A stretch of 64,000 bases of DNA from the NCBI RefSeq assembly GCF_003287875.1, contig NZ_QMKK01000054.1, forward strand, positions 496,001 through 560,000, written 5' to 3'. Positions 1 to 64,000 of this stretch are shown here, in pieces; the stretch's first letter is position 1, and each line of letters starts with the position of its first letter. The stretch comes from Martinezella tropici. GTDB lineage: Bacteria; Pseudomonadota; Alphaproteobacteria; Rhizobiales; Rhizobiaceae. The translations under genes were made by a program, and so were the position numbers. Under the pieces are notes generated by a model. That model was given only the letters and a program-made list of their open reading frames with translations, made no database searches and had not been told where the DNA came from.

Positions 1-15
1 CTCGGCTGCGGTCAT
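1..15 (-). CDS. possible start of a gene running off the left edge
   Basis: On the minus strand an ATG at position 15 opens MTAAE and then leaves the window. An AAAGG-like ribosome binding site precedes it. It lies about 60 bases downstream of the binding-protein gene ending at 77, where the ATPase or permease of that importer would be expected. Five codons cannot identify a product. Confidence 0.25.
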
Positions 16-42
16 GAAAGAGGCCTTTCGCCTTTGGAGGAG

Positions 43-64
43 CGATGCGGGGAGATCCGCATCG
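43..64. terminator. hairpin downstream of the first binding-protein gene
   Basis: CGATGCGG (43-50) and CCGCATCG (57-64) form a perfect 8-bp stem with a 6-base loop just after the stop codon at 77. No T-run follows on the minus strand. It is more likely an intercistronic mRNA-stabilising or attenuating hairpin than a full terminator. Confidence 0.4.
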
Positions 65-76
65 CCGGTTTGCAGG

Positions 77-1084
77 TCAGCCGATGCCGAGCTTCTTGAT
101 CACGTCGGCGACATTGCTTTTGTTTGCCAGCAGGGCAGGGACGTAGGTTTCGCGCGGCAGCGTCTGCCCCGAGAGCAGCTTGGCGACATTGCGGATAGCC
201 GTACGACCGATCTCCGCCGGCTGCTGGGCAGCATCGGCGCCCGCCGGTGAATTGGGATCGGCGACGAGCTGCAGCACTTCCGGGCTGCCGTCGACGCCGT
301 AGGTGCGGATCTCCGTGCGGCCGGCGGCGGCGAGAGCCTGCGTGGCACCAAGCTGCGGAATGTCCCAAGCCGACCAGATCGCTTTGATCGACCCCTTTTC
401 CGGATATTTATTGAGGATCGCTGTGATCTGGGTGAATGCGTCCTGAACCGTATTCGGAATGACGTCACGCAGCTCCGGCTGGATAATCTTCACCTTCGGG
501 AAGTATTTGACGACGTTGACGAGCTGGTCGTAGCGGATCGCGCAGGGCGTCACGCCGTAGAAGCCGTTGAAGGCGACGATATTGCCTTCGCCGCCAATGT
601 CGGAGACGAGCTGCAGCGCCAGGTCCTTGCCGATGCCCCAATTGTCCGAGGTGGTGTTGTTGATCGAGTTGGTCGAGCCGACATCGACGGTCAAAACGGG
701 AATGCCGGCGTCGCGGGCCTTCTTCAGCCAGGGGTCGATGACGCTCAGCGTGCCGAGGATCTGGACGATCGCGTCCGGCTTCTGGGCGATCAGCGTCTGC
801 AGCTGCGAGACAAGCTTGCCGTCATTGCGGCCGGCATCGACGGCAATCGGCGTGCCGCCCAGGCGCTTCACTTCGTCGATTTGTGCGTTGTAGGCCTGCA
901 GGTCGAAATAGTGGTCGGTTCCCGTCGCGCTTATGGCGATCCGCTTGCCTTTCAACGACAATGCATCATCGGCAGCTGCCGCGGTTTTGGACAGAATGCT
1001 CGAGGCCGCGAGCGCCGTTCCGGCAACCGCCGTCAGTTTAAGAATATCCCGGCGTCCGAGGCCGATCGTCTGTTCCTTGGTCAT
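77..1084 (-). CDS. sugar-type ABC transporter substrate-binding protein (LacI fold)
   Basis: This 335-residue protein is the periplasmic binding subunit of an ABC importer (Peripla_BP_4 / ribose-binding-like family). The N-terminus GRRDILKLTAVAGTALAASS looks like a twin-arginine export signal. The mature part starts near DDALSLKGKRIAISATGTDHYF and keeps the two-lobe Rossmann pattern, including KPDAIVQILG and a PVLTVDVGS hinge region. The ATG at 1084 is preferred to an upstream TTG at 1201 because GGAGAGGA lies 7 bases before it and the signal peptide begins there. No ATPase or permease is visible unless it lies beyond the left edge. Neighbouring sulfur-type flavoenzymes make a non-sugar ligand possible. 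The ligand is unknown. Confidence 0.85.
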   Translation of the reverse strand: MTKEQTIGLGRRDILKLTAVAGTALAASSILSKTAAAADDALSLKGKRIAISATGTDHYFDLQAYNAQIDEVKRLGGTPIAVDAGRNDGKLVSQLQTLIAQKPDAIVQILGTLSVIDPWLKKARDAGIPVLTVDVGSTNSINNTTSDNWGIGKDLALQLVSDIGGEGNIVAFNGFYGVTPCAIRYDQLVNVVKYFPKVKIIQPELRDVIPNTVQDAFTQITAILNKYPEKGSIKAIWSAWDIPQLGATQALAAAGRTEIRTYGVDGSPEVLQLVADPNSPAGADAAQQPAEIGRTAIRNVAKLLSGQTLPRETYVPALLANKSNVADVIKKLGIG

Positions 1085-1504
1085 GAAAGCATCCTCTCCA
1101 GCAATCCATAAATGCCAATAGAATATAAAATTGGTAGATTTAAATGATTTGCGGGAGGAACGTTTTTCCAAAACTGGAGCGGCCTGGGAAATTTCCGTCA
1201 TCCAGCCTTCTAATGTACAGATCGGGTTTCCGTGGCTCGTGCAGTGATTGACAGGTCAAGGTCTGCCTTTTCGGACGCTGCTCTATCGCCATCACCCGAA
1301 CTGGCTATCTGCGAGATTGCGCGATCTCGTGGGCAAGCCCTTGCCGCCAAGCCTTCCCGTCGCGAACAAAGAATCTCCGAAGGCGGGCAAAATCGGATAA
1401 TTTAATCTACTAAAAACATAGAGTTTATAGCTAAATAATTGCACGCGTCGCAGGGTCATCATTCCGTCAGACGACGCTTCCGATTGATCGTGAGGGTCGC
1501 GACA
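1085..1504. other. 420-base divergent intergenic region
   Basis: This region separates two divergent binding-protein genes and must carry both promoters. It holds AATAGAATATAA at 1117-1128 and TTATAGCTAAATA at 1425-1437, both partial matches to the TTATAGACTATAA palindrome seen upstream of tauA. It also holds CGAGAT-N6-ATCTCG at 1312-1329. An open frame of 50 codons at 1248-1400 (TTG start) reads in part FRTLLYRHHPNWLSARLRDL. It may be a gene remnant or chance. No RNA gene was recognised. Confidence 0.5.
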
Positions 1505-2548
1505 ATGAAATTTCTCACACGGCTTGTCCTGTCGGCCGTTGCTCCTCTTCTTCTTGCGCAGACTGCGCTGGCTGGCGGTGTGAATGGCGCTCCCGCGCCC
1601 TTTGATAAAGGGGGCGTAAAGATCGCCTTGGTCAGCTACATATCCGCCGGCGATTTCTTTCAGGCTTATCAGGCCGGTGCGGAAGCGCAGGCGAAGGCGC
1701 TCGATATCGATCTACGCGTCTTCCCCGGCCGTCAGGATGCCGCAGCTCAGCGCGAACAGATCCTCCAGGCAATCAATCTTGGCGTCTCTGCCATCGTCAT
1801 CGATCACGGCCTGCCGGAATCGCTTGGCGATGTCGTCCAGCAGGCGCTCGACAAGGGCATCAAGGTCGTCGCTTTCGACGTCAATCTCAACAATCCGAAG
1901 ATCCCCCAGGTCGAGCAGAGCGATCATGAGCTTGCCGATCTCGCTTTGAAGCAGGCCGTCAAAGACAACGGGAACAGTTTCAAGGCAGGTTATGTCTATG
2001 TAGCCGGCTTTGCGCCGCTCGACCGTCGCAACGAGGTCTGGGACACGTTCAAGAAGCAGAATGCAGGGGTCGTCGAGAAGACCCGTTTCGGCAATGTCAG
2101 CGATACGACGGCGACGTCGACCGCGGACCAGGCAAAGGCGGCGCTGACGGCCAATCCCGATATATCGGTCGTCTTCGCTCCCTATGACGAATTCGCGCGC
2201 GGTGTGAAGCTTGCCGCCACCGATCTCGGGATTGCCGACAAGCTGAAGATCTACTCGGCCGACGTATCGACAGCCGACATTCAGGAGATCACCGAGCCGG
2301 GCAGCCCCTGGGTCGCGACGGTTGCAACCAATCCGGCCGTGGTCGGCGCCGTCTCCATCCGTGCCGCGGCTTTGCAGGTCGCAGGCCAGGAGGTTCCGCA
2401 TCAGATCACCGTCAAGCCGACCCTGCTGACGCAGGAAGGGCTGCGGGCGGCCAGCGTCAAGACGATCGAGGAACTGGCACAGAAAGTTCCCGCCTTCAGC
2501 GCTAGCGACGCAGTGACCGCAAGCTGGATACCGGACAAGCTTTTCTAA
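1505..2548 (+). CDS. sugar-type ABC transporter substrate-binding protein (LacI fold)
   Basis: A 347-residue periplasmic binding protein of the Peripla_BP_4 family. It has a cleavable Sec signal (MKFLTRLVLSAVAPLLLAQT, predicted cleavage after ALA) and then a lobe beginning VKIALVSYISAGDFFQAYQ. The motif GVSAIVIDHG and a C-terminal lobe with NPAVVGAVSIRAA fit ligand-binding proteins of ribose/xylose-type importers. The start at 1505 gives the signal peptide directly; the open frame extends to a TTG at 1439 but those residues look untranslated. It is divergent from the gene ending at 77 and lies 72 bases upstream of an SfnB/DszC-like flavoenzyme gene, probably in one transcript. No cognate permease or ATPase is present in the window. 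Confidence 0.83.
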   Translation: MKFLTRLVLSAVAPLLLAQTALAGGVNGAPAPFDKGGVKIALVSYISAGDFFQAYQAGAEAQAKALDIDLRVFPGRQDAAAQREQILQAINLGVSAIVIDHGLPESLGDVVQQALDKGIKVVAFDVNLNNPKIPQVEQSDHELADLALKQAVKDNGNSFKAGYVYVAGFAPLDRRNEVWDTFKKQNAGVVEKTRFGNVSDTTATSTADQAKAALTANPDISVVFAPYDEFARGVKLAATDLGIADKLKIYSADVSTADIQEITEPGSPWVATVATNPAVVGAVSIRAAALQVAGQEVPHQITVKPTLLTQEGLRAASVKTIEELAQKVPAFSASDAVTASWIPDKLF

Positions 2549-2567
2549 GCTGCCGACTTCGATCTTT

Positions 2568-2591
2568 CGGCGGGGTCCCTTGATCCCGCCG
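2568..2591 (+). other. intercistronic hairpin
   Basis: CGGCGGG (2568-2574) pairs with CCCGCCG (2585-2591), extended inward by a GU and a TA pair. It sits between the binding-protein gene and the flavoenzyme gene. Such hairpins often keep binding-protein mRNA more abundant than the downstream cistron (general knowledge). There is no T-run. Confidence 0.45.
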
Positions 2592-2620
2592 GATTACGTC
2601 ACTGAACCGGAGTTCATATC

Positions 2621-3826
2621 ATGAGCCAGTCCAACGTCGTCTTTGCGGGCAATCGAAATGCCACGCGAGAGGACCTTTTTGCCAGAGCGGAAGAGATTGC
2701 CGCGGATCTTTCGAAGCGAGCTGCAGAACTTGACCGGGAGGGACGGCCTCCTCACGGCGAAATCGTCAGACTGAAGAATGCCGGGCTGCTGAACGCCCTG
2801 CACCCACAGCAGATCGGCGGCGGTGGTCTCGACTGGGTGGACGGATTGCGGCTGGTGCGCATCCTTGCGCGCGGCGAAAGCTCCATCGGCCAGCTTCTCG
2901 GCTATCACTATGTCAACAGCCAATATGTCTATTGGGCCTTCGACGAGACACGAGCGCAGGAATTCGGCAGCAAGACGGTTGCCAACAGCCTCTATTGGGG
3001 CGCCGCCGTCAATCCGCGCGATCCAGGCCTCGTGCTGACGCGTCGCGGCAACGGTTATGTCCTGAATGGCCGCAAATCCTTCTCGACGGCCGCTCGCGTG
3101 TCCGACTATATCAATGCCAATGCCGCGCTCGACGACAGGATCGTCGGCTTTGCTGTTCCGACGAACCGGCCGGGCTACAAGGCCAATGACGACTGGGACA
3201 ATTTCGGCCAACGCCTCTCCGACAGCGGCAGCGTCGAATTCCATGATTTCCCCGTCTATGAGGAGGATCTGGACAGGGCGGCGGCGACTGGCGGTGAGGC
3301 GCCGGTGCTCGCGACGTTCAACACGCCGTTCATTCAGCTTGTTTTCGTGAACTTCTATCTTGGCACGGCCGAGGGCGCGTTGCGCGAGGCCATCGACTAC
3401 GTCCGCACCACGACACGGCCCTGGGTTACTTCCGGCGTCGAGCGTGCATCGGACGACCCCTATATTCTCGAGCGTGTCGGCGAGTTCACTGCGGCCTTGA
3501 AGGCTTCCGTTGCGCTGGCCGATAGCGCCGCGGCAGCGGTGCAGGAGGCTCTTGCGAGAGGAAGCAGGGCAACGGCGCGCGAGCGCGGCGAGGCGGCAGC
3601 CGAGGCCTATGCGGCGAAGGTGCATGCGACGCACGTTTCGCTGGATATCACCTCACGCGTCTTCGAACTCACCGGCGCGCGCTCGACCGCAGAGAAATAT
3701 CGCTTCGATCGCTTCTGGCGCAATGTGCGGACGCATACGCTGCACGATCCGGTCTTCTACAAGGCCAAGGAAGTCGGCGAGTTCGTGCTGAACGACCGGA
3801 TTCCCGAAGTCAGCCTCTACAGCTGA
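2621..3826 (+). CDS. acyl-CoA dehydrogenase-fold flavin monooxygenase (SfnB/DszC-like)
   Basis: A 401-residue protein of the acyl-CoA dehydrogenase superfamily, in the branch containing SfnB and dibenzothiophene monooxygenase DszC. These enzymes use reduced flavin and oxygen rather than CoA thioesters. An N-terminal helical domain (about residues 10-110) is followed by the beta domain (YVLNGRKSFSTAARVSDY, about 145-165; NDDWDNFGQRLSDSGSVEF, about 188-206) and a C-terminal four-helix domain with TTTRPWVTSGVERASDDPY and RFWRNVRTHTLHDPVFYK. The last motif is typical of this branch. GGAG lies 8 bases before the ATG. It is probably cotranscribed with the binding-protein gene at 1505 and converges on a second family member at 3895. 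Oxidation or desulfurisation of an organosulfur compound is likely; the substrate is unknown. Confidence 0.8.
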   Translation: MSQSNVVFAGNRNATREDLFARAEEIAADLSKRAAELDREGRPPHGEIVRLKNAGLLNALHPQQIGGGGLDWVDGLRLVRILARGESSIGQLLGYHYVNSQYVYWAFDETRAQEFGSKTVANSLYWGAAVNPRDPGLVLTRRGNGYVLNGRKSFSTAARVSDYINANAALDDRIVGFAVPTNRPGYKANDDWDNFGQRLSDSGSVEFHDFPVYEEDLDRAAATGGEAPVLATFNTPFIQLVFVNFYLGTAEGALREAIDYVRTTTRPWVTSGVERASDDPYILERVGEFTAALKASVALADSAAAAVQEALARGSRATARERGEAAAEAYAAKVHATHVSLDITSRVFELTGARSTAEKYRFDRFWRNVRTHTLHDPVFYKAKEVGEFVLNDRIPEVSLYS

Positions 3827-3844
3827 TCAGACCTCATCGGACAG

Positions 3845-3881
3845 AAAAGCCCCGTTGCCCAATGTCGGCAACGGGGCTTTT
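3845..3881. terminator. bidirectional rho-independent terminator
   Basis: AAAAGCCCCGTTGCC (3845-3859) and GGCAACGGGGCTTTT (3867-3881) form a perfect 15-bp stem with a 7-base loop. A-runs and T-runs flank it on both strands. It lies between the convergent flavoenzyme genes ending at 3826 and 3895, so it can serve both. Confidence 0.92.
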
Positions 3882-3894
3882 GTTTGCGCTCTTA

Positions 3895-5112
3895 TCAAAG
3901 TGCGCCGTTCTTCGGCGGAATGACGTCGTTCAGATGGTAGTTGCCAACGACATGATATTTCCAGCGAACCGGATCGTGAAGCGTATGCGTACGGGCATTG
4001 CGCCAGTGCCGGTCGAGATTGAGGTCGAGCTTGACCGATGCCGTCCCGGCAAGCTCGAACAGCGTATTCGTCGCTTCGATGGCGATTTCCGTCGTCAGCA
4101 CCTTGGCGGCAGCGACGGCGAGCGTTGCCTCAATTACTCTTTTTTCGGTCGTCTCGACCTGTGCGGCATCGACCTTGCGGCCGGCGCGTTCGATAGTCGC
4201 AGCCGCTGCTTCCAGCCGGATGGCGATCTGGCCGACCTTGGCGATCGTCAGCGGATCGTCGCTCGCGCGCTCGACGCCGCTATCCATCCAGGGGCGGGAT
4301 CGGGTTTTTACGAAGTCCAGCGTTGCGGCAAATGCGGCTCGGGCAATGCCGAGATCGACGCCGGCGTGGATGATCTGACCGACCGAGCCGATCGTCGTCG
4401 GCCGTTCGAAGCCCTTGTGATGGGGGACGACGTGATCGGCATTCACATAGACATTGTTGAGGACCGTGGTGCCGCTGCCGGTCGTGCGCTGCCCGAAGCC
4501 ATCCCAGTCATCGATGATCTCGATGCCTTCCGTGCCCTTGGGAACGAAGGCCATGACCAGCTTGTCGGCTTCATCCAGCGCGAAGACGGTGACCCAATCG
4601 GCAAAGAGAACGCCGGTCGAATAGAACTTGCGGCCGTTGATACGATAGCCGGGACCGTCGCGGGTGATACGGGTATCATAGTGCCCGACCGTCTTCGTGC
4701 CGCGTTCGGAAAGGGCGTTGCCGAAACGATCGCCGGCCAATGCGCGGCCGAAGAAATAGCGCTTCTGATCTTCCGAGCCGTCGATGCGCAGGGCTTCGAG
4801 GATGTAGAAATGATTCTGCGGTATCTGCCCGATTGAGCCGTCGGCCTCAGCCAGGATCGCGGTGATCTCCGCCAGGGTGGCATTCGAGACATCCAGGCCG
4901 CCATATTCTTCGGGAACGGTGATCGCCAGCAGCCCGGACAGAGCCAGCTCATCCATTTCCGCAAACGGGAGCAGCCTTTCGCTATCGCGCTCCGAAGCGG
5001 TGGCGGCAAAGCGTGCGGCAAGCTCCTGCGCGACGGCCAGCGCCTGTTGCTCGGTCTCCAGCAAGGTCGCCTCGGGATGCTTGGCGTTGATATGGTGCAA
5101 TTGCGCGTTCAT
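3895..5112 (-). CDS. sfnB: SfnB-family sulfur acquisition oxidoreductase
   Basis: A 405-residue acyl-CoA dehydrogenase-fold protein closely resembling SfnB, linked in Pseudomonas to growth on dimethyl sulfone as sulfur source. Visible features are LLAITVPEEYGGLDVSNATL (about residues 59-78), GSIGQIPQNHFYILEALR, the beta-domain stretch GYRINGRKFYSTGVLFADWV, IIDDWDGFGQRTTGSGTTVL and the C-terminal HWRNARTHTLHDPVRWKYH. The full domain set and length are normal. It converges on its paralogue at 2621 and is read in the same direction as the FAD oxidase gene upstream (175-base gap), which may allow its own promoter. CTATAGAATTTAT at 5218-5230 is a weak relative of the TTATAGACTATAA palindrome. Exact substrate is unknown. 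Confidence 0.85.
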   Translation of the reverse strand: MNAQLHHINAKHPEATLLETEQQALAVAQELAARFAATASERDSERLLPFAEMDELALSGLLAITVPEEYGGLDVSNATLAEITAILAEADGSIGQIPQNHFYILEALRIDGSEDQKRYFFGRALAGDRFGNALSERGTKTVGHYDTRITRDGPGYRINGRKFYSTGVLFADWVTVFALDEADKLVMAFVPKGTEGIEIIDDWDGFGQRTTGSGTTVLNNVYVNADHVVPHHKGFERPTTIGSVGQIIHAGVDLGIARAAFAATLDFVKTRSRPWMDSGVERASDDPLTIAKVGQIAIRLEAAAATIERAGRKVDAAQVETTEKRVIEATLAVAAAKVLTTEIAIEATNTLFELAGTASVKLDLNLDRHWRNARTHTLHDPVRWKYHVVGNYHLNDVIPPKNGAL

Positions 5113-5287
5113 GGGCAGGCTCCGATTTCATCCGGCGCCACGATGCCGCATTAAAAGCAGGCGTTCGAGAAAAGCCATTTCGTTTTTACGGATGCGGTCG
5201 CGTCTTCATTCCTTTCTCTATAGAATTTATGGTCAATTGCTGCCTGAAGCTGTCTCGGCATTGATAAGCAGCGATGTTCTCACCAAG

Positions 5288-6586
5288 CTATCGACGCCCG
5301 GTGCGCCAGTCTTCAAAGCGCGCATGCGCCAGAGCAAGCGAAGCGACGGCGGGCGTGAATCGGTGGAACGGCAGCGGGTGGCTGGATTGCAGCGGAATCG
5401 GCAGGGATTCCGCCGTTTCGCCGAGCGCCAGTCTCGCCAGTGTCCGGCCAAGCTGCGCCGTCATGGCGATGCCGCGACCATTGCAGCCAATCCCTCCGAA
5501 GAAGCCGCCGCCGAAACGATAGAGGCGCGGCAGGAAATCCGGCGTCATGATCGCCGTTCCGGTCCAGACGATCTCCACACCCGGATGATGCGGCAGGCGG
5601 AGTTCGGATGTGAGCCGGTCGACGACGGCGCGACCGACGCGCTCGAAGGCACCGACCGGATTGATCGCCATGCCGCCGCTGATCAGCCTGTTGTCGCGAT
5701 CGAGCCGGTAGGTGAAGAGGTTGGAGCGTGTATCGCCGACGGGCCGGCGATTGGGAGCGATCCGCGCAACGGTTTCGGCATCGATCGGCTTCGTGGCCAC
5801 TTGATACACCTTTAACGGCACGCCCGTTCGGCCCATGCGGGAAGCTATGCCGCTCGTGAAGGCGTTGGTGGCGAGGATGACGACCTCCGTTTCGATTTCA
5901 TGGTCCACGAGGCTAACGTGCCAGGTGCCGGCATGTCGCTCGACGTGCTCGACCACGCTGTTTTCGCGGATCATAGCGCCGCGCCGCATGGCCGCCCTTG
6001 CGAGCCCATAGAGATAATTTAGCGGGTGGATGGTGCCGCCGGAGTGATCGATCAATCCTCCGGAATAGATAGTCATACCGGTCTCGTTCCGGACGGCGCC
6101 GGCATTGAGAAATTCGACTGGACGACCAAGCTCTGTCCAGTCCTTCGCCCTTTGGCGCAGGATCGCAGCCATGTCGTCGCCATAAGCGGGCTGCAGCCAA
6201 CCGGTCTGCGCCGCATCGCATGAAATCTGCTCCTCCGCGATGGTCGCAAACACCTCGTCGGCGCCCGCACCGACGAGCGACAACAGCGCATCCGCCTTGT
6301 CGCGCGGCAGCTTCTGACGGACGGTCGCCGGATCGGCCTTGGCGAAATTGGGAACGACGAAGCCGGCATTCATGCCGCTGGCTCCCGCACCCAGCCGCCC
6401 GGCCTCAAGAACGGTCACGGAGCGGCCGGCGCGGGCAAGATGAAGTGCTGCGGTCAGGCCGGTGAAGCCGCCGCCGATCACGACGACGTCTGAGCGGGAA
6501 GGCAGGTCGTGGGAAAGTTCAGGGGCAGGGCCGGCTGTCAGCGTCCACAGGGTCGGATTGGTGGGGCGAGGGGCACTGCCGGGCAT
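5288..6586 (-). CDS. FAD-dependent oxidoreductase (DadA/glycine oxidase type)
   Basis: A 432-residue DAO-family flavoprotein that probably oxidises a primary or secondary amine or a D-amino acid. The FAD Rossmann motif VVVIGGGFTGLTAALHLARAG is followed by an acidic ribose-binding residue in VLEAGRLGAGASGMNAGF. Further on come WHVSLVDHEIETEVVILATN (second dinucleotide-fold strand) and a C-terminal FGGGFFGGIGCNGRGIAMT flavin-contact motif. No membrane segment or signal peptide is seen. The ATG at 6586 is chosen over an in-frame TTG at 6604. It reads with the binding-protein gene upstream (135-base gap), which suggests the importer delivers an amine or amino-acid-like substrate. Confidence 0.82.
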   Translation of the reverse strand: MPGSAPRPTNPTLWTLTAGPAPELSHDLPSRSDVVVIGGGFTGLTAALHLARAGRSVTVLEAGRLGAGASGMNAGFVVPNFAKADPATVRQKLPRDKADALLSLVGAGADEVFATIAEEQISCDAAQTGWLQPAYGDDMAAILRQRAKDWTELGRPVEFLNAGAVRNETGMTIYSGGLIDHSGGTIHPLNYLYGLARAAMRRGAMIRENSVVEHVERHAGTWHVSLVDHEIETEVVILATNAFTSGIASRMGRTGVPLKVYQVATKPIDAETVARIAPNRRPVGDTRSNLFTYRLDRDNRLISGGMAINPVGAFERVGRAVVDRLTSELRLPHHPGVEIVWTGTAIMTPDFLPRLYRFGGGFFGGIGCNGRGIAMTAQLGRTLARLALGETAESLPIPLQSSHPLPFHRFTPAVASLALAHARFEDWRTGRR

Positions 6587-6669
6587 CAGCGGAGGATCTC
6601 TCAATAACTACGCCAGATAGCTGTCACCATAGATCAACCGCTGAAAGGATTGCGCTAGGATGATTTCAA

Positions 6670-6698
6670 GCGAGGCGCGCCGATGGGGAGCACCTCGC
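6670..6698. terminator. possible terminator after the LIV-type binding-protein gene
   Basis: GCGAGG (6670-6675) and CCTCGC (6693-6698) can pair, with extra GC pairs inside. CTTTTT follows on the plus strand and TTGAAAT on the minus strand. It lies between the binding-protein gene (stop at 6722) and the FAD oxidase gene. Folding is imperfect. Confidence 0.35.
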
Positions 6699-6721
6699 CT
6701 TTTTGCAAAGTAGAGTGTCGC

Positions 6722-7978
6722 CTACTTGATCTTATCCTTCAGGGTCGAAACGTCTTCCATCTTCAGCTCGCCGTCGGTGACGATCTTGCCGTCGGCGATC
6801 TTCCAGAGACGGAATGGGCCGGTGATGTCGCCATATTGATCGAAGGAGACCGGGCCGATGATGCCTTCGTAACGGATCGGCTTGCCTTCCTTGATGAGGC
6901 CGAGCGCCTTGGCGAACTCTTCCTTGCCGGCATAGATCGGCGTGCCCTTGGAGTCGACGACCTTGAAGATTGCATCCTTCAGCTTCGAGGTGTCGTCGCC
7001 GGCGATAGCAAGCGCGAGACCGACGATCGCGCCCGCATCATAGGCTCGGTCAGCGGCTGGATTAGTCGGCTCGATCCCTGAGAAATCCTTGTAGTTCTTG
7101 TTAAAATAGTCGGTCGAGGGCGTCGGCGTCGTGCCGGAGGAGGTGCCAAAGGCGTCCTTCAGATAGTCGGCGCCCACGGAATCGATAAAGTCCGGGCTGT
7201 TCATGCCGTCATTGAGCAGGAACTTCTGCGGGCCGCCTTGCGAGATCCATGTGCGGGCGATTGTCGCGCCGTCGACCGGCGTGCTGACGAGGTAGAGGCC
7301 GTCCGGATCGCCGCCCATGCCGGCGGTGACTTCCGAAGCATAGCTCGACTGCTTTTCATTGTAGGGCGTCGTCGAGACGATCGTGCCGCCGAGCGCCTTA
7401 TAGGCCTTCGAGAATTCGGCGACCATGTTCACGCCGAAATCATTGTTGACGTGGATGATCGCGAGCTTCTTGAAGCCCTTGTCGATCGCATATTTGGCAG
7501 CGGCAATGCCCTGCAGCGAATCTGAGGTGATGGTGCGGAAGAATATACCGTTGGTCTTGCCGTCGCGGCCGAGCGCCGTCAGCGTCGGCGAGGAAGCTGC
7601 CGGCGATACCTGCACGATCTTGGCCGGCGCGGTGACCGAGGTCAGGATCGGGATCGTCACCGAAGAAATAATGCCGCCGATAATCGCCGGTACCTTCTTG
7701 ACCTGCACCAGCTGGGTCGCAGCATCCACTGCCACATTGCCCTGGCTCTGGCTGTCGCGTGTATCCGTCACCAGATCGCAGCCATGGGCGCCGCCAGCGG
7801 CATTGATGTCGCGAAAGGCCATCTCGACGGACTTCGCGCCTGCCTGGCCATATTCGCCGGCCGGGCCGGTCAGTTCCATCACGAGGCCGACCGTGACTTT
7901 GCAGTCCGCGGCATTGGCGGCGCCGGCGGCAGCGAGAAGGGCCAGAGCCGTGGTGATTTGAAATATCGTCTTCTTCAT
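6722..7978 (-). CDS. branched-chain amino acid-type ABC substrate-binding protein
   Basis: A 418-residue periplasmic binding protein of the Leu/Ile/Val family (Peripla_BP_6). The Sec signal MKKTIFQITTALALLAAAGA ends with ANA before ADCKVTVGLVMELTGPAGEY, the usual start of the mature domain. KVPAIIGGIISSVTIPIL and IVQVSPAASSPTLT follow the family pattern for ligand contacts. The ATG at 7978 has AAGGGG about 9 bases upstream and starts the signal peptide. The gene ends a minus-strand operon running from the GntR regulator at 11091, and the matching ATPase and permease genes are the divergent set at 11214-14645. The ligand is unknown; family members also bind aromatic acids, amides and urea. Confidence 0.88.
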   Translation of the reverse strand: MKKTIFQITTALALLAAAGAANAADCKVTVGLVMELTGPAGEYGQAGAKSVEMAFRDINAAGGAHGCDLVTDTRDSQSQGNVAVDAATQLVQVKKVPAIIGGIISSVTIPILTSVTAPAKIVQVSPAASSPTLTALGRDGKTNGIFFRTITSDSLQGIAAAKYAIDKGFKKLAIIHVNNDFGVNMVAEFSKAYKALGGTIVSTTPYNEKQSSYASEVTAGMGGDPDGLYLVSTPVDGATIARTWISQGGPQKFLLNDGMNSPDFIDSVGADYLKDAFGTSSGTTPTPSTDYFNKNYKDFSGIEPTNPAADRAYDAGAIVGLALAIAGDDTSKLKDAIFKVVDSKGTPIYAGKEEFAKALGLIKEGKPIRYEGIIGPVSFDQYGDITGPFRLWKIADGKIVTDGELKMEDVSTLKDKIK

Positions 7979-8030
7979 CTTTGTTCCCCTTGTTCGGTCA
8001 ACGATTTTCATTTCCGTTTTTTAGAACCTG

Positions 8031-8459
8031 TCAGGTCTCCGGCATCTGCAGCCAGGTTTCATGCAGATGCTGCCATTCGACGCCGTTGGGTGCCGATGAA
8101 CTTGCAGTGAAAAGGGCGCTCGCCTGACGCCGGCTATATTTGCCCGCCCGCGTCTGCGCTTCGACATAAGTCAGGACGATCGTATCCGTAGTTTCGTAGC
8201 TCGCGCGGATATCCGAAATCTCGATGGTGAAATTGCCCTGAAACGTCGCCCGGTTTGCCCGGATGAGCTCGATGGTTTCAGCGCGGTCGAAGATGCGGCC
8301 GGTCGGCGGGATCATATGGAAGGCCTGGCCGAAGGTGCGTTCGCAGCGGCCGAAATCCGTATGATCGGCAGTCGCGGCATCGTACCAGGCTTCGAAGAAG
8401 CGATGGAAATCGATGACTTCGGCGCTGGCTTTGCGGAAGAGAGGCGATTGCTGGCTCAT
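8031..8459 (-). CDS. NTF2-like / SnoaL-type small protein
   Basis: A 142-residue protein with the cone-shaped alpha+beta pattern of the NTF2 superfamily: an N-terminal helix pair (HRFFEAWYDAATADHTDFGR), then AFHMIPPTGRIFDRAETIEL and antiparallel strands ending in GVEWQHLHETWLQ. Members include SnoaL cyclases, ketosteroid isomerases and DUF4440 enzymes, so a catalytic or ligand-binding role is possible but unproven. It overlaps the upstream aldo/keto reductase gene by 4 bases (ATGA), showing translational coupling. It probably acts on the same imported compound. Confidence 0.65.
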   Translation of the reverse strand: MSQQSPLFRKASAEVIDFHRFFEAWYDAATADHTDFGRCERTFGQAFHMIPPTGRIFDRAETIELIRANRATFQGNFTIEISDIRASYETTDTIVLTYVEAQTRAGKYSRRQASALFTASSSAPNGVEWQHLHETWLQMPET

Positions 8460-9511
8460 ACCTTCCCCGCATTGAGGTTGTAATGCATGATAGAGCCGTG
8501 CCTGCCGGTGCGGTCGCGCTCCAGCGTATAGACGTCGCCTTCAAGTCCGGGGCTTTGGGCGATGATGTCGGTGATCTGGCGGCGGTCTTCGTCCGAGAGT
8601 GCAATATCCATGATCTTAGCGTTGGCGAGCGCGTGCGCCTGGTTGCGGGCGCCGATGATGACAGCGGCCACCTGGGGCTGCTCCAGCACCCAGACGCTGG
8701 CGATCGTGGCAATATCGACGCCATGACGATCACCGATGGCTTTCAGCGTGCCGAGCAGCGATTGAAACAGCTCCCAGCCGCCAAAGTCATCGATGATCAG
8801 CTTGTATTTGACGAGAGAGCGGTTCTCGAGCGGCATGTCCGGTTCCGGCTGCCCCAGCCATTTATCGCTCAGGAAGCCGCCGGCCACCGAGCCGTAGCAG
8901 AGGAACTTCACCTCGTTCTCCGCCGCCAGCTTGGCGAGGCTAAGCGACGGCCGCTGGTCGAGAACGGAATATTGCAATTGCTGGCTGACGAGTGGAATGC
9001 CGGCTTTCAGAATCTCGGCAATATGAGGTGTATCGAAATTGGTCGTGCCGACATTACGCACCTTGCCTTCACGGCGCATCTCGTCCAGCCAGCTCAGGGC
9101 TTCGAGATAGCCGGGCAGGGAGTAGTCCCACCAGTGAAACTGTACCAGGTCAAGCTGTTCGGTCTTCAGTTTGCGAAGCGATTTGTCGACGATGCCGCGA
9201 ATATAGTCGCGGCTGATGGTTGCGAGCTTTTCCAGATCAGGAACCAGCTTCGTGTGGACCTTCATCGCGCTTGAGGCTTCCGTGCCGCGCTCGTTGCGGA
9301 GCCGTTCGCGCGCCTCGCCGATCAGCTCCTCGACGCCCGTATAGATGTCGGCGCAGTCATAGGTGCGGATGCCGACGTCGAAGGCGGCGATCAGGTCGGT
9401 CACCGCCTGGGTGCGATCGATGGCGCCGTGCCCGCCGGCAAGCTGCCAGCCGCCGCGGATGACGCGGGAGATCTCGTATCCGGGGCTGAGCTCAAAAGTC
9501 TTGGCGGTCAT
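8456..9511 (-). CDS. aldo/keto reductase
   Basis: A 351-residue NAD(P)H-dependent aldo/keto reductase. The catalytic set can be placed: Asp and Tyr in TYDCADIYTGVEELIG, Lys in VHTKLVPD and His in VQFHWWDYS. The C-terminal cofactor-binding part includes AAVIIGARNQAHALANAKI. The ATG at 9511 is chosen because AAGGAG lies about 10 bases upstream; an ATG at 9520 would sit right on that site. It follows the TIGR04076 gene by 5 bases and overlaps the NTF2-like gene by 4. It probably reduces or oxidises a carbonyl or alcohol intermediate in the pathway of this operon. Confidence 0.85.
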   Translation of the reverse strand: MTAKTFELSPGYEISRVIRGGWQLAGGHGAIDRTQAVTDLIAAFDVGIRTYDCADIYTGVEELIGEARERLRNERGTEASSAMKVHTKLVPDLEKLATISRDYIRGIVDKSLRKLKTEQLDLVQFHWWDYSLPGYLEALSWLDEMRREGKVRNVGTTNFDTPHIAEILKAGIPLVSQQLQYSVLDQRPSLSLAKLAAENEVKFLCYGSVAGGFLSDKWLGQPEPDMPLENRSLVKYKLIIDDFGGWELFQSLLGTLKAIGDRHGVDIATIASVWVLEQPQVAAVIIGARNQAHALANAKIMDIALSDEDRRQITDIIAQSPGLEGDVYTLERDRTGRHGSIMHYNLNAGKV

Positions 9512-9516
9512 GCAAT

Positions 9517-9870
9517 TCATTCTCCTTCGGGCAACGGCACGGCCGTTGTGTCGGCATGGCTGAACCGCCGTTTGCCCGTTCTGACGATCCGCAGCCGGCT
9601 CGCGCAATTGGGGTCGGGGCAGGCGATTTCTGCGTCCGAGGTCATCCAGTCGTTCTTGTGAGTTGGCCGTTGCTTGGCCGCCAGCAGCGGCAGGACGGCT
9701 GAAATGGAGTAGATCGAAAAGCCCTGGCCCGCAGGGAGGGACAGCATTTCGCCCTTGAGTTCGAAATAGTCGCCCGGCTTGGCGCCGCAATAGATCGGTT
9801 TGCCCTCGGGAATGACCGCTTCCACTCTAAGATCGAAGAGCTCGAAACTGTCGTCGCTTTCAGCCGCCAT
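9517..9870 (-). CDS. TIGR04076 family protein
   Basis: A 117-residue cytoplasmic protein resembling the TIGR04076 family of unknown function. It has a beta-rich N-terminus (FDLRVEAVIPEGKPIYCGAK), a middle KGEMLSLPAGQGFSIYSISA, and two cysteines in a C-terminal AEIACPDPNCASRLRI that could bind metal. Members commonly sit in catabolic operons. The start at 9870 lies one base after the stop of the DUF3830 gene, so the two are probably coupled. The function is unknown. Confidence 0.7.
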   Translation of the reverse strand: MAAESDDSFELFDLRVEAVIPEGKPIYCGAKPGDYFELKGEMLSLPAGQGFSIYSISAVLPLLAAKQRPTHKNDWMTSDAEIACPDPNCASRLRIVRTGKRRFSHADTTAVPLPEGE

Positions 9871-9871
9871 C

Positions 9872-10360
9872 TCAGATCTCCGCGCGTTCGAAGGTGACGT
9901 CACAGGCGCCGTTGCGGCGGACGACGCCGCAGGCCGCCGCGAAGTGTTCGCGTTCTTCAGGGCGCACTTGCGCGACGACGCTGCCGGCAAGCCAGCCGAT
10001 CGGGAAGAGCAGGCGAGCGCCCTGACCATAGAACAGACCGATATCGAAGATCGCATCTGGATTGCCGCCCCACATACGCGGCGGCACGTAGCTGAGCACG
10101 ATATCGCCTGGCTGCGGCGTCAGTGTCGCGTTCTCGGCGGGCAGGGCGTTCGCATAGGAAGCACCTTTCAGATGCGCCGGCGGGATCGGGCAGGAGATTT
10201 CCGGGCCGGTCCACATGGCATGAATACCGCTGACGACGCGCGACTCATTCAGATAGGTCCACAGAAAGGCGGCATTGTCGGGCGCCTTGGCTTCCAGCAG
10301 AGGCGCCAATACACTGAGGCCGGAACGTGGTTCGGTGATCTTGATGGCGCGTTGGCTCAT
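9872..10360 (-). CDS. DUF3830 family protein
   Basis: A 162-residue protein of the DUF3830 family (predicted cyclophilin-like beta barrel, function unknown). Recognisable stretches are NAAFLWTYLNESRVVSGIHAM near the N-terminus, QPGDIVLSYVPPR, and YGQGARLLFPIGWLAGSVVA. These proteins recur beside LIV-type importers in Proteobacteria, which suggests processing of an imported small molecule. The gene overlaps the GntR regulator gene by 4 bases (ATGA) and is followed one base later by the TIGR04076 gene. Confidence 0.75.
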   Translation of the reverse strand: MSQRAIKITEPRSGLSVLAPLLEAKAPDNAAFLWTYLNESRVVSGIHAMWTGPEISCPIPPAHLKGASYANALPAENATLTPQPGDIVLSYVPPRMWGGNPDAIFDIGLFYGQGARLLFPIGWLAGSVVAQVRPEEREHFAAACGVVRRNGACDVTFERAEI

Positions 10361-11091
10361 ACGGATTGGCCCTTCTTGGCTTCGGCTTCCAGTTTGCTGC
10401 GCAGGAAGGTGAACGGCCGGCTGATGTCTGCGATCAGTGCATCGCGGGCTCCCTTGGCGTCTTGCGCGGCGATCGCCTTGACGATTGTGCGGTGATAATG
10501 GGCGGTATCGACCTCACCGGCATCCGAGAAGGCATAAATCGCGACGCGGATACAGGGGCCGGATTGCAACCAAAGGCTTTCGATCATCGGGATCAGCACG
10601 GCGGAACCGCAGGCGCGATAGATCTCGAAGTGAAAGGCCTGGTTCAACGTCACCTCGCGGTCGACGTCCTTCTTGTGTTTCAGCGCGCGCATCTCATCCC
10701 ATTCGCCGAGCATGCTCTCGATGGTCGTAATCTGCCGCGGCGTCATGCGGGTCGCGGCAAGCGCGATCGCCTCGCCTTCGATCAGGATGCGAGCGCGCAG
10801 AAGATCGTCCATGCGCTCCAGCGTGATCGGCGGCACGCGAACGGATCGATTGGGAAGGGCTTCTAACGCCTTTTCGGTAATGAGCCGACCGAGCGCCTCG
10901 CGCACAGGCATGGTGCTGGTCATCAGCGCGTCGGCCAAGCCGCGGATCGTCAGCACCTGGCTCGGCTCGAACAGCCCGCCGATCAGCGCGCGGCGCAGCT
11001 CCAGATAGACCCGGTCCTGAACGGTTTCTCGCCCCACTGGCGCAAGCTGTGCGGCAATCGGATCGCTCTTGTCGGCGGTGGCCTTTTGCAT
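10357..11091 (-). CDS. GntR-family transcriptional regulator (FadR/FCD subfamily)
   Basis: A 244-residue repressor or activator. The winged helix-turn-helix lies at about residues 20-85 (DRVYLELRRALIGGLFEPSQ, then LADALMTSTMPVREALGRL, then VRVPP). The FCD effector domain follows with the expected metal-binding pattern, including a His in LNQAFHFEIYRAC and the Asp/His pair of GEVDTAHYHRTIVKAI. The start at 11091 has AAGGG about 9 bases upstream; an earlier GTG-type extension has no support. It is the first gene of the minus-strand operon and divergent from the ABC genes. The palindrome TGTGATCACA at 11152 is its likely operator, so it probably controls both directions in response to the imported substrate. 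Confidence 0.88.
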   Translation of the reverse strand: MQKATADKSDPIAAQLAPVGRETVQDRVYLELRRALIGGLFEPSQVLTIRGLADALMTSTMPVREALGRLITEKALEALPNRSVRVPPITLERMDDLLRARILIEGEAIALAATRMTPRQITTIESMLGEWDEMRALKHKKDVDREVTLNQAFHFEIYRACGSAVLIPMIESLWLQSGPCIRVAIYAFSDAGEVDTAHYHRTIVKAIAAQDAKGARDALIADISRPFTFLRSKLEAEAKKGQSV

Positions 11092-11137
11092 TCGAAATCC
11101 CTTTTTCGGCTTGCGAAGAGGATTAAAGCTGATTAGC

Positions 11138-11161
11138 GTGATCAATGCAAGTGTGATCACA
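11138..11161. promoter_or_regulatory. probable GntR operator
   Basis: The perfect palindrome TGTGATCACA occupies 11152-11161, and a second GTGATCA lies at 11138-11144, 15 bases upstream of the GTGATCA within it. FCD-type GntR proteins typically bind TGT-N-ACA palindromes (family knowledge). The site lies between the divergent GntR and ABC ATPase genes, so it could control both. Confidence 0.6.
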
Positions 11162-11213
11162 AATCAAATAATCAGGGAAGCGGCAACGATTGTTTTCCGG
11201 CCAGAGGGATCTC

Positions 11214-12011
11214 ATGAGTACGACAACTGAACGGCATGGGGAGGAAGCCCGGCCCGTTCTGACAGCCAGAAACGTGGTGCGGCGTTTCGGCGGTCTCGTG
11301 GCCGTCAACGACGTTTCCTTTCACGTGCGCCAGGGCGAGATCCTCGGCCTGATCGGCCCGAACGGCGCCGGCAAGACGACGATGTTCGACCTTCTGGCTG
11401 GCAGCGTCGCGCCGAGTAGCGGGGAAATCGTCTTGGATGGCACCGCAGTCGCGGGCGAGGCGGCCCATCGGCGGATCGCACGTGGTCTTGGACGCACCTT
11501 CCAGATCCCGCGACCGTTTCCCAATCTGACGCTTCTCGACAACGTGATGCTGGCCGCCCAGGATCAGGCGGGCGAGCGGCTGCTATCGAATTTCCTACGG
11601 CCATGGAAGGTTGCCGCTGAGGAGAAGGCTGCCCGTGCCAAGGCGATGGAGCTGCTCGACCTCGTCCACCTGACGCGTCTGGCGCATGAACCGGCGCGCG
11701 TTCTGTCCGGCGGTCAACGCAAGCTTCTGGAGCTTGCTCGCGTCATGATGGCCGATCCTGCCCTCATCCTGCTCGATGAACCGGCGGCCGGCGTCAACGC
11801 GACGCTTCTGGAAACGATCATCAACCGCATCCGCGATATCAATCAACGCGGCGTCACCTTTCTTCTGATTGAACACAATATCGATATGGTCACCCGCCTG
11901 TGTCACCGCGTGCTTGTGATGGCGAGCGGCCAGCTTCTTTGCGAGGGCACGCCGGAAGAGGTCGCCCGCGATCCGCGCGTCATCGAGGCCTATCTGGGAG
12001 GTGCGGCATGA
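11214..12011 (+). CDS. livG: branched-chain amino acid-type ABC transporter ATPase (LivG)
   Basis: A 265-residue ATPase of the LIV importer family. Walker A GPNGAGKTTM lies near residue 52, the signature ARVLSGGQRKLLELAR near 165, and Walker B ALILLDEPAAGVN just after. The long insertion between Q-loop and signature (FPNLTLLDNVMLAAQDQAGE) is typical of LivG rather than LivF. The ATG at 11214 is preferred to a TTG at 11190 because AGAGGGA lies just before it. First gene of a four-gene transporter operon with ATGA overlaps, divergent from the GntR gene. The separate binding protein is encoded at 6722-7978. Confidence 0.9.
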   Translation: MSTTTERHGEEARPVLTARNVVRRFGGLVAVNDVSFHVRQGEILGLIGPNGAGKTTMFDLLAGSVAPSSGEIVLDGTAVAGEAAHRRIARGLGRTFQIPRPFPNLTLLDNVMLAAQDQAGERLLSNFLRPWKVAAEEKAARAKAMELLDLVHLTRLAHEPARVLSGGQRKLLELARVMMADPALILLDEPAAGVNATLLETIINRIRDINQRGVTFLLIEHNIDMVTRLCHRVLVMASGQLLCEGTPEEVARDPRVIEAYLGGAA

Positions 12012-12757
12012 GCGAACCGGTCTTGAGCGTTCGCAATCTCGTTGCCGGTTACGAGCCGGGTGTTCCGATCGTGCGCGGCGCCTCGATTACGGTAGCGGAG
12101 AAGGAAATCGTCGTTGTGCTCGGCCCCAATGGCGCCGGCAAATCGAGCTTCATCAAGGCGATTGCCGGTCTCGTTCCGGTCGAAAGCGGCACGGTGGAAC
12201 TGGTTGGCAGGGATATAACGAGTATGCCCGCGCACACGATGGTGCGGCTCGGTCTTGCCTTCGTGCCGCAGACGGAGAATGTCTTTCCGCTGATGTCCGT
12301 CGAAGACAATCTGAAGGTCGCCGGCGGCATCCTGAAGCCGAAGGACGTGCCTGCTCGTATCGACGAAATGTACGCGACCTTTCCGGATCTTGCCCGCCAT
12401 CGCCGCATCGCGGCCGGCAATCTCTCCGGAGGGCAGCGGCAGATGCTGGCCGTTGCGCGTGCTCTTATCGTTCACCCGAAGCTTCTCGTGCTCGATGAGC
12501 CCTCGGCGGGCCTCTCGCCGAAATTCGTCTCGATGGTCTTCGACATGCTGAGCGAAATCCGCAAATCCGGCGTCACCATTCTGCTGGTCGAGCAGAATGC
12601 CAGGGCGGCGCTGGCCATCGGCGATCGCGCCTATGTCCTCGTCGAGGGCAAGGACAGGCATGAAGGCGTGGCTTCTGAGCTTTGGAACGATCCTGTCGTA
12701 GCCGAACTCTATCTCGGGCAGCGACCAGCACCGTCGACAAAGGGAGGTGCGGCATGA
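12008..12757 (+). CDS. livF: branched-chain amino acid-type ABC transporter ATPase (LivF)
   Basis: A 249-residue ATPase and partner of LivG. Walker A is GPNGAGKSSFIKAIAG, the Q-loop region LAFVPQTENVFPLMSVEDNL is characteristic of LivF, the signature is NLSGGQRQMLAVARALI and Walker B is LLVLDEPSAGLSP. The start overlaps the livG stop by 4 bases (ATGA). The reading frame stays open well upstream of this start but that part is out-of-frame livG. It energises import by the permease pair encoded next. Confidence 0.9.
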   Translation: MSEPVLSVRNLVAGYEPGVPIVRGASITVAEKEIVVVLGPNGAGKSSFIKAIAGLVPVESGTVELVGRDITSMPAHTMVRLGLAFVPQTENVFPLMSVEDNLKVAGGILKPKDVPARIDEMYATFPDLARHRRIAAGNLSGGQRQMLAVARALIVHPKLLVLDEPSAGLSPKFVSMVFDMLSEIRKSGVTILLVEQNARAALAIGDRAYVLVEGKDRHEGVASELWNDPVVAELYLGQRPAPSTKGGAA

Positions 12758-13662
12758 ACCTGCAATTCATCGTCGACGGCTTGCTGACGGGCTCGATGAT
12801 CGGCCTAGGCGCCATTGGTGTCACGCTCACCTATTCGATCCTGCGGTTCTCGAACTTCGCCCATGGCGATTTCATGGCTTGGGGCACTTATGCGACGCTT
12901 GCCGTCGTCAGTGCCATCGGGGCAATCTTCGGCAAGGTCGCCCCCATCGGCCCGCTTTCCTTCGGCTGGCCGCTGATCGTGGCAGTGATCCTGGCGATGG
13001 GCTTTACCGGCGTCCTTGCCCTCGCGCTCGACAAGGTGCTGTTTGCCAGGCTCAGGGCCAAGGGCCAGTCGATCATCGTCGTCATGGCAAGCTTCGGTGC
13101 TTCCATGGCGCTGCGCAGCCTGCTCGAATTTCTCTTCACGTCGCGCCCGACCTATTTCAGCCGCGCCATCCAGATCGCCATGCCCGTCGGTTTCGGCATC
13201 CGCATCACGCCCGATCAGATCGCCCTTTTGATCGTCACGGCACTTTTGGTCTTCGGCGTGCATATGCTGATGACGAGGACGCAGACGGGCCGCTCCATGC
13301 AGGCGCTGAGCCAAAATCCGGCGCTTGCCCGCGTCGTCGGCATCGATGTCGCCAAAGTCGTGCGCGTCACATGGCTGATCGGTGGCGGGCTGGCTTGCGT
13401 CGCCGGTGTCATGATCGGCATTCTCGTGCAGATTCGCCCGCTGATGGGCTTCGACATGCTGCTGCCGATGTTTGCCGCCGCCATTCTCGGCGGTATCGGC
13501 AGCGTGCCGGGCGCGGTTCTCGGCGGCCTGATCATCGGCCTTGCCGAAGCGGCCGCGGTTCAGCTTGTCGGTGCCGAGTGGCGTGCCGCCATCTCGTTCA
13601 TCATCCTGATGGCGGTGCTGTTCATCCGGCCGATCGGCCTTTTCGGAGTGAGGGAGCGATGA
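12754..13662 (+). CDS. livH: branched-chain amino acid-type ABC transporter permease (LivH)
   Basis: A 302-residue inner-membrane permease with about eight hydrophobic segments. The N-terminus FIVDGLLTGSMIGLGAIGVT followed by TYSILRFSNFAHGDFMAWGTY is a hallmark of LivH. The cytoplasmic coupling region is RTQTGRSMQALSQNPALARV, and the C-terminus has PMFAAAILGGIGSVPGAVLG. It overlaps livF by 4 bases and livM by 4 bases. It pairs with LivM to form the membrane channel. Confidence 0.9.
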   Translation: MNLQFIVDGLLTGSMIGLGAIGVTLTYSILRFSNFAHGDFMAWGTYATLAVVSAIGAIFGKVAPIGPLSFGWPLIVAVILAMGFTGVLALALDKVLFARLRAKGQSIIVVMASFGASMALRSLLEFLFTSRPTYFSRAIQIAMPVGFGIRITPDQIALLIVTALLVFGVHMLMTRTQTGRSMQALSQNPALARVVGIDVAKVVRVTWLIGGGLACVAGVMIGILVQIRPLMGFDMLLPMFAAAILGGIGSVPGAVLGGLIIGLAEAAAVQLVGAEWRAAISFIILMAVLFIRPIGLFGVRER

Positions 13663-14645
13663 TGGACATTATTGGCTATGGCGCTTTCTTCCTGACCACC
13701 GCGCTGATCTTCTCCTTCATCACCCTCGGCCTGAACCTGCAATGGGGCCTGACCGGCCTCTTCAATGTCGGGCTCGCCGGCTTCGTAGCGATTGGCGCCT
13801 ATACCTCGGCCCTGCTGACGACGCCCGATACGGCCGGGCGGTTTGGTGGGTTCGATCTGCCGATCCTCGTCGGCTGGCTCGGCGCAATGATTATCGCCGG
13901 TCTTGCCGCCGCCCTCATCGGCGTGGCGACGCTCCGGCTGAAATCCGATTATCTGGCGATCACCACTTTCGGCGTCGCGGTTGTCGTCCAGCTCGTGGCG
14001 CTGAATGCGCAGAAGCTCACCGGTGGCCCCTTTGGCATCGGCTTCATCCCGCGCCCATTTTCCAGCCTTGCCGAAACGCCACTTCTTTTCAATCTTGCCA
14101 ATCTAGGCATCGTGGTCGTCGCATTGCTGATCGTTTATTTTGCGCTGGAGCATCTTGCAAAAAGCCCCTGGGGACGTGTTCTCAAGGCGCTGCGTGAGGA
14201 CGAGCGTGCCGCCATTTCTCTCGGCAAGAGCGCGCGCTTCTACCGTGTGCAGGCCTTTGCCGTCGGAGGCGCGATCATGGGGCTTGCCGGTGCCATGCAG
14301 ACGCATTTCATCGGCTTCATCGCACCCGACAATTATATCCCGACCCTGACCTTCCAGGTATGGGTCATGCTGATCGTCGGTGGTTCAGGCAGCAACAAGG
14401 GCGCCGTTGTCGGCAGCATTCTCGTCTGGGGGATATGGGCTGGATCGGGAGCGCTAACGAGCGTGCTTTTTTCGCCGGAGCAGCAGGCCCGTGCGGCCTC
14501 GCTTCAGATCGTCGCGATCGGCGTCATGCTCTGCATCATCCTGCTTGTGCGGCCGGGCGGCCTTTTCGGCGATATCCCGAAGCGTCGATCTGCGATCGCG
14601 CCGCAGCAGAAACCGATCGCGGATGAAAGTAACGCACCATCCTAG
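13659..14645 (+). CDS. livM: branched-chain amino acid-type ABC transporter permease (LivM)
   Basis: A 328-residue inner-membrane permease. LNLQWGLTGLFNVGLAGFVA, LRLKSDYLAITTFGVAVVVQ and SPWGRVLKALREDERAAISL are typical LivM stretches, and the last is the coupling loop to the ATPases. The start ATGATG at 13659 overlaps the livH stop. The open frame upstream of this point is not coding. The C-terminal tail (about 25 residues, charged) is cytoplasmic. Last gene of the liv-type operon; a hairpin at 14730-14757 follows. Confidence 0.9.
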   Translation: MMDIIGYGAFFLTTALIFSFITLGLNLQWGLTGLFNVGLAGFVAIGAYTSALLTTPDTAGRFGGFDLPILVGWLGAMIIAGLAAALIGVATLRLKSDYLAITTFGVAVVVQLVALNAQKLTGGPFGIGFIPRPFSSLAETPLLFNLANLGIVVVALLIVYFALEHLAKSPWGRVLKALREDERAAISLGKSARFYRVQAFAVGGAIMGLAGAMQTHFIGFIAPDNYIPTLTFQVWVMLIVGGSGSNKGAVVGSILVWGIWAGSGALTSVLFSPEQQARAASLQIVAIGVMLCIILLVRPGGLFGDIPKRRSAIAPQQKPIADESNAPS

Positions 14646-14729
14646 CGGGAGCTGGAAGCAGGCCCTTTGCCGACTGGATTGATAGTCTGTGCTGTTTGGG
14701 GTTTTAAGATCGGGCGACGCGGATTGGTG

Positions 14730-14757
14730 GCGTACCGGCCATAGGCGGCCGGTACGC
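14730..14757. terminator. hairpin between convergent genes
   Basis: GCGTACCGGCC (14730-14740) and GGCCGGTACGC (14747-14757) make a perfect 11-bp stem with a 6-base loop. It lies between livM and the minus-strand gene ending at 14766. There is no T-run, so it could be a factor-assisted terminator or mRNA end stabiliser. Confidence 0.55.
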
Positions 14758-14765
14758 AGTTCGGT

Positions 14766-15164
14766 TCAAGACGCCAAAGCGCGGCGCACGGGCTGAGCGG
14801 AAATAGGCTTGGCGGGAACCCGCAACGGCGTTTTCCGGGCGGCAGGAGAGGCGACGGGCGGCTTACGCGCCGTGCTGGTTTTCGCTGCCCCAAGCCAGCG
14901 AAGAATAGCATCGAAGCCGGGCTGGGCCGCGCGCTTCAGTTCCGGGCTCATTTCCTCGTCCATGCCGCAGAGGGAAGCGATCTCCTGCCAGTCGACGCGG
15001 CCTGCCCGAAGAGGAGGGCGCGACTGGAAAACGATCAGACCGATCATGAAGCCTTTGATATTCTCGAAGCTACGCGGCTGAAGCAGCGGCTTGAGCCGCA
15101 TATCGCAAAAATCCGAAATCTTGCGCTGGAAAACGTCAGAGGCAGAGCTTTTCTTTATGGGCAT
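14766..15164 (-). CDS. hypothetical protein
   Basis: A 132-residue protein that I do not recognise. Residues 1-60 are a mixed basic and hydrophobic domain (VFQRKISDFCDMRLKPLLQP, then FENIKGFMIGLIVFQSR). The middle stretch VDWQEIASLCGMDEEMSPELKR resembles a small helix-turn-helix, and the last 45 residues are a disordered Ala/Pro/Lys/Arg-rich tail. It has no signal peptide. The gene stands alone between convergent livM and an empty 295-base region. Confidence 0.55.
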   Translation of the reverse strand: MPIKKSSASDVFQRKISDFCDMRLKPLLQPRSFENIKGFMIGLIVFQSRPPLRAGRVDWQEIASLCGMDEEMSPELKRAAQPGFDAILRWLGAAKTSTARKPPVASPAARKTPLRVPAKPISAQPVRRALAS

Positions 15165-15459
15165 TATTCATTCCTTGCAGGCGACATCATCCAATGGTCG
15201 GGGTGTGGCCCGCTAAAGCACGGAAGTTAAGGAAGCGCAAACAACCGACCGATTGGCCGCTTTCAATTCTACGATGCGCCGGGATTTGGCAAGTGGCAGA
15301 TTGGTCACGCTTCGGTCAACTCCGCTTCGGACCGAATGCGATGACGGCAAAGCCGAAGATGTTCTCGCCGCGCCGCTAAAATCATGAAAAAACTGTAACT
15401 TGCCTCCCATGCCTTTGAGAGCGACATTTTCCTTGCGCCGGATAGATGAGGTGAAAGAC
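15165..15459. other. 295-base region without a gene
   Basis: It separates the divergent small genes at 14766 and 15460 and should hold their promoters. Short open frames here have no protein-like composition. I recognise no RNA gene or repeat. Confidence 0.4.
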
Positions 15460-15618
15460 ATGTCAGTCTTAGAAATGTTGGTCAGACGCCGGATGCAGGA
15501 AGAATATGCCAAGGGTACATCGCCAGAGCGCATTACCCGCCTCCTGCAGGAATTCTTCAACGGGGCAGAGGCCTCCCAAGCCGATGTTGCCGCGCGACGG
15601 TCGTCTGGCAATCCATAA
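15460..15618 (+). CDS. small hypothetical protein
   Basis: A 52-residue helical protein beginning MSVLEMLVRRRMQEEYAKGT and continuing PERITRLLQEFFNGAEASQAD. The ATG at 15460 is chosen because GAGGTG lies about 8 bases upstream; the open frame extends to 15400 without support. A hairpin follows the stop. It has no recognisable domain; the amphipathic helices could make it a small partner or regulator protein. Confidence 0.5.
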   Translation: MSVLEMLVRRRMQEEYAKGTSPERITRLLQEFFNGAEASQADVAARRSSGNP

Positions 15619-15625
15619 AATGCGA

Positions 15626-15658
15626 GGCCGGCCTCGATATCTTTTCCGAAGGCCGGCC
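15626..15658. terminator. candidate terminator between convergent genes
   Basis: Two copies of the self-palindrome GGCCGGCC (15626-15633 and 15651-15658) can pair to form an 8-bp stem with a 17-base loop, followed by GTTTG. It lies between the small gene ending at 15618 and the ampC-like gene ending at 15693. Confidence 0.5.
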
Positions 15659-15692
15659 GTTTGTCGAAGCTGACTAATCCTCAAGCCACTCT

Positions 15693-16880
15693 CTATCGTG
15701 CAGCGTTCGATCCGGACAGGCTCTCGACTGCCGCCAGGATCTTGTAGGCCGCGGAGACGCGGGCCGGGATCGGAAAGTTCCTGTTTGCCAGGAGCACAAT
15801 GCCGACCTGACGGGCGGGAATGAAGGCCGCATAGGCGCCAAAGCCGTTCGTCGAGCCGGTCTTGTTGATCAGCACGTCCTTGCGTAGCGGCTGCGGCGGG
15901 TCGAGCCGGGTGACCTTGTGCGGTTGGCGCGTCATGTCGGATGAGTTGCCGGCGAGCAACCGGGCAAGCGTTGTCGGATAGGCATAGATTTCCCAGCCAA
16001 GCCCCTGCGTCATGTTGCCGACGGTGTAATAGCCGGCATGCGTCGCCTCGACTGCCCGCTGAAACGTTTCGTCGAGCTTCGAACCATCCATATTGGCTTC
16101 GAGAACGGCAAGCATATCGGATGCCGTGGTCTTGATGCCATAGGCGGGCGTGTCGAGAACGCCGGGGCCGACGCGAACCGGCTTGCCCATTTTCGAGTAG
16201 CCATAGGCATAGCTGCCCATCTCGGCGGCGGGAACATGGACATAGGTATGCTTGAGCCCGAAGCCGGCGATGATCTTGTCCTGCATCAGCGTATCGAACG
16301 GCTGGCCCATGGCCCGTGCGGCCAGATAGCCGAACAGCCCGATGCTGGGATTGGAATATTGCCGGTACGTGCCGGGCGCAAAGGACGGATGCCAGCTGCG
16401 ATAATAGGCGATCATTCCATCATTGCTGACGCTCTCCGGGAATTGCAGAGGCAGGCCGCCGGTCGTGTATGTGCCGAGATCGAGAAGGCTGATCCTGTCG
16501 AAGGCCGTACCAGCCAGCTCCGGCATGTATTTCGTCGCCTTGTCGGAGAAAGACAGCTTCCCGCTGACTTCGACGTAGGAGGTAAGCGTTGCCGCAAACG
16601 TCTTGCTGATGGAACCGAGCTCGAAGATCGTATCGTTCGTCACCTTCTGGCCGCTCTCCTTCGAGGCGACGCCGTAGTTGAAGATGTAGCGCTTACCCTT
16701 GAGGGTGACGGCGATTGCCATGCCCGGCACGTCGTTATCCTTCATGAGCGGACGAATGGTCTCGTTGACGGCCCGCTCCAGGCGGTTCTGATCGATGCCT
16801 TCGGCGTGGGCGCCGATCCCATAGAAAAGGCAGCCTGCGACGATGCCGAGCTTCTGCAGAGAATTGTTAGGTATATTCAA
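15693..16880 (-). CDS. ampC: class C beta-lactamase (AmpC-like), TTG start
   Basis: A 395-residue periplasmic serine beta-lactamase that hydrolyses cephalosporins and penicillins through an acyl-enzyme. With the TTG at 16880 as start, the signal peptide is MNIPNNSLQKLGIVAGCLFY followed by a GAHA cleavage motif. The nucleophile lies in S90-I-S-K93 (GSISKTF), the Y175-S-N motif in RQYSNPSIG, and the K340-T-G motif in NKTGSTNGFG, at the usual class C spacing and length. TTG is chosen because GAGGATATCATC precedes it and the signal peptide begins there; upstream residues are non-coding. It lies 35 bases downstream of a class A beta-lactamase gene, so the two form one operon, with the AmpR-like regulator divergent beyond. 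Confidence 0.9.
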   Translation of the reverse strand: MNIPNNSLQKLGIVAGCLFYGIGAHAEGIDQNRLERAVNETIRPLMKDNDVPGMAIAVTLKGKRYIFNYGVASKESGQKVTNDTIFELGSISKTFAATLTSYVEVSGKLSFSDKATKYMPELAGTAFDRISLLDLGTYTTGGLPLQFPESVSNDGMIAYYRSWHPSFAPGTYRQYSNPSIGLFGYLAARAMGQPFDTLMQDKIIAGFGLKHTYVHVPAAEMGSYAYGYSKMGKPVRVGPGVLDTPAYGIKTTASDMLAVLEANMDGSKLDETFQRAVEATHAGYYTVGNMTQGLGWEIYAYPTTLARLLAGNSSDMTRQPHKVTRLDPPQPLRKDVLINKTGSTNGFGAYAAFIPARQVGIVLLANRNFPIPARVSAAYKILAAVESLSGSNAAR

Positions 16881-16915
16881 GATGATATCCTCATGCTGAT
16901 GGATGAAGGGCGATC

Positions 16916-17806
16916 TCAGATCGTCGCGGCGATCCGGCCTATCTCGGCAATTACGGCGTTGCGTTCGTCCGCTGAAATCGAGGGGATCTCGCAATAGGCC
17001 GTCACGATGATCGGCGCGCGCTTCGACGTCCACAGCACCGCAATGTCGTTGGCATTGCCGGCTTTGTCACCGTTCGTACCGGTTTTGTCACCGACCAGCC
17101 AATCCTTCGGGACGCCGGCGCGCAAGCGGGCGTCCCCCGTCTTGTTGGTGATCAGCCATGCGGCAAGCTGCGATCGCGAGGAGGCCGTGAGCACGTCGGT
17201 AAACAGAAGCCGCCGAAGGTTCTCCAGCATCGCGGCCGCCGTCGTCGTGTCGCGCTGGTCGTCCGGCGTGTCGTGGTAGTTCAATGTGGGTTCTGTGCGG
17301 TCAAGGCGCGTGAGATCGTCGCCAAGGCTCCGGCAGAACGCGGTCAGCGCCTTGGGGCCGCCGAAGCTCGCAAGCAGGAGATTTGCAGCCGCATTGTCGC
17401 TGAGCGTGACCGCCGCAGCACAGAGTTCTGCCACCGTCATGCCGTCGCCAACGCGCAATTTGGTTGCTGGCGAGCCGCCGATGATATCGCCTTCCGAGTA
17501 GCGAATGCGCCGGTCGAGCTTCTCTTCGCCTTTGTCAACGCGGGCGAGCACCAGGGCAGCCGCCAGTGCCTTGAAGGTGCTGCACATCAAGATATGTTCG
17601 CCGGCGCGGTGTTCGATGCGCCTGCCGCTCGCCATGTCGAGAATACTCACACAAATACGGCCCGGATGCTTGCTCTCGAGCGCTGCAAGCCGCTCTTCGC
17701 CGGAATGATCCTCCGCGGTGCGTCCAACACCGCTTATCCCCGCCAGAACGGGCAGAGCGAGCAACCCGCCGGCAAGGCTTTGCCGGCGCGACAATAAGAT
17801 CGTCAT
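16916..17806 (-). CDS. bla: class A beta-lactamase
   Basis: A 296-residue serine beta-lactamase. Motifs are S76-T-F-K79 (MCSTFKALAAA), S136-D-N (LSDNAAANLLL), E172-P-T-L-N in the omega loop and K241-T-G-T in VGDKTGTNGDKAG. The N-terminus MTILLSRRQSLAGGLLALPV has an Arg pair before the hydrophobic stretch, so Tat export is possible. Cys75 precedes the nucleophile (Ambler 69), but the position after KTGT is Asn, not Cys, so the KPC-type disulfide is absent. The start at 17806 is chosen for the signal peptide. The gene is first in an operon with the class C gene and divergent from an AmpR-like gene, as for L2/PenA-type inducible enzymes. Confidence 0.92.
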   Translation of the reverse strand: MTILLSRRQSLAGGLLALPVLAGISGVGRTAEDHSGEERLAALESKHPGRICVSILDMASGRRIEHRAGEHILMCSTFKALAAALVLARVDKGEEKLDRRIRYSEGDIIGGSPATKLRVGDGMTVAELCAAAVTLSDNAAANLLLASFGGPKALTAFCRSLGDDLTRLDRTEPTLNYHDTPDDQRDTTTAAAMLENLRRLLFTDVLTASSRSQLAAWLITNKTGDARLRAGVPKDWLVGDKTGTNGDKAGNANDIAVLWTSKRAPIIVTAYCEIPSISADERNAVIAEIGRIAATI

Positions 17807-17976
17807 CTTGTTTCCACTTCGATTGATGTTGAGCAAAGAGGTGCGTCTCAGGCTCCGTGGACGTCATTGGCGCCTTGCAAATCACCTTGCGAGCCGGACT
17901 ATGGCGCCGCTCCCTGCCCTAGACAAACGATCAATTCTGAGCTTAGACATGAGAAAAACTTGGTCTTTGGACACAA
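17807..17976. promoter_or_regulatory. bla-ampR divergent control region
   Basis: This 170-base region between the beta-lactamase operon and the AmpR-like gene should hold overlapping promoters and the regulator site. A candidate operator at 17935-17955 is TTCTGAG-N7-ATGAGAA, an imperfect dyad with TTCT/AGAA ends. AmpR and other LysR proteins bind T-N11-A dyads in this position (family knowledge). The exact site is an inference. Confidence 0.5.
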
Positions 17977-18855
17977 ATGGATATTTCACAGCTGCCGTTG
18001 AACGCGCTCCGTGTTTTCGAAGCTTCGGCGCGGCATTGCAGCTTCACGCGGGCGGGCCTCGAGCTTCGGGTGACGCAGACGGCCATCAGCCATCAGGTCA
18101 AGGCGCTGGAGGATGTGCTTGGGGTGCCCCTTTTCAAGCGCCTGCCGCGCGGGCTTGCCCTGACCGATGAAGGCCATGCGTTGTTGCCGGTATTGACGGA
18201 TGCCTTTCGGCGCATGAGCGCCACGCTCAGCCAGCTGGAGGAGGGGAATTTTGCCGAGATCCTGACGGTCGGCGTCGTCGGCACTTTCGCGATCGGCTGG
18301 CTGTTGCCGCGTCTCGGCCGCTTCAGAGCGCAGCATCCGCATGTCGATCTGCGCCTGAAGACCAACAACAATCGTGCTGACATGGTGCTCGATGGGCTCG
18401 ATTTCTTCCTGCGCTTCGGCGACGGAGCATGGCATGGGACCGAGGCGATCCATCTCATGGATGCGCCGCTCTCCCCGGTCTGTACGCCGAATATTGGCGA
18501 GCGCTTGCGCACACCGACCGATCTTGCCGAGGTCGAGCTGCTCCGATCCTACCGGATCGATGAATGGTCGCTCTGGTTCAGGGCGGCGGGCCTGCCGCCG
18601 CCGCATCTTCGCGGCTGGATGTTCGATTCGTCGTTGACGCTGGTGGAGGCGGCTGCGCGCGGCGTCGGCGTCGCGCTTGTGCCCGTCGCGATGTTCTCTC
18701 ATGACATCGAGGCTGGGCGTATCATGCAGCCGTTCCAGATTACGGCGACGACCGGCAGCTATTGGCTGACGCGGCTGAAATCGCGGGCGGAAACGGCATC
18801 GATGAAGGTGTTTCGCCAGTGGCTGATTGGCGAAATCGAGGAGATGCCGGCATAG
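17977..18855 (+). CDS. ampR: AmpR-like LysR-family regulator
   Basis: A 292-residue LysR-type regulator. The helix-turn-helix is at about residues 8-65 (LNALRVFEASARHCSFTRAG, then VTQTAISHQVKALEDVLGV). The effector domain resembles AmpR/GcvA: VGVVGTFAIGWLLPRLGRF, then DLRLKTNNNRADMVLDGLDF and GVGVALVPVAMFSHDI near the end. It is divergent from two beta-lactamase genes, the classical arrangement in which AmpR responds to cell-wall muropeptides. Family-level identity is firm; the specific AmpR role rests on context. Confidence 0.85.
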   Translation: MDISQLPLNALRVFEASARHCSFTRAGLELRVTQTAISHQVKALEDVLGVPLFKRLPRGLALTDEGHALLPVLTDAFRRMSATLSQLEEGNFAEILTVGVVGTFAIGWLLPRLGRFRAQHPHVDLRLKTNNNRADMVLDGLDFFLRFGDGAWHGTEAIHLMDAPLSPVCTPNIGERLRTPTDLAEVELLRSYRIDEWSLWFRAAGLPPPHLRGWMFDSSLTLVEAAARGVGVALVPVAMFSHDIEAGRIMQPFQITATTGSYWLTRLKSRAETASMKVFRQWLIGEIEEMPA

Positions 18856-18875
18856 GCCGCGTAATTCAATCGACC

Positions 18876-18891
18876 CCAGGTAGATACCTGG
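18876..18891. terminator. short palindrome between convergent genes
   Basis: CCAGGTA-GA-TACCTGG (18876-18891) gives at least a 6-bp stem with a 4-base loop between the ampR-like gene and the chemoreceptor gene. There is no T-run. It is a weak terminator candidate. Confidence 0.3.
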
Positions 18892-18927
18892 AGCCGGTTG
18901 AACCATTGTGTCAGGCCGGGGGCGGCG

Positions 18928-20430
18928 CTAGCTGGCGAGCTTCAATCTCACCGCGCCGGTTCTCGTGCCCGAGCGCACCGTCTTGAACCGGCCGACCAGG
19001 CCGGCAAGTTCATTGCTGATATCGGCGAGGTGGCGCGTCGAGGCATTCGTCTCTTCCATCAGCGCGACATTCTGCTGGGTCATCTGATCCATGTTGCGGA
19101 CGGCGGAGTTGATTTCGCCGATGCCGGCGGCCTGTTCCTGCGCCGAGCGGGCGATGGCACCGACATTCCGGTCGATGGAAGCGACCTGGTTGCCGATCAA
19201 GGCCAGTGCCTCGCCGGTCCGGTTGACCAGCTCGACGCCGCGGCGCACGTCATCCGACGACCTGTCGATCAGATCCTTGATTTGCTTGGCCGCGGATGCC
19301 GAGCGCTGTGCCAGCTCGCGGACTTCCTGCGCCACGACGGCAAAGCCCTTGCCCTGTTCGCCCGCTCTCGCCGCCTCGACGCCGGCATTCAGCGCGAGAA
19401 GATTGGTCTGGAAGGCAATATCGTCGATGACGGAGATGATGTCGGTCATCTTGCGCGACGAGGTCTCGATATCGTCCATGGCGGACACGGCCTGCTGCAC
19501 GACCTCGCGAGAGCGTTCGGCTTCGGAGGCGGATTCCTTGACGATCGCCTGTACCTCGCGCGTCCGCTCGGCGGTCTGTTCGGAAATCGTGGTGATCTGG
19601 TCGATTGCAGCAGCACTTTCCTCCAGTGCGGAAGCCTGCTGCTCCGTGCGTCGCACCATGTTGTCGGCGGCCGATGAGATCGACCCGGCTTCTTCGCGAA
19701 CGCGGGTTACCGAATCCTCGATGCGCTGCATCGCGCTTCCGAGAGATGAAAGAGATTCATTATAGTTGCTTTTCAGAGCTTCGAACTCGGCAGAAAGGGC
19801 TTCGGTGATCTCAGCCGTCAGGTCGCCACTCGCAAGTCCGTTCAGCGCGAGGCCAAGGGCATCAAGCGCTCGCTCCTGCTCCCGTTGCGCGACGGCCCGT
19901 TCGGATTCTGCGCGGTCGCGCTCATCGGCGAGCACCTGCAGATAGACAGAAATGCCGTAGTCCATGTCGAGGAGTGCCGCCTTGACGATCGCCGACAGCC
20001 GCCGTGACAGGGCCTGCTCGTGCTTGCGTTGCATGATGCCCTTGAGCTGCTGCGCGACGATCGAGCGCACCATGCCTTCAAGGATCAGTGCGTAGCCGCC
20101 GATATACCAGCGCGGTTCCAGTCCCAGGCGCGCATGGGTTCTGCCGACGGCCGAGACTGCTTCGACATAATCGGGACCATACTTGCCCGATGCGATGGTC
20201 TTCCAGTGTTCCTGCTGCTTAGATTTCGCATGCGCCACGTGCTGCTGCGACGAGAAGAATTTCGACATCTCGGGGTGTTTGGTGATCTTCCCGTAGAAGA
20301 TATCGAGAGAGCCCTTGACGGCAGATTCGATGGTGGGCTGCAGCTCTGCCAAAGCCTGCCTGGCATCCTGCCCTAGTCCAATAAAGTCGAGCCGATCGTT
20401 CAACTCGTCCATTTTCGATGCGCGTACCAT
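18928..20430 (-). CDS. globin-coupled methyl-accepting chemotaxis protein
   Basis: A 500-residue soluble chemoreceptor that probably senses oxygen through haem. Residues about 10-170 form a sensor globin (protoglobin) domain with the proximal His99 in [18 protein letters not shown], a hallmark of this family. A HAMP-like segment follows ([15 protein letters not shown], about 205), then a long coiled signalling domain with the conserved tip [20 protein letters not shown] and [19 protein letters not shown]. There is no membrane segment. GGAG lies 6 bases before the ATG at 20430. No che genes lie nearby, so it must signal to a remote chemotaxis cluster. Confidence 0.92.
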
Positions 20431-20769
20431 AACCTGCTCCAGTAATGAAATTACAAACAGTTAGGGCATGGTCATGGTTAACAAATCATTAGATTTCCCG
20501 TCCATTTTCGCTGCGTGATTGTCGCACTCTATATGGGCAGGTTGCAGTCCGCGCAGGGCTCGCAACATCATTGTCCGACTTGATGGCATCTGCTAAAGGC
20601 TGATCATCACTACCTATCTCACCACGGAGCTATTGGCATGGGGACCTTAAAGTCAGCAGATAGATAAGCCGCAACAGCTTCCTGTTGTTGCGGCGTGCTG
20701 TCGAACTCATTCCAACCGGATCCCTAGTGGCAGACGCCGCCCGATTTCTCTTTCGAGCGGAATTTTCTC
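20431..20769. other. 339-base divergent intergenic region with leader hairpins
   Basis: It lies between the chemoreceptor gene and the Bcr/CflA pump gene. GCCGCAACA (20668-20676) pairs with TGTTGCGGC (20686-20694), about 75 bases before the pump start. A second pairing ATCTGCT/AGCAGAT spans roughly 20586-20660. These could be a structured leader or small RNA, but no T-run follows and I recognise no known riboswitch. Confidence 0.4.
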
Positions 20770-21966
20770 ATGTCTGACATACGCCCGTCATGGGCCTACT
20801 CGCTGCCGGCGGCATTGCTGCTGATGGCGCCTTTCGACATTCTCGCCTCGCTGGCGATGGATATCTACCTTCCCGTCGTTCCAGCGATGCCCGGCATTCT
20901 GAACACGACGCCATCGGTCATTCAGCTCACACTGAGCCTCTATATGATCATGCTTGGTCTTGGGCAGGTCCTGTTCGGTCCGCTTTCGGATCGCATCGGT
21001 CGCCGTCCCGTGCTGCTTGCCGGGGCGATCCTGTTCGCCGGTGCCTCTCTCGGAGCGGCTGGCTCATCGACGGCGACCGCCTTCGTCCTTTGCCGGCTGC
21101 TGCAGGCCATGGGTGCCTCGGCGGCACTGGTTACGACCTTTGCAACCGTCCGGGACGTCTACGGCAACCGGCCGGAACAGGCGGTCATCTATGCCGCGTT
21201 CGGCGCGATACTGTCCTTCGTGCCGGCACTTGGCCCAATAGCAGGCGCGATGATCGCCGATCGGTTCGGATGGCGTGTGATCTTTATGGTGCTGGCGCTT
21301 CTGGCCCTGGCCGCGACGATCAACGCCACGGCAAGGTGGCGTGAGACGCGGCCAGCAGGTTCGAGAGGACCACGCCGTTCCATCCGGCCGATCTTCATAA
21401 GCTTTCCGTTCTGGACCTACACGCTGGCCTTCAGCGCGGGCATGGGCACATTCTTCGTGTTCTTCTCGACTGCGCCGCGCGTACTGATCGGCCGGGCCGG
21501 CTATTCGGAACTCGGCTTCAGCATGGCATTCGCAACCGTCGCAGTCATGATGATCGCTGCGGCGCGCTTCGCCGGATCATTTGTCGAGCGGTGGGGTGTC
21601 GCGGGCTGTGTCGCACGGGGCATGGCACTGCTTCTTATCGGCGCGGCTGGTCTCGCGCTTGGTCAGGTCTACGGCTCGCCGTCTTTCGCGAGTTTCGTGC
21701 TGCCGATGTGGATCATGGCCCTTGGGATCGTCTTCACGTCATCGGTGACGGCGAACGGAGCGCTTGCGGAATTCGGCGATATCGCCGGATCGGCCGTGGC
21801 GTTCTACTTCTGCATCCAGAGCCTGATCGTCAGCATCGGTGGTACGCTGGCGGTGACAGCACTGGGTGGCGACAGTGCATGGCCTTTGGCGGGCTTCTCC
21901 ACGCTCACGGCATTGCTGGTGCTGGCAGCACTGCACGTCTTGCGGCGCCAGGATGCTATAGCCTGA
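20770..21966 (+). CDS. Bcr/CflA-family MFS drug efflux transporter
   Basis: A 398-residue inner-membrane proton antiporter of the major facilitator superfamily (DHA1). It has about twelve hydrophobic segments. The loop 2-3 signature is GPLSDRIGRRPVLL, the segment-1 motif DIYLPVVPAMP is typical of the Bcr/CflA branch, and the segment-5 region GPIAGAMIADRFGWRVIFM is motif C-like. Exported drugs in this family include bicyclomycin, chloramphenicol and sulfonamides; the real substrate is unknown. It stands alone, with a long leader upstream and two hairpins downstream. Confidence 0.87.
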   Translation: MSDIRPSWAYSLPAALLLMAPFDILASLAMDIYLPVVPAMPGILNTTPSVIQLTLSLYMIMLGLGQVLFGPLSDRIGRRPVLLAGAILFAGASLGAAGSSTATAFVLCRLLQAMGASAALVTTFATVRDVYGNRPEQAVIYAAFGAILSFVPALGPIAGAMIADRFGWRVIFMVLALLALAATINATARWRETRPAGSRGPRRSIRPIFISFPFWTYTLAFSAGMGTFFVFFSTAPRVLIGRAGYSELGFSMAFATVAVMMIAAARFAGSFVERWGVAGCVARGMALLLIGAAGLALGQVYGSPSFASFVLPMWIMALGIVFTSSVTANGALAEFGDIAGSAVAFYFCIQSLIVSIGGTLAVTALGGDSAWPLAGFSTLTALLVLAALHVLRRQDAIA

Positions 21967-21973
21967 TCTGCAA

Positions 21974-21998
21974 GCGCCCGCCTTTCGGCGGGCGCGTT
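21974..21998. terminator. terminator after the Bcr/CflA gene
   Basis: GCGCCCGCC (21974-21982), loop TTTC, GGCGGGCGC (21987-21995), followed by GTTT. A perfect 9-bp stem directly after the plus-strand gene. Confidence 0.75.
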
Positions 21999-22006
21999 TG
22001 AAAGTA

Positions 22007-22036
22007 CCGCCCGCGAAAGTCGAATTTCGCGGGCGG
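22007..22036. terminator. second hairpin between convergent genes
   Basis: CCGCCCGCGAAA (22007-22018) pairs perfectly with TTTCGCGGGCGG (22025-22036), with a 6-base loop. On the minus strand it lies 32 bases after the stop of the LLM gene at 22069 and probably ends that transcript. Confidence 0.7.
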
Positions 22037-22068
22037 CCGAGGCCGGTTTATGTGATCTGCATGCCGCC

Positions 22069-23091
22069 TTATCGCCACCCCAATGCCGGAGCGACATGGG
22101 TCAGAATGGATTCAATGACATGGGCGTTGTATTCGACGCCAAGTTGGTTCGGTATGGTCAGGAGCAGGGTATCGGCTGCCGCGATCGCCTCATCTTTCGC
22201 CAATTCCTCGATGAGCACGTCGGGCTCGGCCGCATAGCTGCGTCCGAAGATGGCGCGCGTCTTCTCGTCGATGAAGCCGATCTTGTCGGCGTCCTTGCCG
22301 CTGCTGCCGAAATAGGCACGGTCGAGATCGTTCACCAAAGCGAAGATACTGCGGCTCACCGACACCCGCGGTTCACGCTTGTGTCCTGCCTCTTTCCAAG
22401 CCTCGCGGTAGAGCTTGATCTGGTCGGCCTGCTGAACGTGGAAGGGCAGGCCGCTTTCGTCGTCCTTCAGTGTCGAGCTCTGCAGGTTCATGCCGAGCTT
22501 TGCTGCCCATACGGCCGTAGCATTGGAGCCGGCACCCCACCAGATCCGCTCGCGCAAGCCCTCGGAGTAAGGTTCGAGGCGCAGCAGGCCGGGCGGGTTC
22601 GGGAACATCGGCCGAGGACTGGGCTGTGCGAAGCCTTCGCCGCGCAGGAGGTCGAGCAGCACTTCCGTATGTCTGCGGCCCATGTCGGCGTCGCTTTCGC
22701 CTTCCATCGGCGTATAGCCGAAGTGGCGCCAGCCATCGATCACCTGTTCCGGCGAGCCGCGGCTGATGCCGAGCTGCAGCCGGCCGCCGGCGATGAGATC
22801 GGCAGCGCCCGCATCCTCGGCCATATAGAACGGGTTCTCATAGCGCATGTCGATAACAGCCGTGCCGATTTCGATACGGCTGGTCCTGGCGCCGACGGCC
22901 GCCAATAGGGGGAACGGCGAAGCTAGCTGACGCGCGAAGTGGTGCACGCGAAAATAGGCGCCGTCAGCACCCAATTGTTCAGCCGCCACGGCGAGATCGA
23001 TCGATTGCAGGAGCGTGTCGCCTGCCGATCGTGTCTGCGATTGGGGCGACGGCGTCCAGTGGCCGAATGAAAGGAAACCGATCTTCTTCAT
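22069..23091 (-). CDS. LLM class flavin-dependent oxidoreductase
   Basis: A 340-residue bacterial luciferase-like TIM-barrel protein that uses FMN or F420. The N-terminus MKKIGFLSFGHW, the barrel motif RTSRIEIGTAVIDMRYENPF and AADLIAGGRLQLGISRGSPE are characteristic. The middle insertion with RIWWGAGSNATAVWAAKLGM fits the CE1758-like subgroup. There is no signal peptide. A divergent IalB-like gene lies 365 bases upstream and no pathway neighbours are visible, so the substrate cannot be guessed. Confidence 0.85.
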   Translation of the reverse strand: MKKIGFLSFGHWTPSPQSQTRSAGDTLLQSIDLAVAAEQLGADGAYFRVHHFARQLASPFPLLAAVGARTSRIEIGTAVIDMRYENPFYMAEDAGAADLIAGGRLQLGISRGSPEQVIDGWRHFGYTPMEGESDADMGRRHTEVLLDLLRGEGFAQPSPRPMFPNPPGLLRLEPYSEGLRERIWWGAGSNATAVWAAKLGMNLQSSTLKDDESGLPFHVQQADQIKLYREAWKEAGHKREPRVSVSRSIFALVNDLDRAYFGSSGKDADKIGFIDEKTRAIFGRSYAAEPDVLIEELAKDEAIAAADTLLLTIPNQLGVEYNAHVIESILTHVAPALGWR

Positions 23092-23456
23092 GATGTCATC
23101 CTGCTATATCCGGTTTGCCCGGCTTGATTTTGCATCATCCATGTCCATGCCAGACACAGATGGCGCCCGTCCGAGGCGCTGCTTGCTTGGGTCTTCATGT
23201 CATGGCTCGCAAAAGCCGTAGGTTCAGGGGCTATATGTGCATGGATGCAGCGGGGGAAACAGCACAATCTGTGAACTGATCGTCAACGCCGATAGAGGTT
23301 GCGTTCTTCTCCGCCATCATTTCCTGCGCGTCGCCTAACATGAACAAATTTTAACGAAGACATTAACAATCGAATAACGCACCGCACCGAGACTGCCGCG
23401 CGTGTGAGTGCTTCTCTCGCTTTCAACGTCCTTGAAACAAGAAATGGCAGGAAACT
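23092..23456. other. 365-base divergent intergenic region
   Basis: It carries the promoters for the LLM gene and the IalB-like gene. TTAACGAAGACATTAAC at 23351-23367 resembles a CtrA box but has an 8-base rather than a 7-base spacer. No small gene or RNA was recognised. Confidence 0.4.
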
Positions 23457-23957
23457 ATGTTTGCTAGAAAATTCGCCCCCGCTCTGGTCTTCGTCGCATT
23501 CGGCGCCGGTATTGCGCATGCGGAAGTGCCCGTCCGTATCGATCAATTCGATCATTGGGGCGCATATTCTTATAAATCGGGCGATAGTGTCAGCTGCTAT
23601 GTGTTGTCGAGGCCGGTCTCACAGCAACCCGCCACTGTCGACCATGGCGACAACTTCTTCATCGTCTCGCGCCTGTCTCCGGGCGACAAATTGGTCCCCG
23701 AAGCCGCGATGGGCTATGATCTGAAGGACGGCGCGCAAATGACGGCTGCGGTTGGCGACAAGACCTTTCCGATGTTCACGAAAGACCGGCACGGCTGGGT
23801 GAGGGATGAAACCCAGGAACCTTCGATGATCAGCGCCATGAAAGGCGGCGCGCAATTGGAACTGCAGGCAACGTCCAAACGTGGCACCGCCACGAGCTAT
23901 TCCTACTCATTATCGGGCATTACGGCCGCGTTGAAACGCATAGAAACATGCAGATGA
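23457..23957 (+). CDS. invasion-associated locus B (IalB) family secreted protein
   Basis: A 166-residue periplasmic protein of the IalB family, named from Bartonella but common in free-living rhizobia. The signal peptide is MFARKFAPALVFVAFGAGIA with cleavage after HAHA-like IAHA, before EVPVRIDQFDHWGAYSY. One Cys lies in SVSCYVLSRP and a last one near the C-terminus (RIETCR), likely forming a disulfide. The domain SRLSPGDKLVPEAAMGYDL fits the family. It is a single-gene unit. A role in envelope stress or host contact is possible but not shown here. Confidence 0.8.
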   Translation: MFARKFAPALVFVAFGAGIAHAEVPVRIDQFDHWGAYSYKSGDSVSCYVLSRPVSQQPATVDHGDNFFIVSRLSPGDKLVPEAAMGYDLKDGAQMTAAVGDKTFPMFTKDRHGWVRDETQEPSMISAMKGGAQLELQATSKRGTATSYSYSLSGITAALKRIETCR

Positions 23958-24087
23958 TACTGCGGGCATCCGAGGTGCGGGCGGCGCTCCTATCCCTGGA
24001 AGTTGTATGGCGGAAATGACCCGATGGCGTCTTCCTGTGCGCATGGAAGACGCCAAAGTCCGATATCTCTTGTGAAATCAAAAATCC

Positions 24088-24103
24088 TGATATAAATGAT
24101 ATC
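24088..24103. promoter_or_regulatory. candidate autoregulatory TGATAT operator
   Basis: TGATAT occurs twice as a direct repeat (24088-24093 and 24097-24102), and GATAT-N5-ATATC reads as a dyad over 24089-24103. It lies just upstream of the ArsR-type regulator start at 24129. The same half-site recurs at 25059-25079 and 25250-25260, around the arabinofuranosidase promoter. Confidence 0.5.
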
Positions 24104-24128
24104 CATTGATCGGGGTATTTGGGATTCG

Positions 24129-25055
24129 ATGCAGCGCGGCTTTCTGACAATTTATGCGGGCGAGAACGCCGCGGTCTTCAGGGCACTTTCAGCGCCGGCC
24201 CGCGTCGAAATGCTGAAGCTGCTCTGCACCAAAGGTTCGATGAACGTCAATGAGATTGCTCGGGAACTCGATCTGCCGCAATCCACCGTCGCGACGGCGA
24301 TCATGATCCTGGAGGAGGCTGGTCTCGTCGAGACCAAGGCTGCGAAAGCGCGCAAGGGCTACCAGAAGATCTGCACCGCGCTTTACGACGAAATCCTGCT
24401 GAGCTTCGAGGATCAGGCCTTCAAGCACGATGAGGACGTGATCGAGGTCGCCATGCCGATCGGTCTCTACACGAGCTGCGAAACGCATGCACCTTGCGGC
24501 CTTTGCTCGACCGAAGGTGTGATCGGCCTCCTCGACGTTCCGGATTATTTCCTCGATCCGCAGCGCATGCAGGCCGGTCTTCTCTGGTTCGGCCGCGGCC
24601 ATGTCGAATATAAATTTCCGAACAATGCCAAGATCTTGAACCGGAATGTCAATGCCATCGAATTCTCGATGGAGCTGTCGTCCGAAGTGCCGGGCACCAA
24701 TCCGGACTGGCCGTCGGACATCACCATCTGGGTCAACGGCGTCGCTGTCGGCACATGGACATCCCCTGGTGACTACGGCGACAAGCGCGGAGCCTTCACA
24801 CCGGGTTGGTGGAAGCTGGAAGGCTCTCAGTACGGCAAGCTTAAGACCTGGCGGATCTCCAAGAAGGGCACGTTCATCGACGGGGTTGCCGTATCCGATG
24901 TGACCATCGACGATCTCGCCATCAGCCAGCATTCTTCGATCCGGCTGCGCATCGGCATTGCCGACGACGCACGCAATACGGGCGGCGTCAACATTTTCGG
25001 TCGCGGCTTCGGCAATTACGGCCGAGACATTTTGATGCGGGTCGATCTGGCATAG
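24129..25055 (+). CDS. ArsR-type regulator with large C-terminal domain, probable control of arabinoside use
   Basis: A 308-residue protein. Residues about 10-90 are a winged helix-turn-helix (FRALSAPARVEMLKLLCTKG, then LDLPQSTVATAIMILEEAGL). The remaining 200 residues are beta-rich, with FPNNAKILNRNVNAIEFSME, TIWVNGVAVGTWTSPGDYGD and SIRLRIGIADDARNTGG, suggesting a jelly-roll ligand domain. A Cys triad (C117, C123, C126 in SCETHAPCGLCS) may bind metal. Plain ArsR repressors are about 100 residues, so this is an enlarged form. The ATG at 24129 is preferred to one at 24096, which lies inside the putative operator. It precedes the GH51 gene and its importer, so arabinose or arabinosides are likely effectors. 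Confidence 0.75.
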   Translation: MQRGFLTIYAGENAAVFRALSAPARVEMLKLLCTKGSMNVNEIARELDLPQSTVATAIMILEEAGLVETKAAKARKGYQKICTALYDEILLSFEDQAFKHDEDVIEVAMPIGLYTSCETHAPCGLCSTEGVIGLLDVPDYFLDPQRMQAGLLWFGRGHVEYKFPNNAKILNRNVNAIEFSMELSSEVPGTNPDWPSDITIWVNGVAVGTWTSPGDYGDKRGAFTPGWWKLEGSQYGKLKTWRISKKGTFIDGVAVSDVTIDDLAISQHSSIRLRIGIADDARNTGGVNIFGRGFGNYGRDILMRVDLA

Positions 25056-25058
25056 ATT

Positions 25059-25079
25059 TATATCATATTTTTTGATATA
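25059..25079. promoter_or_regulatory. TATATCA-N7-TGATATA palindrome
   Basis: A perfect 7-bp inverted repeat (25059-25065 and 25073-25079) with a T-rich spacer, directly after the regulator stop codon and upstream of the arabinofuranosidase gene. It is a likely operator for the ArsR-type regulator; it could also act as a weak transcription end. Confidence 0.5.
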
Positions 25080-25249
25080 TAGCATATGATCGAGATAAAT
25101 TTCCAATAAGTCGTATTTTTAATAACCATCTGTTTTTTCAGCGTATTTTCCACCTGGAAATCGTTATCATTGCGATCCTCAGGCTTTTTCCGCTGTGGAA
25201 GCGTTGACGGCCTTCCAAAAGTGTATCAAGATCAAGGTATAAGAACGAA

Positions 25250-25260
25250 ATATCTGATAT
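25250..25260. promoter_or_regulatory. ATATCTGATAT palindrome before the GH51 gene
   Basis: ATATC-T-GATAT is a perfect palindrome ending 16 bases before the GTG start at 25277. It carries the same half-site as 24088 and 25059 and could block transcription start or early elongation when bound by the regulator. Confidence 0.5.
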
Positions 25261-25276
25261 ATATGGGAGGAAGGCC

Positions 25277-26785
25277 GTGAAGGCGCATGTGATCGTCCAC
25301 CGTGATTTCCGAATTGCCGACATCGATGATCGGCTCTACAGCTCTTTTCTGGAGCATCTGGGCCGGGCGATCTATGGCGGCATCTATGAGCCGGGCCATC
25401 CAACCGCCGACGAGCACGGTTTTCGCAAGGATGTGATTGAGCTCGTGCGCGAGCTCAACTCGCCCTATTGCCGCTATCCGGGCGGTAATTTCGTTTCAGC
25501 CTATAATTGGGAAGATGGCGTCGGGCCGCGATCCGAGCGCCCCGTGCGTCTCGATCTTGCCTGGCGGACGCGTGAGAGCAACCAGATCGGCGTCAATGAA
25601 TTCGTCGATTGGTGCAAAAAGGCCAATACCAAGCCGATGCTGGCAGTCAATCTCGGCTCGCGCGGTCTGGATGCGGCGAGAAACTTCCTCGAATATTGCA
25701 ATCATCCGGGCGGCACATACTGGTCGGATCTGCGGCGCAAGCACGGCTGGTCCGATCCGCACGGCGTGAAGCTCTGGTGCCTGGGCAATGAAATGGATGG
25801 TCCCTGGCAGGTCGGTCACAAGTCTGCCTATGAATATGGCCGCCTGGCCGACGAGACCGCCAAGGCCATGCGCGGTTTCGACAAATCTCTCGAACTGGTG
25901 GTCTGCGGCTCGTCGAATTCCGATATGAAGACCTATCCCGATTGGGAAGCGCAGGTTCTGGACGAGTGCTATGACAGCGCCGATCATATCTCGCTGCATA
26001 TGTATTTCGCCAATCGCGAAAAGAATACGCTGAACTATCTCGCCAAGGCCGAGAAGCTGGATCGCTATATCGTCACCATCGGCGGCGTCATCGACTATAT
26101 CAAAGCGAAGAAGCGGTCGAAGAAGACGATCGGCATTTCCTTCGACGAATGGAACGTCTGGTATCATTCCAACCAGCAGGACAAGGACATCCTCGCCCGC
26201 GATGAATGGCCGGATGCGCCGCACCTGCTGGAAGATGTCTATAATTTCGAAGACGTGCTGCAGGTCGGCGGCATTCTCAACACCTTCATTCGCCGCTCCG
26301 ACCGCGTGCGCATTGCCTGCATAGCGCAGCTCGTCAACGTCATCGCGCCAATCATGACGGAAGATGGCGGTCCCGCGTGGCGGCAAACTATCTATTATCC
26401 GCTCTATTTCGCCTCGAAATACGGTCGCGGTTATGCGCTGCGTCTCATCACTGACGGCCCGACCTATGACAGCGACGAGGCCGACGACGTGCCTTATCTC
26501 GACGTATCAGCCGTGCATGACGATCTCGGTAAGATGGTGACGCTGTTCGCGGTCAACCGTCATCCCGACAGCGCGCTCGATCTGGACACACGTCTTGAAG
26601 GCTTTGCCGGAGCCCGTGTCGTCGAGCAGCACGAAATGGTCCACAGCGATCTGCAGGCAACCAATACGGCAGCGCAGCCGAATGCCGTCGTCCCGACCAA
26701 CACGGGGGACGCCAAAATCGAGGATGGCCGGCTTCGTGCCACGTTGAAGCCTTTGTCTTACACGGTGATCCGGCTGGCCGTGTGA
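25277..26785 (+). CDS. abfA: GH51 alpha-N-arabinofuranosidase
   Basis: A 502-residue intracellular glycoside hydrolase of family 51 that releases terminal arabinofuranose from arabino- and arabinoxylo-oligosaccharides. The catalytic pair is visible: acid/base E172 in LWCLGNEMDGPWQ and nucleophile E291 in ISFDEWNVWYH. RYPGGNFVSAYNWEDGVGPR (about 67-86) contributes to the active site. The C-terminal ~130 residues form the usual beta-sandwich. There is no signal peptide, so substrates must be imported. It starts with GTG at 25277 behind a strong GGGAGGAAGG site. An Opp-type importer follows in the same direction and supplies the oligosaccharide. Confidence 0.93.
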   Translation: MKAHVIVHRDFRIADIDDRLYSSFLEHLGRAIYGGIYEPGHPTADEHGFRKDVIELVRELNSPYCRYPGGNFVSAYNWEDGVGPRSERPVRLDLAWRTRESNQIGVNEFVDWCKKANTKPMLAVNLGSRGLDAARNFLEYCNHPGGTYWSDLRRKHGWSDPHGVKLWCLGNEMDGPWQVGHKSAYEYGRLADETAKAMRGFDKSLELVVCGSSNSDMKTYPDWEAQVLDECYDSADHISLHMYFANREKNTLNYLAKAEKLDRYIVTIGGVIDYIKAKKRSKKTIGISFDEWNVWYHSNQQDKDILARDEWPDAPHLLEDVYNFEDVLQVGGILNTFIRRSDRVRIACIAQLVNVIAPIMTEDGGPAWRQTIYYPLYFASKYGRGYALRLITDGPTYDSDEADDVPYLDVSAVHDDLGKMVTLFAVNRHPDSALDLDTRLEGFAGARVVEQHEMVHSDLQATNTAAQPNAVVPTNTGDAKIEDGRLRATLKPLSYTVIRLAV

Positions 26786-26794
26786 CAGCCGGTA

Positions 26795-26816
26795 GCCGGA
26801 GCCGATCTGCTCCGGC
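26795..26816 (+). other. intercistronic hairpin
   Basis: GCCGGAGC (26795-26802), loop CGATCT, GCTCCGGC (26809-26816): a perfect 8-bp stem between the GH51 gene and the binding-protein gene. There is no T-run; it probably affects mRNA processing or stability within the operon. Confidence 0.5.
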
Positions 26817-26975
26817 GGAGAAAATGGCCGAACGGTCGCGAGGAGGCGGCCGACAGCCTGTTGCAGGCCTGGTTGCCGCGCAGCGTGCGCGGCCCACCGG
26901 GAAAAGGCGTGAACGTCGCGGCCCGTTTCCCATTGTTTGGGTAGGCCGCACAGTCGATAAGAATGGGAGGAGATG

Positions 26976-28877
26976 ATGCAACAGTGGAAGAAGCTTGCCT
27001 TCGGTGTCGCACTGGCCACGTTCGGCCTCGTCGCGGCAGCCAAGGCTCAGGACTATACCTCTTTGCCTCGCAAGGAGACCTTGATCGTCGAAAACCCCGA
27101 GGGAACGATTAAGAATCCGGGCTGGTTCAATATCTGGGTCAATGGCGGCGGCGGCGTTTCGACCGGCTTGCAGCAGCTGACCATGGATACGCTCTGGTAT
27201 ATCGATCCGGAAAAGGGCCTGGGCGGCTCCGCCTGGGACAATTCGCTCGCTGCCGACAAGCCGCAGTATAATGATGATTTCACCCAAATGACGGTGAAGC
27301 TGCGCAAGGGTATCTACTGGAGCGACGGCGTCGAGTTCACCGCCGATGACGTGGTTTACACCGTCAAGACGCAGATGGACCATCCCGGCATGGTCTGGAG
27401 TGCTGCCTTTTCGGTTCAGGTCGCCAGCGTCGAGGCAACGGATCCCTATACCGTCGTCTTCAAGCTGAAGAAGCCGAATTCACGCTTTCACGCCATCTTC
27501 ACCGTTCGCTGGAACGGCGCGTGGATCATGCCTAAGCATGTCTTCGAGAAGGTCGCCGATCCCGTTCGTTATGATAATGCCAATCCCGTCTCGCTCGGCG
27601 CCTATAAGCTGAAGGCCTACGATCCGCAGGGCAAATGGTACACCTGGGAGAAGCGTGACGATTGGCAGCGCACTTCGCTTGCCCGCTTTGGCGAGCCGGC
27701 TCCGAAATATGTGAGCTATGTCGATCCCGGTCCGCCGGATAAGCGCACCATCGCGCAAATCGAGCACAATCTGGATATCATTCACGACAACACGCCGGAA
27801 GGCATGTTCACGCTGAAGGAAAAGTCGAAGACCGTCGAAAGTTGGTTCCCCGGCTTCCCCTTCGCGCATCCGGATCCGACGCTGCCGGCTGTGATCTTCA
27901 ACAATCAGGATCCGCTGTTCCAGAATGCCGATGTGCGCTGGGCCTTGGCATTGCTCATCGATATCAAGGCCGTCGACATGGCGAGCTATCGTGGCGCCGC
28001 CACGCTTTCGGCGCTCGGCGTTCCGCCGACGGCGATTGCCATGACGGACTATCAGGCACCGATGCAGGATTGGCTGAAGAATTTCGAGATCGATACCGGC
28101 AAACGCAAGATCAAGCCCTACGATCCGACGGTCGGTCAGCAGATTGCCGATCTGCTGCGCAAGCAGCCGAAGTTCAAAGATCAGATTCCGACCGATCCGG
28201 CCGCCATCAGTGCTGCCTTCGGCTATGGCTGGTGGAAGCCCGATCCGCAGGCCGCTGCGGAGCTTTTGGAAAAGGCAGGCTTCAAGAAGGTGGGTGGCAA
28301 ATGGATGACGCCCGATGGGCAGCCCTTCAAGATCCGTCTGACGGTCGAAGGCGACACCCGCTCGGTCTTCACCCGCGCCGGGACCCTGATTGCCCAGCAA
28401 TGGGCGGCCTTCGGCATCGACTCCAAGGCTGCACCCACCACAAACCTCTGGCAAGTGGCACTGCAGCCCGGCAGCTATCAGGTTGCCATCGCCTGGAGCG
28501 TCGAGACCTGGGGCGGTGATCCGGATCTATCCTTCTTCCTCGACAGCTGGCATTCGCAGTTCGTTGCCAAGAAGGGCGAAAACCAGGCGCCGCGCAACTG
28601 GCAGCGCTGGTCCAATCCCGAGCTCGACAAGATCATCGAAAACATCCGCCGCATCAGCGCAGACGATCCGAAGGGTATCGAACTCGGCAAGGACTATCTG
28701 AAACTGGTCGCCCGTGAAATGCCGACCATTCCCCTGATGTCCTACAACGTCTTCACGTCGATGGATACGACCTACTGGAAGGGTTATCCGACGATAGCGG
28801 ATCCCTACACCGACCCCGTTCCGAATTGGGCGAACTCGCGGTTGATGATGGTGAAGCTCAAGCCGGCGCAGCCTTAA
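26976..28877 (+). CDS. Opp/Dpp-type ABC substrate-binding protein, probably for arabino-oligosaccharides
   Basis: A 633-residue family 5 solute-binding protein (SBP_bac_5), large like the oligosaccharide-binding members. The signal peptide is MQQWKKLAFGVALATFGLVA with cleavage after AKA, before QDYTSLPRKETLIVENPEG. LRKGIYWSDGVEFTADDVVY and TVVFKLKKPNSRFHAIFTVR are family landmarks. Of two adjacent ATGs (26973, 26976), the second is better spaced from GGGAGG. It sits between the arabinofuranosidase gene and the permease genes, so arabinosides are a more likely ligand than peptides. Confidence 0.87.
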   Translation: MQQWKKLAFGVALATFGLVAAAKAQDYTSLPRKETLIVENPEGTIKNPGWFNIWVNGGGGVSTGLQQLTMDTLWYIDPEKGLGGSAWDNSLAADKPQYNDDFTQMTVKLRKGIYWSDGVEFTADDVVYTVKTQMDHPGMVWSAAFSVQVASVEATDPYTVVFKLKKPNSRFHAIFTVRWNGAWIMPKHVFEKVADPVRYDNANPVSLGAYKLKAYDPQGKWYTWEKRDDWQRTSLARFGEPAPKYVSYVDPGPPDKRTIAQIEHNLDIIHDNTPEGMFTLKEKSKTVESWFPGFPFAHPDPTLPAVIFNNQDPLFQNADVRWALALLIDIKAVDMASYRGAATLSALGVPPTAIAMTDYQAPMQDWLKNFEIDTGKRKIKPYDPTVGQQIADLLRKQPKFKDQIPTDPAAISAAFGYGWWKPDPQAAAELLEKAGFKKVGGKWMTPDGQPFKIRLTVEGDTRSVFTRAGTLIAQQWAAFGIDSKAAPTTNLWQVALQPGSYQVAIAWSVETWGGDPDLSFFLDSWHSQFVAKKGENQAPRNWQRWSNPELDKIIENIRRISADDPKGIELGKDYLKLVAREMPTIPLMSYNVFTSMDTTYWKGYPTIADPYTDPVPNWANSRLMMVKLKPAQP

Positions 28878-28994
28878 TTCTCCCAACCCTGACGCGGCTG
28901 ATGCGCCGCGCCAGGCACCTGTCGCCGGGCGCGAAACGGGTCCGGCGATCTTTTCGATAAGAGATGAAATGCGAGCAGTAAGGAAAACGACGGA

Positions 28995-29999
28995 ATGACG
29001 TCTTATCCAGTTTTCGTATTGAAACGATTTGGCCAGTTTCTGCTCGTCGTCTTCCTCGGCATATCTGCGACGTTCTTCATCACGCATCTGACACCGATCG
29101 ATCCGGTCGAGGAAAGCATCGGCGCCATTCAGCAGATGGGGCAATCGGATCCCCGCGCCGTCGAACTGATGCGCGAGTCCCTGCGGGAACTCTACGGCAT
29201 CGGGGGCTCGATCTGGCAGCAATATCTGCATTTCTGGGCACGCCTTGCGACAGGCGATCTCGGACCGTCGCTCTCGGCATTTCCCACGCCGGTTTCCGCC
29301 ATCATTGCAAGGGCGCTGCCCTGGACAATCGGTTTGATGACGGTTTCGACAATCATCACATTTCTGATCGGCAATATGATCGGCGCGCTGGCGGGCTATT
29401 ATCGCAAGAATACGCTGCTGAAGGCGGTCAGTCTCGTTTTCATCGCCATGCAGCCGATACCCTATTACATCCTGGCCTTCGTCCTGATCATTCTCTTCGG
29501 CTATATCTGGCCGATCCTGCCGATCAACGGCGGTTACGAGATGAACACCAATCTGCAGCTGTCCTTTGCTTTGGTGCTCGATATTCTGCGCCACTCCATC
29601 CTGCCGGCGTTATCCCTGATCCTTGTCGGGACAGGCAGCTGGCTTATCGGCATGCGGGCGCTGGTCTCCAATATCATCACCGAGGATTATGTCGTGTTCG
29701 CCGAGCTCGGCGGCGTGCCGAAGCGTAGGATTTTGCGCTCCTACATCGCCCGCAACGCCATGGTGCCGCAGTTTACCGGCCTTGCCATGTCGCTCGGCGC
29801 CGTCTTCAACGGCACCGTCATCACCGAGATCGTCTTCGGTTATCCCGGTATCGGCAATCTTCTGATTTCGGCCGTCCATGCCGGCGATTACAGCCTTGTC
29901 CTGGGGCTTAGCGCTTTGTCGATTGTCGGCGTCGCCGCCGCGGTCTTCATCATCGACATATTGGGTCCGCTGATCGACCCGCGCATCAAGGTGGAGTAG
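28995..29999 (+). CDS. Opp-type ABC transporter permease (OppB/DppB-like)
   Basis: A 334-residue inner-membrane permease (BPD_transp_1). The N-terminal FVLKRFGQFLLVVFLGISAT followed by a long periplasmic stretch and LARLATGDLGPSL-type loop is the OppB layout. The coupling motif is the EAA loop FAELGGVPKRRILRSYIARN. About six membrane segments are visible. It is the first permease of the operon, 118 bases after the binding-protein gene, and forms a heterodimer with the next product. Confidence 0.9.
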   Translation: MTSYPVFVLKRFGQFLLVVFLGISATFFITHLTPIDPVEESIGAIQQMGQSDPRAVELMRESLRELYGIGGSIWQQYLHFWARLATGDLGPSLSAFPTPVSAIIARALPWTIGLMTVSTIITFLIGNMIGALAGYYRKNTLLKAVSLVFIAMQPIPYYILAFVLIILFGYIWPILPINGGYEMNTNLQLSFALVLDILRHSILPALSLILVGTGSWLIGMRALVSNIITEDYVVFAELGGVPKRRILRSYIARNAMVPQFTGLAMSLGAVFNGTVITEIVFGYPGIGNLLISAVHAGDYSLVLGLSALSIVGVAAAVFIIDILGPLIDPRIKVE

Positions 30000-30002
30000 G
30001 CC

Positions 30003-30860
30003 ATGCTGACGATCGTTCGCGACCTTGCTCGCCAGAATGCGGAATTCCTTTGCGGTCTGCTGCTGTTTGCCGTGATTGTCGGAATGGTGATCCTGTCTTA
30101 TTTTTCGCCTTACGGCTCTTCCGATCTTTATCTGCTGCCGCCCGACATGCCGCCGGATGGACAATACTGGCTGGGCACGACATCGCGCGGCCAGGATGTC
30201 TTCTGGCAGCTCGCTGTCGCACTTCGCAACACGCTTTATTTCGGCATCGGCGTTGCCTTTCTGTCCCGCATCATCTCGTTGGTCGTAGGGCTGGTGGCCG
30301 GCTACGCCGGCGGCACCGTCGATCGCGTGCTGATGGCGATCAATGACAGCATCATGGTCGTTCCTCAGTTTCCGCTGCTGGTCCTCTTCTATTTCGTGCT
30401 CAAGGACGAAATGACCTGGACGGTGCTGATCCTGGTCATGGCGTCGCTCGGCTGGTCTTATGACGCGCGCCTGATCCGTTCGGTGGCGATCAGCCTGAAA
30501 ACGCGACCCTTCACTACGCAAAGCGTCTATTCCGGCATGAGCATGCGCAAGATCCTCGTGGAGGAGCATCTGCCCTATGTGCTGCCGATCGTCTTCGCCA
30601 CGACGATGAACAACATGATCTGGTCGATCGGCATGGAGATCACGCTTGCGGTGCTGGGTTTCACTGACATCGAAACGCCGACCATGGGAATGATGATCTA
30701 TTGGGCCAATGCGCATTCGGCATTGATCGCCGGCACCTGGTGGTGGGTTGCGGCACCCGTCGCCGCCATCGTGGTGCTGTTCATGGCGCTCTTCCTGCTG
30801 TCGATGTCGATGAATGAATACAACGATCCGCGCAGTCGTTTGAACCGGATGGGAGGCTAG
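30003..30860 (+). CDS. Opp-type ABC transporter permease (OppC/DppC-like)
   Basis: A 285-residue inner-membrane permease. The early motif QYWLGTTSRGQDVFWQLAVA is the family LGTD-G-D landmark. FGIGVAFLSRIISLVVGLVA begins the core. In place of the usual EAA loop it has YSGMSMRKILVEEHLPYVLP, and a Gly-rich segment with LAVLGFTDIETPTMGMMIYW follows. It begins 3 bases after the previous stop and is followed 2 bases later by the ATPase gene, so the operon is tight. Confidence 0.9.
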   Translation: MLTIVRDLARQNAEFLCGLLLFAVIVGMVILSYFSPYGSSDLYLLPPDMPPDGQYWLGTTSRGQDVFWQLAVALRNTLYFGIGVAFLSRIISLVVGLVAGYAGGTVDRVLMAINDSIMVVPQFPLLVLFYFVLKDEMTWTVLILVMASLGWSYDARLIRSVAISLKTRPFTTQSVYSGMSMRKILVEEHLPYVLPIVFATTMNNMIWSIGMEITLAVLGFTDIETPTMGMMIYWANAHSALIAGTWWWVAAPVAAIVVLFMALFLLSMSMNEYNDPRSRLNRMGG

Positions 30861-30862
30861 GC

Positions 30863-31852
30863 ATGGAGGCTGTCGTCGAGGTCAATAACCTCAAGGCCTA
30901 TTATCGGGCCTTCCTCTACGGCGTCGATCGCGAAGTGCGTGCGGTGGATGATATCAGCCTGTCGATCGGCCGCGGTGAGATCTACGGCGTTGCGGGTGAA
31001 TCGAGCAGCGGCAAGACGACGTTGATCAAGACGATTGCGGGCGCGATCCGACCGCCGCTTCGTGTCGTCTCCGGTGCGGTCAAATTTCACTTCAATGGCG
31101 CAACGCAGGATATTTATGCGATGACGCCTGAGCAGCGGGCGGCGCTTCGCTGGCGGCATCTCTCCTATATCATGCAGGGATCGATGAACGTGCTCAATCC
31201 GGTGCGACGCATCCGGCACTCGTTCATCGATTTTGCCTTCCGTCATATGAAGGCCGATCGCGCCACCTTCTTCGACCGCGTCGGCGCCCATCTCCAGCGG
31301 CTGAAGCTCGATGCGAATCTTCTCGATGCCTATCCGCATGAATTGTCGGGCGGCATGCGCCAGCGCATGACGATCGCGCTTGCGACCATCCTGACGCCGG
31401 AATTCATCATTGCCGACGAGCCGACGACGGCGCTCGATGTTATCGTCCAGCGCGACGTGCTGCAGATGATCCGCGAAATACAGCGCGAGATGGGGTCCTC
31501 CTTCCTGTTCGTCACCCACGACATGGGCGTTCACGCCGCAGTCTCCGATCGCATCGGTATCGTCTATGCCGGCCGGTTGGTGGAGGAGGCACCGACGCGC
31601 AAGCTTTTCCACCTGCCGCTCCATCCCTATACGCAGCATCTGGTCGCAAGCCTGCCGCGGATCGGCGATGCCTCGACGCGGCCTTCCCTGGAAGGACGAC
31701 CACCCAATCTTGCCATGCCGCCGGAAGGATGCCGTTTTCATCCACGCTGTCCGAAGCGCATGGACATCTGCAGCCGCGAAGTGCCGCCCATGGTGGCGGT
31801 AGAGCCGGATCGACGCGTAGCCTGCTTCGCGGTGACGGGAGGAGGGCGATGA
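30863..31852 (+). CDS. Opp-type ABC transporter ATPase (OppD-like)
   Basis: A 329-residue ATPase. Walker A is GESSSGKTTLIKTIAG (Ser replaces the more common Gly), the signature [18 protein letters not shown] and Walker B FIIADEPTTALDV. The C-terminal oligopeptide extension has PEGCRFHPRCPKRMDICSRE with Cys residues, which in this family can hold an iron-sulfur cluster or zinc. It overlaps the next ATPase gene by 4 bases. Confidence 0.9.
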   Translation: MEAVVEVNNLKAYYRAFLYGVDREVRAVDDISLSIGRGEIYGVAGESSSGKTTLIKTIAGAIRPPLRVVSGAVKFHFNGATQDIYAMTPEQRAALRWRHLSYIMQGSMNVLNPVRRIRHSFIDFAFRHMKADRATFFDRVGAHLQRLKLDANLLDAYPHELSGGMRQRMTIALATILTPEFIIADEPTTALDVIVQRDVLQMIREIQREMGSSFLFVTHDMGVHAAVSDRIGIVYAGRLVEEAPTRKLFHLPLHPYTQHLVASLPRIGDASTRPSLEGRPPNLAMPPEGCRFHPRCPKRMDICSREVPPMVAVEPDRRVACFAVTGGGR

Positions 31853-32673
31853 GCGATCTTCTTTCACTCTCGCATGTCAGCAAGGTCTATCGTCAGGGCG
31901 GCATGCTCAGCCGGCGCCAGATCGTGGCGGTTCGCAATGTCAGTCTGAGCCTCGGAGAGGAGCCGGAAATCCTTTCGATCGTCGGCGAGTCAGGCTCCGG
32001 CAAATCCACCATTGCGTCGATGATCCTCGGCCAGACGGCGCCGACATCGGGCAGCCTGAATTTTCGCGGCAGACCGGTGGCCATTCATGGCCGGTCCGAG
32101 CGGCGCGCCTTCATGCGGGAGGTACAGCCGGTCCTTCAGAATCCGTTCGAAGCGTTCAACCCCCTCAAGAGGGTTGATCGATATCTTTTTGAAACGGCAA
32201 GGAATTTCGCGCCGACCGGCGTGAGGCCAAGTCGGGCGGATGTCGAGCGCATGGCCGACGAGGCGCTTGCCCATATCGGCTTGACGCTTGCCGAGGTGAA
32301 GGGGCGGTTTCCGCATGAGCTTTCGGGCGGCCAGCTGCAGCGAACCGCAATCGCCCGCGCGCTCATACCGCAGCCCCGTCTGCTGGTAGCCGACGAGCCG
32401 GTTTCGATGGTGGATGCTTCCCTGAGAATGGCGATCGTCAATCTCTTCGGCCAGCTGAAGAAGGAGCTGGGGCTATCGATCATCTACATCACCCATGATC
32501 TGGCGACTGCCTATTACATCAGCGATCGCATCATCATCATGAAGAAGGGCGAGATCGTCGAGCAGGGCGGTGCGCGTGCGGTTCTGGATAATCCGCAGCA
32601 TCCCTATTCGCGGGCTTTGAAGGAGGCTGTCCTCTCCACCACGCCCGAAGTCGAGCCGGTCTCGATCGCATGA
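31849..32673 (+). CDS. Opp-type ABC transporter ATPase (OppF-like)
   Basis: A 274-residue ATPase pairing with the OppD-like subunit. Walker A is GESGSGKSTIASMILG, the signature ELSGGQLQRTAIARALI and Walker B LLVADEPVSMVD, with the H-loop in IIYITHDLATAYYI. The start overlaps the previous stop (ATGA, behind GGAGGG). It lacks the long Cys-containing tail of its partner. It is the last gene of the arabinoside operon and converges on the Lrp-type gene 10 bases on. Confidence 0.9.
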   Translation: MSDLLSLSHVSKVYRQGGMLSRRQIVAVRNVSLSLGEEPEILSIVGESGSGKSTIASMILGQTAPTSGSLNFRGRPVAIHGRSERRAFMREVQPVLQNPFEAFNPLKRVDRYLFETARNFAPTGVRPSRADVERMADEALAHIGLTLAEVKGRFPHELSGGQLQRTAIARALIPQPRLLVADEPVSMVDASLRMAIVNLFGQLKKELGLSIIYITHDLATAYYISDRIIIMKKGEIVEQGGARAVLDNPQHPYSRALKEAVLSTTPEVEPVSIA

Positions 32674-32683
32674 TCGGTCACTT

Positions 32684-33115
32684 TCAACGCGAGATCCGCG
32701 TCGAAAGGATGATGGATGACAGGGTGCGTTCGACGCCGTCGATCGTGCCGATGCCGTCGATCAGCTGATCCAGCTCGGAGATCGACGGTGCTGCGATGAT
32801 AGCGATCAGATCGAACGTGCCGCTGACGGAATGAAGCGTCGTTACCTCGGGGATAGCATTCAGCGATGCGGTCACGGCTGATAATGCCTTCGGCGCGATC
32901 GTGATCAGTACATGCGCCCGAATGAGGCCCGATAGATAGGTTTCCGACAGCCGCACGCCATAGCCCGCAATCACGCCTTCTCGCTCCAGCCGCTCTAGCC
33001 TCGCCTGAACGGTGGTGCGCGACAGCGACAGCTTTTTGGCGAGAGTCGCGACAGGCATTCGGGCATTCTGGCCGAGCAAGGCGATCAGTTCGCGGTCCTT
33101 ATCGGTGACCTGCAT
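32684..33115 (-). CDS. Lrp/AsnC-family regulator, probable lysine-responsive
   Basis: A 143-residue DNA-binding protein. The helix-turn-helix spans about residues 5-55 (DKDRELIALLGQNARMPVAT, then LSRTTVQARLERLEREGVI). The RAM ligand domain follows (HVLITIAPKALSAVTASLNA, then TLHSVSGTFDLIAIIAAPSI). The ATG at 33115 has AGGAG 6 bases upstream; the longer frame to 33136 lacks support. It is divergent from the lysine 6-dehydrogenase-like gene, and two palindromes lie between them. By analogy with Lrp-type regulators of amino acid catabolism it probably senses lysine and activates that gene. Confidence 0.87.
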   Translation of the reverse strand: MQVTDKDRELIALLGQNARMPVATLAKKLSLSRTTVQARLERLEREGVIAGYGVRLSETYLSGLIRAHVLITIAPKALSAVTASLNAIPEVTTLHSVSGTFDLIAIIAAPSISELDQLIDGIGTIDGVERTLSSIILSTRISR

Positions 33116-33133
33116 GGCGACTCCTGCATTTTG

Positions 33134-33168
33134 CAAATTCTATTCGTCAATTTGTATAGATTTATACA
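33134..33168. promoter_or_regulatory. probable Lrp-type operators
   Basis: Two palindromes lie between the divergent Lrp and dehydrogenase genes. CAAATT-N9-AATTTG occupies 33134-33154 and TGTATA-N4-TATACA occupies 33153-33168. AT-rich dyads of this kind, often in pairs, are typical Lrp-family sites. Confidence 0.55.
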
Positions 33169-33253
33169 GCGAAATGCATTTTTCGTCGCTATGAATCGTT
33201 CAACTCCTACCTACACTTATAAAAACCTTATCAATGAAATGCAGGGGAGTCAT

Positions 33254-34357
33254 ATGAAAGACATAGTGGTCATCGGTGCGGGCAAGATCGGTGGGGCGAT
33301 CGCTCTGATGCTGGCGGAAACAGGCGATTACACGGTCGTTGTCGCCGACCGCAGCCAGGAACAGCTCGACAAGATCGACCGTCACCCCGCGATTTCCACC
33401 GCCGCCGTCGATATTGCCGACCGCGCCGGGCTCGTAGGCGTTCTGAAGGGCAAGTTCGCCGTTCTGTCGGCCGCCCCGTTCCATCTCACAGGTTTCGTCG
33501 CGGAAGCGGCACTTGAAGCCGGCGTTCATTATCTCGACCTCACCGAAGACGTGGCCACGACCAAGAAGGTCGAGGAACTGGCTCAGGGAGCAAATACCGC
33601 CTTTATCCCGCAATGCGGACTTGCGCCGGGCTTCATCTCGATCGTCGCCAATGATCTTACCAAGCATTTCGACAGCCTCGACAGCGTGCGCATGCGCGTC
33701 GGCGCGCTGCCGCAGTATCCCTCCAACGCTCTGAACTACAATCTGACCTGGAGCACGGACGGCCTCATCAACGAATATATCGAGCCCTGCGAAGCGATCG
33801 TCGAAGGCAAGCTCGTGACCGTGCCGGCCATGGAAGAGCGCGAGGAGTTCTCGCTCGACGGCGTCACCTACGAAGCCTTCAACACGTCTGGCGGCCTCGG
33901 CACGCTCGCCAAGACGCTGGCTGGCCGCGTGCGGACGATGAACTACCGCACCATCCGCTATCCCGGCCATCAGGCCATCATCAAGGCGCTGCTGAACGAC
34001 CTCAACCTCAAGAACCGCCGCGATGTGCTGAAGGATCTCTTCGAGAACGCGCTGCCGGCCACCATGCAGGACGTGGTCGTCGTTTTCGTCACCGTGTGCG
34101 GTTGGCGCGAGGGCCGCTACATGCAAGAAACCTATGCCAACAAGGTCTATGCAGGCATCGTTGCCGGCAAGAAGATGAGCGCCATCCAGATCACCACCGC
34201 AGCCGGCATTACGACCGTGCTTGATCTTCTCGCTCAGGGCAAGCTGCCCTCCAAGGGCTTCGTTTGCCAGGAAGAAATCGATCTCGGCGATTTCCTCGCC
34301 AATCGCTTCGGACAGGTTTACAGCCTCGAGAAGATCAGGATGAAAGAAGCCGTCTAA
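33254..34357 (+). CDS. L-lysine 6-dehydrogenase / saccharopine dehydrogenase family
   Basis: A 367-residue NAD(P)-dependent enzyme of the saccharopine dehydrogenase family. The nucleotide-binding motif is IVVIGAGKIGGAIALMLAET, with Asp at the end of strand 2 (VVVADRSQ). FIPQCGLAPGFISIVANDL and RTMNYRTIRYPGHQAIIKAL are family motifs. Its length fits the lysine 6-dehydrogenase (EC 1.4.1.18) described from Agrobacterium, which converts L-lysine to 2-aminoadipate 6-semialdehyde. The ATG at 33254 has AGGGGAG upstream; the open frame before it crosses the promoter. The neighbouring antiquitin-type dehydrogenase acts on exactly that product, which favours a lysine role. True saccharopine dehydrogenase activity is the alternative. 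Confidence 0.8.
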   Translation: MKDIVVIGAGKIGGAIALMLAETGDYTVVVADRSQEQLDKIDRHPAISTAAVDIADRAGLVGVLKGKFAVLSAAPFHLTGFVAEAALEAGVHYLDLTEDVATTKKVEELAQGANTAFIPQCGLAPGFISIVANDLTKHFDSLDSVRMRVGALPQYPSNALNYNLTWSTDGLINEYIEPCEAIVEGKLVTVPAMEEREEFSLDGVTYEAFNTSGGLGTLAKTLAGRVRTMNYRTIRYPGHQAIIKALLNDLNLKNRRDVLKDLFENALPATMQDVVVVFVTVCGWREGRYMQETYANKVYAGIVAGKKMSAIQITTAAGITTVLDLLAQGKLPSKGFVCQEEIDLGDFLANRFGQVYSLEKIRMKEAV

Positions 34358-34384
34358 GCGGCTATTCCTATTGCTGTTTTGAAA

Positions 34385-34406
34385 TGTGGCGCCTTCGGGC
34401 GCCACA
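34385..34406. terminator. UUCG-loop terminator between convergent genes
   Basis: TGTGGCGCC (34385-34393), loop TTCG, GGCGCCACA (34398-34406): a perfect 9-bp stem with a stable tetraloop, followed by TGTGTTTGG. It separates the dehydrogenase gene from the converging FAD/Fe-S gene. Confidence 0.75.
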
Positions 34407-34439
34407 TGTGTTTGGCCCTTGGAAACGGCGCTGCAGAGA

Positions 34440-37400
34440 CTAACTGATCAGTCGTTCGAGGATCTCGACGGGATGCGGGATGGCTTGATGATCAATCTTG
34501 GCGACCTGCGAACGACAAGAAAATCCAGTCGCCATGACGACGGCCCGATTGCCGTTCTCGGCGATCCTGTCCTGCCAGCTCATCGCGTAAAGCTTTTCCG
34601 AGATGGCACGATTGCGCACTTCGTGCCCGAAGGTGCCGGCCATGCCGCAGCAGCCGACATCGGGCATATCTAGCCTGATTCCCAATTTCCCGAAGAGCAC
34701 GGACCATTGCTTGAGGGCAGCCGGAGCGTTCGTTTTCTCCGTGCAATGGGCAAGCAGCGTGAAGCGCTCTTGCGACAGGGCCTGTGGCGGCGGCAATCGG
34801 TCGAGATTGGCGCCGAGCCATTCCTGAAGCAGCAGCACCGGCGCCTGCAGCTTGGCGGATGGCAGGGCTGCATATTCGCCGCGATAGGTCAGCGTCATCG
34901 ATGGATCGATGCCGACAAGCGATATGCCCAGTTGCGAGATGCGATCGAGATAGTCGCGAGATTTCACCGCCGCCTTCTCGAAGCGGCCGAGATAGCCATG
35001 GACATGCAGGGCCTTGCCGTTGCTCGGTGACATAGCGAGCCACGGCTTGAAGCCCATTTTCAGCGCGAGCTTGAGCGCAGCGATGACAACGGCTGGATCA
35101 AAATAGGTGGAGAAGACGTCGGCAACGATGACGACAGCTTGGGTGCGCTCCTCCGCGGAGAGCTTTCCCAACAGTTCAGGAGTAGCAAGCTGCACGCGGA
35201 GACGAGCCGCTTCCCGTTCGAGCGATGCGGCAGGCATGGCCGGAAGCGCGGTGAGACCGGCAAGCCGCATCAAGGCCTGGCCGATACTGGAGCCCGTCAG
35301 CAGGTTGTAGCCAAGCTTGAAACGCGCCATCAGCGGCAGGGTAGTCTCGATGGCGGCGACGATCGGGTCCTTCAACGGCCTGACATAGCGGCCGTAATAG
35401 AGCTCCAGAAACTTCGATCTGAAGGCTGGGACGCTGACTTTGACGGGACATTGGCCGGCGCAGGCCTTGCAGGCGAGGCAGGTATCCATCGCTGCTCGCA
35501 CCTCATGGGAAAAGTCGTCGCGATTGGCCGGATTGAGCGAGTTCACGGTTCGCCGCAAGAGATTGCCGAAAGGATTGGCGCGGCGCAAAGCTTCCGCCTC
35601 TCGCCGCGGATCGATCTTCCGCTCCGCCAGCAGGCGCAGCCATTCGCGCATCAATGCCGCGCGACCCTTCGGCGAATAGCGCCGGTCGCCCGTCGCCTTG
35701 AAAGAGGGGCACATCGGGCTTGTCGCGTCGAAATCGAAACAGGCGCCGTTACCGTTGCAATAGGCTGCATTGTCGAAGGCGGCACGGATGTCGTTGCCGA
35801 TGATGCGGTCCAAGTCGCCACGCAGTGACACTTCGTCGATCTTCAGCAACGGGCGGGATGAGCCGGATGCGATCTTGCCGGGATTGAGGCGATCGCCGGG
35901 GTCGAATGCGCGCTTGATGTCCTGCAGGCTCGGATAAAGCTCGCCAAAATATTCAGGGACATATTCCGAGCGAACGCCCTTGCCATGTTCACCCCAGAGC
36001 ACGCCGCCATATTTGCGGGTGAGGGCAACGACGCCGTCGCTGATCCTCCGGACGAGCGGCTGATGGTCCGCGCGGGTGAGATCGAGCGCCGGGCGGACAT
36101 GCAGCACGCCGGCATCGACATGGCCGAACATGCCGTAATCCAGCCCCTCGGCATCGAGTAGGGCGCGAAATTCTCTTATATAAGCGGCCAGATGCTCGGG
36201 CGGAACGGCGGTGTCCTCGACAAAGGGCACCGGCCGCACCGGCCCTTCGACATTGCCGAGCAGACCGACGGCGCGTTTGCGCATCGACCATATCGCCTCG
36301 ATCTCGCTCTTTTCGCGGGCGACCGTATAACCCTTGTGACGCGCGGAAGAACGGTCATCAAGGGCCGCGGTGACATCCGCGAGCTTGCGTTCCAGCTCGT
36401 CGCGATCGTCAGCCAGCACCTCGACGATATTGATGCCATTGGCCGAGCCGGACGCATCCTCCGGAAAGAAGTGGGCGATGCCGCTCCAGACGATGTCGCC
36501 CTTGGCGAGACCCAGCACCTTCTCGTCGACTGTCTCGACCGAGGCGACCTTCAGCGCCACTAACCGTCTGGCATCTTCGAGCGCCGTGTTGAAATCATCA
36601 TAGCGGATATTGATGAGGGCAGATTGCGCCGGGATCGGCAGCACGTTGAGTTCGGCCTCGGCGATCATCGCAAGCGTGCCTTCGGAGCCGCACAGCACTG
36701 CATTCAGATCGAAGCGGCCGTCCTCGCACCTGATATGGGCAAGATCATAGCCGGTCATGTATCGGTTGAGCTTGGGGAAGGTCGCCGCGATCAGCTCGCT
36801 TTTGTCCCTAGCGATTGCATCCACCACCCGGTGAATTTCGCCGATCCGATCGTCACGCGCCTTGATCTCGTCCAGCTCGGGATTGCCAAGCGGGCGCGAC
36901 CACCAGTCGCTGCCATCGCAAAGCACCACACGAAGGCCGAGAACGTGGTTGCTGGTCTTGCCGTAGAGACAGGAGCCCTGGCCGCAGGCATCAGTGGAGA
37001 TCATGCCGCCGATGGTGGCGCGGTTGGAGGTGGAAAGCTCTGGCGCAAAGAATAGGCCGTACGGTTTCAACGCCTTGTTCAATTGATCCTTGACGACACC
37101 GGCCTCGACACGGGCGATCTTTCGAACCGGATCGATCTCCAGGATGCGGTTCATATGTCGGGAGCAGTCGACGACGACGCCCGAGGTCAGGGATTGCCCG
37201 TTCGTTCCGGTGCCACCGCCGCGGGGAGTGATGACAAGATCGGAAAAGGCAGGTTCAGATAAGGCTTTGGCGATGATTTTCAGATCATCGGCGCCGCGTG
37301 GATAGAGAAGGGCGGCAGGCTTGACCTGATAGATGGAATTGTCGGTCGAGGCGACTGTCCGCGCGCCGTCCTCCGTCTCAACATCTCCTTGAAAACCAAG

Positions 37401-37475
37401 TGCTGACAGACGACGGGCGAAGGCGCCGGTCTGATGTAGCGAACTGTCTTTCGCCGAAACGAGGCGTGGTATCAT
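34440..37475 (-). CDS. ydiJ: FAD-linked and Fe-S D-2-hydroxyglutarate dehydrogenase (YdiJ-like)
   Basis: A 1011-residue fusion enzyme. Residues about 50-280 are an FAD-binding domain of the vanillyl-alcohol oxidase fold (TPRGGGTGTNGQSLTSG at 83-99). About 280-540 is the FAD-linked oxidase C-terminal domain with GHVDAGVLH near 451 and DPGDRLNPGKI near 525. An Fe-S section follows, with C573/C579/C589 and the ferredoxin-like C666-x2-C-x2-C-x3-C in CLACKACAGQCPV. The C-terminus has a heterodisulfide-reductase-type DVGCCGMAGTFGHE. E. coli YdiJ and Pseudomonas relatives oxidise D-2-hydroxyglutarate to 2-oxoglutarate. This fits as the last step after the HglS-like enzyme encoded upstream on the same strand. 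Confidence 0.82.
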   Translation of the reverse strand: MIPRLVSAKDSSLHQTGAFARRLSALGFQGDVETEDGARTVASTDNSIYQVKPAALLYPRGADDLKIIAKALSEPAFSDLVITPRGGGTGTNGQSLTSGVVVDCSRHMNRILEIDPVRKIARVEAGVVKDQLNKALKPYGLFFAPELSTSNRATIGGMISTDACGQGSCLYGKTSNHVLGLRVVLCDGSDWWSRPLGNPELDEIKARDDRIGEIHRVVDAIARDKSELIAATFPKLNRYMTGYDLAHIRCEDGRFDLNAVLCGSEGTLAMIAEAELNVLPIPAQSALINIRYDDFNTALEDARRLVALKVASVETVDEKVLGLAKGDIVWSGIAHFFPEDASGSANGINIVEVLADDRDELERKLADVTAALDDRSSARHKGYTVAREKSEIEAIWSMRKRAVGLLGNVEGPVRPVPFVEDTAVPPEHLAAYIREFRALLDAEGLDYGMFGHVDAGVLHVRPALDLTRADHQPLVRRISDGVVALTRKYGGVLWGEHGKGVRSEYVPEYFGELYPSLQDIKRAFDPGDRLNPGKIASGSSRPLLKIDEVSLRGDLDRIIGNDIRAAFDNAAYCNGNGACFDFDATSPMCPSFKATGDRRYSPKGRAALMREWLRLLAERKIDPRREAEALRRANPFGNLLRRTVNSLNPANRDDFSHEVRAAMDTCLACKACAGQCPVKVSVPAFRSKFLELYYGRYVRPLKDPIVAAIETTLPLMARFKLGYNLLTGSSIGQALMRLAGLTALPAMPAASLEREAARLRVQLATPELLGKLSAEERTQAVVIVADVFSTYFDPAVVIAALKLALKMGFKPWLAMSPSNGKALHVHGYLGRFEKAAVKSRDYLDRISQLGISLVGIDPSMTLTYRGEYAALPSAKLQAPVLLLQEWLGANLDRLPPPQALSQERFTLLAHCTEKTNAPAALKQWSVLFGKLGIRLDMPDVGCCGMAGTFGHEVRNRAISEKLYAMSWQDRIAENGNRAVVMATGFSCRSQVAKIDHQAIPHPVEILERLIS

Positions 37476-37510
37476 GATGCGAAGACTTCCGGCGTTTTAC
37501 GCGGTGATTG

Positions 37511-37548
37511 GAGCATTCCCGCTTTTAAACAGAATTACGGGAATGCTC
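37511..37548. promoter_or_regulatory. 11-bp inverted repeat upstream of the ydiJ-like gene
   Basis: GAGCATTCCCG (37511-37521) and CGGGAATGCTC (37538-37548) are perfect complements 16 bases apart, 36 bases before the ydiJ-like start. It could be a read-through hairpin after the aminotransferase gene or an operator for the FAD/Fe-S gene. Confidence 0.45.
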
Positions 37549-37610
37549 TATCTCTTTGTTTTCACGCAGTTCCGGATGGACAGCCGTTTTGTGCGTCGGT
37601 CGCAGCTGCT

Positions 37611-38846
37611 CTAGCGCCGGAGCGCCGCGCAGGCCCTTTCGATGCGATCAAGCGCTTCGACGAGATCGGCTTCCGATGTCGCATAGGAAATGCGGAAATA
37701 GGCCGACAATCCGAAGGCGGAGCCGGGCACGACGGCGACATGGGCCTCATCGAGCAGATAGGCGCAGAAATCCGCATCCGTCTCGATCATCTTTCCGGAC
37801 GGTGTCGTCGTTCCAAGCACGCCGGCGCAATCCGAGAATGTGTAGAAGGCGCCTTCCGGCACAAGGCAATCCAGGCCTTCAATGGCGTTCAGCCTGTTGA
37901 CGACGAGATCGCGCCGACGCTGGAAGCTTGCCTTGCGACCCTCGAGAAAATCCTGCGGGCCATTCAGCGCAGCGACGGCCGCAGCCTGGCTGACGGAGGA
38001 AGGGCAGGAGGTCGCCTGGCTCTGGATAACGGCCATGGCCTTGATGAGAGCCTTGGGACCGCCAGCATAGCCGATGCGCCAGCCAGTCATAGCATAGGAC
38101 TTGGAAACGCCGTTGACCGTCAGCGTCCGGCTCTTGAGGCTCGGCGTGATCGCGACGGGGGTGACGAACTGAAAGCCCTCATAGACGATGTGCTCATACA
38201 TATCGTCGACCATCAGCCAGACATGCGGATGGCGCAGCAGCACCTCGATCAGCGGCCGATAATCAGCCTCGGAATAGGCGGCACCCGATGGATTCGACGG
38301 CGAATTGAGAAGCAGCCAGCGCGTCCTCGGCGTGATCGCCTGTTCAAGCTGGTCAGCCTTCAGGCGGAAGCCCGCGGCAGCATCGCAGGGGATCAGAACG
38401 GGCACGCCGCCGCAAATCTCGACGATATCGGAATAGGAGGTCCAATAGGGCGTCGGGATGATGACTTCATCGCCCGGATTGATCGACGCCATGAAGGCAT
38501 TGAACAGGATCTGCTTGGCACCTGTCGCCACAGTGATTTCGTCGAGTGCGTAGTCGATGCCGTTCTCACGTTTGAATTTTCCGGCAATCGCGTTCTTCAG
38601 CTCCGGCGTGCCGTCGAGCGCGGTATATTTCGTTTCGCCACGATCGATGGCGGCCTTGGCGGCTTCCTTGACATTGTCGGGCGTGTCGAAATCCGGTTCG
38701 CCGGCGCCGAGAATGATGACCGGAAGGCCCTCCCGCTTCATCGCATTGGCGCGCGCGCCGATCTGAAGAATGGTGGAAACGCCGATGGAGGCGATCCGCG
38801 AAGCGGGCTTGAAGCCCGCCTCTTCGATTTTGGTCGCAACCGTCAT
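37611..38846 (-). CDS. class I/II aminotransferase, probable 2-aminoadipate transaminase
   Basis: A 411-residue PLP enzyme of fold type I, in the AspAT subgroup Ib common in rhizobia. The PLP lysine is K249 in TVNGVSKSYAMTGWRIGYAG. NSPSNPSGAAYSEADY holds the cofactor Asn, VDDMYEHIVYEG the Asp/Tyr pair, and FRISYATSE the carboxylate-binding Arg near the C-terminus. Members use aspartate, aromatic amino acids or 2-aminoadipate. It lies 5 bases after the antiquitin-type gene, so conversion of 2-aminoadipate to 2-oxoadipate is the likely step. The start at 38846 is the first ATG after that stop. Confidence 0.83.
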   Translation of the reverse strand: MTVATKIEEAGFKPASRIASIGVSTILQIGARANAMKREGLPVIILGAGEPDFDTPDNVKEAAKAAIDRGETKYTALDGTPELKNAIAGKFKRENGIDYALDEITVATGAKQILFNAFMASINPGDEVIIPTPYWTSYSDIVEICGGVPVLIPCDAAAGFRLKADQLEQAITPRTRWLLLNSPSNPSGAAYSEADYRPLIEVLLRHPHVWLMVDDMYEHIVYEGFQFVTPVAITPSLKSRTLTVNGVSKSYAMTGWRIGYAGGPKALIKAMAVIQSQATSCPSSVSQAAAVAALNGPQDFLEGRKASFQRRRDLVVNRLNAIEGLDCLVPEGAFYTFSDCAGVLGTTTPSGKMIETDADFCAYLLDEAHVAVVPGSAFGLSAYFRISYATSEADLVEALDRIERACAALRR

Positions 38847-38851
38847 GGAAC

Positions 38852-40384
38852 TTACTCGATGTCGAAGGAGACACCCTGCGCCAACGGCAGGGCCTTGGAG
38901 TAGTTCACCGTGTTGGTCGCCCGGCGCATATAGGCCTTCCAAGCGTCGGAGCCGGATTCGCGGCCGCCGCCGGTTTCCTTCTCGCCGCCGAATGCGCCAC
39001 CGATTTCAGCGCCCGAGGTGCCGATGTTGACGTTGGCAATGCCGCAATCGGAGCCGTCGGCTGCCAGGAAGCGCTCGGATTCCTGCATATCACGCGTGAA
39101 GATCGAGGACGACAGGCCGGCGGCAACGGCATTGTGCTCATCGATGACAGCGTCAAAATCGTCATAGTGCATGACGTAGAGGATGGGCGCGAAGGTTTCT
39201 TCCATGACCGGGCCTGCCTGCTTCGGCATTTCCACAAGCGCCGGCTTTGCGTAATAGCCGTCGGCATGGCCGATATCGACGCGCTCGCCGCCGGTGACGG
39301 AGCCGCCATGGGCCTTCGCCTCGGCAATGGCCTTCTGCATGCCGTCGAACGCTGCCTTGTCGATCAGCGGGCCTACGAGCGCGGAAGAGTGCAGGGGATC
39401 GCCGACCGATACGCTCTGATAGGCCTTCTTCAGCCGCGGTACGAGCTGATCGTAGACGCTTTTGTGGACGAAGAGACGGCGCAGCGTCGTGCAGCGCTGG
39501 CCGGCGGTACCCATGGCGCCGAAGGCGATGGCGCGCAGCGCCATATCGAGATCGGCCGAGGGGCAGACGATGCCGGCATTGTTGCCGCCGAGTTCGAGAA
39601 TGGCGCGGGCAAAACGCTTGGCAAGCCGCGGCCCGACTTCACGGCCCATGCGGGTCGAGCCGGTTGCCGAAACGAGCGGCACCTTCGGATGGTCGACGAG
39701 GACTTCGCCGATGGCGCGATCGCCGATCAGAACCTGCGACAGGCCCTCCGGCGCGTCGCCGAAGCGGGCAAGCGCACGATCGAGGATCGCCTGCGAGGCA
39801 AGTGCGGTCAGCGGCGTCTTTTCCGAGGGTTTCCAGACGACGGCGTCGCCACAGATCAGCGCCAGCGCCGCGTTCCACGACCAGACCGCGACCGGGAAGT
39901 TGAAGGCGGAGATGATGCCGACGACGCCGAGCGGATGCCAGGTTTCCATCATGCGATGGCCCGGACGTTCGGTGGCGATCGTCAGGCCGTACAGCTGGCG
40001 GGAAAGGCCGACGGCGAAATCGCAGATGTCGATCATTTCCTGCACTTCGCCGAGCCCCTCGGAGCGGATCTTGCCGGCTTCGATCGAAACCAGACGGCCG
40101 AGATCGTCCTTGGCGGCGCGCAGTTCTTCGCCGAGCAGGCGCACCAGTTCGCCGCGCTTCGGTGCCGGAACAAGGCGCCAGGCGCGGAATGCGGCATGCG
40201 CCTTCTCGATTTTCTTCGCCGCATCATCGGCCGAAACGGTCTTGAGGCTGCCGATCTTCTCGCCGGTGACCGGGGAGTAGGAGGGCATGTCGCCTTGCGT
40301 GTAGAGCGCCTTGTCGACGCCGAGCTTTTCGAGAATGGCGGCAGCTTCGGCTGCAACGGAAGGGGTCTTGGCTGCGATGTTCAT
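38852..40384 (-). CDS. amaB: 2-aminoadipate 6-semialdehyde dehydrogenase (antiquitin/ALDH7 type, AmaB-like)
   Basis: A 510-residue NAD-dependent aldehyde dehydrogenase. Catalytic C298 lies in GTAGQRCTTLRR, the general base E264 in LELGGNNAG, and N163 in SAFNFPVAVWSWN. The C-terminal block GSDCGIANVNIGTSGAEIGG continues with GGEKETGGGRESGSDAWKAY and NYSKALPLAQG, nearly identical to human antiquitin (ALDH7A1) as I recall it. That family oxidises 2-aminoadipate 6-semialdehyde in lysine breakdown. The ATG at 40384 is preferred to a GTG at 40399. It lies between the HglS-like and aminotransferase genes in one operon. Confidence 0.9.
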   Translation of the reverse strand: MNIAAKTPSVAAEAAAILEKLGVDKALYTQGDMPSYSPVTGEKIGSLKTVSADDAAKKIEKAHAAFRAWRLVPAPKRGELVRLLGEELRAAKDDLGRLVSIEAGKIRSEGLGEVQEMIDICDFAVGLSRQLYGLTIATERPGHRMMETWHPLGVVGIISAFNFPVAVWSWNAALALICGDAVVWKPSEKTPLTALASQAILDRALARFGDAPEGLSQVLIGDRAIGEVLVDHPKVPLVSATGSTRMGREVGPRLAKRFARAILELGGNNAGIVCPSADLDMALRAIAFGAMGTAGQRCTTLRRLFVHKSVYDQLVPRLKKAYQSVSVGDPLHSSALVGPLIDKAAFDGMQKAIAEAKAHGGSVTGGERVDIGHADGYYAKPALVEMPKQAGPVMEETFAPILYVMHYDDFDAVIDEHNAVAAGLSSSIFTRDMQESERFLAADGSDCGIANVNIGTSGAEIGGAFGGEKETGGGRESGSDAWKAYMRRATNTVNYSKALPLAQGVSFDIE

Positions 40385-40443
40385 CTTGTGAAACTCCACT
40401 TGTCTTGATCCGGATGGCGCGCGGCTGTCATCGCCGCATCACC

Positions 40444-41835
40444 TCACTCGGCGGCGTCTTGTTTGGAAAGGGCTCGTAGGCAAGCATCGATCGATGCCTG
40501 TTCAATGCAGGCGTAATGGTCAAATTCGTTCAGCACCTTCATGCCGAGATCGGCCTCGAAGCGCTGCTGGTTCGGGCTGGCGACGAAGTCCTGCTGCGCG
40601 CCATCGCCGAGATTGGACTGGAAGATACCGGCAGCGCTGACGGGAAGGAAATCCTCGTAGACGATGGGGTCGAACTGGACGAGGCCCTGGTTAATCAGTT
40701 CATCGATATCCCCGCCCGTTGCGGCGGTCTTGCCCTTGGCCGTCAGCGAATAGGTGAAGTAGCCGAGGCCTTCAGCGCGGATCGCCGCCCAGTCATCCGG
40801 GAATTCAGCAAAGCTCTCGGCAAGTGCGGCCTCATAATCCCGCGCGTTCGATCCATCGGCAGCCGGCCGTACGATCTTGCGCGACTGATCGAGCAGCTTG
40901 TCATAAAGCGCGCGGCCCTTCGGCGTGAGCGCAATGCCGCGCTGTTCGATCTCGCCGAAGCGGGCGGTGTGCGAGCCTTCTTCCCAGACGCCATCGGCAT
41001 TGCGGAAGGAAACGGGTTCTTCCAGCGCCTTGAACGAGGTCTGGCGCAACAGGATCGGGCAGGAGCGCGTCGGCGGTCCTTCGACCACGGCCTTCGGTGC
41101 GATATCGTAATCCGGCATCAGCGCCTGTACCTGGTCGATATCCAGCGTGCGCGGAGTCAGATGATTGATGTGCGGTCCCTTGAAGGACACGACATCGGCA
41201 ATCAGGCGATGGGCATCGTGGAGCCGATGGTACATGCCAGCATCAACATTGGCTTCGTCATGCCAGCGGAAGGTCTCCAAAACCTCGCCGACGAAGCGCT
41301 GGGCGTCGCCCTTGTTCAGGCCGCCTTCGCGCTCTGCCTTTTCGGTGAGTGCGACGGCGCCATCGGTGAAAATCCGGCGCTTGGCCAGAATCTCTGCGGC
41401 TGCCTTGCGAAGATCTTCGTCGGCGACGAGATCGAGCCGCAGCAGCGAGGTGAAAACGCGGAAGGGATTGCGCTTCAGCTCCGCATCGCCGATCGGCCGG
41501 AATGCGGTCGAATGAACCGGCACGCCGGCGGTCGAAAGATCGTAATAGCCGACCGGATACATGCCCATGACGGCGAAGACGCGCGCCATCATCGCAAGCT
41601 CTGCCGCGGTGCCGAGCCGGATGGCGCCGTGACGCTCCTCGGAGATGCGATCGAGATAATCCGTCGCCTCCAGCCGCTCCTTAAGCCCTGGCTGGGCCAC
41701 CAGCGTTTCGTCGTTGACGCGAGCGACCAGTTCCATCAACGTGCCGTAGGCGGGAACTTCTTCGCGATACATCGCCGACATGGCGGCTGAAAAAGCGCTG
41801 CGAATATCGCTGGTCGAGACGTGATCAGGCTTCAT
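40444..41835 (-). CDS. hglS: 2-oxoadipate dioxygenase/decarboxylase (HglS-like, DUF1338)
   Basis: A 463-residue Fe(II) enzyme of the DUF1338/YdcJ family. In Pseudomonas putida, HglS converts 2-oxoadipate to D-2-hydroxyglutarate. Putative metal and substrate residues are H69 and R73 (SEERHGAIRLG), H225 (GPHINHLTPRTLD) and E295 (ARFGEIEQRG), at nearly the published spacing. QRGIALTPKGRALYDKLL near 300 is also family-typical. It is the first gene of the minus-strand operon with the antiquitin and aminotransferase genes, and a LysR gene is divergent 104 bases away. The product would feed the YdiJ-like dehydrogenase. Confidence 0.88.
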   Translation of the reverse strand: MKPDHVSTSDIRSAFSAAMSAMYREEVPAYGTLMELVARVNDETLVAQPGLKERLEATDYLDRISEERHGAIRLGTAAELAMMARVFAVMGMYPVGYYDLSTAGVPVHSTAFRPIGDAELKRNPFRVFTSLLRLDLVADEDLRKAAAEILAKRRIFTDGAVALTEKAEREGGLNKGDAQRFVGEVLETFRWHDEANVDAGMYHRLHDAHRLIADVVSFKGPHINHLTPRTLDIDQVQALMPDYDIAPKAVVEGPPTRSCPILLRQTSFKALEEPVSFRNADGVWEEGSHTARFGEIEQRGIALTPKGRALYDKLLDQSRKIVRPAADGSNARDYEAALAESFAEFPDDWAAIRAEGLGYFTYSLTAKGKTAATGGDIDELINQGLVQFDPIVYEDFLPVSAAGIFQSNLGDGAQQDFVASPNQQRFEADLGMKVLNEFDHYACIEQASIDACLRALSKQDAAE

Positions 41836-41939
41836 GTGCGATCTCTTCCTGAAAGACTATGTCATTCCTATCTAGCAGAATATCTCTTGTAGGGCGGCTG
41901 GTGTTGTGAGAGAGAATTCTAACTTGATGCGAAAATGGA
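41836..41939. promoter_or_regulatory. hglS-lysR divergent control region
   Basis: This 104-base region contains AGAATATCTCT (41877-41887) facing AGAGAGAATTCT (41909-41920), an imperfect inverted repeat whose right arm includes the palindrome AGAATTCT. A LysR protein could contact both halves. The assignment is tentative. Confidence 0.4.
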
Positions 41940-42848
41940 ATGACCATGCGTCGACGCCTCATCCCTGACATCGTCAATCTTCAAGCATTCGAATGCGCGG
42001 CGCGCCATCAGAATTTTTCGCGTGCCGCCGAAGAACTCAATCTAACCCAAAGCGCGGTCAGCCGGCAAATCAGCGATCTCGAGCAGCAGACGGGCCTGAA
42101 GCTGTTCGAGCGCGTTCGCCAACGCGTCGTGCTGTCCGAGGCCGGACTTCGGTTATTGCCGGAGGTCAAGGACCTGCTCTTGCGCTCGGAGCGGCTGATG
42201 ATCGGCGCCGTTGCCGCCGGCCAGATGAAATTGTCTCTGAAGGTCGCGACCTTGCCGACCTTCGGCACGCGCTGGCTGGTGCCCCGCCTCGGCCGGTTTC
42301 TAGACGAACATCGCGATGTCGCGGTCACGCTGGAATCCCGGTCCAAGCCCTTCAATTTTGAGGAGGATAATTTCGATCTTGCCATTCACTACGGCCTGCC
42401 GGCATGGGCCGGCGCGGTTGCTACTTTTCTTTGCAACGAGACCGTGCTGCCCGTTGCCAGCCGGGAACTTGCCGGACGGCTGGCTCTTGTCTTGCCGCAG
42501 GAACTATCGGGAGCGCCGCTGCTGCATCTGACGACGCGCCCGAAGCTTTGGGCCCAATGGTTCGATCTGCAGGAGTTGCCGACGGAGAATGCCTATCCCG
42601 GCGCGCGCTTCGACCAGTTTTCCATGATCATCGCCGCAGCCATTGCCGGGCTCGGCGTGGCGCTTCTGCCGACCTATCTCATCGAGGAAGAACTGAGGGT
42701 CGGCACGCTTCTGCCGCTGTTTAATCTGCCGATGCCGACCGAGAACAGCTATTACGTCGTGATGCCGGAAAAGAAGCAGACGAACGAGACTGCGACATCG
42801 TTTCGGGACTGGCTCCTGAGCGAGGTCACGCCACAGAGACAGGTTTGA
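41940..42848 (+). CDS. LysR-family regulator (GcvA-like)
   Basis: A 302-residue LysR-type regulator. The helix-turn-helix is at about residues 12-70 (LQAFECAARHQNFSRAAEEL, then LTQSAVSRQISDLEQQTGLK). The effector domain has LKVATLPTFGTRWLVPRLGR and a C-terminal IIAAAIAGLGVALLPTYLIE. Its position divergent from hglS suggests it controls the 2-aminoadipate to 2-oxoglutarate half of the lysine route, with 2-aminoadipate or 2-oxoadipate as plausible effectors. A second ATG at 41946 is possible. It converges on the 2H phosphodiesterase gene. Confidence 0.85.
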   Translation: MTMRRRLIPDIVNLQAFECAARHQNFSRAAEELNLTQSAVSRQISDLEQQTGLKLFERVRQRVVLSEAGLRLLPEVKDLLLRSERLMIGAVAAGQMKLSLKVATLPTFGTRWLVPRLGRFLDEHRDVAVTLESRSKPFNFEEDNFDLAIHYGLPAWAGAVATFLCNETVLPVASRELAGRLALVLPQELSGAPLLHLTTRPKLWAQWFDLQELPTENAYPGARFDQFSMIIAAAIAGLGVALLPTYLIEEELRVGTLLPLFNLPMPTENSYYVVMPEKKQTNETATSFRDWLLSEVTPQRQV

Positions 42849-42869
42849 TGTGAATTGAAATTTGGGTGT

Positions 42870-43394
42870 TTAGTTGCCTGCCGCAGAGGATTTGAATGGC
42901 ACTGTGGCTTCATGCCGCCACGGACCGCCCAGATAGCTGGAAAGATCAATTCCGATAATTCTGATCGGGCGCTGTTCAAACTCCCCTCGCAGTCGAAAGA
43001 AAAGCGCATCCGCTTTTGCTCTCGGCACCTTGTTCTGGATAGTGATGTGCGGTTGCCACCTCTGCAGATCCTTAGGCCCAGGCCACGAGCCGAACAGCCC
43101 CATCATTTCGGCGCGCAGATCGAGGAGGCCGGGACTGTCGATTGCAAATGCGACGCCGGCGCCGAGGTGGCGAACGCCACTCACGATGGCCGCCGGCGCC
43201 GTCCGATCCTCGACGAACTCTGCGACCAGTTCCTGCACGCGTGCAAGATGCTGCCCCGGAAGATGGTGGAAGATCGTCACATGGGCCTCTAGAAAGTTCC
43301 CCTCGGAAGGAAAATTCTCCTGACGAAGGCGATTGAAGGGAACCAGATCTTCAGGGTGGACGCGTGCCGTGACGATGATGGGCGGAATGCGCAA
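42870..43394 (-). CDS. 2H phosphodiesterase / RNA 2',5'-ligase-like protein, TTG start
   Basis: A 174-residue protein of the 2H superfamily. Both catalytic HxT motifs are present: HVTI in FLEAHVTIFHHL (about residue 38) and HITI in WQPHITIQNK (about 115). Relatives open 2',3'-cyclic phosphates or handle RNA ends. The start codon is TTG at 43394, with AAAGGAAACATCG just upstream and MRIPPIIVTARVHPEDL as a natural N-terminus. It has no operon partners. The physiological RNA or nucleotide substrate is unknown. Confidence 0.8.
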   Translation of the reverse strand: MRIPPIIVTARVHPEDLVPFNRLRQENFPSEGNFLEAHVTIFHHLPGQHLARVQELVAEFVEDRTAPAAIVSGVRHLGAGVAFAIDSPGLLDLRAEMMGLFGSWPGPKDLQRWQPHITIQNKVPRAKADALFFRLRGEFEQRPIRIIGIDLSSYLGGPWRHEATVPFKSSAAGN

Positions 43395-43890
43395 CGATGT
43401 TTCCTTTCGAGCGGAAAACTATCCGATATCCATCATATTGTCAGCGCAGGATAGAATATGGATGGCTGCCACCTTGCTGACGCTCGGTCGCGCGCCGGCA
43501 TTCGATCGCGGGAATGTGATCGTCCGCCATCGAAAGCATGACTGGTCGAAGAGGGCCGGTTTTTCAGGCCATTGCGATGATGTCGCTTTCATGCGGCGAC
43601 GTCGCAGGCGCGACATGTGTGCAACGCAGCAAAAAACATCGGTCCAAGGGGTTTACAAGCGCCGTCGCGGATGGGAATCTTTTGCACGAAGGGAGCTGCT
43701 TGATTTGGAGCGGCGTCATTCCCTTCGATCGGATGCCGTCATCTTGTGGCTCCGATGCGCTGCAATCTGCTGGCGCTTAAGCGAACAAAATCAATCCGAA
43801 GCCAGAATGCGGCATTGTTCCGTATCTGGCTGTTGTCTCAGTGCGCCCTGGACATTGTCGCGTCCGGGCAAGGTAAATTCGGGCTTTAGC
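43395..43890. other. 496-base region without a confident gene
   Basis: It separates divergent genes. The downstream frame stays open back to 43333, but those residues are Arg- and Cys-rich with no domain, so I treat the region as non-coding. I see no clear RNA gene, repeat or terminator. Confidence 0.4.
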
Positions 43891-44553
43891 ATGGGCTTCA
43901 AGTCAAAACGCGTCCTGCGTGGCGTTCTTGGTCTTTTCGCGAGTGTCAGCCTGCCGCAGGTGTCCAAAGCCAGCGATCTGATGATCTGGTCGCCGGTCAA
44001 GGTCGCGCCGCGAACGTACAAGACGACGCTTGGTTTTCGGCTGCCGATGGCATGGGACGTCAGCGCGGGCATGGATCTCGGGTTGGGTAGCGCCACGAGC
44101 GGCGCGATCCTGCGCAGCAGCAGCCTGGCGACGCTATGGGGTACGGCGATCGACGATCACAGGCGATTTTCGACCGTATGGCGTCGCGAAGTCGCCCTGA
44201 GGGTCGATACTCTCAACAGCACGGGAACTCTTTGTCTCGAACGCTCGCGGAGCTGGACGGTATCCGAAAACCTGGATATGAGCACATCCCGCTCCCTGAA
44301 CCTGAATTACGCAGGATCGCGAAACGCGGCGAATTCCATCACTGCGACGCAGGCCGTCACCCTCGCTATTCCAGGGACGGGAACCTCGTTTTCCGCAGTC
44401 GGCAATCTGAGGGATGTGGGCAACAGCTTTTCCAGCACGCTCTCATTTCAGCAGCCATTGGCGCCGAATCTCAAGTTTTCGGCATCCTTCGCCGATCTGG
44501 AGACTTTGACGCCGGCCGGCAATCTGCGCGTCGATTATCGGGTCAAATGGTAG
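43891..44553 (+). CDS. hypothetical exported beta-rich protein
   Basis: A 220-residue protein I do not recognise. With the ATG at 43891 the N-terminus MGFKSKRVLRGVLGLFASVS reads as a signal peptide, cut near SKA before SDLMIWSPVKVAPRTYKTTL. The rest alternates hydrophobic and polar residues (TGTLCLERSRSWTVSENLD, NLKFSASFADLETLTPAGN) and ends with LRVDYRVKW. An aromatic last residue and alternating strands fit an outer-membrane beta-barrel or a cell-surface adhesin-like protein. The start is uncertain since the frame is open upstream and the ribosome binding site is weak. Confidence 0.55.
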   Translation: MGFKSKRVLRGVLGLFASVSLPQVSKASDLMIWSPVKVAPRTYKTTLGFRLPMAWDVSAGMDLGLGSATSGAILRSSSLATLWGTAIDDHRRFSTVWRREVALRVDTLNSTGTLCLERSRSWTVSENLDMSTSRSLNLNYAGSRNAANSITATQAVTLAIPGTGTSFSAVGNLRDVGNSFSSTLSFQQPLAPNLKFSASFADLETLTPAGNLRVDYRVKW

Positions 44554-44658
44554 GGCGGGCCGGTAAAGCCTCTGCCTGTTATGTGCGGAACAAACGCCAC
44601 TCATGGAAGTTTAAGGCAGGCAAGAGACCGATCTTGCTCGAGGTGTTATAGCCTCGCG

Positions 44659-44698
44659 AAGCCTGCCGCTGGTTCAGCTCCCTGCCGGCGGCAGGCTT
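44659..44698. terminator. hairpin between convergent genes
   Basis: AAGCCTGCCGC (44659-44669) and GCGGCAGGCTT (44688-44698) form a perfect 11-bp stem with an 18-base loop. It lies between the exported-protein gene and the MscS gene. No long T-run follows. Confidence 0.55.
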
Positions 44699-44711
44699 GG
44701 CGTGAAGAGGG

Positions 44712-45551
44712 TCAATCGGCCGGCCCACTAGGTTCGGTGGGTGATTTGATGGTGATGTCGGGCCCGGTAATCCGGGCCTTCAGCCTTGATACGACATCAT
44801 GCCGAACATCTGTCCATGATGCCGTGATCGTCCAATATTCGATGTTCAAGACGGTCTGATCGACGGCCAGATCGTCGAGATAGACCTTCGGCGCGGGGGC
44901 ATTCCTGATGCGCTGATCCGCCTTCAAGACGTCGAGAATGGTCTTGCGGGCAAGGTCGATGTCGACATTTTCACCCAAGGCAACGGACAATTCCTGGCGG
45001 CGGTCCGGCTCGCGGCTATAGTTGATGATGGGGGTATTCCAGAGCGTGGAATTCGGCGCCATGAGATAGAGGCCGTCCGCTGTCTTCATCTCCGTTGCAA
45101 AGAGCCCGATATCCCTGATGTAGCCTTTGACGTTGGCCGTCTCGATATATTCGCCGACCCGGAATGGCCGCAGGATCAGCAGCATGATGCCAGCCGCGAT
45201 ATTTTGCAGCGTGCCTTGCAGCGCCAGGCCGATCGCCAGGCCGGCCGCGCCTAGAGCGGCAATGATGGAGGCGGTCTGAACGCCGAATTGTCCCAAAACG
45301 GTGATGAAGACCAGTATCAGCAGGCTGTAGTGCAGGACATTCTGGAAGAAACTCGCCAGGGTCTCGTCAATACCGCGAATGCGGGAAATGACGCGATAGG
45401 CCGAGCGGCTGATAATGCCGGCGAGAATCCAGCCGCCGATCAGAAGAATGATGGCGCCGAGGATCGAAAAACCATAGTGGACGGCAAGTGCAGCGGCCTG
45501 ATCGAGCGCGGTCCGGGTGGCGACGACGACATTGGTCGTTTGATCTTCCAT
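44712..45551 (-). CDS. MscS-family mechanosensitive channel
   Basis: A 279-residue inner-membrane channel that releases solutes upon osmotic downshock. Three hydrophobic segments are visible: YGFSILGAIILLIGGWILAG, VLHYSLLILVFITVLGQFGV and the pore helix ASIIAALGAAGLAIGLALQG, whose Gly/Ala pattern is the MscS signature. QNIAAGIMLLILRPFRVGEY and the cytoplasmic beta domain follow (MAPNSTLWNTPIINYS). The ATG at 45551 has GGGAG 7 bases upstream. It reads in the same direction as the GGDEF gene upstream (120-base gap) but is probably independent. Confidence 0.92.
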   Translation of the reverse strand: MEDQTTNVVVATRTALDQAAALAVHYGFSILGAIILLIGGWILAGIISRSAYRVISRIRGIDETLASFFQNVLHYSLLILVFITVLGQFGVQTASIIAALGAAGLAIGLALQGTLQNIAAGIMLLILRPFRVGEYIETANVKGYIRDIGLFATEMKTADGLYLMAPNSTLWNTPIINYSREPDRRQELSVALGENVDIDLARKTILDVLKADQRIRNAPAPKVYLDDLAVDQTVLNIEYWTITASWTDVRHDVVSRLKARITGPDITIKSPTEPSGPAD

Positions 45552-45671
45552 ATGATGGCTCCCTCTTTTCCCGAAGGCCAAATGAGACGTCGCGGTTTTT
45601 GTTCCCGGCCATGGGATGCATGAAAATCGGCCATTTCAACTGATTGCGGCATCAGCTCCAGGCCCGACGCG

Positions 45672-47141
45672 TCAAGCGCCGTGCTTTGCCTGATGTGCGC
45701 CCGTGGTGGCGGCCGCGGCGTAGTGAGCTTTCTTCTGTTCGTACATGCCGAGATCCGCGCGCTTGATCATGGATTCCATCGTCTCGCCGGGTTGACTCGT
45801 CGCAACGCCGATGGAGATGCTGAGCGGCGCGCTCGAATAGAACTGGTTGTTGATCTTCAGCAGTTCGTTGATCGTCTCGACCATCGCGGCAGCCGTGACG
45901 TCATCCGCGCCGGGCATGAGAATGGCAAATTCGTCGCCACCGATGCGGGCGGCGTGGTTCGGCAGGGATACGACGCTGTTCAGCACCTCGCCCATCCGGC
46001 GCAGCAGCGCGTCGCCGGCGTCGTGCCCACTTTCGTCATTGGCCTCCTTGAGGCCGTTGAGATCGATGATGATGGCCGAAACCGGCCGAAGCGACTTGCG
46101 CTCGAGCCTGTTAAGTTCCTCCATATAGAAGGCGCGGTTGAAGAGCCTGGTCAGCACATCGTGCTTGCCGAGATATTCGAGATAGGCCTCCGCCTTCTTG
46201 CGCGCGGTGATGTCGGTGAGCGCCACCTGCACCAGAGACCAGTCGTCCTCATAACCGGGAAAGACGGAAAACTGCAGGAGAACGTGGCGCTCCGATCCGT
46301 CGAGTGCATAGTTCAGCACCTCACGCTGATGGAAAAGGCGACCATTCCACAATTCCACCAACTGGCCGCGAAAGTGCTTTTCCATGTCATCTCGGAACAC
46401 TTCGCCGATCCGGTGATGCAGGGTCTGACGATCGGCTGCACAGAAGAGGTCAAGCGTCGCCTGATTGACATCGAGCACGCTGATCTCGCTCATGCATTGC
46501 TGTACGAATTCCGGATGCACGTCGAGAAATACCTGAAAGTCGACGATGCCGCGATTGCGGATGCCGTCGAGCAAGATCTTGATACGACTGAAGTCCTCGA
46601 CCCAAAGCGATACCGGCGAATGCTCGAACAGGCCTTCTGCATAGCGGCGCTGCCGCTCCTCCAGACGCCTTGCTTCCTCGCGTGCCGTCACGTCCTCCGT
46701 GGTCAGCAGCAATCTGCTCCAGGATGTCTCGTGGCCCGGCAAGATGACGCCGCGAAGCTGGATATCGAGCCTTCTGCCACCAAGCGTGTAATTGACGGCC
46801 GTACCGGAAAACTCGGTCCTGCCCTCCCAGAGGGCGACCAGTTCGTTCACATGGCTTTGCAGCATTTCGTCCCGAAACACTCTGGAAACGCCGGCAGCCA
46901 GCACCTCGAAGGAGGGCGCTTCGAAGAGTTCCAGCGTCTTGGCATTGACGGCAAGGAGCTTGATCCGTTGCGAGCAGGCTGCGACGCGCTGTTCATCTGC
47001 AAGCAAATATGAGCGCAGGTCCGTGACACCTTCCGCGCGCCAGAGTTCGAACTGTTCCTTGACGCCACTGAAATCCTCCAGCCACATGGCGATGGGGGAA
47101 AGGTCGAAAATAGTACTGCTAAGATCCTGGGCGTTCATCAT
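45672..47141 (-). CDS. diguanylate cyclase with two tandem PAS domains
   Basis: A 489-residue soluble signalling protein. Two similar PAS units are visible: one starting LSPIAMWLEDFSGVKEQFEL (about residue 15) and one starting HSPVSLWVEDFSRIKILLDG (about 170). The C-terminal GGDEF domain (about 320-470) has DVLTRLFNRAFYMEEL and an intact active site R-I-G-G-D-E-F at 399-405, so it should make cyclic di-GMP. The inhibitory RxxD site before it reads SLPN and is absent, which predicts no product feedback. No EAL domain follows. The ATGATG pair at 47141 follows GCAGGAAATC. Stimulus unknown. Confidence 0.88.
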   Translation of the reverse strand: MMNAQDLSSTIFDLSPIAMWLEDFSGVKEQFELWRAEGVTDLRSYLLADEQRVAACSQRIKLLAVNAKTLELFEAPSFEVLAAGVSRVFRDEMLQSHVNELVALWEGRTEFSGTAVNYTLGGRRLDIQLRGVILPGHETSWSRLLLTTEDVTAREEARRLEERQRRYAEGLFEHSPVSLWVEDFSRIKILLDGIRNRGIVDFQVFLDVHPEFVQQCMSEISVLDVNQATLDLFCAADRQTLHHRIGEVFRDDMEKHFRGQLVELWNGRLFHQREVLNYALDGSERHVLLQFSVFPGYEDDWSLVQVALTDITARKKAEAYLEYLGKHDVLTRLFNRAFYMEELNRLERKSLRPVSAIIIDLNGLKEANDESGHDAGDALLRRMGEVLNSVVSLPNHAARIGGDEFAILMPGADDVTAAAMVETINELLKINNQFYSSAPLSISIGVATSQPGETMESMIKRADLGMYEQKKAHYAAAATTGAHQAKHGA

Positions 47142-47361
47142 GATTTCCTGCGCCGGCAATAAAACCAATATGTCAAATAGAAAGGCCGGCAGTTCGCTAA
47201 GTTCTGCTTAACGAGCATTTGTGAAGCTTGCGTTGATATCGGATATTGGGTCAAGCCGGACCATCGATCGCGGCTTATTTTCAATTCATTCTTGTTAAAA
47301 CTGTGCCCAAAAAGGCGCTTGGGCGCCATGAACCGTCAAATCTGCGTAATATTTGCAACCG
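47142..47361. other. 220-base intergenic region with a hairpin after mntR
   Basis: GCCCAA (47305-47310) pairs with TTGGGC (47319-47324), and GGCGC (47314-47318) with GCGCC (47323-47327), as competing short hairpins downstream of mntR. They could end that transcript. The rest should hold the diguanylate cyclase promoter; nothing else is recognised. Confidence 0.35.
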
Positions 47362-47808
47362 CTAGGTCTTTAAAAAGCGTTCAAACGCTTCGAGCGTCTT
47401 TTCGCTGACATGATGCTCGATACCCTCGGCATCGTTTCGCGCGGTGTCGGGATCGACGCCGAGGCGGCAGAGGACGGCTTCCACAACCACATGCCGTCGC
47501 CGGGTCGCAACCGCGAGGCGCTGACCTTCCTCGGTCAGAAAGACGCCACGATAGGGGCGCTGGGTGATCAGGTTTTCCTCGGCCAGGCGCTTGAGCATCT
47601 TTGCGACCGTCGGCTGCGTTACCCCCAGTCTCTGCGCAATATCGGTCTGACGTGCCTCGCCGGCATGCTCTATCAGGTCGGCGATGAGCTCGACGTAATC
47701 TTCCATCAATTCCGTACGTCGATCGTCGCGGCTTTTCTGAAACGCCTCGGCATGTGTCTCCACTTCGGTGGAAGAAAGACGGCTTTCCGGGGCTGCAGGC
47801 TGTTTCAT
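47362..47808 (-). CDS. mntR: manganese-responsive regulator MntR
   Basis: A 148-residue DtxR/MntR-family repressor. The winged helix-turn-helix is at about residues 30-95 ([20 protein letters not shown], then [20 protein letters not shown]). The dimerisation domain has the metal-binding His/Glu set in [19 protein letters not shown] and [19 protein letters not shown]. There is no C-terminal SH3 domain, as in E. coli and B. subtilis MntR. It would repress manganese uptake genes such as mntH, none of which lies in this window. The ATG at 47808 is chosen over a TTG one codon earlier. A palindrome just upstream suggests autoregulation. Confidence 0.9.
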
Positions 47809-47828
47809 CAAGATGGCTCACCTTCGCA

Positions 47829-47870
47829 AGGCTAAGAAAGTGGTGAAGATACTTAGCCTCGCCTATAAAT
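47829..47870. promoter_or_regulatory. candidate MntR box
   Basis: AGGCTAAG (47829-47836) and CTTAGCCT (47852-47859) are perfect inverted repeats 15 bases apart, just before mntR. The stretch at 47849-47870 containing TTAGCCTCGCCTATA also resembles the E. coli MntR box in about 14 of 22 positions by eye. It is probably autoregulatory. Confidence 0.5.
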
Positions 47871-47977
47871 AAATCGCAAGCGCAATAAAACCCTCACGGC
47901 GGTATAATCACCGACAAATGAGGTCAGACTTCGCTCTCCGGTTCCGGGTGTTAAGCGCTGTTTCTATTTTGCGCCGA

Positions 47978-48982
47978 TCAATGGAAGAGTTGAATGATCC
48001 AATAGGACAGCGCCGAGATCAGGGCCGCAGCCGGCAGCGTGATGACCCAGGCGATCACGATGTTGCCGGCAATGCCCCACCGTACGGCGGAGACTCGACG
48101 GGCGGCTCCGACACCGATGATGGCGCCCGTGATCGTGTGGGTCGTGGAAACCGGTATTCCGAGCCAGGTCGCGGCAAAGAGCGTCAATGCGCCGCCGGTC
48201 TCCGCGCAAAAGCCCTGCATCGGGTTGAGGCGGGTAATTTTTGAACCCATCGTGTGCACGATCCGCCATCCTCCGAGCAGCGTGCCCAAAGCCATGGCCG
48301 ACTGGCATGAGAGAACCACCCACAAGGGGACGTGGAAAGCGCCGCCGCCATATCCTTGGGAGTAAAGGAGTATCGCGATGATTCCCATGGTCTTCTGGGC
48401 ATCATTGCCGCCGTGTCCGAGGGAATAGAGCGAGGCTGAGAAGAACTGCATGACGCGGAAGGTGCTGTCGACGGCAAACGGCGTCTGCCGGACGAAGAGC
48501 CATGTCACGGCAAGCACCAGAAACAACGCGAGCATGAAGCCGATGAGCGGCGACATGACGATCGCGCCCGCCGTCTTGAGGACGCCGAGCCAGACGATCG
48601 AACTGATGCCGACCTTGGCAAGGCCAGCGCCGATCAGTCCGCCGACCAGCGCATGCGACGAGCTTGACGGAATGCCGAATATCCAGGTGACGATGTTCCA
48701 GACGATTGCGCCCATAAGAGCGGAGAAGATGACCGATGCGTCGACGATTTTCGGGTCGATGATGCCCGTTCCAAGCGTCTCAGCGACGTGCAAGCCGAAG
48801 AACAGGAAGGCGATGAAATTGAAAAATGCGGCCCAGAGAACCGCATATTGCGGCCTCAGAACTCGGGTCGAGACGATGGTCGCGATGGAATTTGCTGCAT
48901 CATGAAGGCCATTCAGGAAGTCGAAGAACAGCGCTGTGGCGATGATTGCCACCAGCAGCGGAAAGGCGAGCGAGGCCTCCAT
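47978..48982 (-). CDS. pit: PiT-family low-affinity phosphate transporter
   Basis: A 334-residue inner-membrane H+/phosphate (metal-phosphate) symporter. The two inverted-repeat signatures are present: FFDFLNGLHDAANSIATIVS near the N-terminus and YSLGHGGNDAQKTMGIIA in the second half. Both carry the Asp and Asn residues that bind phosphate. About nine to ten hydrophobic segments are seen, with GIPVSTTHTITGAIIGVGAA and GIPSSSSHALVGGLIGAGLA as matching half-repeats. It shares one base with the end of the DUF47 gene, so both are translated from one transcript. Confidence 0.93.
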   Translation of the reverse strand: MEASLAFPLLVAIIATALFFDFLNGLHDAANSIATIVSTRVLRPQYAVLWAAFFNFIAFLFFGLHVAETLGTGIIDPKIVDASVIFSALMGAIVWNIVTWIFGIPSSSSHALVGGLIGAGLAKVGISSIVWLGVLKTAGAIVMSPLIGFMLALFLVLAVTWLFVRQTPFAVDSTFRVMQFFSASLYSLGHGGNDAQKTMGIIAILLYSQGYGGGAFHVPLWVVLSCQSAMALGTLLGGWRIVHTMGSKITRLNPMQGFCAETGGALTLFAATWLGIPVSTTHTITGAIIGVGAARRVSAVRWGIAGNIVIAWVITLPAAALISALSYWIIQLFH

Positions 48983-49623
48983 CAGACACTCTCGATCACG
49001 ATGCCGTTGATCTCATTGGCGACGTCTTCGAAGCGGTCGACGACCTTTTCCAGCTCGCCATATATCTCGCTGCCGATGATGTAGGCCATGGCGTTGGAAG
49101 CGCCGTGTGTGCGGAAGAGATCCTTCAGGCCCTGTTCGTGCAGCTCATCGGCATAACCTTCGGCCTTGACGATCTCTTCCGTGATGGTCGCAAGCCGCGT
49201 GGCATTGGTGCCCATGCGATCCAGCAACGGCACCGCTTCGGCAACGAGATGTGCTGCCTTGACGATCACTTCGCCCATCTGCTGCATGAGGGGATCGAAG
49301 CTCTTATGCTCGAACAGGCGTATGGTCTTGACCGTTTTGTGCATCATGTCGATGGCGTCGTCCATCGACATGATCAGATCCTTGATGTCGCCGCGATCAA
49401 AGGGGGTGATGAAGCTCTTGCGCACCGCAAGCAGCACGTCGCGCGTGATATCGTCGGCTTCATTTTCGAGCTCGACGATCCGCCGGCACTTTCCCTCGAT
49501 GTCATTGCCGGAAAGCAGGGCGTTCAGCGCCTCGGCGGCACCCACGATCGTGCGCGAATGCTGCGCAAAGAGATCGAAGAATCGATCCTCGCGTGGCATG
49601 AGTTTGCGAAACCAGCCTAGCAT
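48982..49623 (-). CDS. DUF47 family protein (PhoU-like partner of PiT)
   Basis: A 213-residue helical cytoplasmic protein of the DUF47/PhoU-like family. It almost always precedes pit-type transporter genes and probably tunes transporter activity or binds metal. Features are FRKLMPREDRFFDLFAQHSR at the N-terminus, IVELENEADDITRDVLLAVR and FDRGDIKDLIMSMDDAIDMM, with acidic E/D triads typical of PhoU metal sites. The ATG at 49623 has GGAG 5 bases upstream. It overlaps pit by a single base (TGATG). Confidence 0.9.
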   Translation of the reverse strand: MLGWFRKLMPREDRFFDLFAQHSRTIVGAAEALNALLSGNDIEGKCRRIVELENEADDITRDVLLAVRKSFITPFDRGDIKDLIMSMDDAIDMMHKTVKTIRLFEHKSFDPLMQQMGEVIVKAAHLVAEAVPLLDRMGTNATRLATITEEIVKAEGYADELHEQGLKDLFRTHGASNAMAYIIGSEIYGELEKVVDRFEDVANEINGIVIESV

Positions 49624-49788
49624 CAAAGCTCCATGCGTCTATTGTCACGAAATCGTCATAATTGACAAAGTGCGGCTTGGAAAGGCTGGGAAGCATTATG
49701 TTTTCAGACCTTGCTGATGTTTATTGTGGACGCTGAGATGCCCGGCGTCGAGCCTCCATTCAAGGTGGACAGTTTTTTCGCCGCCGGA

Positions 49789-50871
49789 TTACGCCGAAAC
49801 GTGCTCGCGCAGGAGCGGCAGTAATTGGGTGCCCTGCCGTTCGATTTCCGAAAGATAGGGCGTGTCCGAGAGGACAAAATGCGTGATGCCCAGATCGCGA
49901 TATTTGCGCAGCGAACGAGCAACATCCTCGGCCGAACCGACCAGCCAGGTGGTGCCTGCCCCTCCGCCGCCGAACTTGCCCGGTGCGGTGTAAAGATTGT
50001 CATCGAGCACCTCGCCGCGCGCGGCGAGATCGAACAGCCGCTTCTGGCCGACGGCGACCGATTGCCGATGATCGTTCCAGCGAACACCGTTGCCTTTGGC
50101 CATGTCGGCAACTTTCGCTTCGGCATCCGCCCAGGCCTGCTCCGTCGTGTCGCGAACCAGCGTCGTGATGCGCAGCCCGAACTGCAGTGGCGGGAGATCT
50201 CGATCGAGTTCTCTGCTCAAGGCCTTGAGCCGGCCGATCCTTTCACCGATGTCGGCGAGCGGCTCGCCCCAGAAAAGCTGAACATCGGCCTCCGTGGCGG
50301 AGACGCGCTCCGCTGCATCCGATGCACCGCCGAAATAGAGCTTGGGATGCAGGCGGTCACCGCGAGGCTGGATGCGTGGCGCGGCAGTGGAGTCGTTCAC
50401 GCGAAAATGTTCGCCCTCATAGGAGACATTCTCTTCCGTCCAGAGTTTGCGGATGAGCCGCATGAACTCCTTGGTGCGGCCATAGCGATGCGCCTGGTCG
50501 CCTTCGCTATCGCCATAGGCGGCAAGATTGTCCTTGCCCGACACGATATTGACGCGCACGCGGCCGCCGCTCAGGTGATCCAGCGTGGCGGCAGCGGAGG
50601 CGAAATGCGCCGGCCGCCAGTAGCCGGGCCGGATCGCGATCAGCGGCTCGAAAGTGGTGGTGCGGGCGGCAAGTGCGGTCGCCACAGTGAAGGTGTCTGG
50701 ACGGCCCCATCCGGTGCCGATCAGCGCTCCTTTCCAGCCGTGATCTTCGAGCGCCCTGGCATGACTGGTGAGCGTCTCCAGGCTATTGTGGTTTGCGACG
50801 GTGGAGTCGCCGCGATGACCCGGTTTGACGTCGTTGGGGATGTACCAGAGAAATTCGCAATTGCTGCTCAT
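49789..50871 (-). CDS. ssuD: FMNH2-dependent alkanesulfonate monooxygenase (SsuD-like)
   Basis: A 360-residue luciferase-like monooxygenase that releases sulfite from sulfonates using reduced flavin from a separate reductase. The barrel landmarks are SNCEFLWYIPNDVK, the loop RPGYWRPAHFASAAATLDHL and GGRVRVNIVSGKDNLAAYGD. LYFGGASDAAERVSATEADV and GTTWLVGSAEDVARSLRKY follow the SsuD pattern. The start at 50871 gives MSSNCEFLWYIP, the standard N-terminus; upstream residues are Ser/Arg-rich and non-coding. It is the last gene of tauA-tauB-tauC-ssuD. The flavin reductase (SsuE) is not in the window. Confidence 0.88.
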   Translation of the reverse strand: MSSNCEFLWYIPNDVKPGHRGDSTVANHNSLETLTSHARALEDHGWKGALIGTGWGRPDTFTVATALAARTTTFEPLIAIRPGYWRPAHFASAAATLDHLSGGRVRVNIVSGKDNLAAYGDSEGDQAHRYGRTKEFMRLIRKLWTEENVSYEGEHFRVNDSTAAPRIQPRGDRLHPKLYFGGASDAAERVSATEADVQLFWGEPLADIGERIGRLKALSRELDRDLPPLQFGLRITTLVRDTTEQAWADAEAKVADMAKGNGVRWNDHRQSVAVGQKRLFDLAARGEVLDDNLYTAPGKFGGGGAGTTWLVGSAEDVARSLRKYRDLGITHFVLSDTPYLSEIERQGTQLLPLLREHVSA

Positions 50872-50958
50872 GCCTGTGCCTGTCAGTCTTCTGAATCCGC
50901 CGATGGGACTTGATGATGAGGAAAGCCGTGAGCGACATCGGCTCACGGCTGTCCATGG

Positions 50959-51813
50959 TTAAAGCTTGCCCTTCCAGGGAACGAGTACGGCTTCAAGGAT
51001 GCGGACTGCGGCCGAAAAGGCGAATGCGCAGGCCGCGATGATGCCGATACCGACGAAGACGACGTCGGTGGCAAGGAATTGCGACGCCGACATGATCATA
51101 AAGCCGATGCCGCGGGTCGAAGCGATGAGCTCTGCCGCCACCAGCGTTCCCCAGCCGATGCCGAAGGCGATACGGACGCCGGTCAGGATTTCCGGCAGGG
51201 CCGAAGGCAGCACCACGGCGAGGAAGAGCTGCAGCCGGCTTGCGCCCAGCGACCGGGCGGCATTGACGCGTTCGAGCGGCAGCGAACGGACGCCAGCCTG
51301 CGCGGACAGGCAGATCGGGGCAAACATGGCGAGCACGAGGAGCGTGATCTTCGAGGTCTCGCCGATGCCGAGCCATATGATCATCAGCGGCAGATAGGAG
51401 AGGGGAGGCAAGGGCCAGTAGAATTCGATCGGCGTATCCAGAATTCCCTTTGCCCAGCGGCTGAGCCCCATCAGCAGGCCGACGGGAATGCCGACGATGA
51501 TCGCGATGACCGCCGCGGCGACGATACGAAACAGGCTTGCCAATATATGCTCGGAAAGCGAAGCGCCGGCATAGCCGTCACGATAGACGACGCCGATCTG
51601 CGTCAATACCTCATCCGGGCGGGGCAGGAAGAGATGCGACACCAGGCCGAGCTTTGCGACCAGCCACCATAGCGCAAGACAAACGATTGCCGTTGCGATG
51701 CTGATGGTAACGGTAGGCTTCTCGCCGACCCCGAAACCTGGGATGCGAACCAGCTTTGGCCGCTCTTCCTTCCCGGACGCCGCGATCGTGCGCGTCTCGA
51801 TGATATCGCTCAT
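50959..51813 (-). CDS. tauC: sulfonate/taurine ABC transporter permease (TauC/SsuC-like)
   Basis: A 284-residue inner-membrane permease. About six membrane segments follow a 35-residue cytoplasmic N-terminus. [40 protein letters not shown] and the EAA loop [20 protein letters not shown] are typical of the nitrate/sulfonate/taurine group. It overlaps the ATPase gene by 4 bases and forms the channel with it. Confidence 0.9.
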
Positions 51814-52598
51814 GCCGCGCTCCTGATGTTGTCAGCGTCGTGAAGAATGCTGCGAATTTCCTCGCGGAGATTGCCGAACTCGGGCGATGTGACGATCGCC
51901 CTCGTGTCGCCGCTGGCGGCGAAGCGATGCACGAAATCGAGCTCGAAGCGGGCAACCACGCGTCCAGGCCGCGGAGACATGACCAATACTTCCGTGCCGA
52001 GAAACAGCGCTTCCTCGATCGAATGGGTGATGAAGAAAATGCGCTTGTCGGTTCTCGCCCAGATCGACACCAGCAGTTCCTGCATCTGCTCGCGCGTCAG
52101 GCTATCGAGCGCGCCGAAGGGTTCGTCCATCAGCAGGATATCCGGGGCGGTGGCGAGGGCGCGGGCAATGCCGACGCGCTGCCGCATGCCGCCCGACAAT
52201 TCATAGGGCAGAGCATTGGCAAAATCGGTCAGGCCCACGAGCCGTAGCAGCTCGGCTGCGCGATCCCGTCGTTCCCGCTTTCCCAATCCGGCAAATTGCA
52301 AGCCGAGGGCGACATTATCGATCACCGTTTTCCATGGCAGCAACGCATCCTTCTGGAAGACGACGCCACGATCGGCGCCGGGGCCGGTGACGGGCCTGCC
52401 GTCGAGCGTGATCTTTCCCTCCGAAAGCGGCAGGAAGCCGGCGATCGCATTGAGCAAGGTGGATTTGCCACAACCGGAGGCACCGAGCGCCACAACGATA
52501 CCGCGCTCGGGAATGTTGAAGGAAACGCGGTCGAGCGCGTGAACGGTTCTACCGTCACGCGCCGCGAAGAAAACGCTGGCATGGTCAACTTGAAGCAT
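51810..52598 (-). CDS. tauB: sulfonate/taurine ABC transporter ATPase (TauB/SsuB-like)
   Basis: A 262-residue ATPase. Walker A is [16 protein letters not shown], the signature [17 protein letters not shown], Walker [15 protein letters not shown] and the H-loop [34 protein letters not shown] is the Q-loop region common to NrtD/SsuB/TauB proteins. The start lies 54 bases after the binding-protein gene. It energises import by the TauC-like permease. Confidence 0.9.
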
Positions 52599-52652
52599 GG
52601 GGCCCTCAAAGGTTCGACACCGACGCGACGAGCGCGCCGGTGTCAGGGAGGA

Positions 52653-53666
52653 TCAGTTGCTTGCGCTGATAAGCGCGTCAGCGGTGACGAAGGCGCTGTA
52701 GCTCGGCAGAACCTCGGAGACTTTCCCCTGGCTCTTCAGGAAGGTCGCCGTGTCCTTGAGGATCTTGGCTGCCCCGGACTTGTCGCCGCCGCCGAGCCAG
52801 TCGGCCGATGCCTGCACGTCAGGCGTCAAGAGGGTGAGGTTTTTCAGTGCTGCAGCCTGCTGATCAGCCGTGCCGCCCAGAAGCTTGGCGAGCGCTTTTG
52901 CGTTCTCGCTCTCCGGTCCCCATGCGGCCTTATCGGCGGCGAAGGAGGCGTAGTACTTGTTGATCACCGACGCATAGGCCTTCAGGAACTGCGGGTTGTC
53001 GGCCGCAAATTTCGAGGTTGCGACCCAGGCGGAGAATGTCGGAGCGCCCTTATCGGCGACGTCTTTGGACGTCACCAGCACCTTGCCGTTCTTCTTCAGC
53101 TCGGTCAGTGCCGGATCCCAGACGAAGCCGCCGTCGATATCGCCGCGATTGAAACTTGCGACGATTTCCGGCTGCGGAACGGCAAAGACCTGCACGTCCT
53201 TCTCAGTCAGACCGAGGGACTTGATAAGGGCGAGCAGCTGGTAGTGATCGGTCGAAACCGGTGCTGCCGCGAGCTTCTTGCCCTTTAGATCGGCCAGCGT
53301 GTTGATGCCGGAGCCGTTGCGCACCACAAGGGCTTCATCGACGCCCGAGATGGACGACAGGTAGAAGGCTTTCACCTCCAGCCCGCGCGAAGCGGCTGCC
53401 GCAAATGGGCTCGAGCCGACGTAGCCGATCTGGACGTCGCCGGATGCGATGGCGGCAAAGATCTCGGCTCCCGAGTTGAATTTGCGGAAGTCGATCTCGT
53501 AACCCGTCTCCTTCGCGAAATCGCCATTGGCGATCGCGACCGAGGAGGGCAGGGCATCGGTTTGGTAACCGACGACGACCTTCTTGTCGGCCGCAGCAGC
53601 AATGGTTGCCGCGGAGATGCCGGCGAGGCTTATGGCAGCGGCAGCAATCAATCTCTTGAACTTCAT
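52653..53666 (-). CDS. tauA: taurine/sulfonate ABC substrate-binding protein (TauA-like)
   Basis: A 337-residue periplasmic binding protein of the SsuA/TauA (NMT1-like) family. The signal peptide MKFKRLIAAAAISLAGISAA leads to cleavage near AAA before DKKVVVGYQTDALPSSVAI. The landmarks are GDVQIGYVGSSPFAAAASRG, GINTLADLKGKKLAAAPVST and NRGDIDGGFVWDPALTELKK. It resembles TauA (taurine) more than SsuA, but a broader sulfonate range is possible. It is first in the tau-ssu operon. Its upstream region carries the palindrome TTATAGACTATAA, shared with the second sulfur-type cluster. Confidence 0.9.
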   Translation of the reverse strand: MKFKRLIAAAAISLAGISAATIAAAADKKVVVGYQTDALPSSVAIANGDFAKETGYEIDFRKFNSGAEIFAAIASGDVQIGYVGSSPFAAAASRGLEVKAFYLSSISGVDEALVVRNGSGINTLADLKGKKLAAAPVSTDHYQLLALIKSLGLTEKDVQVFAVPQPEIVASFNRGDIDGGFVWDPALTELKKNGKVLVTSKDVADKGAPTFSAWVATSKFAADNPQFLKAYASVINKYYASFAADKAAWGPESENAKALAKLLGGTADQQAAALKNLTLLTPDVQASADWLGGGDKSGAAKILKDTATFLKSQGKVSEVLPSYSAFVTADALISASN

Positions 53667-53977
53667 GTGTATCCCCCTGGCCGGATCGGGATTCTCCGGC
53701 GGTTCCCTGAGTGCGATGAGTAAAGCCTAGCGAAAAAGGGGGGAGGATCGACAGGAATAACAAACTATTTTTATAGACTATAATGGGATTTGTTTGTCTG
53801 AATCCATCATACGCACAGCGGCGGCATATTTCCGCCGAGGAAAAGCGAAGAGCCACGCTGGAGCCGGCATCCAGGACGGATCAGGCTGAATCGAAGAGGC
53901 GGCCCTACATCATGCGTGCGATCTCGCCGCTGAAACGCTTGCCATCTCGGCTTGAGGTTGCCTATTCCTTCTACCGA
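53667..53977. other. 311-base region upstream of tauA
   Basis: It holds the tauA promoter and the TTATAGACTATAA palindrome at 53771-53783. It also includes the first half of an open frame (53783-54148, plus strand) that runs into the hydrolase gene on the other strand and has no recognisable domain. I see no RNA gene. Confidence 0.45.
53771..53783. promoter_or_regulatory. TTATAGACTATAA palindrome, candidate sulfur operator
   Basis: A perfect 6-bp inverted repeat around a central A, 105 bases upstream of the tauA start. The 16-base context ATTTTTATAGACTATA recurs exactly at 55852-55867 before the second organosulfur cluster. AATAAC also precedes both copies at similar distance. Confidence 0.6.
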
Positions 53978-54616
53978 TCAATGCAGCGCGGCGGCCCATC
54001 GGGCTACGTGATCGGCAACGGTTGCGATATGTTCCGCGGAGGTGAGACCGGATACGGCCTTTCGTGGCGCGAAGTCATGGTCTCCATCCTCCAGCCAGAG
54101 AATCTCGATCATTTGGGAGAGTTCGTACGTGGAGACTTCTTCCCGTGATCCGAATAGGTCGCGAGTTCCCTGACAGATGAGAGTAGGCGTCTTCATGTCT
54201 GCGAGATGGGCGGTTCGCAGCTTCTCCGGTTTTCCTATCGGATGGAAGGGATAGCCAAGACAAAGCAGTCCGGAAATCTGTCCCGCATTGCTTAGATCGT
54301 CCGCGATCATACTCGCCACACGTCCGCCCATGGATTTTCCCGCGATGACGAGTGTCCCCCGCGAACCGACTTCATCGATCACGGCTTTGAATTCCTGATT
54401 CAGGAGCTCTGCCCGAGGCGGCGGAGACCGCTTCCCCGAAGAGCGTCGTGCCGACATGTAATCGAACTCGAACCGGATAATTCGCAAGCCTTTGTCGGAA
54501 AGCGCTGCAGACATGGCTTCCATCCATTTCGTGTCCATTGCGCCACCCGCCCCATGCGCGAGAAGGATAGTGATCTTGGCGTCTTCGGGACCTGTGACGA
54601 GCAGTTGGTAAGGCAT
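53978..54616 (-). CDS. alpha/beta hydrolase (KANL3/Tex30-like)
   Basis: A 212-residue alpha/beta-hydrolase. The nucleophile elbow is GKSMGGR in TLVIAGKSMGGRVASMIADD (Ser near residue 95), with the oxyanion motif LLAHGAGGAMDTKWM near the start. Acid and His candidates lie in QGTRDLFGSREEV and EDGDHDFAPRKAV. This KANL3/Tex30-like group is common in bacteria but poorly characterised. It is separated from tauA by 311 bases and looks monocistronic. Substrate unknown. Confidence 0.78.
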   Translation of the reverse strand: MPYQLLVTGPEDAKITILLAHGAGGAMDTKWMEAMSAALSDKGLRIIRFEFDYMSARRSSGKRSPPPRAELLNQEFKAVIDEVGSRGTLVIAGKSMGGRVASMIADDLSNAGQISGLLCLGYPFHPIGKPEKLRTAHLADMKTPTLICQGTRDLFGSREEVSTYELSQMIEILWLEDGDHDFAPRKAVSGLTSAEHIATVADHVARWAAALH

Positions 54617-54853
54617 TCAGCATTCTCCCGGTTCGTAGCGTCGCAGGTCAAGCGCTGCGCTGCTGGCGCCTTGTTAGCAAAGCTCGGATTCGATGGCGAG
54701 AGACCACAGCTTTGAAGGGGCATGGCAGGCTGCTGGAGATCCCCGAAGCGGAATGACTACGTTGACTTGCGGAGCTTGCTAGGTTCACGTTAGTTGACGT
54801 TGTCCGCTCTTGCAGCCAATTAAGTGAAATCCAACTACGCAAGGGTGTTGCCG

Positions 54854-55588
54854 ATGGGATGGGAAGCACTTGGACAATGGGGTGACGACGCAGTTCGCAT
54901 CGAACCGCTCACCGGCGGCATTGCGAACGACGTCTGGAGCGTTCGCGTCCATGGGCGGATTGCGGTCGGTCGTCTCGGCTTCAGGTCCGACGCTGATCTC
55001 GCATGGGAAACGGAGCTGCTCCAATACCTCGATCGTGCGGGTATGACCGTTCCAGTACCGATCCCGACGACCGACGGCCGTCTGTTCGTGGACGGTCTGG
55101 TGGTGATGAAATACATCGAAGGCGGACCGCCGGAGACGAGATCCGACTGGCGTCGCGTCGCCGATACGCTGCGCAAGCTGCATCGGTTGACGCAGGGATG
55201 GCAGCAGCGCCCCGGTTGGAAATCCTCGACCGACCTCCTGCATGCCGAAACCGGAACGAGGGTCAACCTTGCCGCGATGCCGCCCGAGGGCGTTGCTCGA
55301 TGTCGAACGGCGTGGGCACGGCTCGTCGGGCGCCAGACATGCGTTGTCCACGGCAACCCAGGCAATCCTGTCAACATCCGCATGGCTGCGGATCACGTCG
55401 CATTGATCGACTGGGATGAGTCTCACGTCGACGTCCCCGATCTTGATCTGGTGCTGCCCGACAACGCTGCCGATCTCGACAACGACGCTTATGATATCGC
55501 CGCGCAAGCGTCTGCCGCATGGGAAGCCACTGTCTGCTGGAAGGACGAGTACGCAGTCAGGCGGCTCGCCGAAGTTCGAGCGGTCTGA
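54854..55588 (+). CDS. APH-fold phosphotransferase-like protein with altered catalytic motif
   Basis: A 244-residue protein of the aminoglycoside/choline phosphotransferase fold. The N-lobe starts IEPLTGGIANDVWSVRVHGR (nucleotide-binding glycine loop). VVMKYIEGGPP is the hinge and VADTLRKLHRLT the following helix. The catalytic loop reads VVHGNPGNPVNIRM, where family members normally have HGD; the base Asp is Asn. The metal-binding ALIDWDESH is kept. It may be a weak kinase or a pseudokinase. The ATG at 54854 has AAGGG 8 bases upstream. The composition is ordinary for this window. Function unknown; antibiotic resistance is not supported. Confidence 0.65.
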   Translation: MGWEALGQWGDDAVRIEPLTGGIANDVWSVRVHGRIAVGRLGFRSDADLAWETELLQYLDRAGMTVPVPIPTTDGRLFVDGLVVMKYIEGGPPETRSDWRRVADTLRKLHRLTQGWQQRPGWKSSTDLLHAETGTRVNLAAMPPEGVARCRTAWARLVGRQTCVVHGNPGNPVNIRMAADHVALIDWDESHVDVPDLDLVLPDNAADLDNDAYDIAAQASAAWEATVCWKDEYAVRRLAEVRAV

Positions 55589-55724
55589 GCGGTTTCGGCA
55601 GATCGATACGCGCCGGAACATCCGGCGACTGAATAGGTCAAACTGCAAGCCTTAATCACGCCGCATCCCTAACTCCCCCATCCTGCAGCTATTTCGCGTC
55701 TGTGACCTTTTGAAAGGCACAAGC

Positions 55725-55750
55725 TGCCACCAACCCCGGCTCAGGTGGCA
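55725..55750 (+). terminator. candidate terminator after the APH-like gene
   Basis: TGCCACC (55725-55731) pairs with GGTGGCA (55744-55750), with a 12-base loop and TTTGC following. It lies about 140 bases after the stop codon. Confidence 0.5.
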
Positions 55751-55855
55751 TTTGCTATGCCTCCATGCCCATCCCAGTCGGCCACTGCCGATTTTTTCCG
55801 CATCCGGCGAAAGAAAAAGAAAGCTGTTTCTTAAATAACTTAAAATCTATGATTT

Positions 55856-55868
55856 TTATAGACTATAG
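55856..55868. promoter_or_regulatory. TTATAGACTATAG palindrome, candidate sulfur operator
   Basis: TATAG-A-CTATA is a perfect palindrome ending 42 bases before the start of the first LLM gene. The exact 16-mer context is shared with the tauA upstream region at 53768-53783. It lies where a repressor or activator could act on the operon promoter. Confidence 0.6.
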
Positions 55869-55910
55869 CGCTCGATGGTCGGCATTGGACGCAAACATGG
55901 ATGAAACGGC

Positions 55911-56903
55911 ATGTCTTATCTCCTTAGCCTTCTCGACAAAAGCCCGATAGAACAGGGGCTCAGCGCCACCGATGCGCTTGGCGCCACGACGCGATTGGCC
56001 ATCAGGGCCGAAGAGCTTGGCTATCATCGCTTCTGGGTCGCCGAGCACCACAATATGGCGAACCTCGCCAGTTCAGCGCCGGAGGTTCTGATCGCCTATC
56101 TTCTCGCCCGAACCTCGAAGATCCGCATCGGCTCGGGCGGCGTGATGCTGCAGCACTACAGCGCCTACAAGGTCGCGGAGGCCTTCAATCTCCTGGCTTC
56201 GCTGGCGCCCGGCCGTATCGATCTCGGCGTCGGCAAGGCGCCGGGCGGTTTTCCGCTCTCGACCCGCGCATTGCAGCGCGCCTTCGATCCTGAGAAGAAG
56301 CCGGACTTCGCCGAGCAGCTCTCCGACATCAACACCTACCTCGCGGCCGATCCTCATTCCGATGGCGCGCTGGCGACGCCTTTCCCGCCGCGCTCGCCTG
56401 AGCGTTTCCTGCTAGGCGCGAGTGTCGAAAGCGCGAAGCTCGCGGCAGAGAAGGGCTGGAGGCTGGTGTTTGCCGGCCATCTGAATGGCGATCCGGAAAA
56501 TCTGAGGAAGACCTTCGAAGCCTATGACCATGCCAGCGGCGGCAAGGTGCCGATCCTGGCGCTCGCCGCCTTCGCCGCCGAAAATGAGGCCCATGCCCGT
56601 GAGCGCGTCGGCCAGCTGCGCATCGTCAAGCTTTTCCTGCCCAACGGCCAGAGCGTCAATGTCGGCACCCAGGAACAAGCGGCGGAATTTGCGCGCCAGG
56701 CGGGCTTTTCGGAGTTCCGGACTGAGGAAAAGGTGCCAAGCGTGCTGCATGGCACGGCGGCGCAGATCCGCGGCGAACTCGACGCGCTCCACAGCCGCTA
56801 CGGCGTCGAAGAATTCGTGCTCGACACGCCGGCGCTGCCCGCTGCCGAACGGCTGAACTCCATAGAATTGCTCGCCAAAGAGCGCCTTTCTCTCGTTGCC
56901 TGA
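55911..56903 (+). CDS. LLM flavin monooxygenase, MsnO8/CmoO-like
   Basis: A 330-residue luciferase-like protein. MSYLLSLLDKSPIEQGLSAT is the standard N-terminus of the MsnO8 subgroup, followed by LGYHRFWVAEHHNMANLASS, the barrel motif RTSKIRIGSGGVMLQHYSAY and APGRIDLGVGKAPGGFPLST. B. subtilis CmoO (YtmO), in the cysteine salvage operon, belongs to this subgroup. The gene heads a plus-strand cluster with a DszA-type monooxygenase, deacylase, acetyltransferase and importer. It probably assists oxidation of an organosulfur substrate with reduced flavin. Confidence 0.83.
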   Translation: MSYLLSLLDKSPIEQGLSATDALGATTRLAIRAEELGYHRFWVAEHHNMANLASSAPEVLIAYLLARTSKIRIGSGGVMLQHYSAYKVAEAFNLLASLAPGRIDLGVGKAPGGFPLSTRALQRAFDPEKKPDFAEQLSDINTYLAADPHSDGALATPFPPRSPERFLLGASVESAKLAAEKGWRLVFAGHLNGDPENLRKTFEAYDHASGGKVPILALAAFAAENEAHARERVGQLRIVKLFLPNGQSVNVGTQEQAAEFARQAGFSEFRTEEKVPSVLHGTAAQIRGELDALHSRYGVEEFVLDTPALPAAERLNSIELLAKERLSLVA

Positions 56904-56926
56904 GCGCCTATCCCAGGAGGATCATC

Positions 56927-58276
56927 ATGACTCAAAAACACGTCACCTTCGGTATCATGCTGCAAGGCCCGGGCGGCCACATGAATGCCTGGAAGCATCC
57001 GAGCGTACCGGCCGACGCCAGCACCAATCTCAACTTCTTCGTCAAGACGGCCCGAAAGGCGGAGGAGGCGGGGATTGCCTTCGCCTTCGTTGCCGACGGA
57101 CTCTATATCAACGAACAATCGATCCCGCATTTCCTCAACCGCTTCGAGCCGCTGACCATCCTGTCCGCGCTCGCCGCCTTTACGACGAAGCTTGGCTTGG
57201 TCGGCACGGTTTCGACCTCCTATAGCGATCCCTTCACCATCGCCCGACAGTTCGCCTCGCTGGATCTCATCAGCGGCGGCCGTGCCGGCTGGAATGCCGT
57301 GACGTCGCCGCTCGAAGGCTCCGGCCGCAACTATAGCCGCGAACATCCCGAGCACGAGTTGCGCTACGAGATCGCTGATGAATATCTCGATGCGATCAAG
57401 GGCCTGTGGGACTCCTGGGACGACGATGCCTTCGTTCGTGATCGCGAGAGCGGCGTCTACGCCGACAAGTCCAAGCTGCATCGCCTGAACCACAAGGGCC
57501 GGTTCTTCCGCATCGAAGGCCCCCTCAATATCGGCCGCTCAAAGCAGGGGCAGCCGGTGGTGTTCCAGGCCGGTGCATCGGATTCCGGTATCCGGCTCGC
57601 CGGCAAGCATGCCGATGCCGTCTTCACCAATGGTGGGCCGCTCGACGATGCCAAGATCTTCTACAAACAGGTGAAGCAGAGCGCGATCGCGCATGGCCGC
57701 AGTGCCGCCGATGTCGGCATCTTCCCAGGCATCGGACCGATCGTCGGCGCGACGCAAGAGGAGGCGGACGCCAAATACCAGGCGATCCGCAATCTCGTCA
57801 CCATCGAGGAGGCACTCGCCTATCTCGGCCGCTTCTTCGATCATCACGATTTCAGCGCCTATCCGCTGGACGAGCCGTTCCCCGATCTCGGCGACATCGG
57901 CCGCAACAACTTCCGTGCCACGACCGATCGCATCAAGAAGACCGCGCGCGAGAAGGGGCTCACCTTGCGCGAGGTGGCGCTCGATGCCGCCACGCCGCGG
58001 ACCTCCTTCATCGGCACCGCCGAGCACATTGCCAATGAGATCATCCGCTGGATGGACAAAGAAGGTGCGGACGGCTTTATCCTCGGCTTCCCGGTGATCG
58101 GCGAAGGCTTCGATGATTTCTCGAAACATGTCCTGCCGATCCTGACGGAGCGCGGCTATTTTGATCCCGCGCTCAAAGGCGAGACGCTGCGCGACCACCT
58201 TGGCCTGCCATTCCGCGAGAGCCGCTATGCGGCAGGGCAGGATGGCATCGAACCCGCAAAGGCCATGGGCGCCTGA
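56927..58276 (+). CDS. NtaA/SnaA/DszA-family FMNH2-dependent monooxygenase, CmoJ-like
   Basis: A 449-residue flavin monooxygenase. KHVTFGIMLQGPGGHMNAWK begins the barrel; FVADGLYINEQSIPHFLNRF, FTTKLGLVGTVSTSYSDPF and SGGRAGWNAVTSPLEGSGRN are the NtaA/DszA landmarks. VFQAGASDSGIRLAGKHADA is the phosphate-binding region. Relatives include DmoA (dimethyl sulfide) and B. subtilis CmoJ (YtnJ), which oxidises N-acetyl-S-alkylcysteines to break the C-S bond. A strong AGGAGG lies 7 bases before the ATG, 23 bases after the previous stop. It is probably the key oxidation step of this cluster. Confidence 0.88.
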   Translation: MTQKHVTFGIMLQGPGGHMNAWKHPSVPADASTNLNFFVKTARKAEEAGIAFAFVADGLYINEQSIPHFLNRFEPLTILSALAAFTTKLGLVGTVSTSYSDPFTIARQFASLDLISGGRAGWNAVTSPLEGSGRNYSREHPEHELRYEIADEYLDAIKGLWDSWDDDAFVRDRESGVYADKSKLHRLNHKGRFFRIEGPLNIGRSKQGQPVVFQAGASDSGIRLAGKHADAVFTNGGPLDDAKIFYKQVKQSAIAHGRSAADVGIFPGIGPIVGATQEEADAKYQAIRNLVTIEEALAYLGRFFDHHDFSAYPLDEPFPDLGDIGRNNFRATTDRIKKTAREKGLTLREVALDAATPRTSFIGTAEHIANEIIRWMDKEGADGFILGFPVIGEGFDDFSKHVLPILTERGYFDPALKGETLRDHLGLPFRESRYAAGQDGIEPAKAMGA

Positions 58277-58291
58277 GCCTGGACGATCGCC

Positions 58292-59488
58292 ATGAACGCC
58301 ATCATCAAGCCCGCTTCAGTCACCGATCAAATCGAGACGAGGATCGCCGCCTATCTCGATGAGATTGTCGCGCTGAGACATGATCTGCACCAATATCCCG
58401 AGCTCGCCTTCCAGGAGCACCGAACCGCCAAGAAGGTTGCATCGCTCTTGTCGGACTGGGGCTACGACGTTGCCACGGGTATCGCCGGTACCGGTGTCGT
58501 CGCGACCCTCAAGCGCGGCGATGGCAAGCGTAGCATCGGTATCCGTGCCGATATGGACGCGCTGCCCATCGAGGAGGCGACCGGGCTCGACTATGCCAGC
58601 AGCAATCCAGCGGTCATGCATGCCTGCGGCCACGATGGGCATACTTCGATCCTGTTGGCAGCCGCCCGCTATCTCGCCGAAAGCGGCAATTTCAGCGGCA
58701 CGCTGCGGCTGATATTCCAGCCGGCCGAGGAAATCGGCGCAGGTGCGCGCAAAATGCTGTCGGAAGGACTTTTCGATCGGTTTCCGGTCGATGCGATCTT
58801 CGGGCTGCACAATTGGCCCGGCGTCCCGACGGGACAGTTCGGCTTCGTTGCCGGCCCGGCAATGGCTTCCGTCGATCAGGCTGTGATCAGGATCGTCGGA
58901 AAGGGCGGTCATGGCGCCGAGCCGCATCGCGCCGTCGATCCCGTGCTGGCTTCGGCCTCCTTCATCACGGCGCTGCAAAGCGTGGTCTCCCGCAATATCG
59001 ATCCGCAGGATATGGCGGTTGCGACCGTGGGCTCCATTCACGCGGGCTCGGCTTCGAACGTCATTCCCGAAAGCGTCGAGATGAAGCTGACCATGCGCGC
59101 CTTCAGCGAGCAGGTGCGCACAAGGCTGCAGGAGCGGATTCCCGCGCTCGCGCGTGCGCAGGCGGAAAGCTTCGGCGCGGTTGCCGAGGTCAATTACCGC
59201 CTCGGTTTCCCGGCACTGATCAATCATGCCGATGAAACCGCCTTTGCCCGCAATGTTGCTTTGCAGACGCTTGGGACCGCCGCCGTGGAAACGGACTTCC
59301 GGCCGCGGACGGCAAGCGAGGATTTCGCCTTCATGCTGGAGGCGAAGCCAGGGAGCTATCTCTTTGTCGGCAATGGCGACAGCGCGCCTCTGCACAGCGC
59401 CCAATACGATTTCAACGACGCCATCATAGCGCCCGCAGCCCGTTACTGGGTGCGGCTCGCCGAGACTTTCCTCGCGGACAACAGGTGA
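58292..59488 (+). CDS. M20-family amidohydrolase, probable N-acetylcysteine-type deacetylase
   Basis: A 398-residue metallopeptidase-fold amidohydrolase (hippuricase/SndA group). Metal ligands lie in MHACGHDGHTSILLAAARYL (Cys, His), FQPAEEIGAGARKML (Glu pair), FGLHNWPGVP (His) and the C-terminal TASEDFAFMLE region. DLHQYPELAFQEHRTAKKVA opens the catalytic domain, and VDQAVIRIVGKGGHGAEPHR starts the dimerisation domain. It follows the DszA-type gene by 15 bases. In the B. subtilis scheme such an enzyme (SndA) removes the acetyl group to release cysteine. Confidence 0.88.
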   Translation: MNAIIKPASVTDQIETRIAAYLDEIVALRHDLHQYPELAFQEHRTAKKVASLLSDWGYDVATGIAGTGVVATLKRGDGKRSIGIRADMDALPIEEATGLDYASSNPAVMHACGHDGHTSILLAAARYLAESGNFSGTLRLIFQPAEEIGAGARKMLSEGLFDRFPVDAIFGLHNWPGVPTGQFGFVAGPAMASVDQAVIRIVGKGGHGAEPHRAVDPVLASASFITALQSVVSRNIDPQDMAVATVGSIHAGSASNVIPESVEMKLTMRAFSEQVRTRLQERIPALARAQAESFGAVAEVNYRLGFPALINHADETAFARNVALQTLGTAAVETDFRPRTASEDFAFMLEAKPGSYLFVGNGDSAPLHSAQYDFNDAIIAPAARYWVRLAETFLADNR

Positions 59489-59496
59489 CGACCGAC

Positions 59497-60045
59497 ATGA
59501 GCGATACGTTTCTCTATACGACCCCGCTCGATCCACGCGCCAAGCCGCTGATCGACGAACTGATCCATGAATATGACAGCCGCTACGGCAACTATTTCAA
59601 TGCCGAAGGGGCGGCGGCGGAACTCAATCGCTATCCGCCGGAAGCCTTCGCGCCCCCGGATGGCAATTTCCTGCTCCTCTTGCGCGATGGCGAAACGATC
59701 GGCGGCGGAGCCTTCAAGCACTATGACGACCAGACCGCCGAATTCAAACGGATCTGGACCCGGCACGATCTGCGGCGGCAGGGATTGGCGCGGAAGTTGC
59801 TGGTGGAATTGGAAGCACAGGCCGGGCGACAGGGTTATCGCCGTATCTATTTGACCACAGGCTTCCGTCAGCCCGAGGCGGTCGGCCTTTATCTCACCAA
59901 TGGCTACACCGCGCTCTTCGACACGTCGGTGGATCCGGAGATCTACAAGAGCCTGCCTTTCGAGAAGGATATCAGCCATCTGGCCTTGTCCTATGTCGCC
60001 GAAGCTTCCGGCTCCCCACGGCGACTGGCCGCTGCCGGCCGATAG
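59497..60045 (+). CDS. GNAT-family N-acetyltransferase, SnaA-like by context
   Basis: A 182-residue acetyl-CoA-dependent acetyltransferase. The core is GGGAFKHYDDQTAEFKRIWT, then RHDLRRQGLARKLLVELEAQ, in which R-R-Q-G-L-A is the acetyl-CoA pyrophosphate-binding motif. TTGFRQPEAVGLYLTNGYT completes the fold. The ATG at 59497 with AGGTG upstream is preferred to a GTG at 59485. In B. subtilis, SnaA acetylates S-alkylcysteine before oxidation; a GNAT gene right beside a deacylase and two monooxygenases suggests the same. Substrate is inferred only. Confidence 0.82.
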   Translation: MSDTFLYTTPLDPRAKPLIDELIHEYDSRYGNYFNAEGAAAELNRYPPEAFAPPDGNFLLLLRDGETIGGGAFKHYDDQTAEFKRIWTRHDLRRQGLARKLLVELEAQAGRQGYRRIYLTTGFRQPEAVGLYLTNGYTALFDTSVDPEIYKSLPFEKDISHLALSYVAEASGSPRRLAAAGR

Positions 60046-60085
60046 CGGAAACAGGATCAATCACAATCATAAAGGGGTAAGCATC

Positions 60086-61870
60086 ATGGCGCTGACGACG
60101 GATTTTGCAGGTGTCGATCGAGGCACTGGAGCCGCCGAGACGAAGACTGACTATTCGCGTTATCGCATCGTGCCCGCAAGGCACCCCGGACGCGCGGCCG
60201 GCACGATCTTTGCCGCGCTCGTCATAGCGGTCGTCCTCTATTCCACTTTCACCAATCCGCGCTGGGGCTGGGGTGTCTTTGCCCAATGGTTCTTTGCGGA
60301 GCCGGTGCTGGTAGGCCTTGGCAGGACGCTGCTTCTGACGGCGCTTGCGGCGGTATCAGGCTCCATCCTCGGAACGGCCTTGGCGCTGGCGCGCGTATCG
60401 AAGTCGCCGCTGCTTGCAAGCCTCTCCTGGGGCTATATCTGGCTGCTGCGTTCGATCCCGATGATCGTGCTGCTGCTGGTTCTCAACAATCTCGGCTATC
60501 TCTATGAAACTATTAGCGTCGGTGTTCCGTTCAGCGACAAGGTGCTGTTTAATTATCCGACCACGCAGCTGCTGACGCCGTTTGCCGCGGCCTTTCTCGG
60601 CCTGACGCTGAACCAATCCGCTTTCCTTGCTGAAATCGTGCGTGGCGGCATTCTGTCGGTCGATCAAGGTCAGTTGGAAGCGGCTGCATCCCTCGGCTTG
60701 CCTCGCCGCCGCCAGGCGTTCCGCATCGTCCTGCCGCAGGCGATGCGCTCCATCCTGCCGACGGGCTTCAACGAGATCATCGGCCTCGCCAAGAGCACGT
60801 CCATGGTCTATGTGCTCGCTCTGCCGGAACTGTTCTACACGGTACAGGTCATCTATCGCCGCAATCTGGAAGTCATTCCGCTGCTGATGGTGGCAACCGT
60901 CTGGTATCTCGTCATCATGACGGTGCTGTCGATCGCGCAGCACTATATCGAGCGTTATTTCTCCAAGGGTGCGGTACGCAATCCGACGCCCTTGCCGTTC
61001 CAGGCATTCTTCAAACGCTTCGAGCGGCCGCTGCCTGCCGCCGCGGCAGGCACCAGATCGGACACCGAGGCACTCGCCGCTTTTCGGAGCGCGACGGATC
61101 TTCGTGCCAAGGGTGGTGCCGTACGCATCCATGGCATTTCGAAGAGCTTCGGCACGCTGAAGGTCCTGGAAGATGTCGAGCTCAACCTGCCGGCCGGCAG
61201 CGTCACAGCCATTATCGGCCCGTCGGGCTCGGGAAAATCGACGCTGCTGCGTGCGATCAATCATCTCGAGCGCGTCGACAGCGGCTTTATCTCAGTGGAC
61301 GGCGAGCTTGTCGGCTACACGCAGAAGGGCGAGGTGCTCTATGAGCTCAAGGAGAAGGATATTCTGAAGCGCCGGACCGACATCGGTATGGTCTTTCAAA
61401 ACTTTAACTTGTTCCCGCATCTTACTGTTTTGGAAAACATTATCGAGGCGCCGGTTCAGGTGCGTGGGGTGAGCCGCGACGAAGCAACCGTCTTTGCGCA
61501 GGAGCTTCTCGCCCGCGTCGGGCTCAGCGACAAGATCGATGCCTATCCCCGCCAGCTCTCCGGCGGCCAGCAGCAGCGCGTCGCTATCGCCCGTGCCTTG
61601 GCGCTGCGGCCGAAGGTGCTGCTGTTCGACGAGCCGACTTCGGCACTTGATCCGGAACTCGTCGGCGAGGTCCTCGATGTGATCAAGGAGCTGGCGCGTA
61701 CCGGCACGACCCTTGTGATCGTCACCCATGAGATCGGCTTCGCCCGCGAGGTGGCGGATACCGTCGTCTTCATGGAAGGCGGGCATATCCTCGAAACGGG
61801 TTCGCCAAGCCAGATCTTCAACGATGCGAGACATCCGCGCACCCGCGCCTTCCTCGCCAAGGTTCTCTAG
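60086..61870 (+). CDS. polar amino acid ABC transporter: fused permease and ATPase
   Basis: A 594-residue natural fusion. Residues about 35-310 form a HisM/TcyL-type permease with GLGRTLLLTALAAVSGSILG, EIVRGGILSVDQGQLEAAAS (the EAA loop) and FNEIIGLAKSTSMVYVLALP. Residues about 350-594 form a GlnQ/TcyN-type ATPase: Walker A GPSGSGKSTLLRAINHLE near 377, signature QLSGGQQQRVAIARALA near 490, Walker B VLLFDEPTSALDPE near 511. Usually these are separate genes. AAAGGGG lies before the ATG at 60086; the longer frame overlaps the GNAT gene and is not used. It likely imports the sulfur-containing amino acid delivered by the two binding proteins. Confidence 0.9.
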   Translation: MALTTDFAGVDRGTGAAETKTDYSRYRIVPARHPGRAAGTIFAALVIAVVLYSTFTNPRWGWGVFAQWFFAEPVLVGLGRTLLLTALAAVSGSILGTALALARVSKSPLLASLSWGYIWLLRSIPMIVLLLVLNNLGYLYETISVGVPFSDKVLFNYPTTQLLTPFAAAFLGLTLNQSAFLAEIVRGGILSVDQGQLEAAASLGLPRRRQAFRIVLPQAMRSILPTGFNEIIGLAKSTSMVYVLALPELFYTVQVIYRRNLEVIPLLMVATVWYLVIMTVLSIAQHYIERYFSKGAVRNPTPLPFQAFFKRFERPLPAAAAGTRSDTEALAAFRSATDLRAKGGAVRIHGISKSFGTLKVLEDVELNLPAGSVTAIIGPSGSGKSTLLRAINHLERVDSGFISVDGELVGYTQKGEVLYELKEKDILKRRTDIGMVFQNFNLFPHLTVLENIIEAPVQVRGVSRDEATVFAQELLARVGLSDKIDAYPRQLSGGQQQRVAIARALALRPKVLLFDEPTSALDPELVGEVLDVIKELARTGTTLVIVTHEIGFAREVADTVVFMEGGHILETGSPSQIFNDARHPRTRAFLAKVL

Positions 61871-61959
61871 CAGCAAGCAGGTATTGGACACTCTGACGCA
61901 AGAGGCGCCCGAGTAACCACAACAATATAAACAACCTATAATTGAAAAGGAGTAGGGAA

Positions 61960-62904
61960 ATGACATTCATTGAGAGAGTGAAATATGTCGCTGCCGGCGT
62001 CCTGACGGCGGTAGCGATGAGCTGCACGGCAGCGGGTGCGGCCGAGAAGTTCAACCTCAGCCCGGACACGTCCAATCGCGTCCGCGCCGAGAAGGACGAG
62101 GCGGCGATCAAGGCGATTGCGCCGGGCTTCAAGTTCGTCAATCCCGGCAAGTTCACGGTCGCGATCAACCCGTGGGATCCGCCGATCGCCACCTACGCGA
62201 CCGATGCCAAGACGGTCGTCGGCACCGATCCCGATATCGCACAACTGCTTGCCGACTCCCTCGGCCTGCAGCTCGAGCTGGTGCCGGTCGCCTGGGAGGA
62301 CTGGCCGCTCGGCGTCTCCTCCGGGAAATATGATGCCGTCATCTCCAACGTGACGGTCACGGAAGAGCGCAAGCTGAAGTTCGATTTCTCGACCTATCGC
62401 AGGGACGTGCTCGGCTTCTATGTGAAGGCCGACAGCAAGATCACCTCGATCAAGGAGCCCAAGGATGTCGCAGGTCTCAAGGTGATCACCGGCGCCGGCA
62501 CCAATCAGGAGAAGATCATTCTCGAATGGGACCGGCAGAATGTGGCAGCCGGCCTGAAGCCTATCGAGGTGCAATATTACGATGACCGCGCCGCCGCCGA
62601 TCTTGCCTTGCAGTCCGGTCGTGCCGATGTCGAGTTCAATCCGAATGCGACGCAGGCCTATAAGGCCGCCATCAACGGGACGAGGAAGCTTGTCGGCACC
62701 GTCTCCGGCGGCTGGCCGCTAACGGCCGAAATCGCCGTGACGACGAAAAAGGGCGCCGGCCTTGCTGATGCCATCACCCTCGCACTCAACGATCTGATCA
62801 AGGACGGCAAGTATGGCGAAGTGCTGAAGCGCTGGAGCCTCACTGCCGAAGCGATCGATCAATCCAAGACCAACCCTGCGGGCCTGCCGAAGAGCGGTTC
62901 GTAA
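61960..62904 (+). CDS. polar amino acid ABC substrate-binding protein, TcyJ/TcyK-like
   Basis: A 314-residue periplasmic protein of the family 3 solute-binding group (SBP_bac_3). A signal peptide (VKYVAAGVLTAVAMSCTAAG) ends near GAA before EKFNLSPDTSNRVRAEKDEA. TVAINPWDPPIATYATDAKT, GTDPDIAQLLADSLGLQLEL and SGKYDAVISNVTVTEERKLK mark the ligand cleft. A strong AAGGAG precedes the ATG at 61960. A close paralogue follows directly at 62982. Tandem binding proteins served by one transporter are also seen as TcyJ and TcyK in B. subtilis. Confidence 0.88.
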   Translation: MTFIERVKYVAAGVLTAVAMSCTAAGAAEKFNLSPDTSNRVRAEKDEAAIKAIAPGFKFVNPGKFTVAINPWDPPIATYATDAKTVVGTDPDIAQLLADSLGLQLELVPVAWEDWPLGVSSGKYDAVISNVTVTEERKLKFDFSTYRRDVLGFYVKADSKITSIKEPKDVAGLKVITGAGTNQEKIILEWDRQNVAAGLKPIEVQYYDDRAAADLALQSGRADVEFNPNATQAYKAAINGTRKLVGTVSGGWPLTAEIAVTTKKGAGLADAITLALNDLIKDGKYGEVLKRWSLTAEAIDQSKTNPAGLPKSGS

Positions 62905-62981
62905 CGTTGGTCGGGCGGACCGGCGTCAGTGGGGCTCACGCCGGTTTGCTCCCATCCATCTCAAATGGAGATACAGGTTCC

Positions 62982-63920
62982 GTGACTATCCGCACTATTT
63001 TCAGAACTGCGTTTGCTGCCGCAGTGGCACTTGCCTTCACCGGTCTCGCGCCGGCAATGGCAGCCGAAGATTTCGATCTGAGCCCGGAACAGCCCGGACG
63101 CCTTCACGCGGCGAAAAATGAAGCGGCGATTGCCGCTATCCCAAAGGATTTCAAGTTCGTCACACCAGGCACATTTACCGTGGCGGTCGCACCAGGCGGC
63201 CCGCCGCTCGCGACCTATGCGACGGATGCCAAGACGGTCGTTGGCGCCGATCCCGATTATGCCTATGCCGTTGCCGATGCGCTCGGCCTCAAACTTGAGC
63301 TCGTGCCAGTCGCCTGGATCGACTGGCCGCTGGGGCTGACATCGGGCAAATACGATGCCGTGATCTCCAATGTCGGCGTCACCGAGCAGCGCAAGGAGAA
63401 GTTCGATTTCTCCACCTATCGACAGGGCCTGCACGGTTTCTTCGTCAAGAACGACAGCAAGATCGGCTCGATCAAGGAGCCGAAGGACGCAGCCGGCCTG
63501 CGCATCATTGTCGGCGCCGGCACCAATCAGGAGCGCATCCTGCTGAAATGGAGCGATGAGGATGTCAAAGCCGGCCTGAAGCCGATCGAGCTGCAATATT
63601 ACGATGACGAGGCCGCGAGCCTTCTGGCCCTCCGCTCGGGCCGTGCCGATGTCATCGTGCAGCCGCACGCCCAGCTGGTCTACATCGCGGCTCGCGACAA
63701 GAACATCAAGCGCGTGGGTACGCTAAGCGCCGGTTGGCCGGATCACTCGGACGTCGCGATCACCACGCGCAAGGGCAACGGTCTCGCGGCAGCGCTCACC
63801 ATCGCAACGAATGGGCTGATCAAAGATGGCACCTACTCCAAGATCCTTGACCATTGGCATCTTGCCGAAGAAGCCTTGCCGAAGTCGGAAACCAATCCGC
63901 CGGGCCTGCCGAAATTTTGA
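62982..63920 (+). CDS. polar amino acid ABC substrate-binding protein (paralogue), GTG start
   Basis: A 312-residue family 3 binding protein, a tandem paralogue of the preceding product: ATYATDAKTVVG, SGKYDAVISN, KFDFSTYR, GAGTNQE and GLKPIE are shared word for word. The signal peptide begins VTIRTIFRTAFAAAVALAFT and is cut after AMA before AEDFDLSPEQPGRLHAAKNE. The GTG at 62982 is chosen since an upstream frame from 62907 only adds non-signal residues. Differences cluster around VAPGGPPLATY and the C-terminus, suggesting a related but distinct ligand. Confidence 0.87.
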   Translation: MTIRTIFRTAFAAAVALAFTGLAPAMAAEDFDLSPEQPGRLHAAKNEAAIAAIPKDFKFVTPGTFTVAVAPGGPPLATYATDAKTVVGADPDYAYAVADALGLKLELVPVAWIDWPLGLTSGKYDAVISNVGVTEQRKEKFDFSTYRQGLHGFFVKNDSKIGSIKEPKDAAGLRIIVGAGTNQERILLKWSDEDVKAGLKPIELQYYDDEAASLLALRSGRADVIVQPHAQLVYIAARDKNIKRVGTLSAGWPDHSDVAITTRKGNGLAAALTIATNGLIKDGTYSKILDHWHLAEEALPKSETNPPGLPKF

Positions 63921-63932
63921 GGAGACAGCCGC

Positions 63933-64000
63933 ATGAGCCGCCAAGCCCCATCGATCAGCCATATCGGCTTTCTGACGCCGGGAAATTATCCGGATGAGGA
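63933..64000 (+). CDS. LLM class flavin oxidoreductase, 5' end only
   Basis: The gene starts at 63933 behind GAGGAGACAGCC and runs off the right edge after about 22 codons (MSRQAPSISHIGFLTPGNYP, then DE). ISHIGFLTPGNYP is the usual N-terminus of a luciferase-like monooxygenase subgroup in rhizobia. With a 12-base gap to the binding-protein gene it belongs to the same cluster, which thus has at least three LLM genes. Confidence 0.7.
   Translation, partial: MSRQAPSISHIGFLTPGNYPDE

Follow-up and report, generated by a model that had tools for sequence, protein, structure and literature searches.

A predicted L-lysine to 2-oxoglutarate cassette in a rhizobial genome joins a lysine 6-dehydrogenase-like enzyme to a hydroxyglutarate synthase gene run

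The 64,000 nucleotide stretch analysed here (the window; contig NZ_QMKK01000054.1 of Martinezella tropici, positions 496,001–560,000) raises the question of whether a single locus could carry L-lysine all the way to 2-oxoglutarate, and whether the enzyme at its head acts on lysine or on saccharopine. A preliminary description of this DNA had placed five enzymes in the locus, and all five are present there as intact open reading frames with identifiable Pfam domains (Table 1). We consider it highly likely that they constitute an L-lysine catabolic cassette leading to 2-oxoglutarate in five steps. In the proposed route LysDH would take the epsilon-amino group off L-lysine to give 2-aminoadipate semialdehyde/P6C, which the antiquitin-type dehydrogenase would oxidise to 2-aminoadipate; the AatB-type aminotransferase would convert this to 2-oxoadipate; HglS, using Fe(II) and O2, would decarboxylate and hydroxylate 2-oxoadipate to D-2-hydroxyglutarate; and YdiJ would oxidise the latter to 2-oxoglutarate.

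Table 1. Features of the putative lysine cassette and its surroundings, in window coordinates.
Feature	Position	Strand	Basis or remark
Oligopeptide-type ABC importer: binding protein, two permeases, two ATPases	26973..32673	+	3 of 5 proteins scanned
Lrp/AsnC-family regulator	32684..33136	-	Pfam AsnC_trans_reg and HTH; divergent from LysDH
Candidate operator TGTATA-N4-TATACA	33153..33168		Exact palindrome
L-lysine 6-dehydrogenase (LysDH), predicted	33254..34357	+	Pfam Sacchrp_dh_NADP and Sacchrp_dh_C; profile search; model
D-2-hydroxyglutarate dehydrogenase YdiJ	34440..37475	-	NCBIfam NF049975
Aminotransferase, AatB ortholog, proposed 2-aminoadipate aminotransferase	37611..about 38846	-	Match to 6f35; cluster position
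L-piperideine-6-carboxylate (P6C)/2-aminoadipate semialdehyde dehydrogenase (P6CDH), antiquitin type	38852..about 40384	-	NF050084; PDB matches
HglS (DUF1338), 2-oxoadipate dioxygenase/decarboxylase	40444..41835	-	NF049974; 6w1g match; active-site motifs
LysR (GcvA-like) regulator	41940..42848	+	Pfam, NCBIfam; divergent from HglS

HglS, P6CDH, the aminotransferase and YdiJ form a single-strand run that may be an operon, LysDH reads toward this run and stands outside it, and the two regulators flank the five-enzyme set. Three of the five enzymes exceed NCBIfam equivalog cut-offs, namely YdiJ (1466 bits, cut-off 1350), P6CDH (823 bits, cut-off 730) and HglS (752 bits, cut-off 550). The PDB matches of P6CDH are 6dbb, 6rtr and human alpha-aminoadipic semialdehyde dehydrogenase, while HglS matches the solved hydroxyglutarate synthase 6w1g (E 5e-169, 566 bits) and retains its RHGAIR, HINHLT, GEIEQ and PVSAAG motifs, Arg74 included. 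We take the metal-binding residues to be numbered 70, 226 and 294, which agrees with the residue count along the chain. The HglS report describes an HHE metal-binding triad and Arg74 as the specificity residue (PMC7286885). In a set of 80 LysDH loci taken from GTDB genomes, HglS is present in the fetched flank of 22 (some flanks end at contig ends), and P6CDH, the aminotransferase and the LysR gene accompany every one of these 22 joint loci, so the gene order is not due to chance.

The first step depends on the identity of the product of the gene at 33254. That start is correct, since the alignments to 75 of the 80 homologous loci retrieved begin at its first residue. In a profile search this protein matches the L-lysine dehydrogenase 3abi (4e-34, 121 bits) better than saccharopine dehydrogenase (1.4e-15, 60 bits). 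Its AlphaFold model, built with 17 more diverse rows (mean pLDDT 91; a model from nine close sequences reached pLDDT 55.5 and was discarded), superposes on 3abi with Z 41.9 at 2.1 Å, compared to Z 36.5 for carboxyspermidine dehydrogenase and 33.9 for saccharopine dehydrogenase, and among its full-length matches 3abi ranks first in both sequence and fold. The substrate pocket of the Geobacillus stearothermophilus lysine dehydrogenase includes Tyr238, Thr240 and Arg242 (PMC6697735), which we equate through spacing alone with a [YF]-x-T-x-R pattern kept in 127 of 127 rows, a count that takes in the window as well as loci that overlap. The Tyr-x-Thr-x-Arg motif is not diagnostic, as Glu replaces the Tyr in 3abi and Ser the Thr in a Ruegeria protein, and saccharopine dehydrogenase also has the Thr and Arg.

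Two domain searches of the organism's own genome (PF04455 and AlaDh_PNT_N), run without a bacterial positive control, gave no candidate for a lysine-ketoglutarate reductase: PF04455 was absent, and the two AlaDh_PNT_N proteins are an alanine dehydrogenase (506 bits, cut-off 392) and a PntA-like protein (fragment only). The best fit of the model to 3abi and the lack of a reductase candidate together indicate that the enzyme is probably an L-lysine 6-dehydrogenase and not a saccharopine dehydrogenase. It could instead be a glutamate-forming saccharopine dehydrogenase in a locus that degrades plant or fungal saccharopine, perhaps imported via the adjacent oligopeptide-type importer. The Pfam domains carry the saccharopine dehydrogenase name, homologues are annotated 'saccharopine dehydrogenase family protein', the fold is common to both enzymes and the ABC importer adjoins the cluster; yet profile and structure both favour lysine dehydrogenase, the importer adjoins fewer than half of the joint loci, and although imported saccharopine would need no reductase, we reject this identity as very improbable on profile, structure and the absence of a reductase candidate. 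The importer was likewise considered as a pathway member and rejected, since no more than 9 of the 22 joint loci have a close copy (89–97%) next to the cluster; it is probably a neighbour and not an obligate part of the pathway.

For the third step, the aminotransferase shares 80% identity across 409 residues with aspartate aminotransferase B (AatB; 6f35), scores 570 against the NCBIfam aspartate transaminase model PRK06107 (under its cut-off of 617), and has paralogues in its own genome at 60%, 47% and less. Its action on 2-aminoadipate is proposed from its position in the cluster alone. The orthology to AatB, which bears the name aspartate aminotransferase in the PDB, counts against this role. 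The five-step route of the preliminary description is thus upheld at steps 2, 4 and 5 by equivalog cut-offs and at step 1 by profile, structure and the lack of a reductase candidate, with position placing step 3.

The final steps can be compared across 38 other HglS loci, of which 19 carry YdiJ, six a D2HGDH-type flavoenzyme and none both. The latter enzyme is shorter than YdiJ and distantly related to it, sharing FAD_binding_4 and FAD-oxidase_C, and among solved structures it most closely matches human D-2-hydroxyglutarate dehydrogenase (6lpn). That two types of D-2-hydroxyglutarate dehydrogenase swap at one locus supports D-2-hydroxyglutarate as the HglS product. The other 13 loci have neither YdiJ nor a D2HGDH-type enzyme in the cluster, an observation that counts against the route.

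Among 61 genomes of the family, HglS occurs in 17, LysDH (counted at at least 63% identity) in 15, and both in 11 (Fisher p 2.5e-5, kinship uncorrected). HglS lacks a close LysDH in six of the 61 and LysDH lacks HglS in four, as it also does in five of 12 separately checked genomes; since each occurs without its partner, neither requires the other. The Lrp-LysDH pair is attached to the HglS run in two orientations, and a quick-version tree of 102 LysDH rows has 11 changes between joint and not-joint labels, three of them forced by starred branches. Because 'not joint' rows in the tree may be cut by contig ends, the case for repeated joining leans on the two orientations only.

Control of the cassette is probably divided, the Lrp-type regulator acting on LysDH and the GcvA-like LysR on the HglS run. 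The divergent Lrp/AsnC-LysDH pair is found in 78 of 80 loci, and LysR adjoins HglS in all 22 joint loci and in 14 of 16 other loci of the family. The best NCBIfam match of the former regulator is LysM, at 84.9 bits and so below the cut-off of 180, and LysR scores 261 bits against the GcvA model (cut-off 288). The candidate operator is the sole window match to TGTATA-N4-TATACA at no more than two mismatches (0.14 expected; at least one in 13 of 100 shuffles), and at no more than three the palindrome occurs in 27 of 80 LysDH upstream regions, the window counted, against 130 of 1600 simple shuffles. A longer pattern derived from the site at 33153 has six window matches at no more than three mismatches (1.83 expected; none of 100 shuffles reach six), including two at the LysDH promoter; it gave no match between HglS and LysR that would indicate an operator common to both promoters.

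The D-lysine lower route of Pseudomonas putida comprises AmaB, AmaC, HglS and YdiJ, and its P6CDH, HglS and YdiJ belong to the same families as those of the window. However, entry there is by pipecolate oxidase and not by L-lysine 6-dehydrogenase, and AmaC is another type of enzyme than the AatB-type aminotransferase of the window. It might be argued that the HglS run serves mainly pipecolate or D-lysine breakdown in the P. putida manner, LysDH being a separate neighbour. At one locus (L029) HglS and P6CDH are separated by an AmaA-like gene (460.8 bits, cut-off 600); on visual inspection, a second locus (L028) has a comparable frame in that position and a third (L035) has one beyond P6CDH. Our organism's genome also encodes, elsewhere than in the cluster, a protein resembling AmaA (458 bits, cut-off 600). 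We regard this reading as unlikely, as the window's run contains no AmaA-like gene and LysDH is found joined to that run in either of two orientations, on several plasmids as well. Given the AmaA-like protein, pipecolate could nevertheless be a further input to a lysine cassette. CsiD, of the glutarate route, was not found in this genome.

LysDH with a semialdehyde dehydrogenase is known from Ruegeria, as is HglS from Pseudomonas. In Ruegeria pomeroyi the adjoining lysdh-aasadh genes are SPO0234-SPO0235, and that study reports that high salt favours the lysine dehydrogenase route to aminoadipate (PMC4334477). A plasmid of Ruegeria sp. AD91A has a 55% identical LysDH adjoining a 67% identical P6CDH in the same order as in R. 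pomeroyi, but no HglS or YdiJ is annotated in the 13 kb examined there and cyanophycin genes are nearby. By analogy, the first two enzymes of the window might mainly make 2-aminoadipate as an osmolyte, with the lower genes removing any excess; this seems improbable to us, since the same-strand run of aminotransferase, HglS and YdiJ with the semialdehyde dehydrogenase should drain 2-aminoadipate. A catabolic cassette thus remains our preferred interpretation.

The predicted join of a LysDH-type first step to the Pseudomonas lower route is less unusual than first described, as Sinorhizobium meliloti Ak57 has nearly the same parts: a LysR-HglS-flavoenzyme-P6CDH-AatB locus, with an aminotransferase 98.8% identical to 6f35 AatB, and an Lrp-LysDH locus. 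Unlike the parts in the window, these two loci lie about 250 kb apart, and a flavoenzyme of the D2HGDH type stands where YdiJ would be. The GapMind web resource reportedly includes a route for lysine that uses LysDH, HglS and YdiJ; the GapMind paper itself contains hydroxyglutarate nowhere and lysine twice (one text passage, one reference). S. meliloti fitness data are already cited for HglS in the HglS report (PMC7286885). We judge the pathway very probably right, and not categorically new. Neither the joined cassette nor its occurrence in two orientations, on conjugative plasmids or at its Ri-plasmid position turned up in a limited search of the open-licence PMC literature.

Similar cassettes lie on plasmids, conjugative and Ri plasmids included. 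In Rhizobium tropici CIAT 899 the 2.08-Mb plasmid record NC_020062 has LysDH and HglS separated by about 7 kb. The Ri plasmids pRiA4b and pRiNCPPB1855 carry the complete cassette in the window's order, but there it adjoins iaaH and an uptake/flavin-dehydrogenase operon encoding a LysR regulator, a lysine/arginine/ornithine-type binding protein, an alpha-beta-gamma opine-dehydrogenase-like enzyme, permeases, an ATPase and RidA, with cassette and operon both between RolB-family/ornithine-cyclodeaminase-like genes and iaaH. On an R. leguminosarum plasmid a related operon (beta subunit 69% identical) instead precedes a gene with an ornithine cyclodeaminase annotation, as though the downstream module were matched to the amino acid released. 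The position of the Ri cassettes beside the opine-dehydrogenase-like operon and iaaH suggests a lysine-derived opine, and we tentatively raise the idea, to which we give only a small chance of being correct, that the cassette of agropine-type Ri plasmids serves as the catabolic end of an opine system, undescribed to date, whose opine is derived from lysine (lysopine-like). If so, the window's cassette would be part of a mobile lysine-use module moving between rhizobial and root-inducing plasmids.

Our analysis predicts a full route from L-lysine to 2-oxoglutarate without glutaryl-CoA in R. tropici-type rhizobia, and offers 2-aminoadipate transamination as a candidate physiological role for AatB, so far named an aspartate aminotransferase. 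Because the cassette occurs on both conjugative and Ri plasmids, direct tests can be made of how rhizosphere bacteria use lysine and of a possible lysine opine.

The five enzyme genes proposed in the preliminary description lie at one locus, with all frames open and in the order claimed, and its HglS-type, YdiJ-type and antiquitin-type enzymes each exceed their NCBIfam equivalog cut-offs (752 bits vs 550, 1466 vs 1350, and 823 vs 730 for the last, the L-piperideine-6-carboxylate (P6C) dehydrogenase). The genes for YdiJ, aminotransferase, P6C dehydrogenase and HglS form a minus-strand row, and HglS has a divergently oriented LysR gene as its neighbour. The putative lysine dehydrogenase (LysDH) is 98% identical to that of R. 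tropici CIAT 899 and 93–99% identical to those of Rhizobium hainanense, multihospitium, freirei, lusitanum and miluonense and R. rhizogenes 17-2069-2c; the source genome comprises 6.95 Mb in 61 contigs. Judged by sequence, the parts of this cassette are ordinary and the whole is well supported, and it very probably encodes the predicted route from lysine via semialdehyde/P6C, 2-aminoadipate, 2-oxoadipate and D-2-hydroxyglutarate to 2-oxoglutarate. Other genes of the window are included in the table.

Features of the window and of homologous loci
Feature	Sequence	Positions	Strand	Remarks
CmlA/FloR-family chloramphenicol efflux protein	window	20770-21966	+	NF033134, 616 bits (cut-off 450)
Luciferase-like monooxygenases (three)	window	22069-23091, 49789-50946, 55911-56903		
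Arabinosylfuranosidase ArfA	window	25277-26785	+	NF051901, 898 bits (cut-off 625); directly upstream of oligopeptide-type importer
LysDH	window	33254-34357	+	divergent pair with Lrp/AsnC gene
NMT1-type binding protein	window	52653-53666		near two of the three monooxygenases
AmaA-like gene	L028	10700-12088		between HglS and P6C dehydrogenase
AmaA-like gene	L029	10828-12111		between HglS and P6C dehydrogenase
TetR-like and alcohol-dehydrogenase-like frames	L091 (Rhizobium sp. AC27/96)	11230-12916		between LysDH and aminotransferase, by eye
LysDH, aldehyde dehydrogenase and, as annotated, cyanophycinase and cyanophycin synthetase	L194 (Ruegeria sp. AD91A plasmid)	5944-12904		cyanophycin genes downstream of the other two
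Ri plasmid locus L195	NZ_CP128217	181127-200506		whole cassette; opine-dehydrogenase-like uptake operon with RidA
Ri plasmid locus L200	NZ_CP044124	15597-44976		whole cassette; opine-dehydrogenase-like uptake operon with RidA

HglS matches the solved hydroxyglutarate synthase 6w1g (E 5e-169) and 2rjb (1e-149), and retains in alignment the active-site motifs of the solved enzyme, for which passages of PMC7286885 report 2-oxoadipate as the sole substrate among the acids assayed, a requirement for Arg74, and fitness data from P. fluorescens and S. meliloti that back its role. Solved bacterial and human enzymes of the same kind are matched by the P6C dehydrogenase. Among solved proteins, the aminotransferase comes nearest to aspartate aminotransferase B (6f35; 744 bits, 80% identity); the protein from the HglS locus of S. 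meliloti Ak57 is 98.8% identical to 6f35, and therefore AatB is encoded beside HglS there. Further paralogues (60% and 47%) occur in the window genome. Such similarity supports, short of proof, a role for the aminotransferase on 2-aminoadipate.

The first enzyme could be read as a saccharopine dehydrogenase, since Pfam finds only saccharopine dehydrogenase domains, matching over the full length, and no good NCBIfam model was found for it. Its top solved sequences are 3abi (first or second by search), titled L-lysine dehydrogenase of Pyrococcus horikoshii, and the N-terminal fragment 3ic5, and a 15-row LysDH profile scores 3abi at 121 bits vs 60 for human saccharopine dehydrogenase. The predicted structure, which is confident (pLDDT 91, pTM 0.90), shares one fold with all three reference enzymes and lies closer to 3abi (Z 41.9, rmsd 2.1 over 341 residues) than to carboxyspermidine dehydrogenase (Z 36.5) or saccharopine dehydrogenase (Z 33.9). 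Lysine-ketoglutarate reductase was not found in the window genome by domain PF04455, for which the search controls match in two archaea only, or by AlaDh_PNT_N, which occurs there in two proteins only: one is an alanine dehydrogenase (506 bits vs a cut-off of 392), the other, judged on a fragment, is PntA-like. A Tyr/Phe-x-Thr-x-Arg motif is kept among the close LysDH family, and was given no weight because 3abi (Glu) and the Ruegeria protein (Ser) deviate from it. The LysDH of Ruegeria sp. AD91A is 78% identical to 3ic5 and adjoins a P6C dehydrogenase (67%), in the same order as SPO0234-SPO0235 of R. pomeroyi, for which a passage of PMC4334477 gives function-based reannotation to lysdh and aasadh. 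The cyanophycin genes at the AD91A plasmid locus hint at turnover of lysine-containing cyanophycin.

Among 61 genomes of the family, 17 carry HglS, 15 LysDH (≥63% identity) and 11 both, as raw counts over related genomes. Surroundings of 20 kb each around 16 other HglS genes contain P6C dehydrogenase (14), LysR (14), aminotransferase (8), LysDH (3), a shorter flavoenzyme of D-2-hydroxyglutarate dehydrogenase (D2HGDH) type (6) and YdiJ (1). HglS lies within the fetched flank of 22 of 80 LysDH loci from GTDB genomes, and all 22 have P6C dehydrogenase, aminotransferase and LysR, 18 also YdiJ. Of these 38 HglS loci, 19 have YdiJ and 6 the D2HGDH type; 13 have neither and none has both. The two flavoenzymes have FAD_binding_4 and FAD-oxidase_C domains in common; the D2HGDH type has half the length of YdiJ and no Fe-S domain seen in the domain scan. 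The best solved match of the S. meliloti D2HGDH type is human D-2-hydroxyglutarate dehydrogenase (E 5e-59), which matches YdiJ weakly (1e-16). Four joint loci have no YdiJ: in L091 the tabulated frames fill the site held by YdiJ in close relatives, and a 1017-residue frame elsewhere in that genome matches the YdiJ model in two pieces (775 and 304 bits); in L114 the interval between LysDH and aminotransferase holds short frames only; in L085 and L095 nothing was found in that interval, nor YdiJ above cut-off elsewhere in their genomes.

Lrp adjoins LysDH in 78 of the 80 GTDB loci. The exact palindrome TGTATA-N4-TATACA between the two genes is a candidate operator and the sole match in the window at ≤2 mismatches (at least one match in 13 of 100 shuffles); at ≤3 mismatches it occurs upstream of 27 of 80 LysDH genes, which are related sequences, vs 130 of 1600 simple shuffles, and is missing from the other 53. 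Among the plasmid matches listed (60 of 77 HglS records; for LysDH the 30 best and a spread of 60 from 85), at least 28 records carry both genes, one by a LysDH match of only 32%, and at least 17 of the 28 have them ≤12 kb apart. Compared with the window, R. sullae pWSM1592_3 and R. leguminosarum Vaf10 have the Lrp-LysDH pair in the opposite orientation, and therefore the two modules have been joined, or flipped, more than once. Both of these plasmids and two Ri plasmids are typed conjugative.

On pRiA4b and pRiNCPPB1855 the complete cassette adjoins iaaH, and RolB-family and ornithine-cyclodeaminase-like genes lie near it in L195 and L200. Passages of PMC6313920 describe TL-DNA and TR-DNA in agropine-type Ri plasmids, and RolD as an ornithine cyclodeaminase with a duplicate in ORFs 17 and 18, which the two ornithine-cyclodeaminase-like genes of pRiA4b fit. 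Upstream of the cassette are genes for LysR, a family-3 binding protein, a 2Fe-2S protein, two flavoproteins, permeases, an ATPase and RidA (domains scanned on pRiA4b), and the enzymes share the make-up of the alpha-beta-gamma flavin opine dehydrogenases in passages of PMC4575208, which name lysopine among opines and report inhibition by lysine. We infer lysine release by this operon. The binding protein scores 221 bits to the lysine/arginine/ornithine model, below the cut-off of 256. Relatives of the beta subunit (~41%) occur on other Agrobacterium plasmids, and on an R. leguminosarum plasmid the operon, whose beta subunit is 69% identical, precedes a gene with an ornithine cyclodeaminase annotation. 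It seems unlikely that the cassette on these Ri plasmids is the catabolic end of a lysine-derived opine system.

LysDH is not bound to HglS, since HglS is absent from 5 of the 12 genomes with LysDH that were checked. Two family members carry an AmaA-like gene between HglS and P6C dehydrogenase (that of L028 by eye; that of L029, the one scanned, scores 460.8 bits, cut-off 600), and thus the pipecolate and lysine entries may be interchangeable modules.
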